Below, piece after piece: positions 1-64,000 of a stretch of 64,000 nucleotides of DNA. The DNA lies in assembly GCA_963555705.1 (NCBI GenBank), contig OY743180.1:42812129-42876128 (forward strand). The letters are read 5' to 3'. Origin of the DNA: Ligustrum vulgare. Lineage: Eukaryota > Streptophyta > Magnoliopsida > Lamiales > Oleaceae. Position 1 is the stretch's first letter. Each line of letters begins with the position of its first letter. The notes under the pieces were generated by a model that did not search any database, was not told the DNA's origin, and saw nothing but the letters and a program-made list of their open reading frames with translations. The position numbers were made by a program, and so were the translations under genes.

Positions 1-128
1 ACGACAAACAAATCAATACATAATTCATAAAATAACTAATATAATATCTAATTCATACAGCAAAACATTACATATATAGAAAATTAGATATTTTGTACCA
101 AATTCAAAATAAGATTATATATTTTAGA

Positions 129-822
129 GCCTCTATTTGGTAACACTGTTTGGTTATAAACTGGTTTATTTATAATTTGTGTAGGGTGGGCGTGAGTCGA
201 GTTGAACCCCAATTTGAAACCTACCGACTTAGTCGGTTCCATAAAAATTCAAACTCAACCCAACACAATACCATGTTCAAATCCAACCCAACCAAATCTC
301 GGTCGGTTTGGTTCTTGGGTTGGGCTTAGGCCCAAATTAAAAAAAAATTACAAATTAATCCATTTTTATTTACTGGTCCAATTACGCAAATCAAGTTAAA
401 TGGTCCAAAATTCCTTAAATGTTACTTGTTAGGATTAAGAACTTAGGGTTTTATTTGGATTGGGTTTGGATTGGGAGGGATAGCATAGTTGGACTTGTGA
501 TTTTCAAAGCTTAAATGTGTCAAAATTCCTTAATTTTTTTATTGGGTTGGGTCGGGTTTATCACCCAACCCACAACCCGACTATTTTTTTTTTTAACTCG
601 AACCCAACCCATTTTTCATCAGAACCCGACCCAATCTTATCGGGTCGAGTTTCGGGCGGTTTAGGTGGGTTCAGTTGGTAAATGTCCACCCCTAATTTTG
701 AGGTAAAAAATAGTGGTTGAAAGATGGATAGAGAATATATATGTGGTTAAAAAGTGATTTAAAAATTTATGTACTTTATAAGTTGATTTATAAACAAAAA
801 AAGTACAGTTACTAAACAGAGA
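129..822. mobile_element. MITE family A copy split by a hAT-like element
   Basis: The left end reads GCCTCTATTTGGTAAC and the right end is its degenerate inverse (TTACTAAACAGAGA). The body has the blocks seen in many other copies in this window: a GTTTATAAACTGGTTTATTT block, an AGGTAAAAAATAGTGGTTG block and a TGTGGTTAAAAAGTGATTT block. The family A body is interrupted at about 182-694 by a second element. No coding capacity. The superfamily was not determined. Confidence 0.6.
182..694. mobile_element. hAT-like non-autonomous element nested in the MITE
   Basis: It starts TAGGGTGGGCG and ends GTCCACCCCTA, giving short inverted termini of the TAGGGGTGG type common in plant hAT MITEs. The interior is rich in GGGTTGGGT/CAACCCAACC motifs on both strands. 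The flanks AATTTGTG and AATTTTGAG look like a decayed 8-bp target duplication, and removing the element restores the MITE consensus around it. The short ORF at 202-399 lies inside this repeat and is not a gene. Confidence 0.5.
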
Positions 823-1304
823 TAATTAATTTTTTTTATACATATTTTTTAAAGTTTTTTAAAAAATAAATTGGATCGCGAATCGGATCGGATCGGGCCG
901 GATCGGATCACTCCCTATTCAAATCCGATTCGTCAATCCACAAATCAAAAATTTTTCGAATTGGATCGATGGATCAACGAATCGAATCGAGTTTTTTTTC
1001 ATCTCTAATTACGATCAAGAAATGAGATAAGATGTATAAACAAAATTTATCTTCTGTTGCAAGGTACAAATAACAAAAATGAGAAAATTTTCAGTGTTGT
1101 ACCTGTACTTTGACGAAGCTTCAATTTCCAATCATTTTTTTTTTTTATACCCTCGAGTGGATTAATTATTTAAACTAGTACTAACTTTTAGGTTGGTTCC
1201 TTTTATTATTTCTTGGCAATAGTTAACAAAGGCCAAAAAAGAAAATATATTTATTATTTACTACTTAAAATGGGACCCTTTTGCAATTTCCAAATGACAA
1301 TTTA

Positions 1305-1469
1305 GCCTCTCTTTTGGTAAATATATTTTTAAACATGTTTTTTTTACATAATTTTTCAAATCACTTTTTAACTACATATATTTTCTCTCTCCATTTTTTA
1401 ACCACACATTTTTCCTAATAAAAATAAAAAAATATATTTTTAAATAAAAAACTTTTAACAAACAGAGGC
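1305..1469. mobile_element. MITE family A copy
   Basis: Inverted termini GCCTCTCTTTTGGTAA and its inverse AACAAACAGAGGC bound a 165-bp AT-rich element. It carries the family blocks (AATCACTTTTTAAC, CTCTCCATTTTTTAACCACA) in reverse orientation. Confidence 0.6.
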
Positions 1470-2444
1470 CAATGTTGACCAACTTCTCTCTTGCAGATGA
1501 TATGATATGATGATGATCACGGAATTTCATACTAATCGTTATTTGTATATTATTTTACAATCCAACAATATTTTGATATCTTCACTTGAATCCATAGCCT
1601 ACGGTCGGATCTCCAAAATCGGACTTGGGCCAAGACAAACTAGGTCGACGGCTCGATACTTTGGGCCTCAAAAAAATGGGGCCCATATTTTTTTTTTTTT
1701 AGTATAAAAAGTCCATTCAACCTAAAAATAGACTCAATTTTTTTAAGATATACTTTTCATTTTAGGCCCTAAGAATTACATGTACGACTTTGCGGATCTC
1801 CCCGTAGATAAGAGGTATACTAGTATGTTGCTCTGTTCCGAGGCAGAAAACTAATTATAATTAGTTTATTTTGTGTATCTCGAGGTAAATGTGTGGCTAA
1901 ATATTGGAGATAGAAAAGATGTGTAATTACTGTTCGGATAAAAGTAGTCGTTTATAATTTGATATATTTGTGATTTTTAGGTAAGATGTTTGATTGAAAA
2001 GTGAAGGCAGAAAAGATGTTTAGTTAAAAAATAATTAGAGAAATTGTGTAAATTATAAATTGATTTATAAACTAAAGAATTACCTTTACCGAACATAGAT
2101 ATTAGAAATTGAACCAATTATAAACCAAATTTTATACCTAATGCGTGTTACAAAAATGCGGACGCTACCAGCAAACTACGCGCACAGAAACATATTAACT
2201 CTCCAACAAAAAGAGAACTGAATCTCTCTCATTCTCCTCATCACAAAAAATCACCAGAAATACAAAACCCTAGGCCTATTCTTATTGACTGTCGACACAA
2301 GCACACGGACAAGCGCAATCATCACTGCCGTCCTCTCTTTCATACACGCACAAATATACCCAGAAAAAGAATATTGAATACGGTCAACCTGATGATTCTG
2401 AACTAATAATCATAATTTTGGGACGTTTTTGTTAATTATAATTA
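1470..2444 (+). promoter_or_regulatory. Upstream region and probable 5' UTR of the bZIP gene
   Basis: About 1 kb before the bZIP start. A further degenerate family A fragment lies at about 1930-2100. From about 2195 the sequence becomes rich in CT and CA, as in a plant 5' UTR. No confident TATA box or named cis element could be assigned by eye, so the transcription start is unknown. Confidence 0.35.
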
Positions 2445-5400
2445 ATGGCGTCGTCGAAGCTGATAGCGTCGCGGAATTCAGATCTCAAGAGAAAGCTTTC
2501 GGCTTCCGTTTCGGGTTCTTCTACGAGGTTGAATAATTTCTTGAGAAATTCTTATGTGGATAGTGATCCGGACTCGGACTCTGACCCGGGTCTTGGTACG
2601 GATCGGGACCTGGCTACGGAGGGGGAAGGTTCTAGTACTTTGTTGAATGCGGAGATTACGTTGCTTGATGCCGCCGGGGCTGTGACTCCGATAAGTGATT
2701 GTGAAGTGGGGAACGTGGAGCCCCCTCGTGCTACTAGGAAGACGGTTGATGACGTCTGGAGGGAGATTGTGGAGGGAAAGAAGAGGCAGACTGAGCAGGT
2801 TCCCAAGCAGGAGATGATGACTCTGGAGGATTTTTTGGTGAAGGCAGGGGCCGTGGAGGGTGAGGCCAGTGGGTCTGCGGCAGGAGTGACTGTGGATGTG
2901 AAGGAGGAGATGATGAGTTGTGGGGTTTATGGACATGAGAATTCTCCAGTGGTGGGAATGGCAATAGGGTTAGGGGTGGATATTGGGGACTTTGGAAATG
3001 GGAGAGGGAGAGGAAAGAGGAGCATGAGCTTGTTGGAACCGTTGGAAAAGGTTGCACAGCAAAACCCGAGGAGCTTGAGCTTGTTAGAACCGTTGGATAA
3101 GGCGACAGAACAAAGGCAGAGGAGGATGATTAAGAATAGAGAGTCAGCTGCAAGGTCAAGAGAGAGAAAGCAGGTGAAAAAAATTCCCTTCAGTTTTGGT
3201 TCCTCGGGTTTTGGTTTTTTTTTCTTGTTTCTGATTAATTTTGTGCTTGATTTTAGGCCTATCAAGTGGAATTGGAGTCAATGGCAGTGCGACTAGAGGA
3301 AGAGAATGAGAGGCTTTTGAAAGAGAAGGTATTTAAATCGGCTCTATTTTGAAAAATTAAGATCTTGACTTACTTCATCAATATTATACTTGGAATATAA
3401 GTTTTCGGGACTGATTTGAATTGCTGAATTTTGGCTGCTAATTTTTGGAGTTCAAATGAGGAAGTTAATTTTACTAGGGTGTTTATTGAAAGACATTTAA
3501 AGACTTCTTTTAGTGGAATTTTTTTAATGGATTCCCTTAGATTTTATTTACTTTTATGGATTTGTATAAATTTTTACAGACTTTCGTGGACATTTATTTA
3601 AAAGTCTTTTATGGACTTTCAAAGACTCTTGTAGATTGATTTAAAAGACTTTCATAGACGTTCAGAGATTTTTACGGACTTATATTTTTTAATAATTGAA
3701 AAACTTGAACACTATAGATTAATTTTCGTATGGTGTGAATATTAATCGTTAATAATAATTATATGTTAAGTGAATTACAAAAAAAAAAAAATACGACGTT
3801 GGAGATAAATAGTTTTAGGACAAAAAAATATTTGTGATTAAAAAGGGGGGGAAAATTAAAATTATGTTTGATATCAACATGAAAATTATACTATGTTCAT
3901 AATTTTTTTTTTGAATATACAAATTTTTATAGATTTCGATTGACTTTTAATTAATATTTTTGAATATACAAATCTCTCTCGAGAAAATTCTAGAATAACT
4001 TTGCTTAATTATTATTTGTTTTGATACAAGTTAATTATTATTTTTCAATAAAATTTTAGTTGAATTTTTTTCATCGAAAAATTGAAAAATTTATAAAGAA
4101 AGAATATTAAAAAATATATATATATATAACAATGTGAAGAGAAGAAAAATAATAATTTGTTTAGTCATATGTTGCTAAAAATTAGCATGAAAAGTATAAC
4201 AAGTTTTAAAATATAAAAGAAATAAGAAAAATATAGAAGAAACAAAATTACAATTTAAAAGATTTTATTTTTTTAAAGTCTTTCAAAATCTTGAATGTTA
4301 ATGAGAGACAAATTAAGAGATTTTGTGGTTGTACTTTCTATTTAAAAGTTAGTACATAAAGGATTTCGTAGAAATCTTTAAAAGTCATTGATATTTTGAA
4401 TAACATAGGATTTTTAAAGATTTTTAAAAGTCTTTATATAATACATCATGACTTTTATAGACTTTTAGAATGTCCATTAAAATTTATATTAAATACTTCA
4501 AGATTTTAATGAAGTCTCTAAAGTCTAAATTGAATACATCAAAACTTTTCAAATCCTTTAAAATCTTTAAAAGTCTTTTAAAATTTACATTGAATAAACC
4601 CTCCAAACTTTTGGTGAAAACACGTGACTAGTATGGGCATTTTTCTGACTGGGAGAATAGACTGTACCACAATGTCTTTTGTATTAAAACTCATTGTTTG
4701 GTATCTGCTGAATTTTAATTGTTTTCTGGGTGCCTTCGTTGGTTGGTATCTTTATTGATCCACCTTGACATGCTGTTGTTTTTCTGTTTCATTTAAAAGC
4801 TTGCCACGGCCAATGTTTCTCTGCTTTCACGTGGCATGATCCCCTAGAATCACTTCAAAGTATTATTTTTGTTATTGTCTATCGGGATATGCTTGTGTAA
4901 CATTCTCTCTGGGAATTGATGCTACTGGTGTACATAATATATATCCTTCATCGGTTATTTCACAGCACTTCACTTGTTGATTTTGGGATTACTCAACGTC
5001 ATCTCCTCACAGCCCTTTATGCGCTTTTACAATTCGGTATCCTTCCATGTAACCCTGAAGCAGATTTTGTATATATATGTGCGCATATCCCTTGGTATTG
5101 TACCAAAAGTGGATCTATGTTGTTTTCTAAACAGATAGTTCTTATAAAGAATAATTGGAAGCAAGAATAATGAGAGTTGGATTTCAATCTTATATTTTCA
5201 TAATCTTTGCCTTGTATTTGAAGTTTTAAATCATGACAATTTAAAATTACTTTTGAGTCCTTTTTTGTATCATTGAGTCAACACTTGTAACTTTTCATTT
5301 TGTTATTTGGTTAAAGTAAAGAACTTGCTGTTCAACTTTTCTTGGAACTTTACTGTCTTCCCTTGTGTGCTCAACTGCGAACGTATACTGCAAATACACA

Positions 5401-8400
5401 GTAATCTCTTCTCATTTTTCTAATAATATTATGAGATAATTATTCTCTTTTTTTCTTTTTCTTTTTTATTTTAGTTTCATCATAATGGCTAAAAAAAAAA
5501 AAAAATACCATCATCCTACTTATTTCTTATTAAATTTAAACTTGTATATATGTAACAATTAGTGTTTGCTAATTTGCTTCTATAATGATAGCCAAAGGCA
5601 ACCGAAACAAAGATATTTTAACATCATTTTGTTTTCTTAAAACGAAAAAAATTCAGTAATTATCTTCTGCAATCTAAGATTTGTAATGCATCAACTTTCT
5701 TCTGTCATCTTTTGTGGAGGTAAGATTGCTTTTTTAACTGATAATAGACATTCGGATAGGATATGTGAAGTTATTGACCTTAAAGTACTATTTGATTAGT
5801 TTTGACTATAACTTGGATAGTTGCTGGTAATTGAATGTTGTGATGTGAGCCAAAAAAAAAAATCATAAACCTGCTGGTTCTTTTGCTATTTAGCTTCACT
5901 TGAGATGTAATATCATGTGGTCAGGCAGCAAATTTTTATGGCTGGGCCATAGCGGTTTCTGAATTTGTACCCTTCAATAGCCAGTCCCTGCCGTTGTGCA
6001 CGTGACTATACAACAAATTAAGAATCATACTTTTTAAATTTATAATAAAATATTATGAACCCCTCCCCCCAAAAGCGCACCCATTAGTAGTTGCATAACA
6101 TGCCAAGTCAGAATCTGATTTATATGATCTTGACTGTTAGTGTAAATGTTTTCTGTATTTGGCGTGTTATGCCATTAAGCCCCTGTTTGGCCCCCAATTT
6201 TTTAAAACCAAGTTTTTAGAACACTCAATTTCAACTATCCATTTTAGTCAAGCTCAAAATATTTTACTTTTCAAACAATTTTTAATCACACATTCTCTCA
6301 AAAATACTATTCCAAACTACAATTTTCCCCAAGAACTGGTGGCCTAACAAGGGCTACATTAGTAGACTAGTATATTCTATGTTAAAGATTTTCTTGACTT
6401 TTTTGTTGATTTTTAAACAACTGTTATGTTAAATGTAATGTGAGGTAACCTTAGATTTACTGGTGTTGATGTCTTCATTTTAAATTATTGGGTATTTAAG
6501 TATCTATTACATATCTAGAATATTCGTGCCTGAGAGTGTGTGTGTGAGATTCAATTCTCTGAACTTACTAGTGGACTTTCATAAATTTTCAATTGCAGGC
6601 AGAGCGGACAAAGGAGAGACTTAAACAGGTATCAATTTTCCACTATGCATCCTATCGACTTGTAGCAATGTCATCACATATAGAGGCATTGTTTAGTATT
6701 GATTGTTAATTAATAATGAGATTAGAGTGATACATTCACTGAGCCTTTTCATTTACCCACTTATCAGGAGGCTGCACTAATTCTTTTAATCAGTGGTTCC
6801 TTTACTCTATTTGGACTGCTTTCAGTTGTAACAAATAATGGGTGTGGACAAATTTGTGATTATTTCAGTTAAGTACGAGAAACTTCAACTTTACCAAGCA
6901 AGAAAGACATTGAATTACTTCTAGGAAATAACCTTTGACATTTTTTATAGACCCTGCATTATTATTAAGTTATACCATGAAGGGCAAGATATGTTTATTG
7001 AAAATTACCTAGTGAATTCACTTTGAAACTGAATTGTTTACATAAATGTGGATTGCATGAATGCTAGGCGGTGCTTGAACTTAGTCATGGCAAACAATGG
7101 GAGGTCATTCTGTGAATAGTGTGTAGGAGCTGGCTGTAGTCTTTTATCAGTTTAGTATCTAATTGTTTGTTTTTTCATCTTCCACAATGAGTGTAGAAGG
7201 AAATATAGAAAAACAAATAGCATATTATGCAGCAATGGAAGTAAGGATTTGTCTTTTTAATGGTCCTTGTGTTTTTTTCTTCTTTTTGGCATGGGGGTGG
7301 GTTGAATATAATTAAGTTGCAACTGAGATGTTTATCTCTTGCAGATTGCGTTTTCTTTTCAATTTAAATGGTTAACAGAATGCCATGTTATTTACAGAAT
7401 TAAGCTTAAAGTTTTCATTTTATTTTCCACTGGGTACATATGTAGCCCCTGTTTTATGTTGATTTTAAAGAGTTTATTTGATGAAATAGTTTTTTGAATA
7501 GTGATTTTTAAAAGAATGTGTGGTTAAAAAGTAAGAAATCTTTTATGGGTTTATGTATAATATTATTTTATTGATTGATAAATGTGTGGTGAAAAGAAGA
7601 GACAAAAAAATGTAATTTATTTATAATGGTGGCCAAACAAATGCGTAGTATGCGTATTTCTTCATCTGATATGGGTATGTCCTGTAATTGATGATCTGTG
7701 AATTAATATTTGTGGGACATGAGTCGGTATTATCATGTATATATACCCAGTCTCTTATATTTGAAGTATTGTTTCCCCTCATCATGTGGAAAACATGGTA
7801 CTGTAGTCCACAGAAACTTTTGAGACTTTGTTTTATGTGGAAGAAGAGGCTGATAGTCTTCTATTGTTACAACAAAATACGGGATATGAATTTTTAAATA
7901 TAGTAGTACAGGGCATAAGGCTTTTGATGCATGCTGTTGTCCAATTTTATATGGAAAGGAAGCAAGAAAGACATGGATTTAAGGACTGAGGAGAGAGTAT
8001 GAAGAACTGAGGATTTAGAGGAACTGGATGTTGTGGTGTGGTGAATTTAGAGGAACTGGATGTTGTGCTGTGGTGAATTTAGAGGAACTGGATGTTGTGG
8101 TGATGTCAAAGGTAGTTTGTGTAGAAGCTAACTGTAATCCAGATACCAGGAAGTTGAATACTGTTGGCATGGTGATGAAACCTTGTAAGCAGAGGATACA
8201 GGTAATAGGCGGAGGTAGTTGGGAGGATAGAAGTCTGCAGAAGGTGAGCCAATACTTTGTTGGCAATCATTGAATTCAAATGGAGGAGGAATCAAGAATG
8301 AAATACTATGGTGGAAAATTGATGAAAATTATGGGAGAAACTAACTGGGATGAAAAGTTGGGTAATAAACATCGCAGTACAGTTTTTTATGCACATAGCT

Positions 8401-8928
8401 TTATATGATCATCTGATGAATGCTGAAAAAAGTGGAGAATATTATTGACATGTGCTATTGCCCTCTCAAACAAGGATAAGGGGACCATATGTTTCTGCTC
8501 AAGTTGTTCCGACTTTTTAAGCATATCTAGGAGCATGTTTGACTAAGCTTAATTTACTCAATTTACTTGTAAGTGAATAATTAAGTTTTGAGATACGTAA
8601 ATATTTATTGATCAAATTCGAAAATAAGTTAGATTACTTCTCTAGTCCTGGTCTTAATCTGGATTTTTTCCCTCTGTTATTCAACTGTCAAAAGACGCAA
8701 ACAGCATAACATAGCAAGATATTTGGATCTTTTTTGTTGGTTTTGTCTGCTAGTTAGCGTCCTCTACTACAATGATCACCCAGGAGTGTAATGTGAAATC
8801 TTGGGAGGAATGACTGTTACTGAAGCTATTAATTATTTCTCATGCAGATAATGGAGAACGTGATCCCTGTCATGGAGAAGCGAAGACCTTCACGTTTCCT
8901 TCGGAGAGTTCGTTCCATGCAGTGGTAA
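2445..8928 (+). CDS. Group A bZIP transcription factor, GBF4/ABI5-AREB type
   Basis: Predicted nuclear DNA-binding protein of 303 residues. Exons are 2445-3173, 3257-3328, 6599-6628 and 8848-8928, all joined in phase 0 with GT-AG borders. The motif VDDVWREI (101-108) and MTLEDFLVKAGAV (125-137) match the conserved N-terminal blocks of the ABI5/AREB/GBF4 group. The basic region (about 222-245) has the invariant N231-x7-R239. The zipper has leucines at 249, 256 and 263 and is short, as in GBF4-like members. The protein ends RRVRSMQW. Family knowledge: group A bZIPs bind ACGT/ABRE-type sites and act in ABA or stress responses. Odd points: a tandem SLLEPL repeat just before the basic region, and introns of 3.3 and 2.2 kb filled with MITEs. 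The family call is firm; the exact orthologue is not. Confidence 0.9.
3476..4602. mobile_element. Non-autonomous TIR element in bZIP intron 2
   Basis: The ends AGGGTGTTTATTGAA and (reverse) AGGGTTTATTCAATG form inverted termini. The 1.1 kb body has many copies of AAAGACTTT/AAAGTCTTT-type words in both orientations near each end and an AT-rich core. No target duplication could be identified. The superfamily is uncertain. Confidence 0.5.
6179..6354. mobile_element. MITE family B copy in bZIP intron 2
   Basis: It starts GCCCCTGTTTGGCCCC and ends with the inverse-like CTAACAAGGGC. It shares its interior (AACTATCCATTTTAGTCAAGCT, ACACATTCTCTCAAAAATACTATT, here given in part) with a second copy at 28272-28460. 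About 176 bp, no coding capacity. Confidence 0.55.
7448..7640. mobile_element. MITE-like fragment in bZIP intron 3
   Basis: The stretch runs from CCCCTGTTTTATGTTG to GGTGGCCAAACAAATG and contains the TGTGTGGTTAAAAAGT word found in other MITEs of this window. The termini are degenerate. Confidence 0.35.
8012..8102. repeat. Three-copy 33-bp tandem repeat in bZIP intron 3
   Basis: The word ATTTAGAGGAACTGGATG recurs three times with a period of about 33 bp. Because 33 is a multiple of three it leaves an open frame on both strands (8028-8273 and 8015-8266). These lie inside an intron and look like repeat artefacts. Confidence 0.7.
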
Positions 8929-9380
8929 TCAGATTCTAGTGAAGAACCATGAAGATATTAAATGCCCTTATTACTCCAACGTAGGAACAAGGCGAAAGAA
9001 GTGAACATCTTGTCTGAAAGACATTCCCTTTTTAGCTTGTCTGATATTTGAGGATTGGTGGCACTTGACAATACTAAAAAAGAATAAGAATTATAGTATT
9101 CAGGTCTGCCCAATTCCAATTCAGCATCCAAACATGCACTCTAGGTTGAATACGTTATTATGGCGATCGTTAGTCTAGAAAAGCAGTTATTCTTCTTGCT
9201 GTAAAGTGAAATTGCATATAGGAGGATATAATTGGAATATTTGTAATGAAATTTTTGTGTTCAGTGAAGACAAGTTGAGTTCATGCATTTTACCTCTTAT
9301 CCCATTACCTGGTGCTAATGTAAGGGTAGGAGGGATTGTAATGGTTTCTTGTATCACTTAAGCTTAGTGGTTTATAATAA
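8929..9380 (+). other. bZIP 3' UTR and downstream flank
   Basis: It follows the TAA stop at 8926-8928. AATAAT- and TGTAATGAAA-like words near 9240-9385 could serve polyadenylation. From 9262 onward the sequence recurs at 18634, marking the start of the duplicated intergenic unit. Confidence 0.45.
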
Positions 9381-9835
9381 TGAATCATGCTACGTTGTGA
9401 GATTGATTTACCGACTGACTTACATACAATACATTTGACAGACATTCATCACTTTACTTATCACATCATTTTTAAAATCATTCACCATAATTGTGTCAAC
9501 ACAGAAATTGGTAAATCATTAGATAAATTAATCTGGTTAAGTAGATTAATCCTATAATAATTCCTTCAGACAAGATGTGAAGGCGCGTATATATATATGG
9601 ACATGCATACCCACACACACTCCTTCGATACAATATAAACAACGTTGTGAACCAAACAAGCCCTAAGTGCTCATTTAAATGCAGTATCATATTCTGGCTC
9701 ATGGTCTACGTCACATTAGCTTCTTAGTTAGCTAAGAAAAGACATGCTATTCCTGGCATATCGGTTCCTGTGACAAATTCTCACACGCTTGTGATTAGAA
9801 TCTTGGGGAATAAAGCTACAATAAATCTAGTCGCA

Positions 9836-9852
9836 CCCCCCCCCCCCCCCCC
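9836..9852. repeat. Poly(C) tract
   Basis: A run of about 17 C residues, near the left edge of the 7.8 kb insertion. Confidence 0.9.
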
Positions 9853-9915
9853 ACATGTGACATCAACCTTCACCCCAGCTGATGCAAATGTCCATTATAC
9901 CTTTTTTTTAAAAAT

Positions 9916-10181
9916 TACTTCATCCGTCTCAATTATATAAGTTGTCTTATCTTTTTCGTTTGTCTTAATTATATAGACTTATTTCTTTATTGAAAAATAT
10001 TTATATTATTTGTTTATCAATGTACTCCTATTTATTACTTTCAATATAATAGTTTTGATATTAAATAAGAGTAAGTTGAAAATTTTCTTTACAAAAATCA
10101 CTTTTTCAATGATATTAAATATGTTTTTTTAATCTGTATGAAAAGTCAAAAAACCTATATAATTGGGAGGTGGGAGCAGTA
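9916..10181. mobile_element. Stowaway-like MITE
   Basis: The ends TACTTCATCCGTCTCAATTA and (reverse) TACTGCTCCCACCTCCCAAT resemble the CTCCCTCCGTCCCAA terminus of plant Stowaway (Tc1/mariner) MITEs, with TA at both borders. It is 266 bp, AT-rich and non-coding. Confidence 0.65.
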
Positions 10182-10724
10182 AATTACAATTTACCTCCTT
10201 TCAATCCATAAGGTAATGTTTTGAACTTTTTCCATTATTACTGTAAATTTTGAAGTCAATGGTTTTCAAATTTTCGGTTACCAAGAAATTTGGTTTAACA
10301 TTTTTTTTTTATTGTTTTGGCGAGCAGTAACATTCTTTTTATTCTGAGAACATCTACTTTCCCCAAATATGTCATAAAAATTGCAAACGCTTAAGTTCAT
10401 GAGTTTTTGTTACATCAATGGCGTTAATTCGGTGCCGCTTTTGTTTTGTATTCTACTAAGACTGAATTTAGAGAACCATCTAAACATGTATGAGAAGCAA
10501 ATTTTTTCTTAGTTCAGAAGGATTGACTGATTTCAAGAATTTTGTCTTCAAACTAGCTAACTATAGGCTCTTAGTTTCTTTCCTAAAATCTGATATATGT
10601 CCAAACTGTCTATTCTTGAGTCTTCTGCTCTTATTTTGTTGTCAATGACCAGTGTCAACCTTTATTGACTTTGAGCTTTCAGTGTTTTGTCTGTATTGTT
10701 AAATTAGTGTAAATCTTACCATGG

Positions 10725-11169
10725 GTGGAGGAAAATGACCAAACTATGGACCCTGTCATAGTATTTGGTTGGATGATTGTCCAAGAAAACGACGTTGCCC
10801 ATGGTGCGGGCAGGGATATGTTAGATGACTTGTGGCAGGAGAATCATCAGAGAAGGAAGGGCAGTTGTTCTTCAATTGCAACAAGTACTGTAAAATTTTT
10901 TGACTGCCAATGAAGACGACGAAGACCGTCCGAGTCTTGTGACTGCCAATGAAGATGATAAAGACCGTCCGAGTCTTGTGACTACCTATGAAGATGATAA
11001 CGACGAGCTTTCTCAACTTTTGAGAACGTGTGCACGGATAACACAAGAAGAGTATGCAGATATATCAGTTGTCACAATTCGTAACAAAATAGCCTACATT
11101 AATTTTCCAAGTCAAATATCTGAGTTTACATTAGATAAAATCTCAGTGTCATCCACAGAATGTAGATGA
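10725..11169 (+). other. Unrecognised ORF pair with a 39-bp tandem repeat
   Basis: Two overlapping short frames (10725-10913 and 10900-11169). Between 10901 and 11005 a 39-bp unit beginning TGACTGCCAATGAAG occurs 2.7 times and encodes an acidic TANEDDxDRPSLV repeat. The part after the repeat does not resemble a family I know. Expression is not evident; it may be a degenerate exon carried in the insertion. Confidence 0.2.
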
Positions 11170-11567
11170 AGAAGCCCAGCCCCATCATACTCTCTAAAAT
11201 CTGGAGAATAAATGCCACCTGATGCCTCTGTTTCTAAGACTCAGAACAAGATTCATCAGAAAATGGAAGCAAACAAGAAGCTCAGCCCCATCATATACTC
11301 TCCACCGTTAGTTGCAAACTCAAAGGACATATAAGTAAACAATCTTTCTGTCATGAGTGATATGAAATTAAATGGAAGTAACCTAATGTGTACGAGATAC
11401 CAAAAAAAAATAGATTAAAGGAAAAACCAGTAAGCATCATTTTAAGCTAAAGTGCAAATAATATGATTGCAAGGAGCACTTGTCGCTGAAATAAAATATA
11501 GATTTTACTCAGAATTTAGAACAATATGTCCGGTATACACTTGTCAAGCCAATTCACATGGCATTGT

Positions 11568-14500
11568 CTACAAATTTAAATCAAGTTCCCCGATAAATTG
11601 TATAGTTGTTGGTTGTGTGTTCAAAACCATATTTGAATTGGGATGTTCTGCGTCTTGTACTACTTCATTGATAGCCTCCACGTTGTCTTGCATTTTCTTC
11701 TTCCCATTTTTGGGATTTCTAGTAGCCTGTAACAAACACGCAAATGAAGTTAGATTTGCAAACTGGACCGTTATATGAACAAATGAAATAGCTAAAATTG
11801 AGTGCATATCATACCTTTGTTTTCTTTGTAGCCCTCTCCATTCTCCAATGGACTCTTTTGTCGATTCTTTCTCAGGGCTCCCTTTCTCTTCAAGCATTTT
11901 GGATCTAGTATCAGGGCACCCGTGGTACAGGCGTTTAGGCGCACTAATTTAAGAAAGAGGATTAACTCCAGAAATTGTCCTTGGTCTCGAGATGGTCGAC
12001 TCAATCAACTGATTTTCAAGCAAATCCATTAACTCTCGAGTTTTCATCTCATCGCCAACTATCGTATTTGCTACCTTGGCAAAGAGACTACACAATTTGT
12101 AACGCCCCGAATTCCGTGAAATTCGAAACGCCACTTCGTCCCTTAAAATTGACTTTATTACGGAAAATAAATTTAATTTAAAACATCACATTCATCATTT
12201 GAAAACTTCAGCGGAAACTTAATTAATTGAAATATAGAATAATTCATAAAAAAATTAATCTCAATTGTTCAGATGAAAGTTACGATAAGTAATGTAAACT
12301 AGTTCATGAAATTGACTAAAATATCATCATTTATTAAATATTTTGCCAACGCTGCCCGTTCATTCGCCGCCATCTCCAAGATCTGCAAAAGCTGTTAAAA
12401 TTGAAATGAGCATTTCGAAAGAAATACTCAGTAGACTCATCGCTAATAATTAATTTACAGAATAGTTTAACATGTAATTATGCAATCATACAGTGACACT
12501 ATCATCATCATCATAGGCTATTTTAATAAAATTAAAGGCTCTTTAAAATCATAGGGTGTGGGTAGTCTCGTCTCATGCATTTAAAGCATGTAAGTTATGC
12601 ATAACATCATTTCTCATTTTTATCTCATAAGAGATATTCTCGTCTCATCTCATGCATCAAAGCATATAAATCACGTAATTTCACATAAGGCATGTAAATT
12701 ATAATTTAAACTAATTAGTGGAGGCGAGTCTACCTCAAATTCGCAAATTTGAAATAAGGTTGAAAAGTCACGTCAATCTTCTAAATCTCCGAACGCTTTG
12801 TCTAGCCAAAAAAAAAAAAAAAAAATTAAATTCGTTTAGTAATTTGAAAATTTAAATATTAAAGTGATAAAACAAAGTTTAGGGAGTTTAAAAGTGTAAG
12901 GCTTGATCTAAAGTGATAAGGTATAAAGCTTTGGGACTTTGTGCAAATAATTGAAATTAGGGGCTGAATTGACAAATCTCGAAAGTTTCTGGCTGAATTA
13001 TATTTTAGCAGAACTCCTGGGTCGAAATAGAATTATTTGAAACTTTGGGGCTTAAATGAAACACTTTAAGGACTAATAAATACATTTTTCCAAACTTGGG
13101 GGCTTAAAGGTAATTTTCAAAAACTCAAAATATAAAACATATATCTTAACTCCCATTCTCTCTAAAAATCAGATTATAGAGAGAGAAGGGAGAAGAGAGG
13201 CATATGGCCTCTCTTCCGCTGGCCGCTGCCGACACTCCAGCCGGCAATGTCACCGCCGGCACCTGATGACGAGGGGGAAGAGGGAAGTGGTGCAGCGTGC
13301 GAAAAATGAGAAGTATTCTTGGGTACAAAAACGAGGCCGATCGTGGACGGGTTTGATGATTTTCGACAATACTCCAGTCAAAAATTGACCAGTGATAGAG
13401 GTAAGGGTTTGGGTTTTGTTCATTTTTTGGGTTTGGGTTTGATTTTGGGGTGGATTTGGGCAGTGGTGGTCCCAGCGGTTTGGTGCTTGCGGGTTGTGTG
13501 GTGACGATGGTGAAAGGGTATTTGATTTCTTTGGTTTGGGCTGATTTGAATTCGGACAGTTGTAGTTCCGGCGGTTTTGAAGTGATTGGTGGTTGATTCT
13601 TGCTTGAACAGTGGCTCGGTGGTGATGTGATTTTGGTTGGGGCAGTGAAGGTGGTGGCTTGACTGTGATGTTCTGCATATTGTTGGAACCAAGGCAGTGA
13701 GGTCGGTAGTTATTTTCGATGATGGTGAAATCGAAGGTTGGTGGTGATGGTAGTGAGGGTTGGTTCGGTTGGACTATTATATTTTGGTTGGCTGTGGTGG
13801 ATTGATGCAAACAGGGGTGGCCGAGTTATGGTGTTCTTTTAGAATTGTGATTTTGCTTGGTTGTGATGTGCGAGAATGCAGATGAAGAAGTGAATACCTT
13901 GCTCAAGATTTGTCTGTGTGTGGTTATGAGAGTGAAGTGCGGTATATACAGTGCTTTGGCTGTCTTCAAATGGTAGGCTAGAGTGAGGGAAAAATTGAGG
14001 AAAGTGGGGGAAAGAATTAATGGATCGAAGAGTGATCCTGGGATGTAACCTTGGGAAATCCATAATTTGTTAAGCAATTAGGTTAGAATTTTCTGTGATG
14101 GAAACTGAGGGAATTAGGGAGTTGCAAGGAAAGTTGGAACCATTTCAAGAATAGAGAAGATTGTGGAGTTGATGCAGTGTGAAGGGGAAGAGAGAAAACG
14201 TGCTGAATATGCAAGGGAGAAATTTTGGGGATTCAAAATTGAATTGAACATGAGGTGGGGATTATGTCACTAGGTAGGGTTTCTAAATTCAAGAGGGTTT
14301 TGGTTAGATGAAACTAGTGTTTGGACAATAAGGAAATAAAGTTAAGAGTTGGCTCAAAGAATTGGATTGGATTGAAATGGTTTGGACTCAATTAAGATTT
14401 GGACTTAAAAATAATTTGAATCCATTTGCTTGAAAATTGGACTTTAAAATAAATAATGGATTTAGACATAAAATCAAATAATTTGGATAATCTATTAAAA

Positions 14501-14893
14501 ATTGAAATCTGGACTTGAGAATAAATAATGAAAATGATTCACTTTAATGGAACTGGAATTTGACTAAGATAAATTTAAAATATAATTTTACTTCGTTGGC
14601 TAGACGAACACGTGTTTTAAAATAAATGGATTAAGTCGTAGCGACACATTTTTAAAATAATTAATATTTATTCAAAATCAATCACGAAAATTCTAGGTCG
14701 CTACACAATTGCTCATATCTAACTTGCTCAGCAGTGCTAACCCATCCCTCATAATTGATCTTCACTCTATATATGCTCTACGCACATCTCGTCTCCATCT
14801 TCTTAAAATTTAGGCTTTAGGCAACACTCTTATGCCATTATGCATTAGAACTGAAATACCATGCCTGCAAAGAATGCTGCTAAACTCGAACAC
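11568..14893 (-). pseudogene. FAR1-related/MULE transposase pseudogene, C-terminal part
   Basis: Read on the minus strand, 14893-14706 encodes a SWIM-like segment (FEFSSILCRHG, then a VLP-x(n)-LRRWRRDVRRAY motif) typical of FAR1-related and MULE transposases. It continues at 12097-11815 as EGWVSTAEQVRYEQLCSLF and KTRELMDLLENQL, and a last exon (11726-11568) follows a GT-AG intron. Breaks: a stop inside the SWIM segment, a 1-bp shift after RRAY, a stop after GVNPLS and further shifts near the end. A solo LTR (12098-14705) is inserted in the coding frame; removing it with one copy of CAATT rejoins EQVRYE with QLCSLF. It is probably the tail of the same gene as 16100-17254, with the transposase middle lost. 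Confidence 0.75.
12098..14705 (-). mobile_element. Solo LTR of a Ty3/gypsy-type element
   Basis: It starts TGTAACGCCCCGAATTCCGT and ends GGTCGCTACA, with the perfect 5-bp target duplication CAATT at 12093-12097 and 14706-14710. It is 2608 bp. It shares the GAGGCGAGTCTACCTCAAAT block and the ACTCAGTAGACTCATCGC block with the long LTRs at 41220 and 48123, so it is an older member of that family. No internal region or second LTR is present. The proline/serine/histidine-rich minus-strand frames at 13250-13810 are LTR artefacts. Confidence 0.85.
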
Positions 14894-16095
14894 AAGGCTG
14901 GATCTACTTCAGGCTCAGTGGGAGTCAAGGCCCCCACTGAATTTTTTTTTTGATGCATTGTATATAAACTTTTCAGTCTGCAGTGGAGACATGTGAAAAA
15001 TGAACTCAAAGCCACAGACCTAAAGCCACAAATAGAAGAAGACGAACTTCAGCTGGTTTCTTATTCTTGTGTATAAATTGTGTGTTTACTTTTACAGGGG
15101 TGCAGAGACAGTCAAGAACTTTGAAAGAGTACTAAATAGCTCACTGATCTTTATTAGTCATTAGCACTTTCATTTATTTTACATTTTTAACCCTTAGTTC
15201 AACACCTGTTATGCGCCTGTTTCCTCACCAACGGATTCTGTATGATTCTCAGGTCACTCTCAGCTCCCCAACAGATTCATCCATGGTCGATCTTCACTTT
15301 CATGATATTATGCATCTTAGGCAACGTGTACAGCTAGAAATAATAGTGTAGAAGCTTTGATTTTGTTATATATATTCCATTGTCTGTGTCATTGTAAATT
15401 AAAAAGGGTGGAAGAGGATAATGCAGGTAGGGGTGTTAAAAAAGCTTGTCAGCTCGGGTAGCTCGGGCTAAGCTCGGCTCGAGGCTTGAACTGAGCCTTG
15501 ATAAAGACACAAAGCTCGAGCCGGCCCGTGTGGCCCTCACTTGGCTCGTTCCCATTTTTTAAAAATATAAATTATAGAATAAAACACAGGCCAAAGTTGA
15601 CCCGTGTTTTATTCTGCCTGCAATTGCGGCAGCTAGACAACGTCCCTAGCTGTCAAAACAAGGCAGCTAGGGACGCTGCCTTTTGCAGGGAGCTTAGTCT
15701 GCCGGAAAACACGCAAGGCAGCCTAAGTTGCCTGCTGTGTGTTGCAGGAAGGCAAATATTAGCTGCCTACAACACGTAATTTGTACTGATTTTTTTGAAG
15801 GCAACTATTAGCTGCCTACAACACGTAATTTGTACTGATTTTTTTTAAAAAAAAATTCAGATGAAATTTGAATTTGGAGCCATTTTGAATGAAGTTTTGC
15901 CTATAAATACCAGTTATTTGTTTTGTAAACTCACAACAAGTTCACTTACGATTTCTTTGCGATACTATTCGTTATTTCACTATAGTTTTCTGTTCAATTC
16001 TCTCCCTATATTGTTGTGATAATATTTCTTTTGTTTCCAAATTTGAAAGTTGAATACGTATGGATTTTAACAGGGATGAAGTTAAACAATTCAAG
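14894..16095. other. Gene-free stretch replacing the transposase middle
   Basis: It sits between the N- and C-terminal halves of the FAR1-type pseudogene, where the transposase core would be expected. It holds a TAGGGGTGTTAAAAAAGCTT hAT/SINE-like start at about 15428 with an AGCTCGG-rich tail, and a 49-bp tandem duplication at 15748-15845. No transposase DDE region could be read on the minus strand. Confidence 0.5.
15748..15845. repeat. 49-bp tandem duplication
   Basis: Two copies, at 15748-15796 and 15797-15845, beginning GAAGGCAA and sharing TTAGCTGCCTACAACACG. They differ at very few positions, so the duplication is recent. Confidence 0.85.
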
Positions 16096-16099
16096 GGTA

Positions 16100-17254
16100 G
16101 CTGGGCACATCGATCATCAGCCCAAAATACATTTCTCAAACGAGACTCCTCATCTAAGTCCACACTGAAGAAAAAACCCGGGCACTGTGCTTGCATATTC
16201 GAAAAGTAGGCCTAAATTGCAGCTGCATCACCTTCTTTGAGTCTCAACCGTCGAACCTTATCAATGTAATTTCTGCAATCCTTTTAGATAAAAGTTAGCT
16301 TCTCATACCCACCCTCTTTTACGACTGCTGAATTGAAACTCTTGTGAAGGGGGATTCCAGCTATGTCATTCACTTCAAGCTTTCGCTTCACCTGGTCGGT
16401 CAATTGTGGATTACAACGATATATTCTGGACTTTGAAGGACTTATATTGTGATTGTGTTCTAAATGGACAACACTAACATGCCATGTTCCTGTAGCATCT
16501 AAGCAAACCGTCATCCTGGCCTTGCACCATGTTTGCATAGTTGGGTGAGGTTTCAACGAATCTCGCATAGTACTAGATCTCTTTTCTTTACAACTACAAA
16601 CAAATGTCACACTCCTTACCTGCCCATCTGGACCCTTTCTAGAATTCCTTCGTCGAACAAGAATACCAGCTTTACGAGAATATTTCAAGTAGAATTCGTA
16701 AGCGTCCTCTTGGTTAGAAAACTGATGCCCCACCACAGGCACAAAGTCATTGTCCTCAACTGTTACATTGTCACTCGATCCAACAAAATTCTCAATTATT
16801 GTAACAGTTTCTTCAACACAATCATCATCGTTGGAGGATAGAATTTCATTTCCTACAGATGTAAATTAACTTTTTAAAATGTGAGAAAATTTTGGAAGAC
16901 ATCTGCCTATTCTATTCCCAATCACTTTCTAAACAAAGTACCTAGAAATCTGCATATTATATTCCTAATATGGCTATTCAATCATAATTTTAGTTGAAAT
17001 GTTAAACAAATTAGGATTATAGTTCAAAATATCAACATATTTTTAGTTAAAAAGTGAAAAAAAAAAAAAAAAAAGGCATCAGATAGTAGTAGTTCACAAT
17101 ATGAACAAAGCTTGAAGATGTTAAACATACTTGTTGGCAAAGCTGTTGAAGGCCCAACTTCTGGCAAAAGAGCTACCACTCGACAAGTGTTCGTTGAAAT
17201 CTCCAGCAAGAGATTGTGAAATATTTCACCATGCTTGCATTGTTCAGATTGCAT
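16100..17254 (-). pseudogene. FAR1-related/MULE transposase pseudogene, N-terminal part
   Basis: Exon 1 (about 17254-17131) starts MQSEQCKHGEIF. An intron then joins at about 16850 to an exon that reads VVGHQFSNQEDAYEFYLKYS, the hallmark of the FAR1 DNA-binding domain. Its conserved Cys and His residues are visible (FVCSCKEKR, WCKARM, EHNHNIS). The frame reaches GGYEKLTF and hits a TAA. Beyond it the expected CRNYIDKVRRLRLKEGDAAAI continues in register (20 of its residues are conserved family sequence), then a TAG, then the MULE-region start [17 protein letters not shown]. Homology stops at about 16105. Two nonsense codons and the lost core make it non-functional. It could be a host FAR1-related gene or a FAR1-type (Jittery-like) MULE transposase; the flanking 10-bp repeats favour the latter. 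Confidence 0.75.
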
Positions 17255-17442
17255 TGTTGCTACAGTAGGTTCTTCACCGGTGAGTGGCAGGAGAGGAGAA
17301 ATTTTTTGATTGACAAAACCAAAGGCTCGGGTGAACTTTGGTGAGTGGCGGAAATGAGAAATTTTGGGTCTGAATTTAATGTATAGTCTGAACCATTTTC
17401 AAGATTTTTAAATCATGGTCTAAAACCTTCGATAATATGGAG

Positions 17443-17588
17443 GGCCGTTTCTTACTCTACCCTTGTCCCCATGTTTGACAACCCTCTTACATGAGGTGGA
17501 GCGGACCCCATCATTGATGAGTGGGCCCCATCACCCATGTTAGTGTGTTGTTAAACATGGGGACAAATGTAGGGTAAGCATAGCATTG
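17443..17588. mobile_element. Foldback MITE
   Basis: About 40-bp inverted ends face each other: the left carries CTTACTCTACCCTTGTCCCC and the right, inverted, carries CTTACCCTACATTTGTCCCC, both followed by ATGTTTRACAA. The 146-bp element ends a few bases before the GAATCTTGGG repeat at the right edge of the 7.8 kb insertion. Confidence 0.6.
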
Positions 17589-17904
17589 TTTGAATCTTGG
17601 GTGACAAAAATGACTACTTTTCTTACACAAATACAAGAAAACAGGTGTCAGCATTCTCACCACCTCTTAAATCATTTTGAAGTACTGTAGCTTGCACGTG
17701 ACTCTTCGCAAGATTCCTTATGTTTTTCTTCGTCCATTGGTATTTCGTCTCATTCACCATCTCTCAAATCATTCCTGTTGAAAAGGGACAGGTCGACTTC
17801 TTTGAGAGTGGTCGACTTTCATAATTTTTTTCTTTAAGGATCTAAGTGGCATCGATACCTGAACTGTAGGATCGAAAATCCCTTCTTCTAGTAAAGTTTA
17901 GTCT

Positions 17905-18067
17905 CCATTCCACGGCTCATTATAAATAAATTGGTTTAAATCAACAATTTTACACAAATTCTCAAATCACTTTTTAACCACACATTTTTCTCTCCAATTT
18001 TTAAACACATATTTTACCTAGAAAATACAAATAAATGTTCTTTCTCCAATTTAAATAACTGTCAAAT
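17905..18067. mobile_element. MITE family A copy present in only one duplicate
   Basis: The family A blocks (AATCACTTTTTAACCACACA, TTTTTCTCTCCAATTTTTAA) lie between AAAGTTTAG and TACAAAAAGATCGGAG. In the second duplicate these two words are adjacent (near 20310-20330), which gives the empty site. Confidence 0.6.
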
Positions 18068-18780
18068 ACTCCCTTAGATACAAAAAGATCGGAGAACCCT
18101 TATTGGGGGACTTGGGAAAGCTGAAATGTTAAGGTAACAATACTGATATTGTGTACTTCCTGCTTACCAGGAAAACTTAAACTAACGTACAAAAAATAAG
18201 AACCAGATACAAAAAATAGTATGAAAACATGAGTATAGACCGTGTCTCGTATCCTTGTCTGAATGTAACGTGTACAATCTGTGGAATTCACAAATTCATA
18301 AAAACATTCTGCAAGGAAAAACAAAACAAAAAAAGAGAAAAGCACTGAAGTAATATTTACCATCTTGCAAACTCAAATTCTCACACAGAAATACAATTTT
18401 ACTCTGAAATTTGATTTTATATAAGGGCAACGAAGGATGAACAATAATATATTGGACCGAAGAACGTCGTATCCTTTTCCTAATGTTTTACACAAACATA
18501 TTGTGAGAAAATGAAAGGCATTCTCTTTTAACCCTTTTATTCTGGGCAACCATCATTTTCTTTCTTCTCTTATTCAAAGAAAACTAAAACTCATACAACA
18601 TTAGGAAGTTCCAGCTTAGGTTATCCCAAGTCCCAGTGAAGACAAGTTGAGTTTATGTATTTACTATTTACCTAGTATTCCATTCCCAGGTGCTAATGTA
18701 TGGGGAGAAGGGATTGTAATGGCTTTTTGTATCATTTCAGCTTAATGGCTTATAATATCTCCTTTTGACAAGGTGTGAAG

Positions 18781-18820
18781 GCGCGCGCGCGCGCGCGCAC
18801 ACACATATATATATAGACAC
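18781..18820. repeat. (GC)n-(AC)n-(AT)n microsatellite
   Basis: A compound run of GC, AC and AT dinucleotides. The homologous site in the other duplicate (about 9582-9600) is a much shorter GCGCG-(TA)n run, so the GC part expanded after the duplication. Confidence 0.85.
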
Positions 18821-19014
18821 ACGCACACAGCCACACACATCCCTTCGATACTATTAATTTTTGTCAAGTTTAGTGTACTGAAACAAATTTTTCTTAAAAT
18901 GAGCTTTTAGGCTGTGTTTGGTATGCCAAATTAATAATTCATCTATGTGTAATGAAGATTATTGGTTTTGTTTACTACGACGACTGTACAGAATATGGTA
19001 TAAACAACATTGTG

Positions 19015-19258
19015 GCCTTAGGGGCATAACTTAGTGGTTGAAAGGTAAGAGTGAAAAATTTCAGTTGAGATGATGGCTGCAGGGTGGAAGTTCAAATCCT
19101 ACATTTGATATGAATGAGGCTCCTTGCAAGTGCAATTAAACATCAATCTTTCAACCTTGCTCTATTGAAGTATATCCCGCGATTTATATTTTCTACAAAT
19201 CTTTCTTCAGGACAGAGGCTATTGGTGTTCCTAAGGTTGGAGTTCAACCTTTTTTTTG
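19015..19258 (+). mobile_element. tRNA-derived SINE with target duplication
   Basis: The head has an A-box-like ACTTAGTGGTTGAA (19028-19041) and a B-box GTTCAAATCC (19090-19099), as in RNA polymerase III promoters of tRNA-derived plant SINEs. The 244-bp unit ends in a T-run plus G. It is flanked by imperfect 17-18 bp direct repeats (18998-19014 and 19259-19276, both GTATAAA...TTGTG). The other duplicate has a single uninterrupted copy near 9636, the empty site. Confidence 0.75.
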
Positions 19259-20928
19259 GTATAAAAAACACTTGTGAACCAAACAAGCCCTAAATGCACA
19301 AATTCTCACATGCTTGTGCTTAGAATCTTGGGTGACAAAATTGACTACTTTTTCTTACACAAGTACAAGAAAACAGGTGTCAGAATTCTTACCATCTCTC
19401 GGTAGTTAATTTTTTTATTATAGAAGTACTTATTTAGGTTTATCCACTAGACTGGTGTTCGTAGTCAGGTTTTTTTTTTACTTTTGAAAGGGCTTATTTA
19501 GGTTTTCTTTTTGTGATGAGAATTTGACATTTTGTTGATTGAATTTTGAATAATACATATTCTTGTAGATTGATTAAAATGCGAAAAAGAAATATCGTTC
19601 ATAACTTTAATAAGAAAAATGATGTTAGATTTTCAAGTTTTCCAAATTTTCCACAAGAAACTCCTATTTGAAACAAAAGATCAATGCCTTCCAATAAATT
19701 ATTTTTATTTTTGGGTTGAAAAAAAAAATTTCGGGGCCGCAAACCCTTGGGAGGGGCCTCTCTCTTCACCATCCATATTTTATATAGTCTACTACATTTA
19801 AATTTTCTCGTTCCGCCCCTGATTATCATCACCCCATGCTCAATCGCCCCTTGTTGCTTTTCAAAGTACCCTAGGATCCCCAAGGGCAGATCCAGCAGTT
19901 GAAAAGGGACAAGGTTGACTTCTCTAAGAGATGGTCGGCTTTCATAATTTTTTTCTTGAAGGATCTAAAGACTCTCATGCCTCTCTTGGCCTCCGTTTCA
20001 TGCTCAAAGACTCTCATGCCTTTTTTGATTGGACCAACCCAATCGATCCTCCGTTTGGTAACACCGTTTCGTTTATAAACTGGTTTATTTATTATTTTAA
20101 GGTAAAAAGTAGTAGTTGAAATTAGAGAGAAATTATGTGTGAAATTTGGGAAATCATTTGCAATCCATGCAGTCTATCCTTCAACTTCCAAACAAAGGAT
20201 TCTTGAATGGAGGACCGAGTCCGAGGATAATATCAATAGAGCGGGCAACAACATTATGCAAAAAGCATCCACACCTGAACTGTCAGGGATCGAAAATCCC
20301 TTCTACTAGCAAAGTTTAGGTACAAAAAGATCGGAGAACCCGCCCCGCCCCGCCACGCCTTGCCTTACCTTATATGGAGACTTGGGAATGCTGAAATGTT
20401 AAGGTAACAATACTTGGGGGACTTGGGAAAGCTGAAATGTTAAGGTAACAATACTGCAACTATGTACTTCCTGCTTACCAAGAAAACTTAAACAAACGTA
20501 GAAAAAACTAAGAACCTGATACATATATATAGTATGAAAACATGAGTATAGACCGTGTCTCGTATCCTTGTCTGAATGTAAAATGTACAATATATGGAAT
20601 TCACAAATTCATAAAAACACACAGCAAGAGAGGGGGGGGGGGGGAGCACTGAAGTAATATTTACCATCTTACAAACTCAAATCTCACACAGAAGTACGAT
20701 TTCATTCTTGAAATTTGATTATATATAAGAACGTCGAATCCTTCTCCTAATGTTTTACATAAACATAGTGTGAGAAAATGCAAGACATTCTCTTAATCTC
20801 TTTTAACCCTTTTATTCTGGTCAACCATCATTTTCTTCCTTCTTTTAATCAAAGAAAACCAAAACTCATACAACATTAGGAAGTTCCAGTTTGGGTTATC
20901 CCAATAAATCTCCTCCGTCCAAATTGTA

Positions 20929-22101
20929 TCAATCGTGACTGTTTGCTCGTCCGATAGAGTCCAGACCCTCAGTCCTGCATCGGACGATCCTGTGGAACAC
21001 TTCTCTAACCTGGCGCTCCAACGGATCCAATCCATCCTTTAAAACTTCATAAACCATTCCTAACTCCTCAACTCTCTGTCTCGCTTCACCCTCCTTTTCT
21101 TCTGTCAAGGGGAACTGGACAGAATCGATCAGTTCGTTCATGTGCCGCGCACATTTCTCAATCTCCTGAATCTCCTTCAACAACCCACAAGCATTCTTCC
21201 TGTCCCGTTTCTTCGACTCTTCCAAAATCTTCTCGTGCAGGAAGAGCATCGGAACTGCCCAAAGGAACTGCCTAGTAATGGAAAAGTGAGTCTGAAGGCC
21301 ACGATCTTGACACGGGATCGCAGCCACAAGAGCCCACATTACGAACAAAAGCACATAACCCATAGTGAAAACAGCCACATTTAGTCCATTGGTGGCAGTG
21401 ATCTCATTAGGCTTCGGAGCAGCCATATTGTTTCCAAGTGCTTGTAGCTGCTTAGCAGCCGACCAAGACCGTGAAACACTCCAAGAAAGTGATCGGAAAT
21501 TGCCAAATGACTTGCGATCCTTCTGCACATGGCTACGGCCGAAGGACCTGTTTCTATGTGCAAGAGCCGTGTTCGTCTCTTTCTCATCGAGCATTCCAAT
21601 GGTTAAATCGATCAAGGCCTTCTTAGCACGACGAATCTGTCCTTCCCCAATGCTCCTTTCACTGTCCAAAGCGCACAGAACAATCTCCAACAGCTTTTGC
21701 CATTGTCTAATCTGCTCAATCCCATCACGAATTGCATTACATACATCTAAACCCTTGACGCTCCTCTCAAAGAACTCGTTCATATATCGATCCATAGGAG
21801 GTTTATTCAATAACCCCTTGTTATTAAAAACAATAACCCGAAATTCTTCTTGAATACAGAGAAATACTTCTAAAAGTTTTCGAGTCCACGGGATCGAAAG
21901 AAGCTCACCGGAGTTTGACGCCGTCAATTCATGAAACTTTTCAGCCACGAGTTTCTGAAAGGATTCCAATTCAATTTCTTGGGCAGTGGCCTCATGGGGG
22001 GACTCCATTGAATGGACCTGCTCTCGGCGTCTGCTCAAAATTGAAAACCCCAAGCTTGAAAATGATGCAGATGATGCTTCTTGGTAATCTGTAGCTGGCA
22101 T
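20929..22101 (-). CDS. ROH1/BYPASS1-like protein (DUF793 family)
   Basis: A single uninterrupted 390-residue frame. The start MPATDYQ followed by a serine-rich stretch is the signature of the ROH1-like family. It has a predicted hydrophobic segment at about 241-262 ([20 protein letters not shown]) and a charged, helical C-terminal part that could form coiled coils (about 286-375). A serine/arginine-rich linker lies at 183-215. Family knowledge: Arabidopsis ROH1 interacts with the exocyst subunit EXO70 and affects seed-coat pectin deposition; BPS1-like proteins affect a root-derived signal. Length and single-exon structure fit the family. It is convergent with the bZIP gene, and its 3' flank was duplicated leftwards. 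No break is seen. Confidence 0.88.
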
Positions 22102-23202
22102 TTCTTAGCTTACATGAGATAGAAAAATAAAAATAAAAAAAAAAAAAAAAACCTTGAAATTGACCACTGAAATTCAAACTCCAAGCAACCCAGAAACAGG
22201 AAAGCCCACGAATAATTCCTAGAATAGCCCAGACAGAGCAAAAGGCTTCGATAATTTCAAGATATTCATTTCAGAAACTTCCCCTACGAAATCAATAAAA
22301 AATCATTTTTTTTTTTTTTTGAAAGAAAAGGGATATCAAAGATCAAGAAAGACTTGCTAAAAAAAACAATGAAAAATAAAAAGATCAAGTAAGACGAGTG
22401 TCTGCTAAGGAGAATGAAAGAGAGAAAAGGGGATGTTTGAAACCCTATTGAGGGGAGAAATATATGGACCTCCTAAAATATTATGGGAAGAAACTTTTTA
22501 TGCAAGATTTGGACAGTTGATGGCAATTTTATTTAGGGTGTGGTTGAAAAATAAAAAATGGTGGATTTCAGATTTTTAACTAGTTGGACTTTTCAAAAAA
22601 TGGTTTAATGAGATGTTGTCACGTAATCATTTATAAACAAACTTTATTTTGTAACTTGAGATTTGTTCGATGGTACTATAACAATTATAAATTAGTTTAT
22701 TTATATTTTGTAGTAAAATGCGTGTTTAAAAATGAAGAGAAATTGTGTATGGTTAAAAATCAAATTAAAGAAATTGTGTTATTTGTAAATTGATTTATAA
22801 ATTATAATGATCGTATCATTGAACAGATGTTAGTTTATAAAACAACACATTTTTCAAAATCATTTTTTAACCACACATTTTTTCAAATCAATATCACATA
22901 TTTTAACTCAAAAACAGCAAACTCTTTGTACATAGTGTTTTTTTTTTTTTTTAAACATAATACAAAATTTTACCAAACATCGGCTAAATAGTAAGTTGTG
23001 ACTGTTTGGCGATCGTTAGGAAAAATATGTGGTTTGAAAGTAATTTTGAAAATGTGTGGATCCAAAATGTTTTTGAAAATTGCGCTATTAATAACAAGAA
23101 ACCGAACATGGATGCAAGGTAAATGTTTATATGGTGACATGGCCATGATAAACTCATCAGGGTTCTGTCAGCCCGGCGTAAATGAAAGTTCAAAAGGAGA
23201 AG
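22102..23202. other. ROH1-like 5' flank and MITE fragments
   Basis: Probable 5' UTR and promoter of the ROH1-like gene lie in about 22102-22450 (minus strand). No clear TATA box was assigned. Family A MITE fragments in opposite orientations lie at about 22640-22815 and 22830-22985. No other gene is seen. Confidence 0.4.
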
Positions 23203-23207
23203 AATAG

Positions 23208-25187
23208 TGTAGCGATCAAGAATTTTCCATGACTTATTTAAATAAATATTATCTAAAACGTGTCGCTACGACTTTACCTATTTATTTTAAACACATTTTC
23301 ATCTAGCAAGTTAAGTGGAAGATTTAATTTATTCAAATACTTAGTCAAATTTTAATTCTTATCAAAAATATTTCAATATCACAGTTTATTTTCAAAGTCC
23401 AAGTATTAATTATATTAAGTCCAAATTTCAACTGTTTTAATCCAATCCAACATCTCGAGCCCAAATGTTTTATCGATCATTCAAGCCCTTTTAACAACCC
23501 AACTTATCGAGCCCAAATGTTTTTACCAGTCAAATTCTTGGTCCAACCAATTCAACAGCTTCTTCCTCCCCAAGTCATTCCTTACACAATCGATACTTAT
23601 TTCCAAAATTCTTGCAAGTTTTCCATAAATCAAGATTTAACCTAAACTACCATGTTTAACACCTAAATCAACTATTAATTGGATCCCTATCTCTTGCATT
23701 CGCGCAAACGACCTCCAGCAAGGTATACTTTCATCTCTCTCAGTATATTCACGGCGACACACATACTGCATCCCAACCAAAACCAATCTAACACAGAGCC
23801 AAACACCACTGTCTGCATCCACCGCCGACAGCCATCTTCACCACGTCAATCGCTACTGCCCTATGTTCACCACCATAGCCAACTGAAATCATAATCACCA
23901 CAGTACCACCATTTGGAATCATCATCATCATCATCAGCACCTCGACCGGCCACTGCCACTACCCAAAACACCGCTGGCCTCCTGTGTTCCTCCAACAAAT
24001 TCACCCCAAATATATCCAAATCAAAATCAAAAACCCGCAGCTACCACCTTCACCGCCACCCTCACTCCACTACAATGACACCACACCAACGCACAAATCG
24101 CTCAAGCCGCCTCCACAAATTCGAAAAAAGAAAATCACCACTGCTGCCCACATCCAAAATCAACCCCAAATCAAACCATAAACCAAGAATAAACTAGCCC
24201 AATTACTTACCTTCATTGGCGGAATCGAAACCTCCCTAAAACACTTGAACCCAGCCTCGGGTTACTCTCGGTCCAGCACCCAAAATCACCCAACTCTCCT
24301 TCTTCTTCCGCCCCTACACCCGCCGCCATCGCCACCCCTCGAAGGCGGCGTCACCGCCTGCAAACGCCGGTGAAGTCACCGGCGATTTGTCCCCAACCTC
24401 ACTCTCTCGTTTCTCTCCTCTGCAGACCGCCCATCTCTCTTCTCTCTGGTTTGGATCGAAATAGGAGAGAAAAGGGATTGTTTTGTTTTATAATTTGATT
24501 TTTAAGTTTTGCCTTTTAGTCCCCAGCTTTTGAGAATAGTTATTTCGGTCATCTGCTTTGAAAAATGTTTTTAGTTCGCCCCTTAATCCCCATCTTTTAA
24601 ACTCATTTATTTCAGTCCTTTTAATTTTAAACGTTTAAATTCCAGTTTCAAGATATTTCTTGTCGGTCCTTAACTTTTTGAAAAGTTTTCTAATTCAGTC
24701 CATTGATTTTAATACATTATTATTCAGTCCCTACAGTTTTTGAAATATTTTATTCAACTCTAAAGTTTTGAAAATATTTATCTTTAGTCCCTAAACTTTC
24801 AAAGATTCATTTTAGTCCCCCAAGTTTTAAAATAATCATTTCAGTCCCTAAAGTTCAAAGTCATTTAAATCAGTTAGAGTATTAAATTGGATTTATTATT
24901 TTAAATTATGCTAGACGAGGCGCTTGGACATTTAGAAGAACAACGTGAACTTTCTTGCTCAACTTTCAGACTCGTGATTTAAGGTAGACTCGCCTCCATT
25001 AATTAGTTTAAATTATAATTGCATGTCTTATGTGAAATTACGTGATTTACATGATTTGATGCATGAGACGAGAAAAGAATATCTCTTATGAGATAAATGA
25101 GAAATGATGATGTTATGCATAACTTATGTGCCTTAAGTGCACGAGACGAGACTACCCACACCCTATGATTTTACGAGCCTTGATTTT
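23208..25187 (+). repeat. Left arm of the 2 kb palindrome (truncated LTR)
   Basis: It begins TGTAGCGATCAAGAATTTTC and is nearly identical, inverted, to 25283-27252. It shares the GCGAGTCTACCT and GACGAG blocks with the other LTRs in this window and lacks the last few hundred bases of the LTR (the side facing the spacer). Confidence 0.8.
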
Positions 25188-25282
25188 GAAAATAAAATGA
25201 AGCTGAAGCTTAGAGTAGTAAGAAGAAAGAATTGAATTTTGGGAAATCATTTACCTTCATCTTCATATCTAATCCCAAAATT

Positions 25283-27252
25283 AAATCAAGGCTCGTAAAA
25301 TCATAGGGTGTGGGTAGTCTCGTCTCGTGCACTTAAGGCACATAAGTTATGCATAACATCATCATTTCTCATTTATCTCATAAGAGATATTCTTTTCTCG
25401 TCTCATGCATCAAAGCATGTAAATCACGTAATTTCACATAAGACATGCAATTATAATTTAAACTAATTAATGGGGGCGAGTCTACCTTAAATCACGAGTC
25501 TGAAAGTTGAGCAAGAAAGTTCACGTTGTTCTTCTAAATGTCCAAGCGCCTCGTCTAGCATAACTTAAAATAATAAATCCAATTTAATACTCTAACTGAT
25601 TTAAATGACTTTGAACTTTAGGGACTGAAATGATTATTTTAAAACTTGGAGGACTAAAATGAATCTTTGAAAGTTGAGGGACTAAAGATAAATATTTGCA
25701 AAACTTTAGAGTTGAATAAAATATTTCAAAAACTGTAGGGACTGAATAATAATGTATTAAAATCAATGGACTGAATTAGAAAACTTTTCAAAAAGTTAAG
25801 GACCGACAAGAAATATCTTGAAACTGGAATTTAAACGTTTAAAATTAAAAGGACTGAAATAAATGAGTTTAAAAGATGGGGATTAAGGGGCGAACTAAAA
25901 ACATTTTTCAAAGCAGAGGACCGAAATAACTATTCTCAAAAGCTGGGGACTAAAAGGCAAAACTTAAAAATCAAATTATAAAACAAAACAATCCCTTTTC
26001 TCTCCTATTTCGATCCAAACCAGAGAGAAGAGAGATGGGCGGTCTGCAGAGGAGAGAAACGAGAGAGTGAGGTTGGGGACAAATCGCCGGTGACTTCACC
26101 GGCGTTTGCAGGCGGTGACGCCGCCTTCGAGGGGCGGCGATGGCGGAGGGTGTAGGGGCGGAAGAAGAAGGAGAGTTGGGTGATTTTGGGTGCTGGACCG
26201 AGAGTAACCCGAGGCTGGGTTCAAGTGTTTTAGGGAGGTTTCGATTCCGGCAATGAAGGTAAGTAATTGGGCTAGTTTATTCTTGGTTTATGGTTTGATT
26301 TGGGGTTGATTTTGGATGTGGGCAGCAGTGGTGATTTTCTTTTTTCGAATTTGTGGAGGCGGCTTGAGCGATTTGTGCGTTGGTGTGGTGTCATTGTAGT
26401 GGAGTGAGGGTGGCGGTGAAGGTGGTAGCTGCGGGTTTTTGATTTTGATTTGGATATATTTGGGGTGAATTTGTTGGAGGAACACAGGCGACCAGCGGTG
26501 TTTTGGGTAGTGGCAGTGGCCGATCGAGGTGCTGATGATGATTCCAAATGGTGGTACTGTGGTGATTATGATTTCAGTTGGCTATGGTGGTGAGCATAGG
26601 GCAGTAGCGATTGACGTGGTGAAGATGGCTGTCGGCGGTGGATGCAGACAGTGGTGTTTGGCTCTGTGTTAGATTGGTTTTGGTTGGGATGCAGTATGTG
26701 TGTCGCCGTGAATATACTGAGAGAGATGAAAGTATACATTGCTGGAGGTCTTTTGCGCGAATGCAAGAGATAGGGATCCAATTAATAGTTGATTTAGGTG
26801 TTAAACATGGTAGTTTAGGTTAAATCTTGATTTATGGAAAACTTGCAAGAATTTTGGAAATAAGTATCGATTGTGTAAGGAATGACTTGGGGAGGAAGAA
26901 GCTGTTGAATTGGTTGGACCAAGAATTTGACTGGTAAAAACATTTGGGCTCGATAAGTTGGGTTGTTAAAAGGGCTTGAATGATCGATAAAACATTTGGG
27001 CTCGAGATGTTGGATTAGATTAAAACAGTTGAAATTTGGACTTAATATAATTAATACTTGGATTTTGAAAATAAACTGTGATATTGAAATATTTTTTATA
27101 AGAATTAAAATTTGACTAAGTATTTGAATAAATTAAATCTTCCACTTAACTTGCTAGATGAAAATGTGTTTAAAATAAATAGGTAAATTCGTAGCGACAC
27201 GTTTTAGATAATATTTATTTAAATAAGTCATGGAAAATTCTTGGTCGCTACA
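25283..27252 (-). repeat. Right arm of the 2 kb palindrome (truncated LTR)
   Basis: It ends TTGGTCGCTACA and is followed by an inverted polypurine tract, so it was the 3' LTR of a minus-oriented element. Only a few differences from the left arm were noticed, for example in the GC-rich stretch near 26120-26150. Confidence 0.8.
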
Positions 27253-27676
27253 ACCCTACCACCTTAAAATAATTTCGTCCTCGAAATTTAAAATTTTCTT
27301 GATTTAAAATAATTGGATACTTCAAAATTTCTTCTTTCTTAAAATCTTAAAATAATTAATATGACTAGACGAGAGCGTTGATTTTGAATAAAAATCGTTA
27401 AGGTTGGAGAGTCGTAGCGACAAGTTTGATAAAACAAGTCTTTTAAGTTTGAAAATTTCCCGATCGCTACAAATAGTACTAAAATATTTACTCCCAGTGT
27501 GTAGATAAACTGCATTCGAATTCACATTTATATAGAGAACGAACGGAGAATAAGATCGCCCTCCCTCAGGGAACGAAGTTTGGATGCATGACTCTTTAGG
27601 CCACTTGTGATAATTTAATATTAAAATAGATTTTAAATGAAAAATGAGGTTTAAAGGCTAATTTGATTTGAGGCGT

Positions 27677-28178
27677 TAGAGATGGCAATAGGGTGGGTAC
27701 CTCAACGTCGTGTCCCGCCTCATGAATAGATTATCAAAATCATACCCGCGCCCATTACCCGTTAAATCAAAACGGGACGAGGTGGGTCGGGGTATCAAAA
27801 CGGGGCATCCCCACCCCCGCCCTGACCATAAAAACATAGTTTTCTTCAATTTTCTAACTTTTTTTCCACTCAAAAAAAGTAAAAGTCAAAACAATCAAAT
27901 ATTCAATTCATCACAGAATCAAAGATGTTATCATAAGCAAGAAATTGTATCTTGAAAGTGTGTTGTTTGCATTTTTTGCATTATTTTTTTTTAATATATA
28001 TAAATTAGCGGGGCGGGTCAAAGCGGGACTGGTCAACCAAAACCCACTCCGTCCCAAACCCGTTTCGGGTAATTGAAATCAAACCCGTCCCATCGACCCG
28101 CGAGGCTGTTTCTTTCCGCTCCATTAGGGTCGGGTCCCCACCGGGTTCGGGTGGAAACAAGTTTTTTTGCCATTCCTA
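27677..28178. mobile_element. hAT-type MITE
   Basis: Inverted termini TAGAGATGGCAA and (inverse) TAGGAATGGCAA. The 8-bp flanks TGAGGCGT (27669-27676) and AGAGGCGT (28179-28186) match at 7 of 8 positions, as expected for hAT. The interior is rich in GGGCGGGT/ACCCGCCC-type words. It is 502 bp and non-coding. Confidence 0.75.
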
Positions 28179-28271
28179 AGAGGCGTATATGGTGAAACTT
28201 GTAAAGATCAAAAGGAAAAGGAATTTATATTCACGATCCTCCACCACACACGGAACACGCATTCATCTTTA

Positions 28272-28460
28272 TAGTCCATGTTTGGCCCCCATTTTTTCAA
28301 AATCAAATTTATTCAACACTTAAAATCAATTATCCATCTTAGTCAAGCTTACTATTTTTAACATTTCAAATATTTTTTAACCACATATTCTCTCAAAAAT
28401 ACTATTCAAAACCACATTATTCACAAACTTTTCCAATAAAATGGGGCTCAAACAAGGGCA
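28272..28460. mobile_element. MITE family B copy
   Basis: Ends TAGTCCATGTTTGGCCCC and GGGGCTCAAACAAGGGC; the interior matches 6179-6354. Confidence 0.55.
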
Positions 28461-29100
28461 TAGTTTACAAACAATTGGGCAGGGCAAATATCATTGGTTC
28501 GTTCTACATCTTGTGCATGCTGTCCGATAAATGAACCAAAAATTTCTATCTATAAAAAAAGAATATGATATTTTATTTTATTTTTTCAATAAATCTATGA
28601 AGACATTCTTGAGAAATATTTTTAAGTGACATTGTGACATATTTTTAAGCGACATTGTGTCATGTCACAATGTCACTTAAAAATGTCTCCAAAAAATATA
28701 TTCCTAGAATTATTCTTATTTTTTGGCATAAAATACGTATTTTAAAAACTAACTTAATAATTAAAAACTTTACAGAGAGATAGGGTCATGATGTTGGAAG
28801 GCAAATATTTACTTGAAGACATGATTTGATGATCATAATATTTTTAATAATTGGGTTACGGGCTCGGCTACAAATTGAATACATGGTAAATATTTATTAT
28901 TTTATCAATCACATTACCTCAAAAATCAACCAACACACACGTGTCAACACATTTTCTGGCTGCCAATTTGTAGGAAAAATCTGTACCTTCAATAGAAATT
29001 TGACATTAAAAAATCTTTGATCCCGCTAGTTGTTTAATAATTTTCAGATTTATTCGCTACTAGTCTTCTTTTGATTTAGCTAAATAATAATTGAAAAAAA

Positions 29101-29265
29101 GGCTCAATTTGTTAAAATTTTTGTGTTTGAAAATATATCTTTTTATATTTTCGAGTTAAAATATGTAGTTGAAGAATGAGAGATAAAATGTATGTATTTA
29201 AAAAATAATTTAGAAAATTGTATTGTTTAAAGACATATCTTTAAACAGTTTTTCAAACAGAGGCT
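29101..29265. mobile_element. MITE family A copy
   Basis: Ends GGCTCAATTTGTTAAAA and TTTTTCAAACAGAGGC enclose the family blocks (TTTCGAGTTAAAATATG, AAAAAATAATTTAGAAAA). It is about 165 bp. Confidence 0.5.
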
Positions 29266-30030
29266 AAGTCATTTTAAGAAGACCTCTCACCTATATATTT
29301 TTATCAACTGTTTAACAATATGTATAATGAAATTTCATTAATATTTGTTAATTATTCAAAAAATTATTTTTAGCAAAATTAAAAGGAGCTTAGGGTTTGC
29401 TTAGAAGATATACTAGTTTTTCTAAATGTACTTTGCACCTTATATGAGATGACAAAAGATTATATATTTAATGGCTTTAAAATATCTGAAAATATTCATC
29501 ATAAAAATTATTTTTTTAAAATATTTGTATTTTGAAAATAAAAATCCTTGCAATTTGTGAATCGTCTTACTTAGGGCAGAAATTCATAAATGTTCATTTT
29601 AGAGAACTAAATTATGTAGAATATAATAATTCTAACATAGAAACACAAATAAATTGTTTGTTACTCACGTTTACAATACTTAATCTTGAACTCTCTCGCT
29701 TCTCCCATGGTTTTTCTACATGTACAATAATTAATTACAAATTCTCTTACATCTCTCTCATAAAGAATATATCTATCAGAAAGAAAATTAATAAAATAAT
29801 AATAATTATAAAAAATTAAAATCACCAACTAAACATACAACGTAACTATGAAAAAGTTATAAATATATTAAAAAAAAAGAAAAATGAAACTATACTAATC
29901 AAATATGTAACTACGAATAATTACAAATTCTCTCACAACTCAATCATAAGTGATGAACCTACTAAAAGATAAATAAAATGGAATTACGAAATATGAACAA
30001 TTTTTTTAAACCTATATGTAACAATACCTA

Positions 30031-30188
30031 GCCTCCGTTTAGTAGTGATTTATAAACTGATTTATTTATGATTTTGAGATAGAATGTGTTGTTAAAAAAT
30101 GGAGAGAGAAAATATGTGTGGTTAAAAACTGATTTAAAAAATTGTGTAATTTATAAATTAGTTTATAAACCATTTACCAAATGGAGGC
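30031..30188. mobile_element. MITE family A copy, best preserved
   Basis: Termini GCCTCCGTTTAGTAGTG and (inverse) GCCTCCATTTGGTAAATG. An inner inverted word TTTATAAACTGATTTATTT pairs with AAATTAGTTTATAAAC near the other end. It is 158 bp. Confidence 0.65.
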
Positions 30189-30990
30189 TTAATCATAAAG
30201 TATTTTTCATCTCATTAAACAAACAATATGTTGGCACAAAGTAAAAACTTAAAACAATAACAATACTTTTCAAATAATAAAATCTCGGGGATTCTTAACA
30301 AATAATAATTTATTAGTGAGAGTAACACCCATGAAGAATTAAGTTCTATGTAAATTGCATTAATTTGATGTCCAAATTCAAATGTAAGCAAAACAATATA
30401 AATTAAGTTTTTTTTTTTTTTTTTTTGAACTAATAATATTTATTATAATGATTATTTAATTACACGGGAACACTATGTATAAGAATTGTGTATTGAGAAT
30501 CTTCTCTACCTATTACTCCATCATGCAAATTCTCGGCTTATGCCATCTGATGTCATTTGTGTATAATTGATAGTCGATAATCTAGTTTTACTTAACTATA
30601 TATCTTCAAGTAAGTCAAATATATTTGTTAATTTATTTTAAGTTATATTTATTGGCATTTTCTATTTTCCTACAGGTTTGTAATTTGATAAATTTAATTT
30701 ATTACTAAATATTTTTATTTAGTAATTTATTAAGTTTAATTAAATTACTTAAATATTTCTTGGACGTAATATTGTCCTTATCTCTTATATATTGTGATAA
30801 TATTTGTTGCTTATCTTTTATGATAATGATCAAGAAATATTGTGATAATATTTTGGAGATAATGTTTGTTACTTATCTTATATGATAATAATCAAGAAAT
30901 ATTATAATATTTTACTTGGTTTGAAATTCTATCTTTATCAATTAAGTATTTTGATTATATTTTAAGTTTTGATAAAATATTCTGATTGGC
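30189..30990. other. AT-rich intergenic stretch
   Basis: Very AT-rich, with a poly(T) tract near 30409-30426 and repeated ATTGTGATAATATT words at 30790-30900. No gene or clear terminus is seen. Confidence 0.5.
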
Positions 30991-31960
30991 CGAGTATAAA
31001 ATTGATTTGTTAGGATTATGATCTCGAAAATCTTGATCTTCATATCTTGTGATTTTGGTAAATTTCTTGATGATATATTTTATGATTATTCTTGATACTC
31101 AAGCTTATTATTAGATATGGTAAGTTTCTTCTTAATATGGTCAAGAATATTTCAATCTTATCTTCGCATATGGTAATATTATTTGGTCGAAAATCTTGAT
31201 TATGAAGAATCTTGATAGGGCCGAAAATATGGTTGATTGGTATCAAAGTTTATCACTTGATTGGTAAATGGTAAGATCTTTCAAGATTTATCATTATCTT
31301 ATTTTATGGTAAGATTTATTAAGAATAATTATCTTACCTTTTTCTAATTATCTCTGCTGTATTTTGTAGGTCTTAGAGATCTTGTGCAATAAGAAAACTT
31401 GGAATTCATGTAATCTAATTACACTTTAAATAGAAGAAAAATGGGATGTTTTTCTGAATATGTGAAAAACACAAAATCCGTATGGTACTATGAGTCAAGA
31501 AGCCTATTTTCGTGTGGTGCACAAATATTAAAGGCTTTAATTGGGTTGTTACTTCGGTACTTCGGGAGGAGGATTCAATCACTTAGAGAATGAAGGAATT
31601 TCAGCGTAAAAATCAAACGGGAGGTTTGGATTAATATCGAACGGGAGTTCGAGGTTGCTGAAAAAGTGTTGCAGATTCAAAGAAAACTACTGAAGAGTGG
31701 TGGGACGCCAACTCATATTACATGCCATAGAAGGATCAGAGAGTGATCTATTTCTTGGATGTTTGATAAGTCTATGCGTAAATTTGTCCTATAGTTTAGA
31801 TTGATCTGTATAAACTTATTCCTTATATAGTGATTGGTTTTTGTCCGCAGGATGCGGACCGTGTGTTTTCCCTATTAGGTTTTTTCCCACGTTAAACTCA
31901 AATTATTGTGTTCTTGTCTATTTACGATTCTGCATCATTTAGTTAATCTGTTCATGAATT
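30991..31960 (+). mobile_element. Possible Copia-type LTR remnant
   Basis: The 3' part (31780-31930) reads like the R/U5 region of plant Copia LTRs: a TGGTTTTTGTCCGCAGGATG stretch, then TTTTCCCTATTAGG, TTTTTCCCACGTTAAACTC and a T-rich tail. TTGTTAGGATTATGATC at 31007 could be near the 5' end. Exact borders, a second LTR and target duplication were not found. Confidence 0.35.
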
Positions 31961-34302
31961 AATATCCAGACGAATCTGGGTCATCAGGATTCATCTGGAT
32001 CTGCGCTAAAACAGAACTTCACGTTTTTGGTCTAGATAAATTTCTGAAAGTCACTTTCATTCTATTTATAACAAGACTTCACATACGTCTGTTTATACTT
32101 TACTGTTCTGACAAAACTACGATAGCCAGATTTATCTAACTAATAACATTATTGAGAAATAGCAGATTAATCAGTGATAGTCTGGTCGTTTAAATTTTAA
32201 ATTTAGACGACTTTAAATTTTCAATATTCTTAAGGACAATCTAAAAATATCTTATCTTGAATTCATATGTAAAATAATGCATTCAATTGCATTATTACCT
32301 ATTTGATTACATAAGCCATAACCTATAATTCCTGACGTTTATTAAATCTTGTCTTTGAATCTTTCGAAAACAAAATAAACAATATTATTTAAATAGTGGC
32401 CAAACACTCAAATAATCAATAAGAATACAATAACAATCAATAACAAAAATCAAGTAAAAAGTTCGTCATTGAACTAAATGGTGAAATAAAAGGTTTTTTC
32501 TTCATATCAAAACACATGTATTTATTGTAGCATCTCTATAATTAAAATGAAACAAAAGATTTCTAAATTTTTCGTTAGGAATATTCACAACTGGATAATT
32601 TCTTATATTTTATTTTTGCTAAAAATTGCACTTTCAAGCTAAAAATACGAGTTGGCTTGTAAAGGTTATTTATTTATTTATTTGACTCGCGAGTGGTACA
32701 AGTTGAGCAGACATCTCACTCATAGCTACAACTAATCAACATAAATGAGAGGGGACATAGGAGGATTGACAAAGTATTCCTATTGGAGTCTTAGGGTATG
32801 TTTGGTAGTCATTGAAATTTCATGAAACAAGTAATCGCACCCGTACGATGCATGGAATATATAATTGAAAATTATTTATTGAATAAGTTGTAAAAATACA
32901 ATGTCCGATAAAAACAATACAATAAAAAATAATAATAATAATAATAACTTGCATGCACAAATTGTGAATAATTTGTAATTTCATTTCTCCATATAAGATT
33001 TCTTACTTTAATGTATAATTGCGTATTCAATATAAAAAAAAAAAAAAAAAATTAAAAAAAAAAAAAAAAAAAGTTATGAATTGCATTTTTTTAAAAGTTA
33101 ATTGTTCATTCTCTAATTTTCTTAATTTAATTATTTATATAGAATTGATTATTCAAAAATAATTTTTTTTAATGGTCATTCACAACCACATATTATTTTA
33201 AAACTAATTTTTCACAATTGCACATACTACTTTTTAACCATACATTCTAAAAAAAGAAAATCAATTTTCAACCACTTAATTGATTGATTTGACAATTATT
33301 TTATTTTTTATACTACCTTCTTTCACTTTCAATCACACATTTAAAACTATTTATATAGTCTATATGAATAACAATATCAAACTTACTCCTATTCAATGAT
33401 TCAAATACAAAGTGACATTTTATTTTTCACCAAGTATTAAAAATGGTCATGTTACACACACACACAAAACTATTTTTTGTACCTGTTAAATAAATGTATT
33501 AACCATATTTTTATTTTTAAATAGAATAAGTTTGATAAAACCTTATATTTTTATTTTTTATAGAACTCAATAAATTAATTGTTAAAGTCTGTAGTATATA
33601 TTTTACAAAATGATGTTCTTTTAAATTTATAAAATTAAAAAATAGATAAATGAACAAAATGAGTAAATTTATAAAATTAATTTCAAAATTACCAAAAAAA
33701 ATTATCGAAATCTAAAATTGTAGAAATTAAAATATTTTAATTGAATTTACTTAGAAAGATTGGATATCTATTATTTCTTTTAATTTGATAAGAAAAAATA
33801 TATGAAATTAATCATTTATATCAAATTGAAGTTATGTAAGAAAAGATAGATATCATTTTATGATTTAAATGAGATAAATTAAAAAGATTGGATATTGAAA
33901 AAAGTAAAAAGTATAAATTAAGCGTTTACCTTTATTATTTGAGATAATTTTACGAATGATATATTTAAAGTTTGTTTTCATTTATTAGCTTGTATTAAAC
34001 TTCTCGTTAATATCTTGAATTTGACACCCATATTGCATATTTTTTTACTTCAAAATATTACAATAATTATCAAAAGAATAAAAATAATATACAATTTGAT
34101 CTATTTATAGATTTTTTATTTTTTGCAAATCAATAAGTCATTTATTGTATGTCACCTATAATTAATTTTGCATTAATTGAAGTTTCCTAATTCAATTATT
34201 AAAATAATTAATAAAATTTTAAAGTTTCCTAAAACAGCAGGTAAAAATGGCGGGAAACTATGTGCGGATTTATGTGACTGCTATGTTGTTATTATATATA
34301 TA
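31961..34302. other. AT-rich intergenic stretch with degenerate repeats
   Basis: No gene is seen. Near 32835-32870 a degenerate copy of the Helitron end word (CACCCGTACGATGCATGGAA) precedes the two better copies at 34303 and 35138. Poly(A) tracts lie at about 33030-33073. Confidence 0.45.
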
Positions 34303-34329
34303 CTAGTTGTCTACCCGTGCGATGCACGG
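34303..34329 (-). repeat. Helitron 3' terminal hairpin, outer copy
   Basis: CTAG at 34303-34306, then a perfect CCGTGC/GCACGG stem at 34315-34329 (read inverted). This is the arrangement of a Helitron terminator. Confidence 0.65.
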
Positions 34330-35137
34330 AATATATAATTTTTAAATCATAATTTTAAAAACATTTTAATTCAATCATATCAAATAAAAAACATAATTTA
34401 AATGAAATTTCAATACAAAATGTTATTGAATTTGAAACTTTTAAAAAGATAAAACTATTCAAAATAAAAAAATGTTGCATGTACATTTAGTATACCGCGC
34501 CACTCAAAATTTGATATTCATTTAAATTTTTTATATAATTTTTTTTAAAAACTTTTATTTACATTTTTCTCTGAAAATTTGCCCACTTCATCATCTATTT
34601 CCCTTTTAATAATTTATAATTTATTATTAACTATATTTTTTAATGTGTTACTTAGATATATTTTATTTGAAATTCAATATATTTTATTTTTCCTTATTTT
34701 TTAAACATGTCAATTTTTATCAAAATAATAAAATAATTAAGCCTCCATTTGGTAATAATTTTTGTGATATGCTTATTGAAGAACCTACTCATTTATTGAC
34801 ATATTAGGAAGTAAAATTTCAATGATTTTATTTATTTATTTTCAAAATATATTGATTCAAAATCTTCATTTTTAACTTAACAAATTTATATTGCATGGAT
34901 TTTTTATTTTCAAATATATTAATCCGAAATTTTCAATTTCAATTTAACATATTTACATAGATATGACATTTATTTATGTTCAAATATATTAATACAATTT
35001 TTTGATTTCATAAATAAAATAACATATTTACATAGATATTATATTTATTTATGTTAAAATATATTAACTCAATTTTTTCATTTCCTACATAACACATTTA
35101 CAGAAATATCACATTAATTATGTTCAAATATATTAAT

Positions 35138-35164
35138 CTAGTTGTCTACCCGTGCGATGCACGG
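35138..35164 (-). repeat. Helitron 3' terminal hairpin, inner copy
   Basis: Same CTAG plus CCGTGC/GCACGG hairpin as at 34303, followed by closely similar sequence for several hundred bases. Confidence 0.65.
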
Positions 35165-37033
35165 AATATATAATTTTTATATCATAATTTTGAAAATATC
35201 TTGATTATATAATCATATCAAATAAAAAAAAAAAACCTAAATCAAATAAAATTTCAATACAAAATATTGTTGAATTTGAAACTTTAAAAAAGACAAAACT
35301 AATCAAAATAAAAAAATGTTACATGTATACTAAGTATACCGCACCACTCAAAATTCGACACTTATAAATTTTTTATATAAAATTCTTTTGATTTTTAATT
35401 ACATTTTTCTCTTAAAATTTTTCCACCTCATCACCTATTTCCTTTTTAATATGTTATAATTTTTTATTAACTATATTTTTTAATGTGTTACTCACATATA
35501 TTTTATTTGAAATCCAATATATTAATTAATATATTTTATTTTTCCTTATTTTTTAAACATGTCAATTTTTGTCAAAATGATGTAAAGATTAAGCCTCCGT
35601 TTGGTAATATTGTTTGATTTATAAACCTGTATAAATGATTTTGAGGTAAAAAATAATGGCTGAAAATTGGAGAGAAAAATATGTGTGGTTAAAAAGTTGA
35701 TAGAAAATAATTAATTATTTTTGTAACATGCGTATTGAAGATCCTACTCATTTATTGACATATTAGGAAGTAAAATTTCAAGGATTTTATTTATTTATTT
35801 TCAAAATATTTTAATTCAATTTTTAAATTTCTAACTTAACAAATTTATATAGCATATATTTATTTATTTTAAAATACATTAATCCAATTTTTTCATTTCC
35901 TCCATAACATATGTCATTGAGTTTAAAATTTTTTTTTAAAAAAAAAGCAAAACTAATCAAAATAAAAAATGGTGCACACACAGTGTACTGCACCATTCAA
36001 AGTTTGACATTTATTTAAATTTTTTATATTAAATTTCTTTTGACTTTTATTTACGTTTTTCTCTGAAAATTTGCCCACCTTATCACCTATTTTTCTTTTA
36101 ATATGTTATAATTTTTAATTAACTTTATTTTTTAATATGTTGCTTACATAAATTTTATTTTTCCTTATTTTTTAAACATACCAATTTTTATTCAAAATGA
36201 TGAAATGATTAAATTTTCTACCAACTTATCATTAGCTGTAAAAGGTTGATAGCAAATAATTAATTATTTTTGTAATATACTTATTGAAGAACCTACTCAT
36301 TTATTGACATATTAGGAAGTAAAATTTCAATGATTTTATTTATTTATTTTCAAAATATATTAATTCAAATTTTCATTTTTAACTTGACAAATTTATATAG
36401 CACGTATTTATTTATTTATTTTCAAATATATTAATCCAAAATTTTCATTTTCAATATAACACATTTACATAGATATGACATTTATTTATATTCAAATATA
36501 TTAATACAATTTTTTCATTTTCTATATAACACATTTAAATAGATATCACATTTATTTATGTTCATTTCCTACATAACACATTTACATAGATATCACATTA
36601 TTTATATTTAAATATATTAATCTAATTTTTTTCATTTCCAATGTAACACATTTACAAATATTACATTTACTACAACTCTTACTAAATATGTAATAAATAA
36701 TAAATTTTCCTACAAAATCTTTATCTTTTCTATATTTATTTTATTCATTTATTTTCAAAATATATTAATTCAAAATTTTAATTTCTATGTTAGCAAATTT
36801 ATATAGCATGTATTTATTTATTTTCAAATATATTAATCCAAAATTTTCATTTTCAATATAACACATTTATATAGATATGACATTTATTTATGTTCAAATA
36901 TATTAATACAATTTTTTCATTTCCTACATAACACAATTAAATAGATATCACATTTATACATAATATATTTATTATAACTCTTATTAAATATGTAATAAAT
37001 AATAAATTTTCCTACAAAGGTCTTTATCTTTTA

Positions 37034-37063
<30 letters not shown>

Positions 37064-37065
<2 letters not shown>

Positions 37066-37138
37066 AGTAGAATTGAGGAGAGAGAATCATTAAATGCAAA
37101 TTTCCCTCCAAAATGACTCTCTCTCCTCACTTCTACTT
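37064..37138. repeat. 26-bp-stem inverted repeat
   Basis: AGTAGAATTGAGGAGAGAGA on the left pairs with TCTCTCTCCTCACTTCTACT on the right around an AT-rich loop of about 20 bases. It lies in the Helitron 5' region. Confidence 0.7.
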
Positions 37139-37161
37139 TTATATATATAAAGATAAAGAGA

Positions 37162-40100
37162 TATATATATATATATATATATTAAGCTATGCATTTTTCA
37201 CTCAATTTTTCCATGTTCCAATAAAACACATTTTATAATTCATGGAATATGAATTTCATCACCTCACTACTTGGCCACATTTTCCTTGAATTCAAGGAAT
37301 TGGAATTCCTTAGGGGATATGGAAATTGGAATTCCATTAAGTTGGAATTTCACCCAATTTTCCATTCTCCAGTCGAACACACCCCTAGAGTAATAGTGCA
37401 AAAAATATTAGTTAGAGATATTTGAAAACAAGACATGTCTACAAGAATGCAAACACACGGCCCATGGTTTTTCTTCATCATCGAAAATATCCAAGTATAA
37501 AGAATAGATATAAAATCAATTTCTTGCTTTCTTCAATATTCAGCCTCAAGATTTGAATCTTCAATATCATGATGTTATTTTTCTTCAACATCTTCCTAAC
37601 CTTTTTCTCCACGTAAAATCAAGAATGTCGAAATTGGAGGTCCAAATTAGGTTAAAACATTGACCAAGTTGCTTTCCAAAACTTGAATGAAATAAAAAAG
37701 ATATCAGCGCATGGCACAATGCTGTGTGATCACATGGCACATCGTATGTATGTTCTGCTTTTATTAAACACGCTCTCGAATCACATAAGTTATTGTCTTG
37801 CGATCACATGACTCAATCTTTGAGTTCTGTGCAGTTTGATCTCTAATTCTATTCTTACATCATCTCAAATTCTTGTGTTTTTAGTTCAGCCCTTGGTCTT
37901 CCAATTCTTGTTTTGTTGGTTTCCTCTCTCAAAATTAAGTGTAAATTCCATTTTAGGTCGATTTTTGTTTATTTTCTCCAAATCGCGTTCATCATTGTTT
38001 TATCTAAACGAACAAGATTAAAACAAGATTAAACAATAATTTTTCTAAAAGTACTCTCAAATATTTACATTTATCTGCATATAATGTCCTTGCAGGAGTC
38101 ATAAGTAAATGCAATATGTTTTATATAATGTAATATTTGAGACCCATTATTTCAAAATAATGTGTTTCGTAATAGTAAATTTTGGAGACTGTGGTTAAAA
38201 AGTAGAGAATATTTTTGTATTTATGTTTAGAATATTTTATTAGTAGAATTTGTGGTTAAAAATGATTATTTAAAAAAATGAGGTTTGAAATAATGGGTAA
38301 GTTTCAAAGACAAATTTAATTGTATTACATAAATTTATCATCATTTAATTGTGTACATTAATATTAATAAACTTATTAATCTCTAAACTATTCAAGGTAA
38401 TTATATAAGTAATGTTATTATAATTTTTATTAGTTATATATAAGAATGCTTTCATAATTTATATATTAATAATTAGTTTTTTTGTGACGCATGATTTTGA
38501 GGAACTTTTTTTTCTTTTGTAATTTAGTAAATATACAGTGGAAGGAAATAAAATTATTAATTAAATTAATCAATATAGGGTTAGTGAAAGCATTAAAATT
38601 TTACTTTAATCACTACATAAAAGTTGGTACAATTACAACATTCAATTTCAGAACTGATGTATTGATACATTACTATAAGTATCGATACATTCATTTAATA
38701 TATTGATACTTGAGTTTTAGAAATTGGTGCCAATATTTGAATTATGCAGGTATTGATAATTTAAGATGATGTATTGATACATAGTATTAAATATTGAGAA
38801 ATTGTTTAGGTTAAGTCAATGTTAGGGTTATACCGCCACAGAGTTGTACAACATCCGTATATACAAGTTAATAACAATAATGTTAATGGGGTTACACTGC
38901 CATAGGGGGTATATAGTAGGGTACTCTGTTAGATAACTCCATAATTCTATTTCCACTATGTACATATAATGGTGACTATCTTCTGAGAGCTACCATCCAG
39001 TTGACCAGTTGAGGTCGCTTCAAATACTTGCATTTCCAATATCTACAAGTTTGAAGATATGAAAAGTATGAATACAACATATTTAGCAAGTAACATGTAA
39101 GAATTTTCAGAAAACCAGTCTTTTAACATGGCCCATATTACAATCTCCATTCCTTTCCCAAGCGCTCATTTACAAGTTGGGATTTTTATACCACAAATAA
39201 CATCCATGCTATAGTCTAAATAATGAGTTGCTTGACACGTAGAATGAAACAAACGTTTAACAGGCGTCTTAACATGTAAATATAAATATGACAATAGTAA
39301 TATGCAGAAAACTTTGATTTATGCAACATAATAACGTAAAATAATATGAAGTGACATTAAAGAGCACATAAGACCAAATCAAGTGTTACTCACCATTTGA
39401 GGTGCCTAAAAATGCCAAAAGAAATGAAATCAGAATACTGTTCTAAAAATAACTGCTTAATATATCAATACATGTTAACATGTATCGATACATGTTCTTG
39501 TATGATTACATGTATCGATACATATGATCCTATCAAATCTGTAATCCGATCTTGTCTTGATTTTTGTAGAGTTTCTTCCTATCCAAATGATGCAGAATCC
39601 CTACAGATCTCTAAAGACTTTTTTTTTTTAATCAAGGCCATGTTAGTACATTAACGTGCCTTGATTGAATTTTTGAAAGGAAACTAAATACTACCTTAAT
39701 CTTTAGGCTTCGGATTTTAACTGAATAAGTATATATTTTTTTTATTAATTCAAAATACTAGCTATTTATAGGATGAGAATAGGACGAAATAATCATTAGC
39801 TAAACAATTTTTGGAGGGCTAGAATCATGATTAGCTATACCTCTCTTGAGCGGGTCATTTTTTGAAAGTAGGATGTGTCAATTGCATGCCATTGGGGGTT
39901 TCTGACTCAGTAAGGTGATAGGTTCTGATTGGGCACTGTTTTGGTTGATAGGTATCTTAATGATATTAGTAAACATAAAAGTATAAGGGTAAAATGGGAA
40001 ATTGAATGTTTCCACGTATACATCCTATTTTGTATATTGCTGATGTAGAATGTAGATTAATAAAACATTGAAAAATAGTTGCATGACTAAGGGTGAATAA

Positions 40101-40188
40101 AGAGGTTTAGAAATTTGTAAGGATAATATAGTTTAAAAATGAATCTCCCTGTAAGGGTCTTTTAAAAGTATAGATATATAGATATAGA
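37162..40188. other. Gene-free stretch; second Helitron 5' end at its right side
   Basis: No conserved gene is seen. At 40155-40188 the minus strand reads TCTATATCTATATATCTATA followed by CTTTTAAAAGACCC, a typical Helitron 5' end with T as the next plus-strand base. No matching 3' hairpin was found to the left, so the element is probably truncated. ATGTATCGATACAT palindromes occur near 39480-39520. Confidence 0.35.
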
Positions 40189-40599
40189 TGTTCACATTAA
40201 ATTGGGTATATTAATATTAGTCAACTTATTAATCTCTACAATTTTGATGTGCATCAATTGACATTAGCATTTCTAGACAGGAAGAATTGAAGAGTTTGTT
40301 GGTGTTTAGTATTTTTAGAGTAGAATTCGCATACATCGTCCTTTTTAAGGCCATAATACCAATTTAGAAAGCTCGCGACGATCCACACAAGAAAAATGGC
40401 TATGCCATGTTGTATGATGAATTTAGGTCCTTTGAAATTGTTTATAAAGTCAAAACTGCATTTTAAAGTTTTTATTCCAATATTTTTAATGTGGGTTAAG
40501 CTCGTGATTACAAACATTTAGATTTGAAATGTTTGTAATCTGGTTAATTGTAATTTATTACAAAAGTGTCAAGAGTAATTATCAAAATTAGGTTGTTCA

Positions 40600-41219
40600 G
40601 TTACTTTATTTCAATTTCGTAATTAATTAAAATTGTAACTTTATTTCAATTTTGCAATTAATTACAATTGTAACTTACGAATTTGTAAAAACATGACATT
40701 TTTCTTTTTTGCTAAAATTAATTGAAGGGTAATTATATTCACACCACAACATTTGTTAACCACGCCATATTTTATTTTTAATCAATATCTCTAAGCTTTT
40801 CTTATTTTTACACTTATGCTCCCAAGTTTTTTATATAAATCTTTTATCATCAACTATCTATTAATTTTCATATCTTGTCCATAAAGATGATTTTTGTCCA
40901 AAATACTTTTTATGAAGGGGGAAAAACTTATTTATATCCCGTATTTTTAAATAATCGAAGTAAATAACTGATAAAAAAACCAAAAATAAATATCCCCCCC
41001 CTTTTCAATGCACATTAGCAGTATAATTGGATATAAATTGTGATTAAAAACTATGTTAATTAATTGAAAGTTTAGGATAATAATGATTTGGAAAAAAAAA
41101 AATTGAGGAATAAAAGCAAAATTGAGCAAATATTAGAAACCTTTCATGTAAATGAAATGTGGTATAGATATAAAAAATTATGTTGTGAATATAACTGCCC
41201 TTAATTGAATTAGTTACAG
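40600..41219. repeat. Left part of a TTAATTACAATTG tandem-repeat tract
   Basis: 40600-40740 holds units such as TTTATTTCAATTTTGCAATT followed by AATTACAATTGTAACTT. The last bases before the retrotransposon, TTGAATTAGTTACAG (41205-41219), match the repeat unit seen to the right of the element (for example near 51955). Confidence 0.7.
41215..41219. repeat. Left target-site duplication TACAG
   Basis: An identical TACAG lies at 51613-51617, immediately outside the other LTR. Confidence 0.9.
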
Positions 41220-44200
41220 TGTAGCGCCCCGAGTTCCGTATACCCGATTCACTACGTCATTTTCTGTCTAAATTTTTCGAATAATATTTTTGCGGAAGAA
41301 ATAATTGAAATTCATTTTTTGGCAACATTAAATAAACTGTAATGGCCGCTAAAATTGAAAACATTTATGAAACCATTTGAAATAGTAAATCGAACCATTA
41401 ATATTGTAAAGAAATTGCCAATATCATAATTTCTCAAATAAATGAACTTCTCTAAATTATTCGATTGTTTGGAAAATACGGAAATCATTAACGTCAAACT
41501 TTCAACCGTTTAACGATTATTGCCACCATCATTCATCGCTCGCCACCGTCTCCGAAATCTGCAAAACTGTTAAAAAGTAGGGTGAGTATTTCATGGGGGA
41601 AATACTCAGTAGACTCATCGCAAATTAATTTAATTTATAAGATGATTAAACACATAAATCCCGGCTCTTTATAAAATGGGCATTGATAGAGCTTCTTTAT
41701 AAAACAGCTCTTGATAAAACTCATATTGTGCATTACAGCACGGGACATATTTTGCAAATCATAGGCTCTTTGAAAATAGCTCTTTGAAAACCATATACTT
41801 ATAAAAACATTTTAATTATGCCAAGCATAATTTCTTTTGAAAGCATAACATAAGATAGGATTGAAATCCTCATAAACATAGGGAGACACAAGAACTTTAC
41901 CGAACTTAGGTGGCAAGAATTCTTATGCAGTAAAATCATAATAACAGTAAGTTTTCATCATAACATAGGATAAAATCGAAATCCTCATAAACATAAGAAT
42001 TTTACCGAACTTAGGTGGTAAGAATTCTTATGTAGTAAGTATACCAAGCATAATTTTCTGAAATTCATAGGGATCAATTGCATCATAACATAAGATAGGA
42101 TCGAAATCCTCATAAACATATGCGACAGGAATTTTACCGAACTTAGGTGGTAAATCCTCATAAACATATGGAAAGATAGGAATTTTACCGAACTTCGTGG
42201 CAAATCCTCATAAACATAGGAGACACAAGAATGTTACCGAACTTAGGTGGCAAGAATTCTTATGTGTAGCGCTACTAAAACTCCGGTCCCCTTAACATAT
42301 CATAACTTATCATATGGGACCCAAAACAATCTTGGTAGATTGATTTCATAGCAATGATCCAAAAAAACATTTTCGTGAAGCATAGGGTATACTTACTTTT
42401 CGTAAAAACATAAAGTATATTTTCTTTTCATAAAAACATACTTACTTTTCATAACAACATAAGGTATATTTACCTTTCATAAAAACATACTTGTTTTTCT
42501 TAAAAATTGACTTTCACAAGTCACATGACATTCATATGAAATCATAATTTAAATCAATTAATAAGTGCGAGTCTACCTCAAATCCGACGAGTGCAAAGTT
42601 GAGCGGGAATGACTTCAATTTCTTTAAATTCTCCGTACGCTTCGTCTTAGCCAATAAGTCACTTTAGTATATCGAATATATAGCTCAAAATGATAAATTA
42701 TAATTTGAGGACTAAAATTGATGTTTTGAAAGTTGAGGGACTAAAATGAATACTTTTGAAAGTTGAGGGATTAAAATGAATACTTTTGAAACTTGAGCTT
42801 AAAATCAAATAAAGTAAATCAGCAGGGACTGAATTGATCAGATTTTTAAAATGAAAGGGCTGCTTAAAATCATTTAAAACTTTGGGACTGAAATGGATAA
42901 CTTTAAAACTAAAAGGGCTGGAAAATTCACTTTGGAAACTGAGGGACTAAATGGCAATTTTCGAAATATATTAAAATATATCCTCAGATTTCACTCTCTC
43001 TCACCATTTTCACTCTCTCACTCTTCGAACAAAACAGAGAACGAAGACAGAAGCGACCGGCGGCGGAAAGGCGGGACACTGCCGGTGCTAAGCCGGCGCA
43101 GTACCGGCGCCAAGTGCGGCGAGGGGCGTCAAAGGCAGGGGTTAAAGATTGAGGGTTCAGTGCGAGTTCTTTGGTTGCGAAAAACTGAGACAACATCGCG
43201 ATTTAAGGTGAGCGATTTTCGGCGGAAAATGGTGATTGAGGTAAGAAATGAACTCATTGATTCATGGGTTTTTCTTTGGGTTTGATTTATGATAGTGGGC
43301 AGAGTTTGGTGGTTGGACTGCGGTGTGGTGGTTGAGTGATTTCTATCGGCGATGTGGGCTGTTGCGGTTTGAGTGGTGGATAGGATGAGGCTTGATGGCT
43401 TCGATCGATGTTGGTGTTCATGATTCGAATTGGGCATAGAAGGTAGCAGCTTAGCAGATTGGTTGGTGGTCTGATGTTCGACGATGGGTGGTGACTGTGG
43501 TTGGGGAAATGATGATTTGGTGATTTGGAGCTGGAGGTGGTGATTCTGGTTAAAGCAGGTTGTGGTTTGCAAAGTGAGGCTTGGTCGTGAAGGGTGGTGC
43601 TGCTTCTGATTACGGATTGTGCAGTTGGGTTAATACTGCAGTGGTGATTGCTGGGTTGAATTGTGCAGTTTGGTGATGATGATGATTGGTGGTGCTGCAG
43701 GGGTGGTGACGGTTGAACTGTGGTTTGAGTTGATTGTGGAACTTCTCCAGGTTGGGCAGCAGTAGTGATTTGATGATGGAGATGATGAAAGTATGCAGAT
43801 GATGGAGACTTGTTGTTGGATTGGCAATAGGTAATGGCTTTGCAATGGTGAGGTTGGCCCGTGATTGAGGTTCTGCAGTGTACTGATGGTTGTGTGAGGG
43901 ATATTGTAGTTGAGGCAGCATAATGCAGTTTGGTGATGGTTTGATCGATGATGGAAAAGTGAAGGTGGGATGAAGATATCTTTAAAGGGGAAAAGAAAGA
44001 AAAGAAAATAATTAGTGGGAATAATTGAGTGGAATATGGGTTGGTGATGATAATGATGATGCTTGTTGATGGTTGTATAATGTGGTATGAGTGAGATGAT
44101 TGTGTGAGGTTGGCTGCGTGAGGGTGGGGATTATGGTGATGATGGTCTTGAATGGAGGTGATGGTATAATGATGAAATAGTGGGTTCTTTGTTAGGTGTA

Positions 44201-44709
44201 GTGAGTTGGAATGAGGTGGAAAGAAAATGGTGTTGGGACATAATGATGAATTTGATGTAAAGATGAAAACGTGGATGAAATTAGGTGGATATAGATTATG
44301 ATTAATTTAGGATAATTAACTAAAAATTAGACTAATTTCGATTAGGAAAAGTATTTAAAACTGATATATTTTGGACTGAAAATAAATTTGAGAATAAATA
44401 AATTTTGAGATAAAAATTGAATTATGTATTTGGACTTGAAATAATTTAAATAAGGAAAATTGAGATATTTTAATAAATTTGTAATTCAAAATGATTTTTT
44501 TGAAAATAATACTTTGAATAAATAATTAAAATAACATAATTTTAGAAATTCGGAAATTTAATTTAAAATCGAACAAATTCGATATTTCTTGACTTGACTA
44601 GACGAATCCGTCGCGGCGTTAACTTCAAAATAATAAATGAAATAGTAGCGACACAATTTTCTAAATATTAAAATAATTATTTATTGCATAAAAATTCTGA
44701 GTCGCTATA
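41220..44709 (-). repeat. 3' LTR (3490 bp)
   Basis: Plus-strand start TGTAGCGCCCCGAGTTCCGT, end GAGTCGCTATA. It is followed directly by the inverted polypurine tract. A run of ACCGAACTTAGGTGG-type tandem repeats (about 41895-42255), a CCGGCGGCGG-rich block (43055-43130) and a long GATGATG/GGTGGT-rich strand-biased tract (43300-44240) are visible. ORFs inside occur identically in the other LTR and are not genes. Confidence 0.93.
41890..42255. repeat. Tandem repeat inside the LTR
   Basis: The words GAAATCCTCATAAACATA and TTACCGAACTTAGGTGG recur at least five times with spacing of 40-110 bp. The same array is present in the other LTR (about 48795-49160). Confidence 0.8.
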
Positions 44710-44722
44710 CTCTTACCTCCTT
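44710..44722 (-). other. Polypurine tract
   Basis: On the minus strand AAGGAGGTAAGAG directly precedes the 3' LTR. The same arrangement, AAGGTGGTAGGGT, stands before the LTR arm ending at 27252. Confidence 0.8.
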
Positions 44723-44730
44723 AAAATAAT

Positions 44731-44740
44731 TTCGTCCTCG
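44731..44740 (-). other. Conserved CGAGGACGAA box of the former pol end
   Basis: On the minus strand TTTCGAGGACGAAATTATTT lies just before the PPT, as in many plant gypsy elements at the 3' end of pol. The same box is at 27274-27283. It is the only trace of pol noticed. Confidence 0.55.
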
Positions 44741-44744
44741 AAAT

Positions 44745-45340
44745 TAAACTTACTTAATCTTATAATTTCTGAATACTTAATCAGAATCTCTTCTTCTTAT
44801 CATCGAATATTCTCAAAATAATCAAAACAATTCCCAATCGTATGTAAAAATTTCATCAAATCTTTACTGACATATCGTATCATAATAATTTTTCCTTTCT
44901 TATCATCGAAAATTCCCAAAATCATCAAAGAATTACCTGAATATTCTCTCTACGTAACATATCAACATAATATCATCAACTTATCTTTCCAACATTTGTA
45001 ACTCAAAATTCAGTAAACAAATATCTCCCAAACTAAAATTCTTTACTTAAATATCACCACATTTCCTGCAAAGTATTTCTTTCACTTGTATATACGTATG
45101 AATTCTGATTCAATACGGTACTCATTTTACTTTCCACGTATCATCACACTATACCATGATTATTATTATTACAACAAAATATCAGTACCCATAATCCAAG
45201 AAAATATTCCAAATCTCCAATCAAATCTCCTTTATCGATAAAGTAAACGGCGCATAAACTCTTGTTCCCTCTTTTCCATTAAAATAATCCTGCTCTTTCT
45301 TACTGGACACAACATCACGCGGATTCATTCATATCCTTGC
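44745..45340. other. AT-rich internal stretch of the retroelement
   Basis: Rich in TATCATCGAA, AAATTC and CATCAA words; no frame or domain is seen on either strand. It precedes the TATA-like box of the Cys-cluster ORF. Confidence 0.5.
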
Positions 45341-45343
45341 GCT

Positions 45344-45352
45344 TTTAAATAG
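45344..45352 (+). promoter_or_regulatory. TATA-like box of the Cys-cluster ORF
   Basis: TTTAAATAG lies 41 bp before the ATG at 45385. The same nine bases lie before the LOG ORF. A start site about 30 bp downstream would give a leader of only a few bases. Confidence 0.45.
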
Positions 45353-45384
45353 TTCATGCTGGGAAGAGGTTGAATCATCAAACA

Positions 45385-45936
45385 ATGGATATCATCCTTT
45401 CTAACATTCGCAAGTATTATTCCAGTCTTCCTATGAATGATCTGAGAAAGATCTATAGAATAAGGCTCGAAAGATTGAGGTTGTTAATGGCTCATGATAT
45501 TCCAGAAGATGTTCGCTGGTTGATAGAAGCAAAGGTTCGACTATCTGGTGAATTACCATCAACATTTCCAAAGCACATGCCTGGTTTAGGCAAAAGCACG
45601 TTTGCAAAGAAACGAAGAGCAAAAAGACTGGGTGGTTGCTACAAATGTGCTCGTTGGAACTGTAATACACGTTGCAAATCAGTAGGATATTCTTCTACTA
45701 ATCGGGATGATAAAATCGAATTCATAAAGGGTGGACTGAGTAAGGAGTCTTTGGATGATATTCGACTGACTCTTGAGACGCACCCAAGTGGTTATGTACA
45801 ACGTGAACTTCTCTCCTTATACGCTCAGTTTAACGAGGACAAAAATCGTTATAGTCTCCAAAATATAATATCGAAAGATCCTGTTTGCCAGTCTGTTTTA
45901 CAAAATGAGGCTTCTGGCAGTTCAGCAATGATATAA
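45385..45936 (+). CDS. Uncharacterised 183-aa protein with Cx2Cx4Cx3C cluster
   Basis: I do not recognise the family. The first ATG (MDIILSNIRKYY) is at 45385 in the good context ACAATGG; five upstream codons are open but begin with TTG. The protein is basic. It has a predicted helical N-terminal part rich in Arg and Leu (18-36), a nuclear-signal-like KKRRAKR (75-81) and four cysteines at 85, 88, 93 and 97 (GGCYKCARWNCNTRC) that could hold zinc. A charged C-terminal region follows. The Cx2Cx4 spacing recalls a retroviral zinc knuckle, but the His is replaced and the last spacing differs. It lies antisense to the retroelement and 340 bp before the LOG ORF on the same strand. It is uninterrupted, which in so AT-rich a setting suggests selection. 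A DNA- or RNA-binding role is only a guess. Confidence 0.6.
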   Translation: MDIILSNIRKYYSSLPMNDLRKIYRIRLERLRLLMAHDIPEDVRWLIEAKVRLSGELPSTFPKHMPGLGKSTFAKKRRAKRLGGCYKCARWNCNTRCKSVGYSSTNRDDKIEFIKGGLSKESLDDIRLTLETHPSGYVQRELLSLYAQFNEDKNRYSLQNIISKDPVCQSVLQNEASGSSAMI

Positions 45937-46007
45937 GGTAAATCTTTTGATATGCTTTTTAAAATATTTTGCTATTTTCTTTAACGCGTTTTGGAAATAA
46001 AAAATAT

Positions 46008-46088
46008 TTTCCTTTCTCGAGTTTTGATAAAGCTGGAAATAAATATATTTTTCTTTTCTCGAGGTTTGATAAAGCTGGAAATAAATCA
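46008..46088. repeat. Tandem repeat between the two captured ORFs
   Basis: TTTCTCGAGTTTTGATAAAG and TTCTCGAGGTTTGATAAAGC begin two units of about 41 bp; a shorter third unit precedes them near 45985. Confidence 0.75.
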
Positions 46089-46193
46089 CCGAAAGGTGAT
46101 ATCTTTGATAAAATAGTCAAAAGTTGGCCGATTTTGTCAAAAAGCGAATCTTTACTTTTTCAGAATCAATCAAAAACAGTAAATTTTTCCGGC

Positions 46194-46202
46194 TTTAAAT
46201 AG
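46194..46202 (+). promoter_or_regulatory. TATA-like box of the LOG ORF
   Basis: TTTAAATAG lies 83 bp before the LOG ATG, leaving a leader of about 50 bases if transcription starts 30 bp downstream. It is the same word as at 45344. Confidence 0.45.
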
Positions 46203-46276
46203 CCAAACATATTTCATAGTTCAGGCATCCCAAAATCACATCTTCTTCGTAAGTTTTCCCTTCTTTAATATCAAAG

Positions 46277-46930
46277 ATGGAAGCACCAAAACTTCGACAG
46301 ATCAAAACTATTTGTGTATTTTGTGGATCAAAAGTAGGGAAAGGCTTCGGTTATCTAGAAGAGGCCGTAGATCTTGGAAAGAAACTGGGGGAAAAAGGTA
46401 TCACTCTTGTATATGGGGGTGGTAGCAGTGGTCTAATGGGTTGTGTTTCCCAATCTGCTCTTGCAGAGAAATCAAAAGTAATCGGTGTTATACCTGTCCC
46501 TTTGGTAGATGTTGCAGGCAAAACACGAGGGCATGAAGTTCAAACCTTATCCATCCATGAACGCATAACTTGTATGCTATATGGTTCTGATGCCTTTATA
46601 GCCCTGCCCGGAGGTTTTGGTACCTTAGAAGAAATCTTTAACATTACCTCGTGGGCTCAACTAGATCTCCATACTAAGCCTATTGGGCTTCTGAATGTTA
46701 ACAATTTCTTTGATGGTTTGTTAACCTTTCTTGATTATGCTGTGGAACAGGGATTCATCTCTCCATTTTCCAGAAGGCTTCTTATTTCTGCTCCTACTAT
46801 TGATGAACTACTGGATAAGCTGCAGTCATATATCTCAATACAAGATCCAGCAGGAGTTAAGATAGATTGGTCGCAAGGAAGGGGAATCAAGCGAAAATGG
46901 AGTCCGGTTAATGTAAACTTAACTCTTTGA
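46277..46930 (+). CDS. LOG-family cytokinin riboside 5'-monophosphate phosphoribohydrolase
   Basis: Family role: LOG enzymes release free, active cytokinin bases from nucleoside 5'-monophosphates in the cytosol and nucleus. The 217-residue frame is complete and intronless. Motifs in order: ICVFCGS (12-18), LVYGGGSSGLMG (44-55), VIGVIP (68-73), the conserved Arg at 96 in SIHERI, PGGFGTLEE (111-119, the PGGxGTxxE active-site motif with Glu119), TSWAQL (124-129), KPIGLLNV (134-141), GFISP (159-163) and SAPTIDEL (171-178). Length fits LOG proteins (about 200-230). Deviations: the usual RKA after the Arg is RIT, and the PGGYGT Tyr is Phe. Plant LOG genes normally have several introns, so this is probably an old retrocopy. 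It sits antisense inside a young LTR retrotransposon, with its own TATA-like box and a repeat-bearing 3' region. It is likely able to make protein; activity is inferred. Confidence 0.85.
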   Translation: MEAPKLRQIKTICVFCGSKVGKGFGYLEEAVDLGKKLGEKGITLVYGGGSSGLMGCVSQSALAEKSKVIGVIPVPLVDVAGKTRGHEVQTLSIHERITCMLYGSDAFIALPGGFGTLEEIFNITSWAQLDLHTKPIGLLNVNNFFDGLLTFLDYAVEQGFISPFSRRLLISAPTIDELLDKLQSYISIQDPAGVKIDWSQGRGIKRKWSPVNVNLTL

Positions 46931-46940
46931 ATCTTAGAAT

Positions 46941-47155
46941 AGGTGGGGGGTAGAGTACGGAGTATTCTCACTCTCGAGACACCCCTCCATTTACTAGGAT
47001 TTCCTTAATGTTTAAATCTTGTGTGTACTTCAAAGATTCCAGGTGGTAGATTACGGAGTATTCTTACTCTCGAAACACACCTCTTTGAAGGTTTCTTTAT
47101 TTCCTCAAAAGATCAGAGGTGGTAGGATACGGCTACTCCGGAAACACATCTCTCG
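46941..47155 (+). repeat. Three repeats in the LOG 3' region
   Basis: Units at 46941-46988, 47041-47084 and 47117-47155 share AGGTGGTAGA, TACGGAGTATTC and CTCTCGARACAC-type words. They start 11 bp after the LOG stop and would be in its 3' UTR. An AATAATAAAATC word at about 47248 could serve polyadenylation. Confidence 0.7.
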
Positions 47156-47299
47156 TTCTGAGGATCTTTCCATGTTTTTCTCTTATGCTTTCGTGTGTTT
47201 CATGTATTTCCTTTCCAGTGTGACTCTTGTGTGTTCTCCTTATGAGAAAATAATAAAATCTCTGCTATCATCTACTAAATCTCGTTTGTGATGTAAATG

Positions 47300-48107
47300 A
47301 TCTTGCATGTCTAACCTTAATTCCTTTAGTGGATGCTTATCATATTATGCTCTTAATTCCAAATGATAAAATTCTGGATAGAGTCTCCCTTGTAATTTGG
47401 ACTTATCCAAACCATAAGCATACTTCATAACTCACAATAATAAATAACTCCACATTTGATCACAACGATCTAAAAATATTGAAAACGATTCCAACACTTC
47501 AATATCATCAAAATATCCCATAATTCAATTCATAATTCCTCAACATAGAAATTTCAAATCATATTTTTCAATATCACAATATTACTTCCTTCCATACCTT
47601 AATTGGCTCAAAAGTTACTCATACTTATAAATATATGCCATAAATCATATTCCCAAAATTTATTCACAAAGCCAAACTTCATAATAAATTTCTCTTCAAC
47701 ATAGAGGCATAATAAATTAACTCAACATAATATCCATTACTTAATTCTCAATAAAATCATATTATTCCCATTATGCTCAACACTCGTTTTCTTTAAAAAA
47801 TTTCTCATAATCATACATTAAAGCATATAAGTTATGACAAAGCATAACAACATCATTATTTTCGAAGAAATACATTCTTATTTCTCATAAATCATAAGTA
47901 TCCGAAATACTCTTCATTCTTTCTCATAAATCAATAAAATGAGTATTCGAAATACTGAATTAACTTTAAACATCATAAACTTCTTTACCTCGGAGTTGGT
48001 GGAACGAATGATGGCAGTGGCAATCTTCATCAATAAAAATCTTATAATGGAAAATATTTCTTAAAATTCTTTTTGAAAATTTTACCTGTCTACAGAAACG
48101 CAGACTA
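47300..48107. other. AT-rich internal stretch after the LOG 3' region
   Basis: No frame or domain is seen. It is rich in CATAAT and TTCATAA words. On the retroelement's own strand this is the leader between the PBS and the first ORF, where gag would be expected and is absent. Confidence 0.5.
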
Positions 48108-48119
48108 GCTCTGATACCA
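48108..48119 (-). other. Primer-binding site, initiator Met tRNA type
   Basis: On the minus strand TGGTATCAGAGC stands three bases after the LTR end ACA. This is the standard complement to the 3' end of plant initiator Met tRNA. Confidence 0.88.
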
Positions 48120-48122
48120 ACT

Positions 48123-51100
48123 TGTAGCGCCCCCAGTTCCGTATACCCGATTCACTACGTCATTTTCTGTCTAAATTTTTCGAATAATATTTTTGCGGAA
48201 GAAATAATTGAAATTCATTTTTTGGCAACATTAAATAAACTGTAATGGCCGCTAAAATTGAAAACATTTATGAAACCATTTGAAATAGTAAATCGAACCA
48301 TTAATATTGTAAAGAAATTGCCAATATCATAATTTCTCAAATAAATGAACTTCTCTAAATTATTCGATTGTTTGGAAAATACGGAAATCATTAACGTCAA
48401 ACTTTCAACCGTTTAACGATTATTGCCACCATCATTCATCGCTCGCCACCGTCTCCGAAATCTGCAAAACTGTTAAAAAGTAGAGTGAGTATTTCATGGG
48501 GGAAATACTCAGTAGACTCATCGCAAATTAATTTAATTTATAAGATGATTAAACACATAAATCCCGGCTCTTTATAAAATGGGCATTGATAGAGCTTCTT
48601 TATAAAACAGCTCTTGATAAAACTCATATTGTGCATTACAGCACGAGACATATTTTGCAAATCATAGGCTCTTTGAAAATAGCTCTTTGAAAACCATATA
48701 CTTATAAAAACATTTTAATTATGCCAAGCATAATTTCTTTTGAAAGCATAACATAAGATAGGATTGAAATCCTCATAAACATAGGGAGACACAAGAACTT
48801 TACCGAACTTAGGTGGCAAGAATTCTTATGCAGTAAAATCATAATAACAGTAAGTTTTCATCATAACATAGGATAAAATCGAAATCCTCATAAACATAAG
48901 AATTTTACCGAACTTAGGTGGTAAGAATTCTTATGTAGTAAGTATACCAAGCATAATTTTCTGAAATTCATAGGGATCAATTGCATCATAACATAAGATA
49001 GGATCGAAATCCTCATAAACATATGCGACAGGAATTTTACCGAACTTAGGTGGTAAATCCTCATAAACATATGGAAAGATAGGAATTTTACCGAACTTCG
49101 TGGCAAATCCTCATAAACATAGGAGACACAAGAATGTTACCGAACTTAGGTGGCAAGAATTCTTATGTGTAGCGCTACTAAAACTCCGGTCCCCTTAACA
49201 TATCATAACTTATCATATGGGACCCAAAACAATCTTGGTAGATTTATTTCATAGCAATGATCCAAAAAAACATTTTCGTGAAGCATAGGGTATACTTACT
49301 TTTCGTAAAAACATAAAGTATATTTTCTTTTCATAAAAACATACTTACTTTTCATAACAACATAAGGTATATTTACCTTTCATAAAAACATACTTGTTTT
49401 TCTTAAAAATTGACTTTCACAAGTCACATGACATTCATATGAAATCATAATTTAAATCAATTAATAAGTGCGAGTCTACCTCAAATCCGACGAGTGCAAA
49501 GTTGAGCGGGAATGACTTCAATTTCTTTAAATTCTCCGTACGCTTCGTCTTAGCCAATAAGTCACTTTAGTATATCGAATATATAGCTCAAAATGATAAA
49601 TTATAATTTGAGGACTAAAATTGATGTTTTGAAAGTTGAGGGACTAAAATGAATACTTTTGAAAGTTGAGGGATTAAAATGAATACTTTTGAAACTTGAG
49701 CTTAAAATCAAATAAAGTAAATCAGCAGGGACTGAATTGATCAGATTTTTAAAATGAAAGGGCTGCTTAAAATCATTTAAAACTTTGGGACTGAAATGGA
49801 TAACTTTAAAACTAAAAGGGCTGGAAAATTCACTTTGGAAACTGAGGGACTAAATGGCAATTTTCGAAATATATTAAAATATATCCTCAGATTTCACTCT
49901 CTCTCACCATTTTCACTCTCTCACTCTTCGAACAAAACAGAGAACGAAGACAGAAGCGACCGGCGGCGGAAAGGCGGGACACTGCCGGTGCTAAGCCGGC
50001 GCAGTACCGGCGCCAAGTGCGGCGAGGGGCGTCAAAGGCAGGGGTTAAAGATTGAGGGTTCAGTGCGAGTTCTTTGGTTGCGAAAAACCGAGACAACATC
50101 GCGATTTAAGGTGAGCGATTTTCGGCGGAAAATGGTGATTGAGGTAAGAAATGAACTCATTGATTCATGGGTTTTTCTTTGGGTTTGATTTATGATAGTG
50201 GGCAGAGTTTGGTGGTTGGACTGCGGTGTGGTGGTTGAGTGATTTCTATCGGCGATGTGGGCTGTTGCGGTTTGAGTGGTGGATAGGATGAGGCTTGATG
50301 GCTTCGATCGATGTTGGTGTTCATGATTCGAATTGGGCATAGAAGGTAGCAGCTTAGCAGATTGGTTGGTGGTCTGATGTTCGACGATGGGTGGTGACTG
50401 TGGTTGGGGAAATGATGATTTTGTGATTTGGAGCTGGAGGTGGTGATTCTGGTTAAAGCAGGTTGTGGTTTGCAAAGTGAGGCTTGGTCGTGAAGGGTGG
50501 TGCTGCTTCTGATTACGGATTGTGCAGTTGGGTTAATACTGCAGTGGTGATTGCTGGGTTGAATTGTGCAGTTTGGTGATGATGATGATTGGTGGTGCTG
50601 CAGGGGTGGTGACGGTTGAACTGTGGTTTGAGTTGATTGTGGAACTTCTCCAGGTTGGGCAGCAGTAGTGATTTGATGATGGAGATGATGAAAGTATGCA
50701 GATGATGGAGACTTGTTGTTGGATTGGCAATAGGTAATGGCTTTGCAATGGTGAGGTTGGCCCGTGATTGAGGTTCTGCAGTGTACTGATGGTTGTGTGA
50801 GGGATATTGTAGTTGAGGCAGCATAATGCAGTTTGGTGATGGTTTGATCGATGATGGAAAAGTGAAGGTGGGATGAAGATATCTTTAAAGGGGAAAAGAA
50901 AGAAAAGAAAATAATTAGTGGGAATAATTGAGTGGAATATGGGTTGGTGATGATAATGATGATGCTTGTTGATGGTTGTATAATGTGGTATGAGTGAGAT
51001 GATTGTGTGAGGTTGGCTGCGTGAGGGTGGGGATTATGGTGATGATGGTCTTGAATGGAGGTGATGGTATAATGATGAAATAGTGGGTTCTTTGTTAGGT

Positions 51101-51612
51101 GTAGTGAGTTGGAATGAGGTGGAAAGAAAATGGTGTTGGGACATAATGATGAATTTGATGTAAAGATGAAAACGTGGATGAAATTAGGTGGATATAGATT
51201 ATGATTAATTTAGGATAATTAACTAAAAATTAGACTAATTTCGATTAGGAAAAGTATTTAAAACTGATATATTTTGGACTGAAAATAAATTTGAGAATAA
51301 ATAAATTTTGAGATAAAAATTGAATTACGTATTTGGACTTGAAATAATTTAAATAAGGAAAATTGAGATATTTTAATAAATTTGTAATTCAAAATGATTT
51401 TTTTGAAAATAATACTTTGAATAAATAATTAAAATAACATAATTTTAGAAATTCGGAAATTTAATTTAAAATCGAATAAATTCGATATTTCTTGACTTGA
51501 CTAGACGAATCCGTCGCGGCGTTAACTTCAAAATAATAAATGAAATAGTAGCGACACAATTTTCTAAATATTAAAATAATTATTTATTGCATAAAAATTC
51601 TGAGTCGCTATA
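48123..51612 (-). repeat. 5' LTR (3490 bp)
   Basis: Same length as the LTR at 41220, with about eight single-base differences noticed by eye and no indel. It is adjacent to the primer-binding site. Confidence 0.93.
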
Positions 51613-51617
51613 TACAG
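51613..51617. repeat. Right target-site duplication TACAG
   Basis: Identical to 41215-41219. Confidence 0.9.
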
Positions 51618-52270
51618 TCCCCTTAATTACAACCAGAATTGAAACTTAATTACATTTTTAATCAATTATAGTTTACAATTATTACAATTATAACTTTATT
51701 TCAATTTTGAAATTAATTACAATTGCAAATAATGAGTTTGTAAAACATGAAAGCTACTTTTTTTTTTGCTAAAATTAATTGAATTAGTTACATTCACATT
51801 AATTACAACTCCAATTGCAACTTAATTACATTTTATAATTAATTACGCTTTACAATTAATTACAATTATAATTTATTTCAATTTTGTATTTAATTACAAT
51901 TGCAACTAATGAATTTGTAAAGACGTGATAGATTTTTTTTTGAAACTAATTGAATTAGTTACATTCACCTTAATTACAATTGCAAATGAAACTTAATTAT
52001 TATTGTAATCAATTACAGTTTACATTTAATTACAAATGTAACTTTATTTCAATTTTGCAATTAATTATAATTGTAACTAATGAATTTATAAAACATGACA
52101 TTTTTTTGGCTAAAACTAATTGAATTGGTTACATTCACCTTAATTACAATTGCAATTGCTACTTAATAACATTTTGTAATCAATTACAGTTTACAATTAA
52201 TTACAGTTGTAACTTTATTTTCATTTGTAATTAATTACAATTGTAACTAATGAATTCATAAAACTAATGT
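51618..52270. repeat. Right part of the TTAATTACAATTG tandem repeat
   Basis: At least four units of about 160 bp. Each has TTGAATTAGTTACATTCACC, TTAATTACAATTGCAA, ATTACAGTTTACAATTAATT, TTTATTTCAATTTTG and AACTAATGAATTTGTAAAAC. The array continues at 40600-41219 on the other side of the retrotransposon. Confidence 0.8.
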
Positions 52271-52483
52271 GCGAATTCGTAATGTTTAATTAAATACTGT
52301 CTCACCACCAACACCAACAAAGATTGACATGTAGTGGTCGATTTCAATTGCTAGTAAATAAGTCATTCCTTATAGATAATTGAGCAGTAGGGGAAATTTA
52401 CAATACTTCATTACATTCAAAAGAACTGAAATAAGTTGATTATTACAAGCCCAAAATTTATTATTTTTAATATCTAATCAACC

Positions 52484-52850
52484 TCAAGCAGTTACAGTAG
52501 AATGTTTGTCAATTGCAGCCTGCAAATTTTCATTCCTCGCGCGGACAACCTTGTCTACTTCTTTACCATCCTTGAGGAACAAGAAGGTTGGCATGGACTC
52601 AACGTTAAATTCCGGAGCAACATCCCGTGGAAGAAATTAATAAATAAACAAATGATTTATCTTCTGAATTGATCAATGAAAAAGGTAAAATATAGTAAAC
52701 TACTGATGATTCACTTTTAGTTCATCCATATCCACCTTCAAGAAATCTAACAAGTGGAGTCTTCTTCGTGATCTCAGTAAAATTTGGGGCAATGATTCGT
52801 AAAGGCCCACACCACAAAGCTGTGAAATCGACCACACTCGATTGAAAAGA
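52484..52850 (-). pseudogene. Thioredoxin h pseudogene
   Basis: The minus strand encodes VVDFTALWCGPLR, then TEITKKTPLVRFL, an intron, then [20 protein letters not shown] and a stop at 52484. This is the thioredoxin fold of the plant h type, covering the active-site strand to the C-terminal helix. The redox motif WCGPC is WCGPL, so the resolving cysteine is lost. A 1-bp shift follows RFL; the expected KVDMDELK is readable in the next frame. The N-terminal exon was not found and the intron acceptor lacks AG. Confidence 0.8.
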
Positions 52851-54600
52851 GATGGTGTGTGAATATTATGCCTAATTACAAATTAGCTGAATCCATTACT
52901 ATGGCTGAATCTACGCAAAGGAGTTGAAATGGCCTGAAACAAAACTGGGTTATGGATTGTTTTAAAAGAATTTTAATAATACCTATTTCCCATAATTATT
53001 TCTCAAATAACTGATTTTAGAACTTTTAAATATAACGGTATGAATGGGCATAATTTGCCCTTTTAATGTTTGTTATTTTTGCTTTGTGAGCTCAGCCCAT
53101 TAAGGGACTACTAGCACAATATGACTTATTGTTTTCCGTATTTAAGACACTTAATCTCTTTGTTAGATTTTCTTATCGTCTTTGGACAAGAAATTACAAT
53201 TCGTGTGTTCTTTCTTGTATTTGAAATCCGTTCAAAAATGTTTATTGTTGAGAGTTGTAGGTGCGCCTATATCAAATTTCAAATTAATTATTATATTGTT
53301 ATTATACATTCTTTTTAGTTATATATGAATTATTTATTTATTTTATATTTAATTACTAGAGATATTTGTGTTTAGTGGAAATTAATTGACTTTATTTTTT
53401 GATAATGATAATATTAACTAATAATAATTTTATCGAGTCAAAATCTATTGAATGTTAAGTAATTTAATACACATAAAAATATAAGAGGAAAATGAAAAAT
53501 TGAACATTTTCCTCATATACACACATTTTATAAATATCCACTCTATTGGGATCGGGCCCCCACCTGACAACTACTAACAATCTGTCAAGTGGCGAGTGTG
53601 TAGATCAAGGGGCACCATAAAATTACTCGTTAGTAGAAATTTTATGATGGACACTTGCCACCCTTCCACATTGGGGGTATCACCTGACAATCACTACCCA
53701 CCTGCCAAGTAGTTGATTGGGGGCACCATAAAATTACTCATATGCCTAGTTGACATGATAAGAAAAAAGTAGACATTGTCAAGAAAATTTTCTAAAAATA
53801 TTGATGTTCTTTAAGATGGAATAAGTTGCACTAATGCCTCTATTGTTGTTGTTGTTGTTGTTGTTGTGTGTGTGTAAACAAGGAATACTCCTTTTTAGTA
53901 AAAGTATTTTGTTTATAAACAAGAAATTTGTTATTTTCGAGAAAAAAATATATATTTGAAAAAATATGTTATTTAAAAATGTTTTGACACTGCAACAAAA
54001 AGGTCTTTTGCAACTTGCAAAATGTATCATTCGCTAGATGCATGTTGCGAAAATGGATTTACCGCAACATTCAATGGTCGCTAAACTTGTTTATACTTTT
54101 CTCTTTCTCTTTCATGCTGTTTTCTCCCATTTTTATTATTTTCTCTCTCTCTTATTAAATTTATATTCGAAATGAAAAATGATTTAACAGAATTCATTGG
54201 AAATGAAATGAACTCGACTATTTTGGCTATGTTTGTTAAAAGTTTTGTATTAAGAACATGCTTTTATATTTTCGAGGTAAAATAGGTGTTGAAAAGTGGA
54301 GAGAGAAAATATGTATGATTAAAAAGTAATTTAAAAAATTATGATGTTTAAAAACATGATAAAAATAAGTTTGTCAAACATAGACTTATTCATTAGGCAG
54401 TAACGTCAGAATTTTATCACAATATTTATATTTTATTAAAACAAGAGATGCGCTCTTAAAAATAAAGTGTTTGTCTTGTACTATTTTTAATAAATAGTTA
54501 TTCTAAGGTCGTATAATAAATAAGAGGAATTTGCAAAAAAAAAAAAAAAAAAAAAAAAAAATCCAATTTCACAATGTTATTTGAAAAAATGCCCTAAATT
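52851..54600. other. Intergenic stretch with small repeats
   Basis: It holds two related blocks ending GGGGCACCATAAAATTACTC (about 53530-53630 and 53680-53745), a (TTG)n/(TG)n microsatellite at 53843-53876, a family A MITE at about 54228-54390 and a poly(A) tract at 54535-54560. No gene is seen. Confidence 0.5.
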
Positions 54601-54629
54601 TATTCCATGTTCATTTTGCTATATTTTAC

Positions 54630-54983
54630 AGTGTTCTAAAATGCGTCAAAATGTGCCGCCTAAGCGTGGTGCGCGGCTAAAATGCGTCGAATAAATAGTA
54701 TGTGCGTAAAAATGCGGTCAAACTTTTTTATTGATCGCCTAGACGTGTTTAATCCTGCCTAATCCCCCCTTTTTTAAGGTAAAAAATCTATTTTTTTATG
54801 ATATAGTAAAATATATATATTTTTTTATATAAAAATATATTTAATATCTTAAAATAATTAAAATAATATAAAAAATACGAAACGCATTATGGTGTTTATT
54901 CTTCTTATTGACACGCCTAAATTTGTGATTCTTGATTCTCGACCTCGACGCCTTGCAACGCATTACGCCTTCTAAAACATTGA
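54630..54983. mobile_element. MITE-like TIR element
   Basis: AGTGTTCTAAAATGCGT at the left pairs with the inverse of ACGCCTTCTAAAACATT at the right. The interior has GCGCGGC/AGACGTG words near the left and an AT-rich right half. Superfamily and target duplication are undetermined. Confidence 0.4.
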
Positions 54984-55319
54984 TTTTTTAGATCAAATTA
55001 CCCTTAACAACACTTTAAAACTTCCCTAGAAAGATAAAAAATTTCAGATAATTATAAAAATGTTGACAAATAAAAGATTGGCATATAATCTATACTACAT
55101 AATTGAAATATTATAATTGTCAATCCAAGTACTAAATGAAAACTTTTATTAGGAGTGGACAAATAAAGTGAATAACCCTTCCAATTACAAATTCTTCCAA
55201 ACCCAAAGCTTCCCAAACCCAAATTCAATCCCAAACGCTACCCTCTTCTCCCTGACACATAGGAAATGATGGTAAATGGCCAGGTGAACCGGCTCCTTTT
55301 TCGAAGGACCATGCTACAG

Positions 55320-55445
55320 TCACCTCGGGGCTTACCTCCGAGGTGACCGTCCCCTCACATGGAGGGGTGGAGCCCACTTGTCGGAAGTGGGCTCCGTCCC
55401 CTTCATGTGAGGAGGGGGTCACCTCGGAGGTAAGCTCCGAGGTGA
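55320..55445. repeat. GC-rich foldback with about 62-bp arms
   Basis: Left arm 55320-55380 and right arm 55384-55445 are inverted repeats with only a handful of mismatches and a loop of about three bases. Each arm also contains a smaller palindrome (CACCTCGG...CCGAGGTG). It stands out as very GC-rich in an AT-rich setting. The minus-strand frame at 55225-55422 crosses it and is not considered a gene. Confidence 0.85.
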
Positions 55446-55502
55446 TTTTAGCATTTTTTTTTTTTCGAAATACCCTTTGACCTATGTTTTGATGTATTGA
55501 AT

Positions 55503-55666
55503 ATCCATTTGGTAACCCCGTTTGGTTTATAAACTTATTTATTTATTTATGATTTTGAGGTAAAAAGTAATGATTAAAAATTGGAGAGAGAAAATGTGTG
55601 TGATTAAAAAGTGGTTTGGGAGATTGTGTTTATAAACAAAAAAGATTATTTTATCAAACGGATGCT
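55503..55666. mobile_element. MITE family A copy
   Basis: Ends TCCATTTGGTAACCCCG and TTATCAAACGGATGC; it carries the family interior, including GATTTTGAGGTAAAAAGTAA. Confidence 0.6.
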
Positions 55667-56270
55667 AAATTAAAAGAAATTCAAAATTCACATTCCACCC
55701 CATTTTGAACCTTAAAGTTTGAAGAGCATCCTTCAAAGTTCTCCAAATTTTCTTCAGCAAATTTCCATCTTCGTCTTGATGTTAATTCCAACTTCATCTC
55801 CATTTTCATCTCTCGTACTCATACTCATATTCTATGATAATGATTATTTTCTCAAGTTGTTAGCATTTATTTAGTTATTATTATTTTTTTTTTATGTTGT
55901 AAGATTTGCTTTGATATTCAAAGATTTAGATCAAGAAATTGATTTTAATTTTTTGCTAAATTGATGAAGAATGCTTGATCCATTAATGAGTTGAGTTGAA
56001 TTCTGAAAATTCACCCGTGGCATATCCGTCTATCCGGCGAAGTTCTTTCTAATGTCTTCTCACTGACAGGTCAAAGTCTAGTTTTAGAATGGTGGGTATT
56101 TGTCCTAACCTTAAATAGTGTTTTTTTTTCTTTAATACTTATTTTGCATTCCCTATCTAGAAAAATGAGGGTTTTACATAGAATGTAAAGTTCTTTAGGA
56201 ATCATTTTCCCCCCTTCTCCTTGTAAGATTTATTTCGAGTAATTTTGTTTTGTGAAATCTCGAGATTATT

Positions 56271-56770
56271 AGGTGGTGTTCTGTTTGTATTTTCATTTTC
56301 GAAAATATTTTGTACTTCATGTTTTTATTTTTGTTTTCAAATTTGCTGAAAACGCGTTTGGTTTGTCATTCTGAAAACTGTTTTTGAAAATGAAAAGTTG
56401 GAAAACACGTTTTGTTTGAAATTTTGCAAAATACTACTTAAACTATTTTTAATTAATTTTCACTTAAATTTTTTTTTTTTTTTGTAATGTTGATATTGAA
56501 TTCAATAAAACTTTATTTAAACTTAGTTCCAAGTTAGGATAATTCTAAAAAAAAATAAAAAATTATTAAGTTTAGTTCTAAGTTAGGATAATTCTTTTTA
56601 AAAAAAAAAAAAAAATCCCAAAACGCAATTTTAACATTTTTTATTGAAATACACACAAAAAGCCTAAAACGAGATTTTAGGTATTTTGCGTTTTGTGTAC
56701 AAATTTTTTTTTTTTTTTTCAAAATTCGTTTTCGAAAAACGATCTCAAAACAGTAAAGAGAATATAGCCT
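56271..56770. mobile_element. TIR element of the TTTTCGAAAA type, copy 1
   Basis: It starts AGGTGGTGTTCTGTTTGTAT and ends ACAGTAAAGAGAATATAGCCT. Both ends contain TTTTCGAAAA words and are inverted. A longer relative is at 57388-58254. No coding. Confidence 0.45.
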
Positions 56771-57387
56771 TATTTTCTGAAATTTTAGAGTTTCTTCTTT
56801 ACTCTAATAGTGTAGCAATATATATTGTGGGCCAATAAAAGGTGTTTAAACATGGGATGAAATTGTTGGGAATTAAACTCATATTCCCTCTTCTTTAACT
56901 TACATGATCATTTGTTTTTCAAAGTAATAATATCAAACAAGAAAATAAATAACAATGTAGAAATTTCCTGATTGTCAAAACCTTTCACTATATATAAAAT
57001 TGTTACAAATACATAGACTCTCATTCACCAAATCTCATAGACTACAGAAAAAATACTAATAATAAACTTATATCCAACTCAAATTTCTACCATTTGAATT
57101 ATCCCACAAAGAGTCGCAAAAAACTACAAAGGAAAAGCTCTCCAATTTTTTTTCTCTATTTAGTCTCATATAAGATACACAATATTATGACTCCATAATA
57201 CACATATATACAGGTACACACAATCCCAAAAGGGTTTACAATTTGTGTCAAAAAAGGAGATCTTCTCCTTATTTAACGTGGAGACAAAGACTGGCCTTAT
57301 TCCTTAATTCATGTCCCGTGGCTGCAAAAAGATGGAATAATTAGAGGGAAAATTACATGGAGATATGGATTTCAAATTTACAATTTA

Positions 57388-58013
57388 AGGTGGCGTTCTG
57401 TTTGTATTTTATTTTGTATTTTCATTTTCGAAAATGTTTTGTGTTTCCTGTTTTCATTTTTGTTTTCAAATTTGCTGAAAACGCGTTTGGTTTGTCATTT
57501 CTGAAAACTGTTTTTGAAAATAAAAAGTTGAAAAATACGTTCTATTTGAAATTTTGCAGAATACTACTTAAACTATTTTTAATTAATTTACTTGCAAAAT
57601 ACTACTGACTCAAATTCAAATTTTCTTTCACAATACATAGAAAACATGGTTACATGCAACACACTAATGTGAGCATTAAGAGTCTATATTAACACAGCTT
57701 GGTCAGGTTTGAGATTTGAGAAAGCTCTAGTTCTATTAAAATCCAGAAAATGCAAGTTCTTTTAAAACCATCAGAGTCCATTTATCAGTGCATTTTTTGA
57801 AATATAAAAACAAGAATTCTAACTTAATTTTTTTTTTTGTAATGTTGATATTGAATTCAATAAAACTTTATTTAAGCTTAGCTACAAGTTAGGATAAAAA
57901 AAAAAAAAAATCTTTATTTAGACTTAGTTTCATGTTAGGATAATTCTAAAAAAAATAATAAAAAAATAAAAAATAAAAACTTTATATTAAGCTTAGTTCC
58001 AAGTTAAGATAAT

Positions 58014-58049
<36 letters not shown>

Positions 58050-58254
58050 AAACGCGTTTTTAGCGTTTTGGACATTTTTTTATCGAAATACACACAAAAC
58101 GCCCAAAATGAGGTTTTTGGCGTTTTGTGTACAATTTTTTTTTTTTTTTTTTTTTTCTAAAATGCATTTTCGAAAATGGTAAAGAGAACGCGTTTTTAGC
58201 ATTTTCGAAAATAAAAACAGAAAACGACCTCAAAACAGTAAAGAGAACATGGCC
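57388..58254. mobile_element. TIR element of the TTTTCGAAAA type, copy 2
   Basis: It starts AGGTGGCGTTCTGTTTGTAT and ends ACAGTAAAGAGAACATGGCCT, with repeated ACTTTATTTAAGCTTAG/TTAGGATAATTCT words inside. It is related to 56271-56770 but longer because of internal insertions and duplications. Confidence 0.45.
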
Positions 58255-58445
58255 TAAAACTCTGGTGTAGCACATGAATTTTTTAATTTTCAGGTGTTAA
58301 TACAATTAAAATTAATTAAGTAAACATAATTAAAAACTAAAATAAATTTACAACAGAAATCTCAAACCTTAATTTCATTTTCTCTCATATTTCACGCTCA
58401 ACTCTCTCTCTCTCTTAATCACCCAACGGTGAGTACTACTCACTC

Positions 58446-58446
<1 letters not shown>

Positions 58447-58492
<46 letters not shown>
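58447..58492. repeat. (CT)n microsatellite
   Basis: Over 20 CT units just before the ATG of a short GC-rich frame, as in some plant 5' UTRs. Confidence 0.95.
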
Positions 58493-58495
<3 letters not shown>

Positions 58496-58499
58496 CCCA

Positions 58500-58930
58500 A
58501 TGGCGACACCAGTAGTAGCGCCACCGCCGGTCACATTGTCAACCATCTCTACCAGCGGTGGCCAGCGCACACAGCCTGTGCTCCTGCACTAGCGAGATGA
58601 CCACGAGAAAGCAAGCGCCATTTGCGCCGCTTATGCGCCTGCATGAGGCGGCCGGATGCACAGGTGGCACTCCTGCGGTTGCGATTGTGTGCTGGTGAAC
58701 TGGTGGTAGGTCATTTTTGTGGTTTTGGTGCGTAATTGTGTGATTCTGGCAGCGACGGTGGTATGGATCTGGCGGTGGTGTGTGATGACATGTGGTGTAG
58801 GTGTGGTTCTGGCCGTGGTATTGGTTGTTTTGGGGGTGGTTGATTGCACGACGAAACCTCTTGCTCTTCGCCTTCGTCTTCAACTATGTACCTTCGTTTG
58901 TGTGTATGTTTGAAGGTAGAGTTGGAATTG
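58500..58930 (+). other. GC-rich gene-fragment-like stretch inside the MULE
   Basis: After the CT tract the plus strand reads ATGGCGACACCAGTAG, giving MATPVVAPPPVTLSTIST before a stop at about 58592. GC content and the leader-like CT tract suggest a captured first exon. The source gene was not recognised. Confidence 0.3.
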
Positions 58931-59239
58931 GTTTATTAGATTAGGGTGGTTTTTTTGGTGGCTATGCGTCGGTTGTTGGGAGAGGGGGAGGGAGGTTTCG
59001 GTGGTGTGAATCTATTAGAGCAACTAGTGGTGGTGTTGAGGTAGCTCTGCGTGACTCTGCGGTCGAGTGCTTGGTGGTTGTGGTGACTGGTGGTGGTTGT
59101 TTCGTCCCTCTTCTGACGATGGTGCAGATAGTGGTGGAGGTTTGATTGAGGCAATGTGATGGTGGTGGCCGACTACAGCGGGGGATCGGTGGTAGTCGAG
59201 GAAATTAATCAGGTGGTGTATTGGGGTTGGGTGAGATGG

Positions 59240-60345
59240 TGACCAATTATTAGGTAATTGCGATCGAAATATTGATTAATTGTGACTTTGTGGGACTTGT
59301 GATAAATGCGGGATGTGACCAAGAAAATGAGTAATTTGTGAATAAATGAATAATATGTTACCAATTATGGATGATTGTGACTAATTATTAGTATATGTGA
59401 TAAAAAAAATATTAACTAATTGTGAAAAAAAATGCGTAATTTGTGATCAATAAATAAATAAAATGTGACCAATTATATTAGAGAGTGTGACCAATTGTGA
59501 CTTTGTGTGATTATTGGACGAGGACGTGATGTGACGTACAGTTATGTTAAATATGACTGTGTGATCAAACTATGACTTTATGTGATCGAACTGTAACCTC
59601 GTGTGACCAAACTGTGACATGATGTGATTGAATTTCAACCTCGTGTGATCGAACTGTAATTGTGACTTAAATGTGACTTTATGTGACCAACTGTGACTTT
59701 GCGGGTGGGGGCAGGATGGGTGAGGGTAATGTGGGAGTTGGGTGAAATTTGTGATAAATTTGTATATGTGATCAAATTGTTGACTTTGTGTGATCAACTG
59801 TGGCTAGGTGGGGTGGGTGTATTGGGTTGAGGTGAAATTTGCAATTAAATTTGTTATTGTGACTGAAATGTGACTTTGTGTGACCAACTGTGACTTTGCA
59901 AAGTTGGTGGGAGCGAGGTGAAATTTATAAATTTAAAAAGTGGTTTGAAAAATTGTATTGTTTATAAATCGTAATAATTGTTTTAAAGAACATAGGCTTT
60001 GTGTGATCAACCGTGACTTTGTGGGTGGGGGTGGGTGGTTGGTTAGGGACGGGGTGAGGGCAGTTGTTAAATTTGCGAAAACTAAAGTTATAATTGTGAC
60101 CAAAATTAATTTTATATGACCAACTGTGATTTTGAGGGTGGGGTGGGGTGAGGTGAGGTGGGGTGGGTGTGGGTTGAACGGGGCGGACGAAATTTGTTAC
60201 TAAATTTGTAATTCTGACAATATGTGTCCAACTGTGACTTTGTAGGGTGAGGGATTAAATTTGGATATGTGACCGAATTGTAACTTTGTGTGATCAACTG
60301 TAACTTTGTGATAGGGTGGGTGAGGTCGAGGTGGACGGGCAGGGG
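59240..60345 (+). repeat. Degenerate TGTGACCAACTGTGACTTTG repeat tract
   Basis: Variants of GTGAYCRAACTGTGACTTTG recur more than fifteen times on the plus strand, mixed with GGGTGGGGTG blocks. The strand bias (G and T on plus) is strong. It lies in the right third of the MULE. Short minus-strand frames here are repeat artefacts. Confidence 0.7.
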
Positions 60346-60989
60346 ACTGGTGTAGGTGGGGTGCATGCGTGTAGTGGTGGAAATATTAAGTTTAAGTGGT
60401 GTTTGGATAAATTTATATTATAAATATAATAGAAAATTATTTTTATATAATATTTTATTTATTTATTATTATTAACACTTGATTTAAAAAAAAAAAATCT
60501 TAAATTTGTTAATTTTGAAAAGTGATAATTTTAGGTTTATAATTATGTACTTTTCCTATAATTAGACAAGCCCTAGTAGGCCTAAATCACCAAACAATTG
60601 GCCCAATTTAACTCCATTATCCTTCCGTGCCTTACGCTTAACAATTGCCATCACACGTAATAGTTGATTAACAATTGTCACACTAAGGTCCAAAACTAAT
60701 TTTGGGAAAAAAAAAAATAAATAAATAAAATTCTCCACCTTGACACAAAGTTCTTCCAAGCCAAAAAATCGAGTTCAAACATTGGATAATATCAGGCAAA
60801 CATTTACATTTTAACGATCTCATACTCTACCATATGAGTATAACTACTCAGAATTATGAATGAACATTGAGTTTTTCATCGATTCATGTCGAAAATAAAA
60901 TTGCTGAAAAACTATGATGCAACTCCCATATTTGGTTCTCCTTGAAAGATCATCAGAAATTGACATAAATTAAATCACGTATCTTATAT

Positions 60990-61720
60990 CTATACCAAAT
61001 CAATGTTATATACGAACACATGTACCCGCACCAGTAAGAACACATCCTCTATCATGGCTACTGACGTCATGCCATGAGGACGTCCAATCTTACTCAAATG
61101 TACATCATCACCACCCTCAACCATGAGAGTCGCATTGTCCTTTGAGTAGTTAGCGAATCCATACCACCTTTTGGACATTTTCTTCTCAAGTACCTGATTA
61201 ACCACAATTCCAACATATCTCATTCTTCTTCATGGAGTTCTCCCTCTTTCACTTTTCAATAACAAGTAAATTATTATAAGATGAATTATCATCTCCACCT
61301 AACCTCCATTCTTCAGATATCAACTTACTTGTAACATCTGCAAAATCAACTGCTTCCTTCACGTACATCAAAATAGATTTGATGTGTTCAAACGTGGATA
61401 GAAGAGATCAGATGAGCCCCAGTGCTTTATCATCATCTTCAATTTTGACTCCAATATATTCCAACTCAGAAACAATCTCATTAATCATACTAAGATGGTC
61501 AGAGATTTTGTACCCGGATTCATTTTCAACGAATGAAAATTTTCATTTAGATACAAGTTATTTGACAAGCCCTTTTACTGATACAAATCTTCCAGTTTTT
61601 CATACAATTCCTTTGCAACAGATCTTCCATGAATATTTGTAGGAACATTCTTAGCCAAATATAGTCGTATTGTGCTAACAGTTTTCAAATCCAAATCTTC
61701 TCAATCTTCATTAGTCTTGC
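60990..61720 (-). pseudogene. Copia gag remnant
   Basis: Minus-strand reading gives LKTVSTIRLYLAKNVP, VAKELYEKLEDLYQ, ISDHLSMINEIVSELEYIGV and LLSTFEHIKSILMYVKEA, the order of the UBN2-type gag of plant Copia elements. A zinc-knuckle remnant (ICWNCG, stop, SGT, stop) follows near 61200. Several stops, including one replacing the Trp before SLLSTFEH, and frame changes inactivate it. Protease and later domains are absent. Confidence 0.75.
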
Positions 61721-62535
61721 TGGATTCAATTTCTTTTCCTTTGTTAGAAATCGAGGTTGGATTTACCTTCAAAGATTTGTACAAATCCGCTTGAGTCAAA
61801 ACATCCTTGACTTGTACTTGTCACAAGCCAAAATTCATCCTCCCATCAAATTTGTCCACGTCAGACTTGACAGATATATTTTCTTTTGCTTCAATTCTTC
61901 GAACCACCTGATACTTTGATACCACTTGTTGAGAATCAAACTTAGATTCCCTTTTCTTTAACTCATATGATCTTTTGATGTTCAAAGTAATAAGAAGCAA
62001 ACGAGAAAATAAATACAACGTAGAAATTTTCGAATCGATAAAGCCTTTAAAATTGTTACAAATACATAAACTTTCATTAACCAACCAAATTCCATAGACT
62101 AAACAGAAAATACTAATAATGAACTTTTATCTAATCAACGTTTCTATAATTTGAATCATCCCACAAAGAGTCACAAAAAAATACAAAAATTAAGCTCTCC
62201 AATTTTCTTTTTATTTAGTCTCACATAAGATACGCAATATTATGAATCCATAACACGATTATTTATTGATAAGCACAACCCCCAAAAGATGTACAATTTG
62301 TGTCAAAAAAGAGATATTTTTCCTTATTTAACGTGGAGAGAGCGGCTGACCTTATTCTTTAATTCACGTCCGGTGGCATCTTTGACATGCCCTAATGGGC
62401 TTGAAACACCAAACAATTGGCCTAATATAACTCCATTATCCTTCCGTGCCTTACACTAACAATTGCCGTCACACATAACAATTGATTAACAATTGTCTCA
62501 CTAAGGTCCAAAACTAATTTTGAATAAAAAAAATC

Positions 62536-64000
62536 AACGTTCTAAAAAACGTAAAATGTGATGAAGCGACGATGTCGAAAATCGCGTTTAAGCAATGACT
62601 AGCGCGACACGAGCGAAGCCCGAAGTGTGAAGAGCGAGCTTCGCACTTAAGCATACCTAGGCGTATGCCTAAGCGTGCCTTTTAGAATTAAAAAAAAAAA
62701 AAACCAACAAAAAATTGATCTTACTCTCAAATGGAGAAGAAATATGGGGCTATAATTGTTGACTTGAAATGATTATATTTTAGCTTTTGGGGTTTAAAGT
62801 AATTATTATATCAAATTTGAGCTCATGAATGTAAATCGAGTTTTTTGCATTTTGTTATAATAGTTACATATTAAAATATTTAGTCAAAGTCAAGGAACCA
62901 GGAGATGCCATAATTGTAGTGAGAAGTCGTTCAAATTTTTTGACAACAATATCCATCACTCTGACACGTGTTGACACTGTGAAAATCAGATTACTATTCA
63001 TTTGAAGACAAACACTGAAAGTGCATAAAATCAGCAAAGACTTTTACTTTTATTCTAACTGCTGATGACTTTTTTCACTATGAGACCCACAGTCTGATTT
63101 GACATAAAACTCATTAAACTGAATACCAAACACATGTGAAAGACTCATTTTTCATGAATGTCAAGAAACTCCATGGATTAAGTGCATGGACTTGGCTACT
63201 GAGTTCCCACCCTCAATTCTTTCTTGTTTTATTTTGTGTTTGATTGTGAGATGGAAAAGGAAAATGAAAAGAAGTTTCACACATATTCATTCTAAATTGC
63301 TTATACCAATACTTGATCAATTATTGTTGTTTGTTTACACATGTGAGCTTTTGTATAGTAAAAAGTGGTTTGAATTGTCTACATGTGCATCAAAAAAATG
63401 ATTACTTATCTTTCTAACTAGGTTTGTTTTGTTTATTTTGCTTTCTATATTTTCATTTTTTTTCACCTTGTTGAGAAAATCATGTGCATTGTATGATTGC
63501 TTTCTTGATTGAGACTCTGATCGTGAATTTTATGGTCTGTGGGGCCAATTTTTCTTATACTCTTGCTTTGTACGAACTATGGACATGTCTCATTAAGTGC
63601 ATATTTTTCCCAAAGCCGCCCCACGCCAAGACACATTTGTGGTGGGGGATGGTGAATTTTATTGTCTTGGCTTGGATGGAATTTACACATTCTTATGAAA
63701 ATTATGTATTATGAAATCACAAACCAAGAATCACAAAGTACCAAAAACAAAGTACCCAATATTGAACACAAAGAACATTAAAAATGAATTTCGAATCGAA
63801 TTAGAATATGAGAACGTTTGATATACAAATCTGCAAACTAACTGCACAGGTTCAACCATCTTTCTCGCACAGATCAACAATACAAAGTTCCCTTAGAATT
63901 ACACAACATCGAGTCTGTTATACACTAAGATTTTCACTCTCAAGATTCTCACAAAGATGAGAGAGAGAGAGAGAGAGTCTGGAAGAATATCTCGACTTCT
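62536..64000. other. Right-edge intergenic stretch
   Basis: A short GC-richer repeat piece (AAGCGTGCC, TAGGCGTATGCCTAAGC) lies at about 62560-62680. Frames at 63186-63401 and 63484-63714 resemble no family I know. A (GA)n tract lies at 63958-63977 near the window end, where a gene could begin outside the window. Confidence 0.4.

Follow-up and report, generated by a model that had tools for sequence, protein, structure and literature searches.

An LTR retrotransposon occupies positions 41220 to 51612 of the window, the whole stretch of 64,000 nucleotides of Ligustrum vulgare DNA that was analysed, and carries a cassette of two ORFs. Its features, in window positions, are as follows.

41215..41219, no strand: target site duplication TACAG, directly before 41220
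41220..44709, minus: LTR (3' LTR in element sense), 3490 bp, 8 mismatches against the other LTR in an ungapped alignment
44710..44722, minus: presumed polypurine tract AAGGAGGTAAGAG, adjoining the LTR
45282..47246, plus: two-gene cassette; homology to four LOG-less siblings stops at 45275-45281 and picks up again at 47247
45344..45352, plus: TATA-like TTTAAATAG lying 41 bp ahead of the first ORF; putative promoter, a consensus match only
45385..45936, plus: ORF of 183 aa, like viral nucleic-acid-binding proteins (NABP/CRP) by Pfam
45607..45675, plus: basic stretch KKRRAKR, then four cysteines C-X2-C-X4-C-X3-C (aa 75-97), read from the sequence
46194..46202, plus: second TATA-like TTTAAATAG, before the LOG ORF; putative promoter, likewise a consensus match only
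46277..46930, plus: ORF of 217 aa, LOG family (SLOG fold; PF03641, E 9e-34)
46553..46567, plus: LOG pocket I-H-E-R-I, against M-H-x-R-K in the family; catalytic Arg96 is retained
46607..46642, plus: PGGFGTLEE motif, which includes catalytic Glu119, followed by Asn122 replacing pocket Glu125
48108..48119, minus: primer binding site (PBS) of presumed tRNA-Met type, by match to a motif
48123..51612, minus: LTR (5' LTR in element sense), 3490 bp
51613..51617, no strand: target site duplication TACAG, directly after 51612

Paired LTRs with a 5-bp target site duplication, a PBS after the 5' LTR and a polypurine tract before the 3' LTR confirm an LTR retrotransposon as first described, and the anatomy given in an earlier note on this DNA (LTR length and differences, duplication, tRNA-Met-type PBS, polypurine tract) was upheld in full. 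The sequence GCTCTGATACCA at 48108 is the reverse complement of TGGTATCAGAGC, the motif of a tRNA-Met PBS, and the element therefore reads on the minus strand. The polypurine tract (minus strand, ending at 44710) is presumed from its position by the usual rule. A tRNA-Met PBS is usual in most Ty1/copia groups too (PMC6317226). The statement that the element has no gag or pol also held, as neither family was found among its 32 further ORFs; it thus lacks the gag-pol with reverse transcriptase of an autonomous Ty3/gypsy element. The interiors of 20 other copies match that of the window element and leave no room for gag-pol. No Rfam family matched the window at the gathering threshold. A scan for bacterial-type promoters, a type that is uninformative for a plant, found 16 against 14.6 expected, and hairpins 3' of LOG (46932-47165) were not significant (z -1.6 and -1.5).

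The cassette and its copies in the genome

The cassette of ~1.97 kb is absent from sibling copies, which have ~850 bp of non-coding DNA in its place; the longest stop-free stretch in this middle is 70 aa, and none of 100 aa was found in five LOG-less stretches. Both ORFs run antisense to the element, a position that was confirmed, and since there is no pol the placement known as aORF-3R has no pol reference here. The earlier note was right about the LOG ORF, which is open over its 217 aa and has the PGGxGTxxE motif, and overlooked the second antisense ORF at 45385-45936. This second ORF passes the curated Pfam cut-offs of PF05515 (E 3.9e-7, 30.7 bits, cut-off 23) and PF01623 (E 4.6e-6, 27 bits, cut-off 20.9). 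Mandarivirus CRPs belong to these two families. The likeness to the NABP/CRP of carlaviruses and mandariviruses consists of these profile matches and of a basic stretch directly before four cysteines, all four of which are kept in 40/40 open copies. The spacing differs, the carlavirus finger being C-X2-C-X12-C-X4-C (PMC8839810) as against the shorter C-X2-C-X4-C-X3-C here, and the viral proteins belong to RNA viruses whereas this ORF lies in a retrotransposon. NCBIfam holds no family for the protein, the best match in a PDB search had E 0.24, and a single-sequence fold (pLDDT 36) was uninformative and was discarded.

The search for other copies with the same LTRs and LOG that the earlier note proposed was carried out. 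Genome-wide, 2223 LTR/PBS junctions were counted (control 0), and a search with the shared LTR end and PBS gave 2022 occurrences (control 0). Neither revealed an autonomous partner: among the 100 places listed on contig C1 by the second search, 97 were already among the LTR/PBS junctions, and one of the three others lies inside a LOG copy (L023). Each of the 20 places retrieved in full is an LTR-interior-LTR unit, as expected of dispersed copies, and in 5/20 copies picked by LOG score the LTR pair has no mismatch over 2.8-3.3 kb aligned. The family is young and probably still spreading.

Among 20 copies on C1 sampled by the PBS junction alone, and so blind to coding sequence, LOG is open in 14 and the NABP-like ORF in 13; the remaining 6 and 7 were left out of the respective substitution counts. 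The cassette is absent from 5 of the 20, which multiplied without it. Copies chosen by the NABP-like ORF have LOG open in 19/20, the exception (L049, frame lost after aa 202) being left out of the LOG count; the window copy itself is L001. The best 150 of 9442 LOG candidates genome-wide are all full length and stop-free, which argues that the openness of the frame is not due to chance.

Purifying selection acts on both cassette ORFs during the spread of the family

Substitutions in LOG were counted over 34 copies from many contigs that had not been chosen by LOG, and those in the NABP-like ORF over 40 copies. Changes in LOG common to at least two copies comprised 17 synonymous and 1 replacement, where 12.5 replacements were expected of the 18. 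Shared changes in the NABP-like ORF comprised 21 synonymous and 14 replacement, against 25.6 replacements expected. Constraint on the NABP-like ORF was about equal in shared and single changes (omega 0.25 vs 0.28) and single changes in LOG were also below neutral (0.32), so that source copies stand clearly apart from dead ones for LOG only. Together with the open frames, the shared LOG changes indicate that selection maintains the cassette during spread. A family whose other copies all lack LOG or carry it broken, with dN/dS near 1, had been named in the earlier note as evidence against its reading; on both points, LOG presence (14/20; 19/20) and dN/dS, the result was otherwise. The 17 shared synonymous LOG changes, across many contigs, suggest several source lineages, alike conserved.

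The best structure match of the LOG ORF is PDB 2a33 (At2g37210; E 8.7e-57), TIGR00730 of NCBIfam is matched at E 4.7e-48, and the alignment to Arabidopsis LOG3 has no intron-like break. The window copy has the PGGxGTxxE motif and both the catalytic Arg and Glu; two of the 34 copies deviate, the first by a change of Glu119 and the second by G112R within the motif. Catalytic and pocket residues were assigned from PMC4979012, in which pocket Met96, Lys100 and Glu125 (C. glutamicum numbering) are identical in AtLOG3, OsLOG and CpLOG. These adenine/prenyl-pocket residues are replaced by Ile, Ile and Asn in 28/28 and in 34/34 copies, and of the prenyl pocket (Met, His, Lys, Glu, Trp) His and Trp alone are kept. 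The NCBIfam cytokinin-enzyme equivalog NF058542 scored 108.2 bits against a cut-off of 300. The claim that the element mobilises a hormone-activating enzyme thus stood for the catalytic pair and was weakened by the pocket (three of five residues) and the equivalog score, which leaves cytokinin activation a putative function.

Related elements

Non-autonomous LTR elements are termed LARDs. The present element resembles these in having LTRs and priming sites without gag-pol, and the LOG-less sibling form with its non-coding middle fits, but a LARD interior has no coding capacity whereas the LOG form has two selected ORFs and falls outside the class. Steinbauerova et al. in 2011 reportedly found two Athila-like elements similar to LOGL4. 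Section 12 of PMC9289625 cites Steinbauerova 2011 for LOG/YgdH as an extra ORF in plant Ty3/gypsy elements of Citrus sinensis, C. clementina and Populus trichocarpa, and the claim that no such family had been described therefore falls. The Citrus and Populus elements are, like the present one, LTR retrotransposons to which a LOG-family ORF has been added; they were found via reverse transcriptase and so carry pol, which the window element lacks. That section, compared by description only, names no NABP-like domain, whereas here a virus-like ORF lies beside LOG.

The antisense ORFs of Grande, RIRE2 and Retand (aORF-3R) are likewise antisense to the element and conserved across copies, and that of Grande is reported to have its own promoter (PMC7264820, PMC11963269). 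These accompany gag-pol, however, and their domains are different ones (TRP28 in Retand), and PMC7264820 describes aORF sequences as without similarity to viruses. An accessory enzyme kept through replication is also found in Gypsy elements of Phalaenopsis with a 2-ODD RNA demethylase ORF, which differ in having Gag and Pol, a relationship to Ogre and a different enzyme (PMC9289625). Within the range of the search, three things are new: the virus-like gene beside LOG, the carrier's being non-autonomous and the evidence for selection.

Possible roles of the cassette

Taken as a whole, the observations are probably best explained by a non-autonomous LTR family with a selected antisense two-ORF cassette that aids copying or inheritance. 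An autonomous partner would supply the proteins that package and copy the element RNA, and the TATA-like box of each ORF would drive its transcription on the strand opposite to the element. Viral NABP/CRP relatives are silencing suppressors or nuclear regulators (PMC12172455, PMC8839810), and by analogy the zinc-finger protein may act as either. The LOG-fold enzyme would cleave a nucleoside 5'-monophosphate, and the resulting shift in cellular nucleotides or hormones could lead to the element being copied or inherited more often. A more specific version, in which the zinc-finger protein dampens silencing or reprograms the nucleus and, jointly with a pocket-shifted LOG-fold enzyme, promotes a genome burst of this replication-gene-less family as a two-gene host-manipulation cassette, is put forward tentatively.

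Several observations run against the favoured mechanism. One quarter of the sampled copies (5/20) multiply without the cassette, which is thus not required in cis for each copy. Selection on a trans-acting protein should be weak when its carrier is non-autonomous, and the model must therefore invoke few expressed sources or cis-preference. The zinc-finger spacing is unlike that of carlaviruses, and the protein has no NCBIfam family.

How the LOG-like protein would contribute can be read in more than one way. A normal cytokinin-activating enzyme, raising active cytokinin in meristems and so favouring those cell lineages in which the element is present and passed on, would be consistent with family membership, the catalytic pair, the kept His and Trp and the strong purifying selection; the Ile, Ile and Asn fixed in 34/34 copies and the low equivalog score make it a somewhat doubtful reading. 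Fixed pocket changes alongside an intact catalytic pair, and a partner like viral silencing suppressors, would instead suit a LOG-fold enzyme with a changed substrate, the cassette being a two-part counter-defence module. Nucleotide signals of immunity or silencing are candidate substrates in plants; the choice is purely conjectural and this reading is on present evidence unlikely. An endogenous, intact piece of a plant virus in which NABP and LOG genes lie side by side would account for the viral family match and the compact layout with its own putative TATA-like boxes, but two scans of viral contigs with both ORFs (close patterns only) gave no relative, LOG is nearest a plant LOG among solved structures and the element has no other viral gene, so that such an origin seems distinctly improbable. 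Plant LTR elements are well known to capture genes (PMC7264820) and LOG-less siblings multiply too, as would suit a host gene and virus fragment caught by chance and multiplied without function; passive capture is disfavoured by the substitution counts of both ORFs (17 synonymous to 1 replacement in LOG, omega ~0.25 in the NABP-like ORF) and by frames open in 14/20 and 13/20 copies sampled blind to coding, and is very improbable. Least probable of all is that one or few copies are a domesticated host gene, selected on the host's behalf, and the rest recent offspring, which would likewise yield conserved frames but sits poorly with the several source lineages suggested by 17 shared synonymous changes over many contigs and with the position between LTRs of all 20 places that were retrieved in full.

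If the favoured reading of a selected cassette aiding copying or inheritance is true, accessory proteins can be acquired and retained even by a retrotransposon that parasitises others; one of these proteins is common to plant RNA viruses, and viruses and transposons may thus share a gene pool in their strategies against plant defences. Transposon biology would have no precedent for selection on trans-acting genes of a non-autonomous element, and how such an element keeps a gene acting in trans becomes testable; with copies young and numerous, assays of expression, silencing and enzyme activity are direct. The many LOG-like genes inside transposons also confuse the annotation of cytokinin genes in the source genome. 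With Arabidopsis LOG3 as query, the best 150 of 8911 candidates had 49-52% identity and 6 an internal stop; presumably these 150 are element copies rather than host LOG genes.

Anatomy and genomic copies of the element

The earlier note had described a structurally perfect, young LTR retrotransposon, and self-comparison of the window confirmed this, with LTRs of 3490 bp each (8 mismatches, 0 gaps), TACAG flanking the element on either side, a primer binding site (PBS) and a polypurine tract, the placement of the last two making the minus strand the sense of the element. The features are:

41220-51612, minus strand: complete LTR retrotransposon (LTR pair, TSD, PBS, PPT)
reverse complement at 48108, minus strand: PBS, from sequence
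ending at 44710, minus strand: polypurine tract, from sequence
~45282-47246, plus strand: two-ORF cassette, bounded by alignment to four LOG-less copies
45385-45936, plus strand, antisense to the element: ORF for a viral nucleic-acid-binding protein-like (NABP-like) product, open, 183 aa
46277-46930, plus strand, antisense to the element: LOG ORF, open, 217 aa

The claimed lack of gag and pol also held, with no gag/pol family matching any of 32 further element ORFs (28 interior, 4 LTR); at a threshold of E 0.1 these ORFs gave a single, weak match, to TADA2A-like_3rd (E 0.028). The anatomy is that of a non-autonomous element.

A search of the genome (1.385 Gb, 51 contigs) for the further copies that the note had proposed looking for found elements of the same organisation, with 2223 occurrences of the PBS/LTR junction (29 bases, at most one mismatch; reversed control 0) and 2022 of a 25-base exact junction (control 0). 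Family members were spread over 23 long contigs. Queries with LOG and the NABP-like ORF gave 9442 and 8795 places respectively, which are candidates and not confirmed copies; the best 150 of each, being the top scorers, were all full length and stop-free. LTR-interior-LTR structure with the same cassette was found in 20/20 places from the LOG list, and between these copies the LTRs differed strongly, chiefly in the middle. Divergence of LTRs within a copy was 0 to 0.97% (median 0.05%) in a comparison where many of the 20 fetched stretches had an incomplete LTR, five copies had a pair without mismatch and the window copy, at 0.23%, exceeded 18 of the 20; having been picked by LOG score, this set leans to young copies. 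The spread of the family has been recent. Among the fetched copies L009-L028 the middle of the LTR differed strongly from copy to copy while pairs within a copy were near identical, a pattern suggestive of recent activity by many diverged sources. In both ORF lists many pairs of same-orientation cassettes recurred every ~6.2-7.2 kb, the spacing expected of tandem elements with common LTRs, and four were spaced at 6550 bp in G000:C6:28003425-28023623.

The cassette and its two proteins

A blind sample was taken as every fifth of 100 listed exact junctions, all on contig C1, with 2.4 kb fetched beside each. LOG was open and full length in 14/20, answering the question of whether other copies carry it, truncated in one (L059) and absent from five; the NABP-like ORF was open and full length in 13/20, shortened in one (L073) and absent from six. 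The five LOG-less copies had interior ends in common with the element (83-92% identity over two long pieces) and ~850 bp of non-coding DNA in the cassette's place (longest stop-free stretch 70 aa). The cassette is a discrete module of one family branch. In L059 LOG residues 136-217 remained, and a nearby ORF resembled, by eye, the end of a gypsy integrase.

The 217-aa protein belongs to the LOG family (PF03641, E 9e-34; TIGR00730, E 4.7e-48; Arabidopsis At2g37210 structure 2a33, E 8.7e-57) and its alignment with the plant protein has no intron-like break; against the narrower NCBIfam cytokinin-enzyme model the element protein scored 108.2 bits, below the cut-off of 300. Passages of PMC4979012 give Arg99 and Glu122 as the catalytic residues of LOG, Met96, Lys100 and Glu121 as adenine contacts, and Met96, His97, Lys100, Glu125 and Trp129 as a prenyl pocket identical in AtLOG3, OsLOG and CpLOG. 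At corresponding positions the element protein keeps Arg96, Glu118, Glu119, His94 and Trp126, and has Ile93, Ile97 and Asn122 in place of Met, Lys and Glu. This altered stretch was the same in 28/28 motif-matched places (27 copies and the window's own), and the three replacements were present in 34/34 copies of another set. Three of eight bacterial relatives matched the same motif search, all with Met, Lys and Glu; the other five fell outside the pattern and so were left out of the residue comparison. With the catalytic Arg and Glu kept, the predicted enzyme is probably active; with Met, Lys and Glu replaced, its substrate may be a cytokinin nucleotide or another nucleotide. One copy chosen for its NABP-like ORF (L040), which is full length there, has lost the catalytic Glu (E119K).

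Against Pfam the 183-aa protein scored 30.7 bits with Viral_NABP (cut-off 23) and 27 bits with Carla_C4 (cut-off 20.9), above the threshold in both cases, and an NCBIfam profile search of it gave no family. In it KKRRAKR is followed directly by C-X2-C-X4-C-X3-C, whereas the carlavirus protein, in the part of PMC8839810 concerned, has a basic stretch and then C-X2-C-X12-C-X4-C. The four cysteines were kept in 40/40 copies. PMC12172455 and PMC8839810 attribute silencing suppression and symptom determination to the viral relatives.

Selection on the cassette

LOG was open to its end in 19/20 copies chosen by the NABP-like ORF (19 contigs); these, 14 blind-sample copies and the window made up the LOG set. 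Copies for the NABP-like count were chosen by LOG or blind.

Table. Changes in the two ORFs. Expected replacements are for identical base changes placed at random, an expectation that ignores the tree, and some copies are tandem neighbours; choice biases the NABP-chosen set, and the 27 LOG-chosen copies in the NABP-like count, towards youth.
LOG, n=34, common to at least two copies: 17 synonymous, 1 replacement, 12.5 expected
LOG, n=34, seen once: 23 synonymous, 19 replacement, 30.4 expected
NABP-like, n=40, shared: 21 synonymous, 14 replacement, 25.6 expected
NABP-like, n=40, single: 18 synonymous, 17 replacement, 27.0 expected
NABP-like, blind copies and window, n=14, shared: 15 synonymous, 6 replacement, 15.5 expected
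NABP-like, blind copies and window, n=14, single: 13 synonymous, 11 replacement, 18.5 expected

Both ORFs are under purifying selection. Shared changes were inherited from source elements and single ones mostly arose after insertion. The comparison of LOG copies that had been suggested thus gave a shared ratio of 17:1, which is not neutral, and with so few replacements tracing to the sources, the lineages that kept spreading needed LOG in particular. Constraint on the NABP-like ORF is real, yet weaker, and in the pooled set shared changes were not tighter than single ones. Copies chosen by LOG score alone had 26 synonymous and 1 replacement change in LOG, a ratio that the choice itself favours.

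Proposed mechanism, precedents and neighbouring sequence

The element would be copied by proteins of an autonomous partner, and TTTAAATAG boxes at positions 45344 and 46194 may drive transcription of its two genes. The NABP-like protein might act in silencing suppression or nuclear regulation, and the LOG-like protein in nucleotide cleavage. It is a puzzle that a non-autonomous element should retain a trans-acting protein, save with few expressed sources or a preference for its own RNA; the multiplied cassette-less siblings are consistent with help in trans, yet make the puzzle sharper.

Two Athila-like elements were reportedly found similar to LOGL4 by Steinbauerova et al. in 2011. That work is cited in PMC9289625, where YgdH, a domain that LONELY GUY proteins contain, is reported from gypsy consensus sequences in two Citrus species and also, once the paper's filter was dropped, in Populus; the view that no described family carries LOG is therefore to be abandoned. 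Antisense extra ORFs are reviewed in PMC7264820, a passage of which describes them as without similarity to viruses, and PMC11963269 deals with Retand. Among the matches listed, with subscription literature mostly outside their scope, there was no report of a LOG and NABP-type ORF pair in retrotransposons.

Elsewhere in the window, diverged direct repeats lie at 34294-37054 and 51613-52264, the latter set beginning exactly at the element's right end. Among 44 ORFs scanned the bZIP, FAR1 DNA-binding and ROH1-like families had one match each, placed by reading the ORF sequences on host-like coding stretches at 2442-3293 (plus), 16287-16865 (minus) and 20932-22104 (minus). A ~4-kb palindrome (23208-27252) matches its reverse complement at 97.3% identity, with parts similar to 12529-12832 (82%) and to the LTR (70%).
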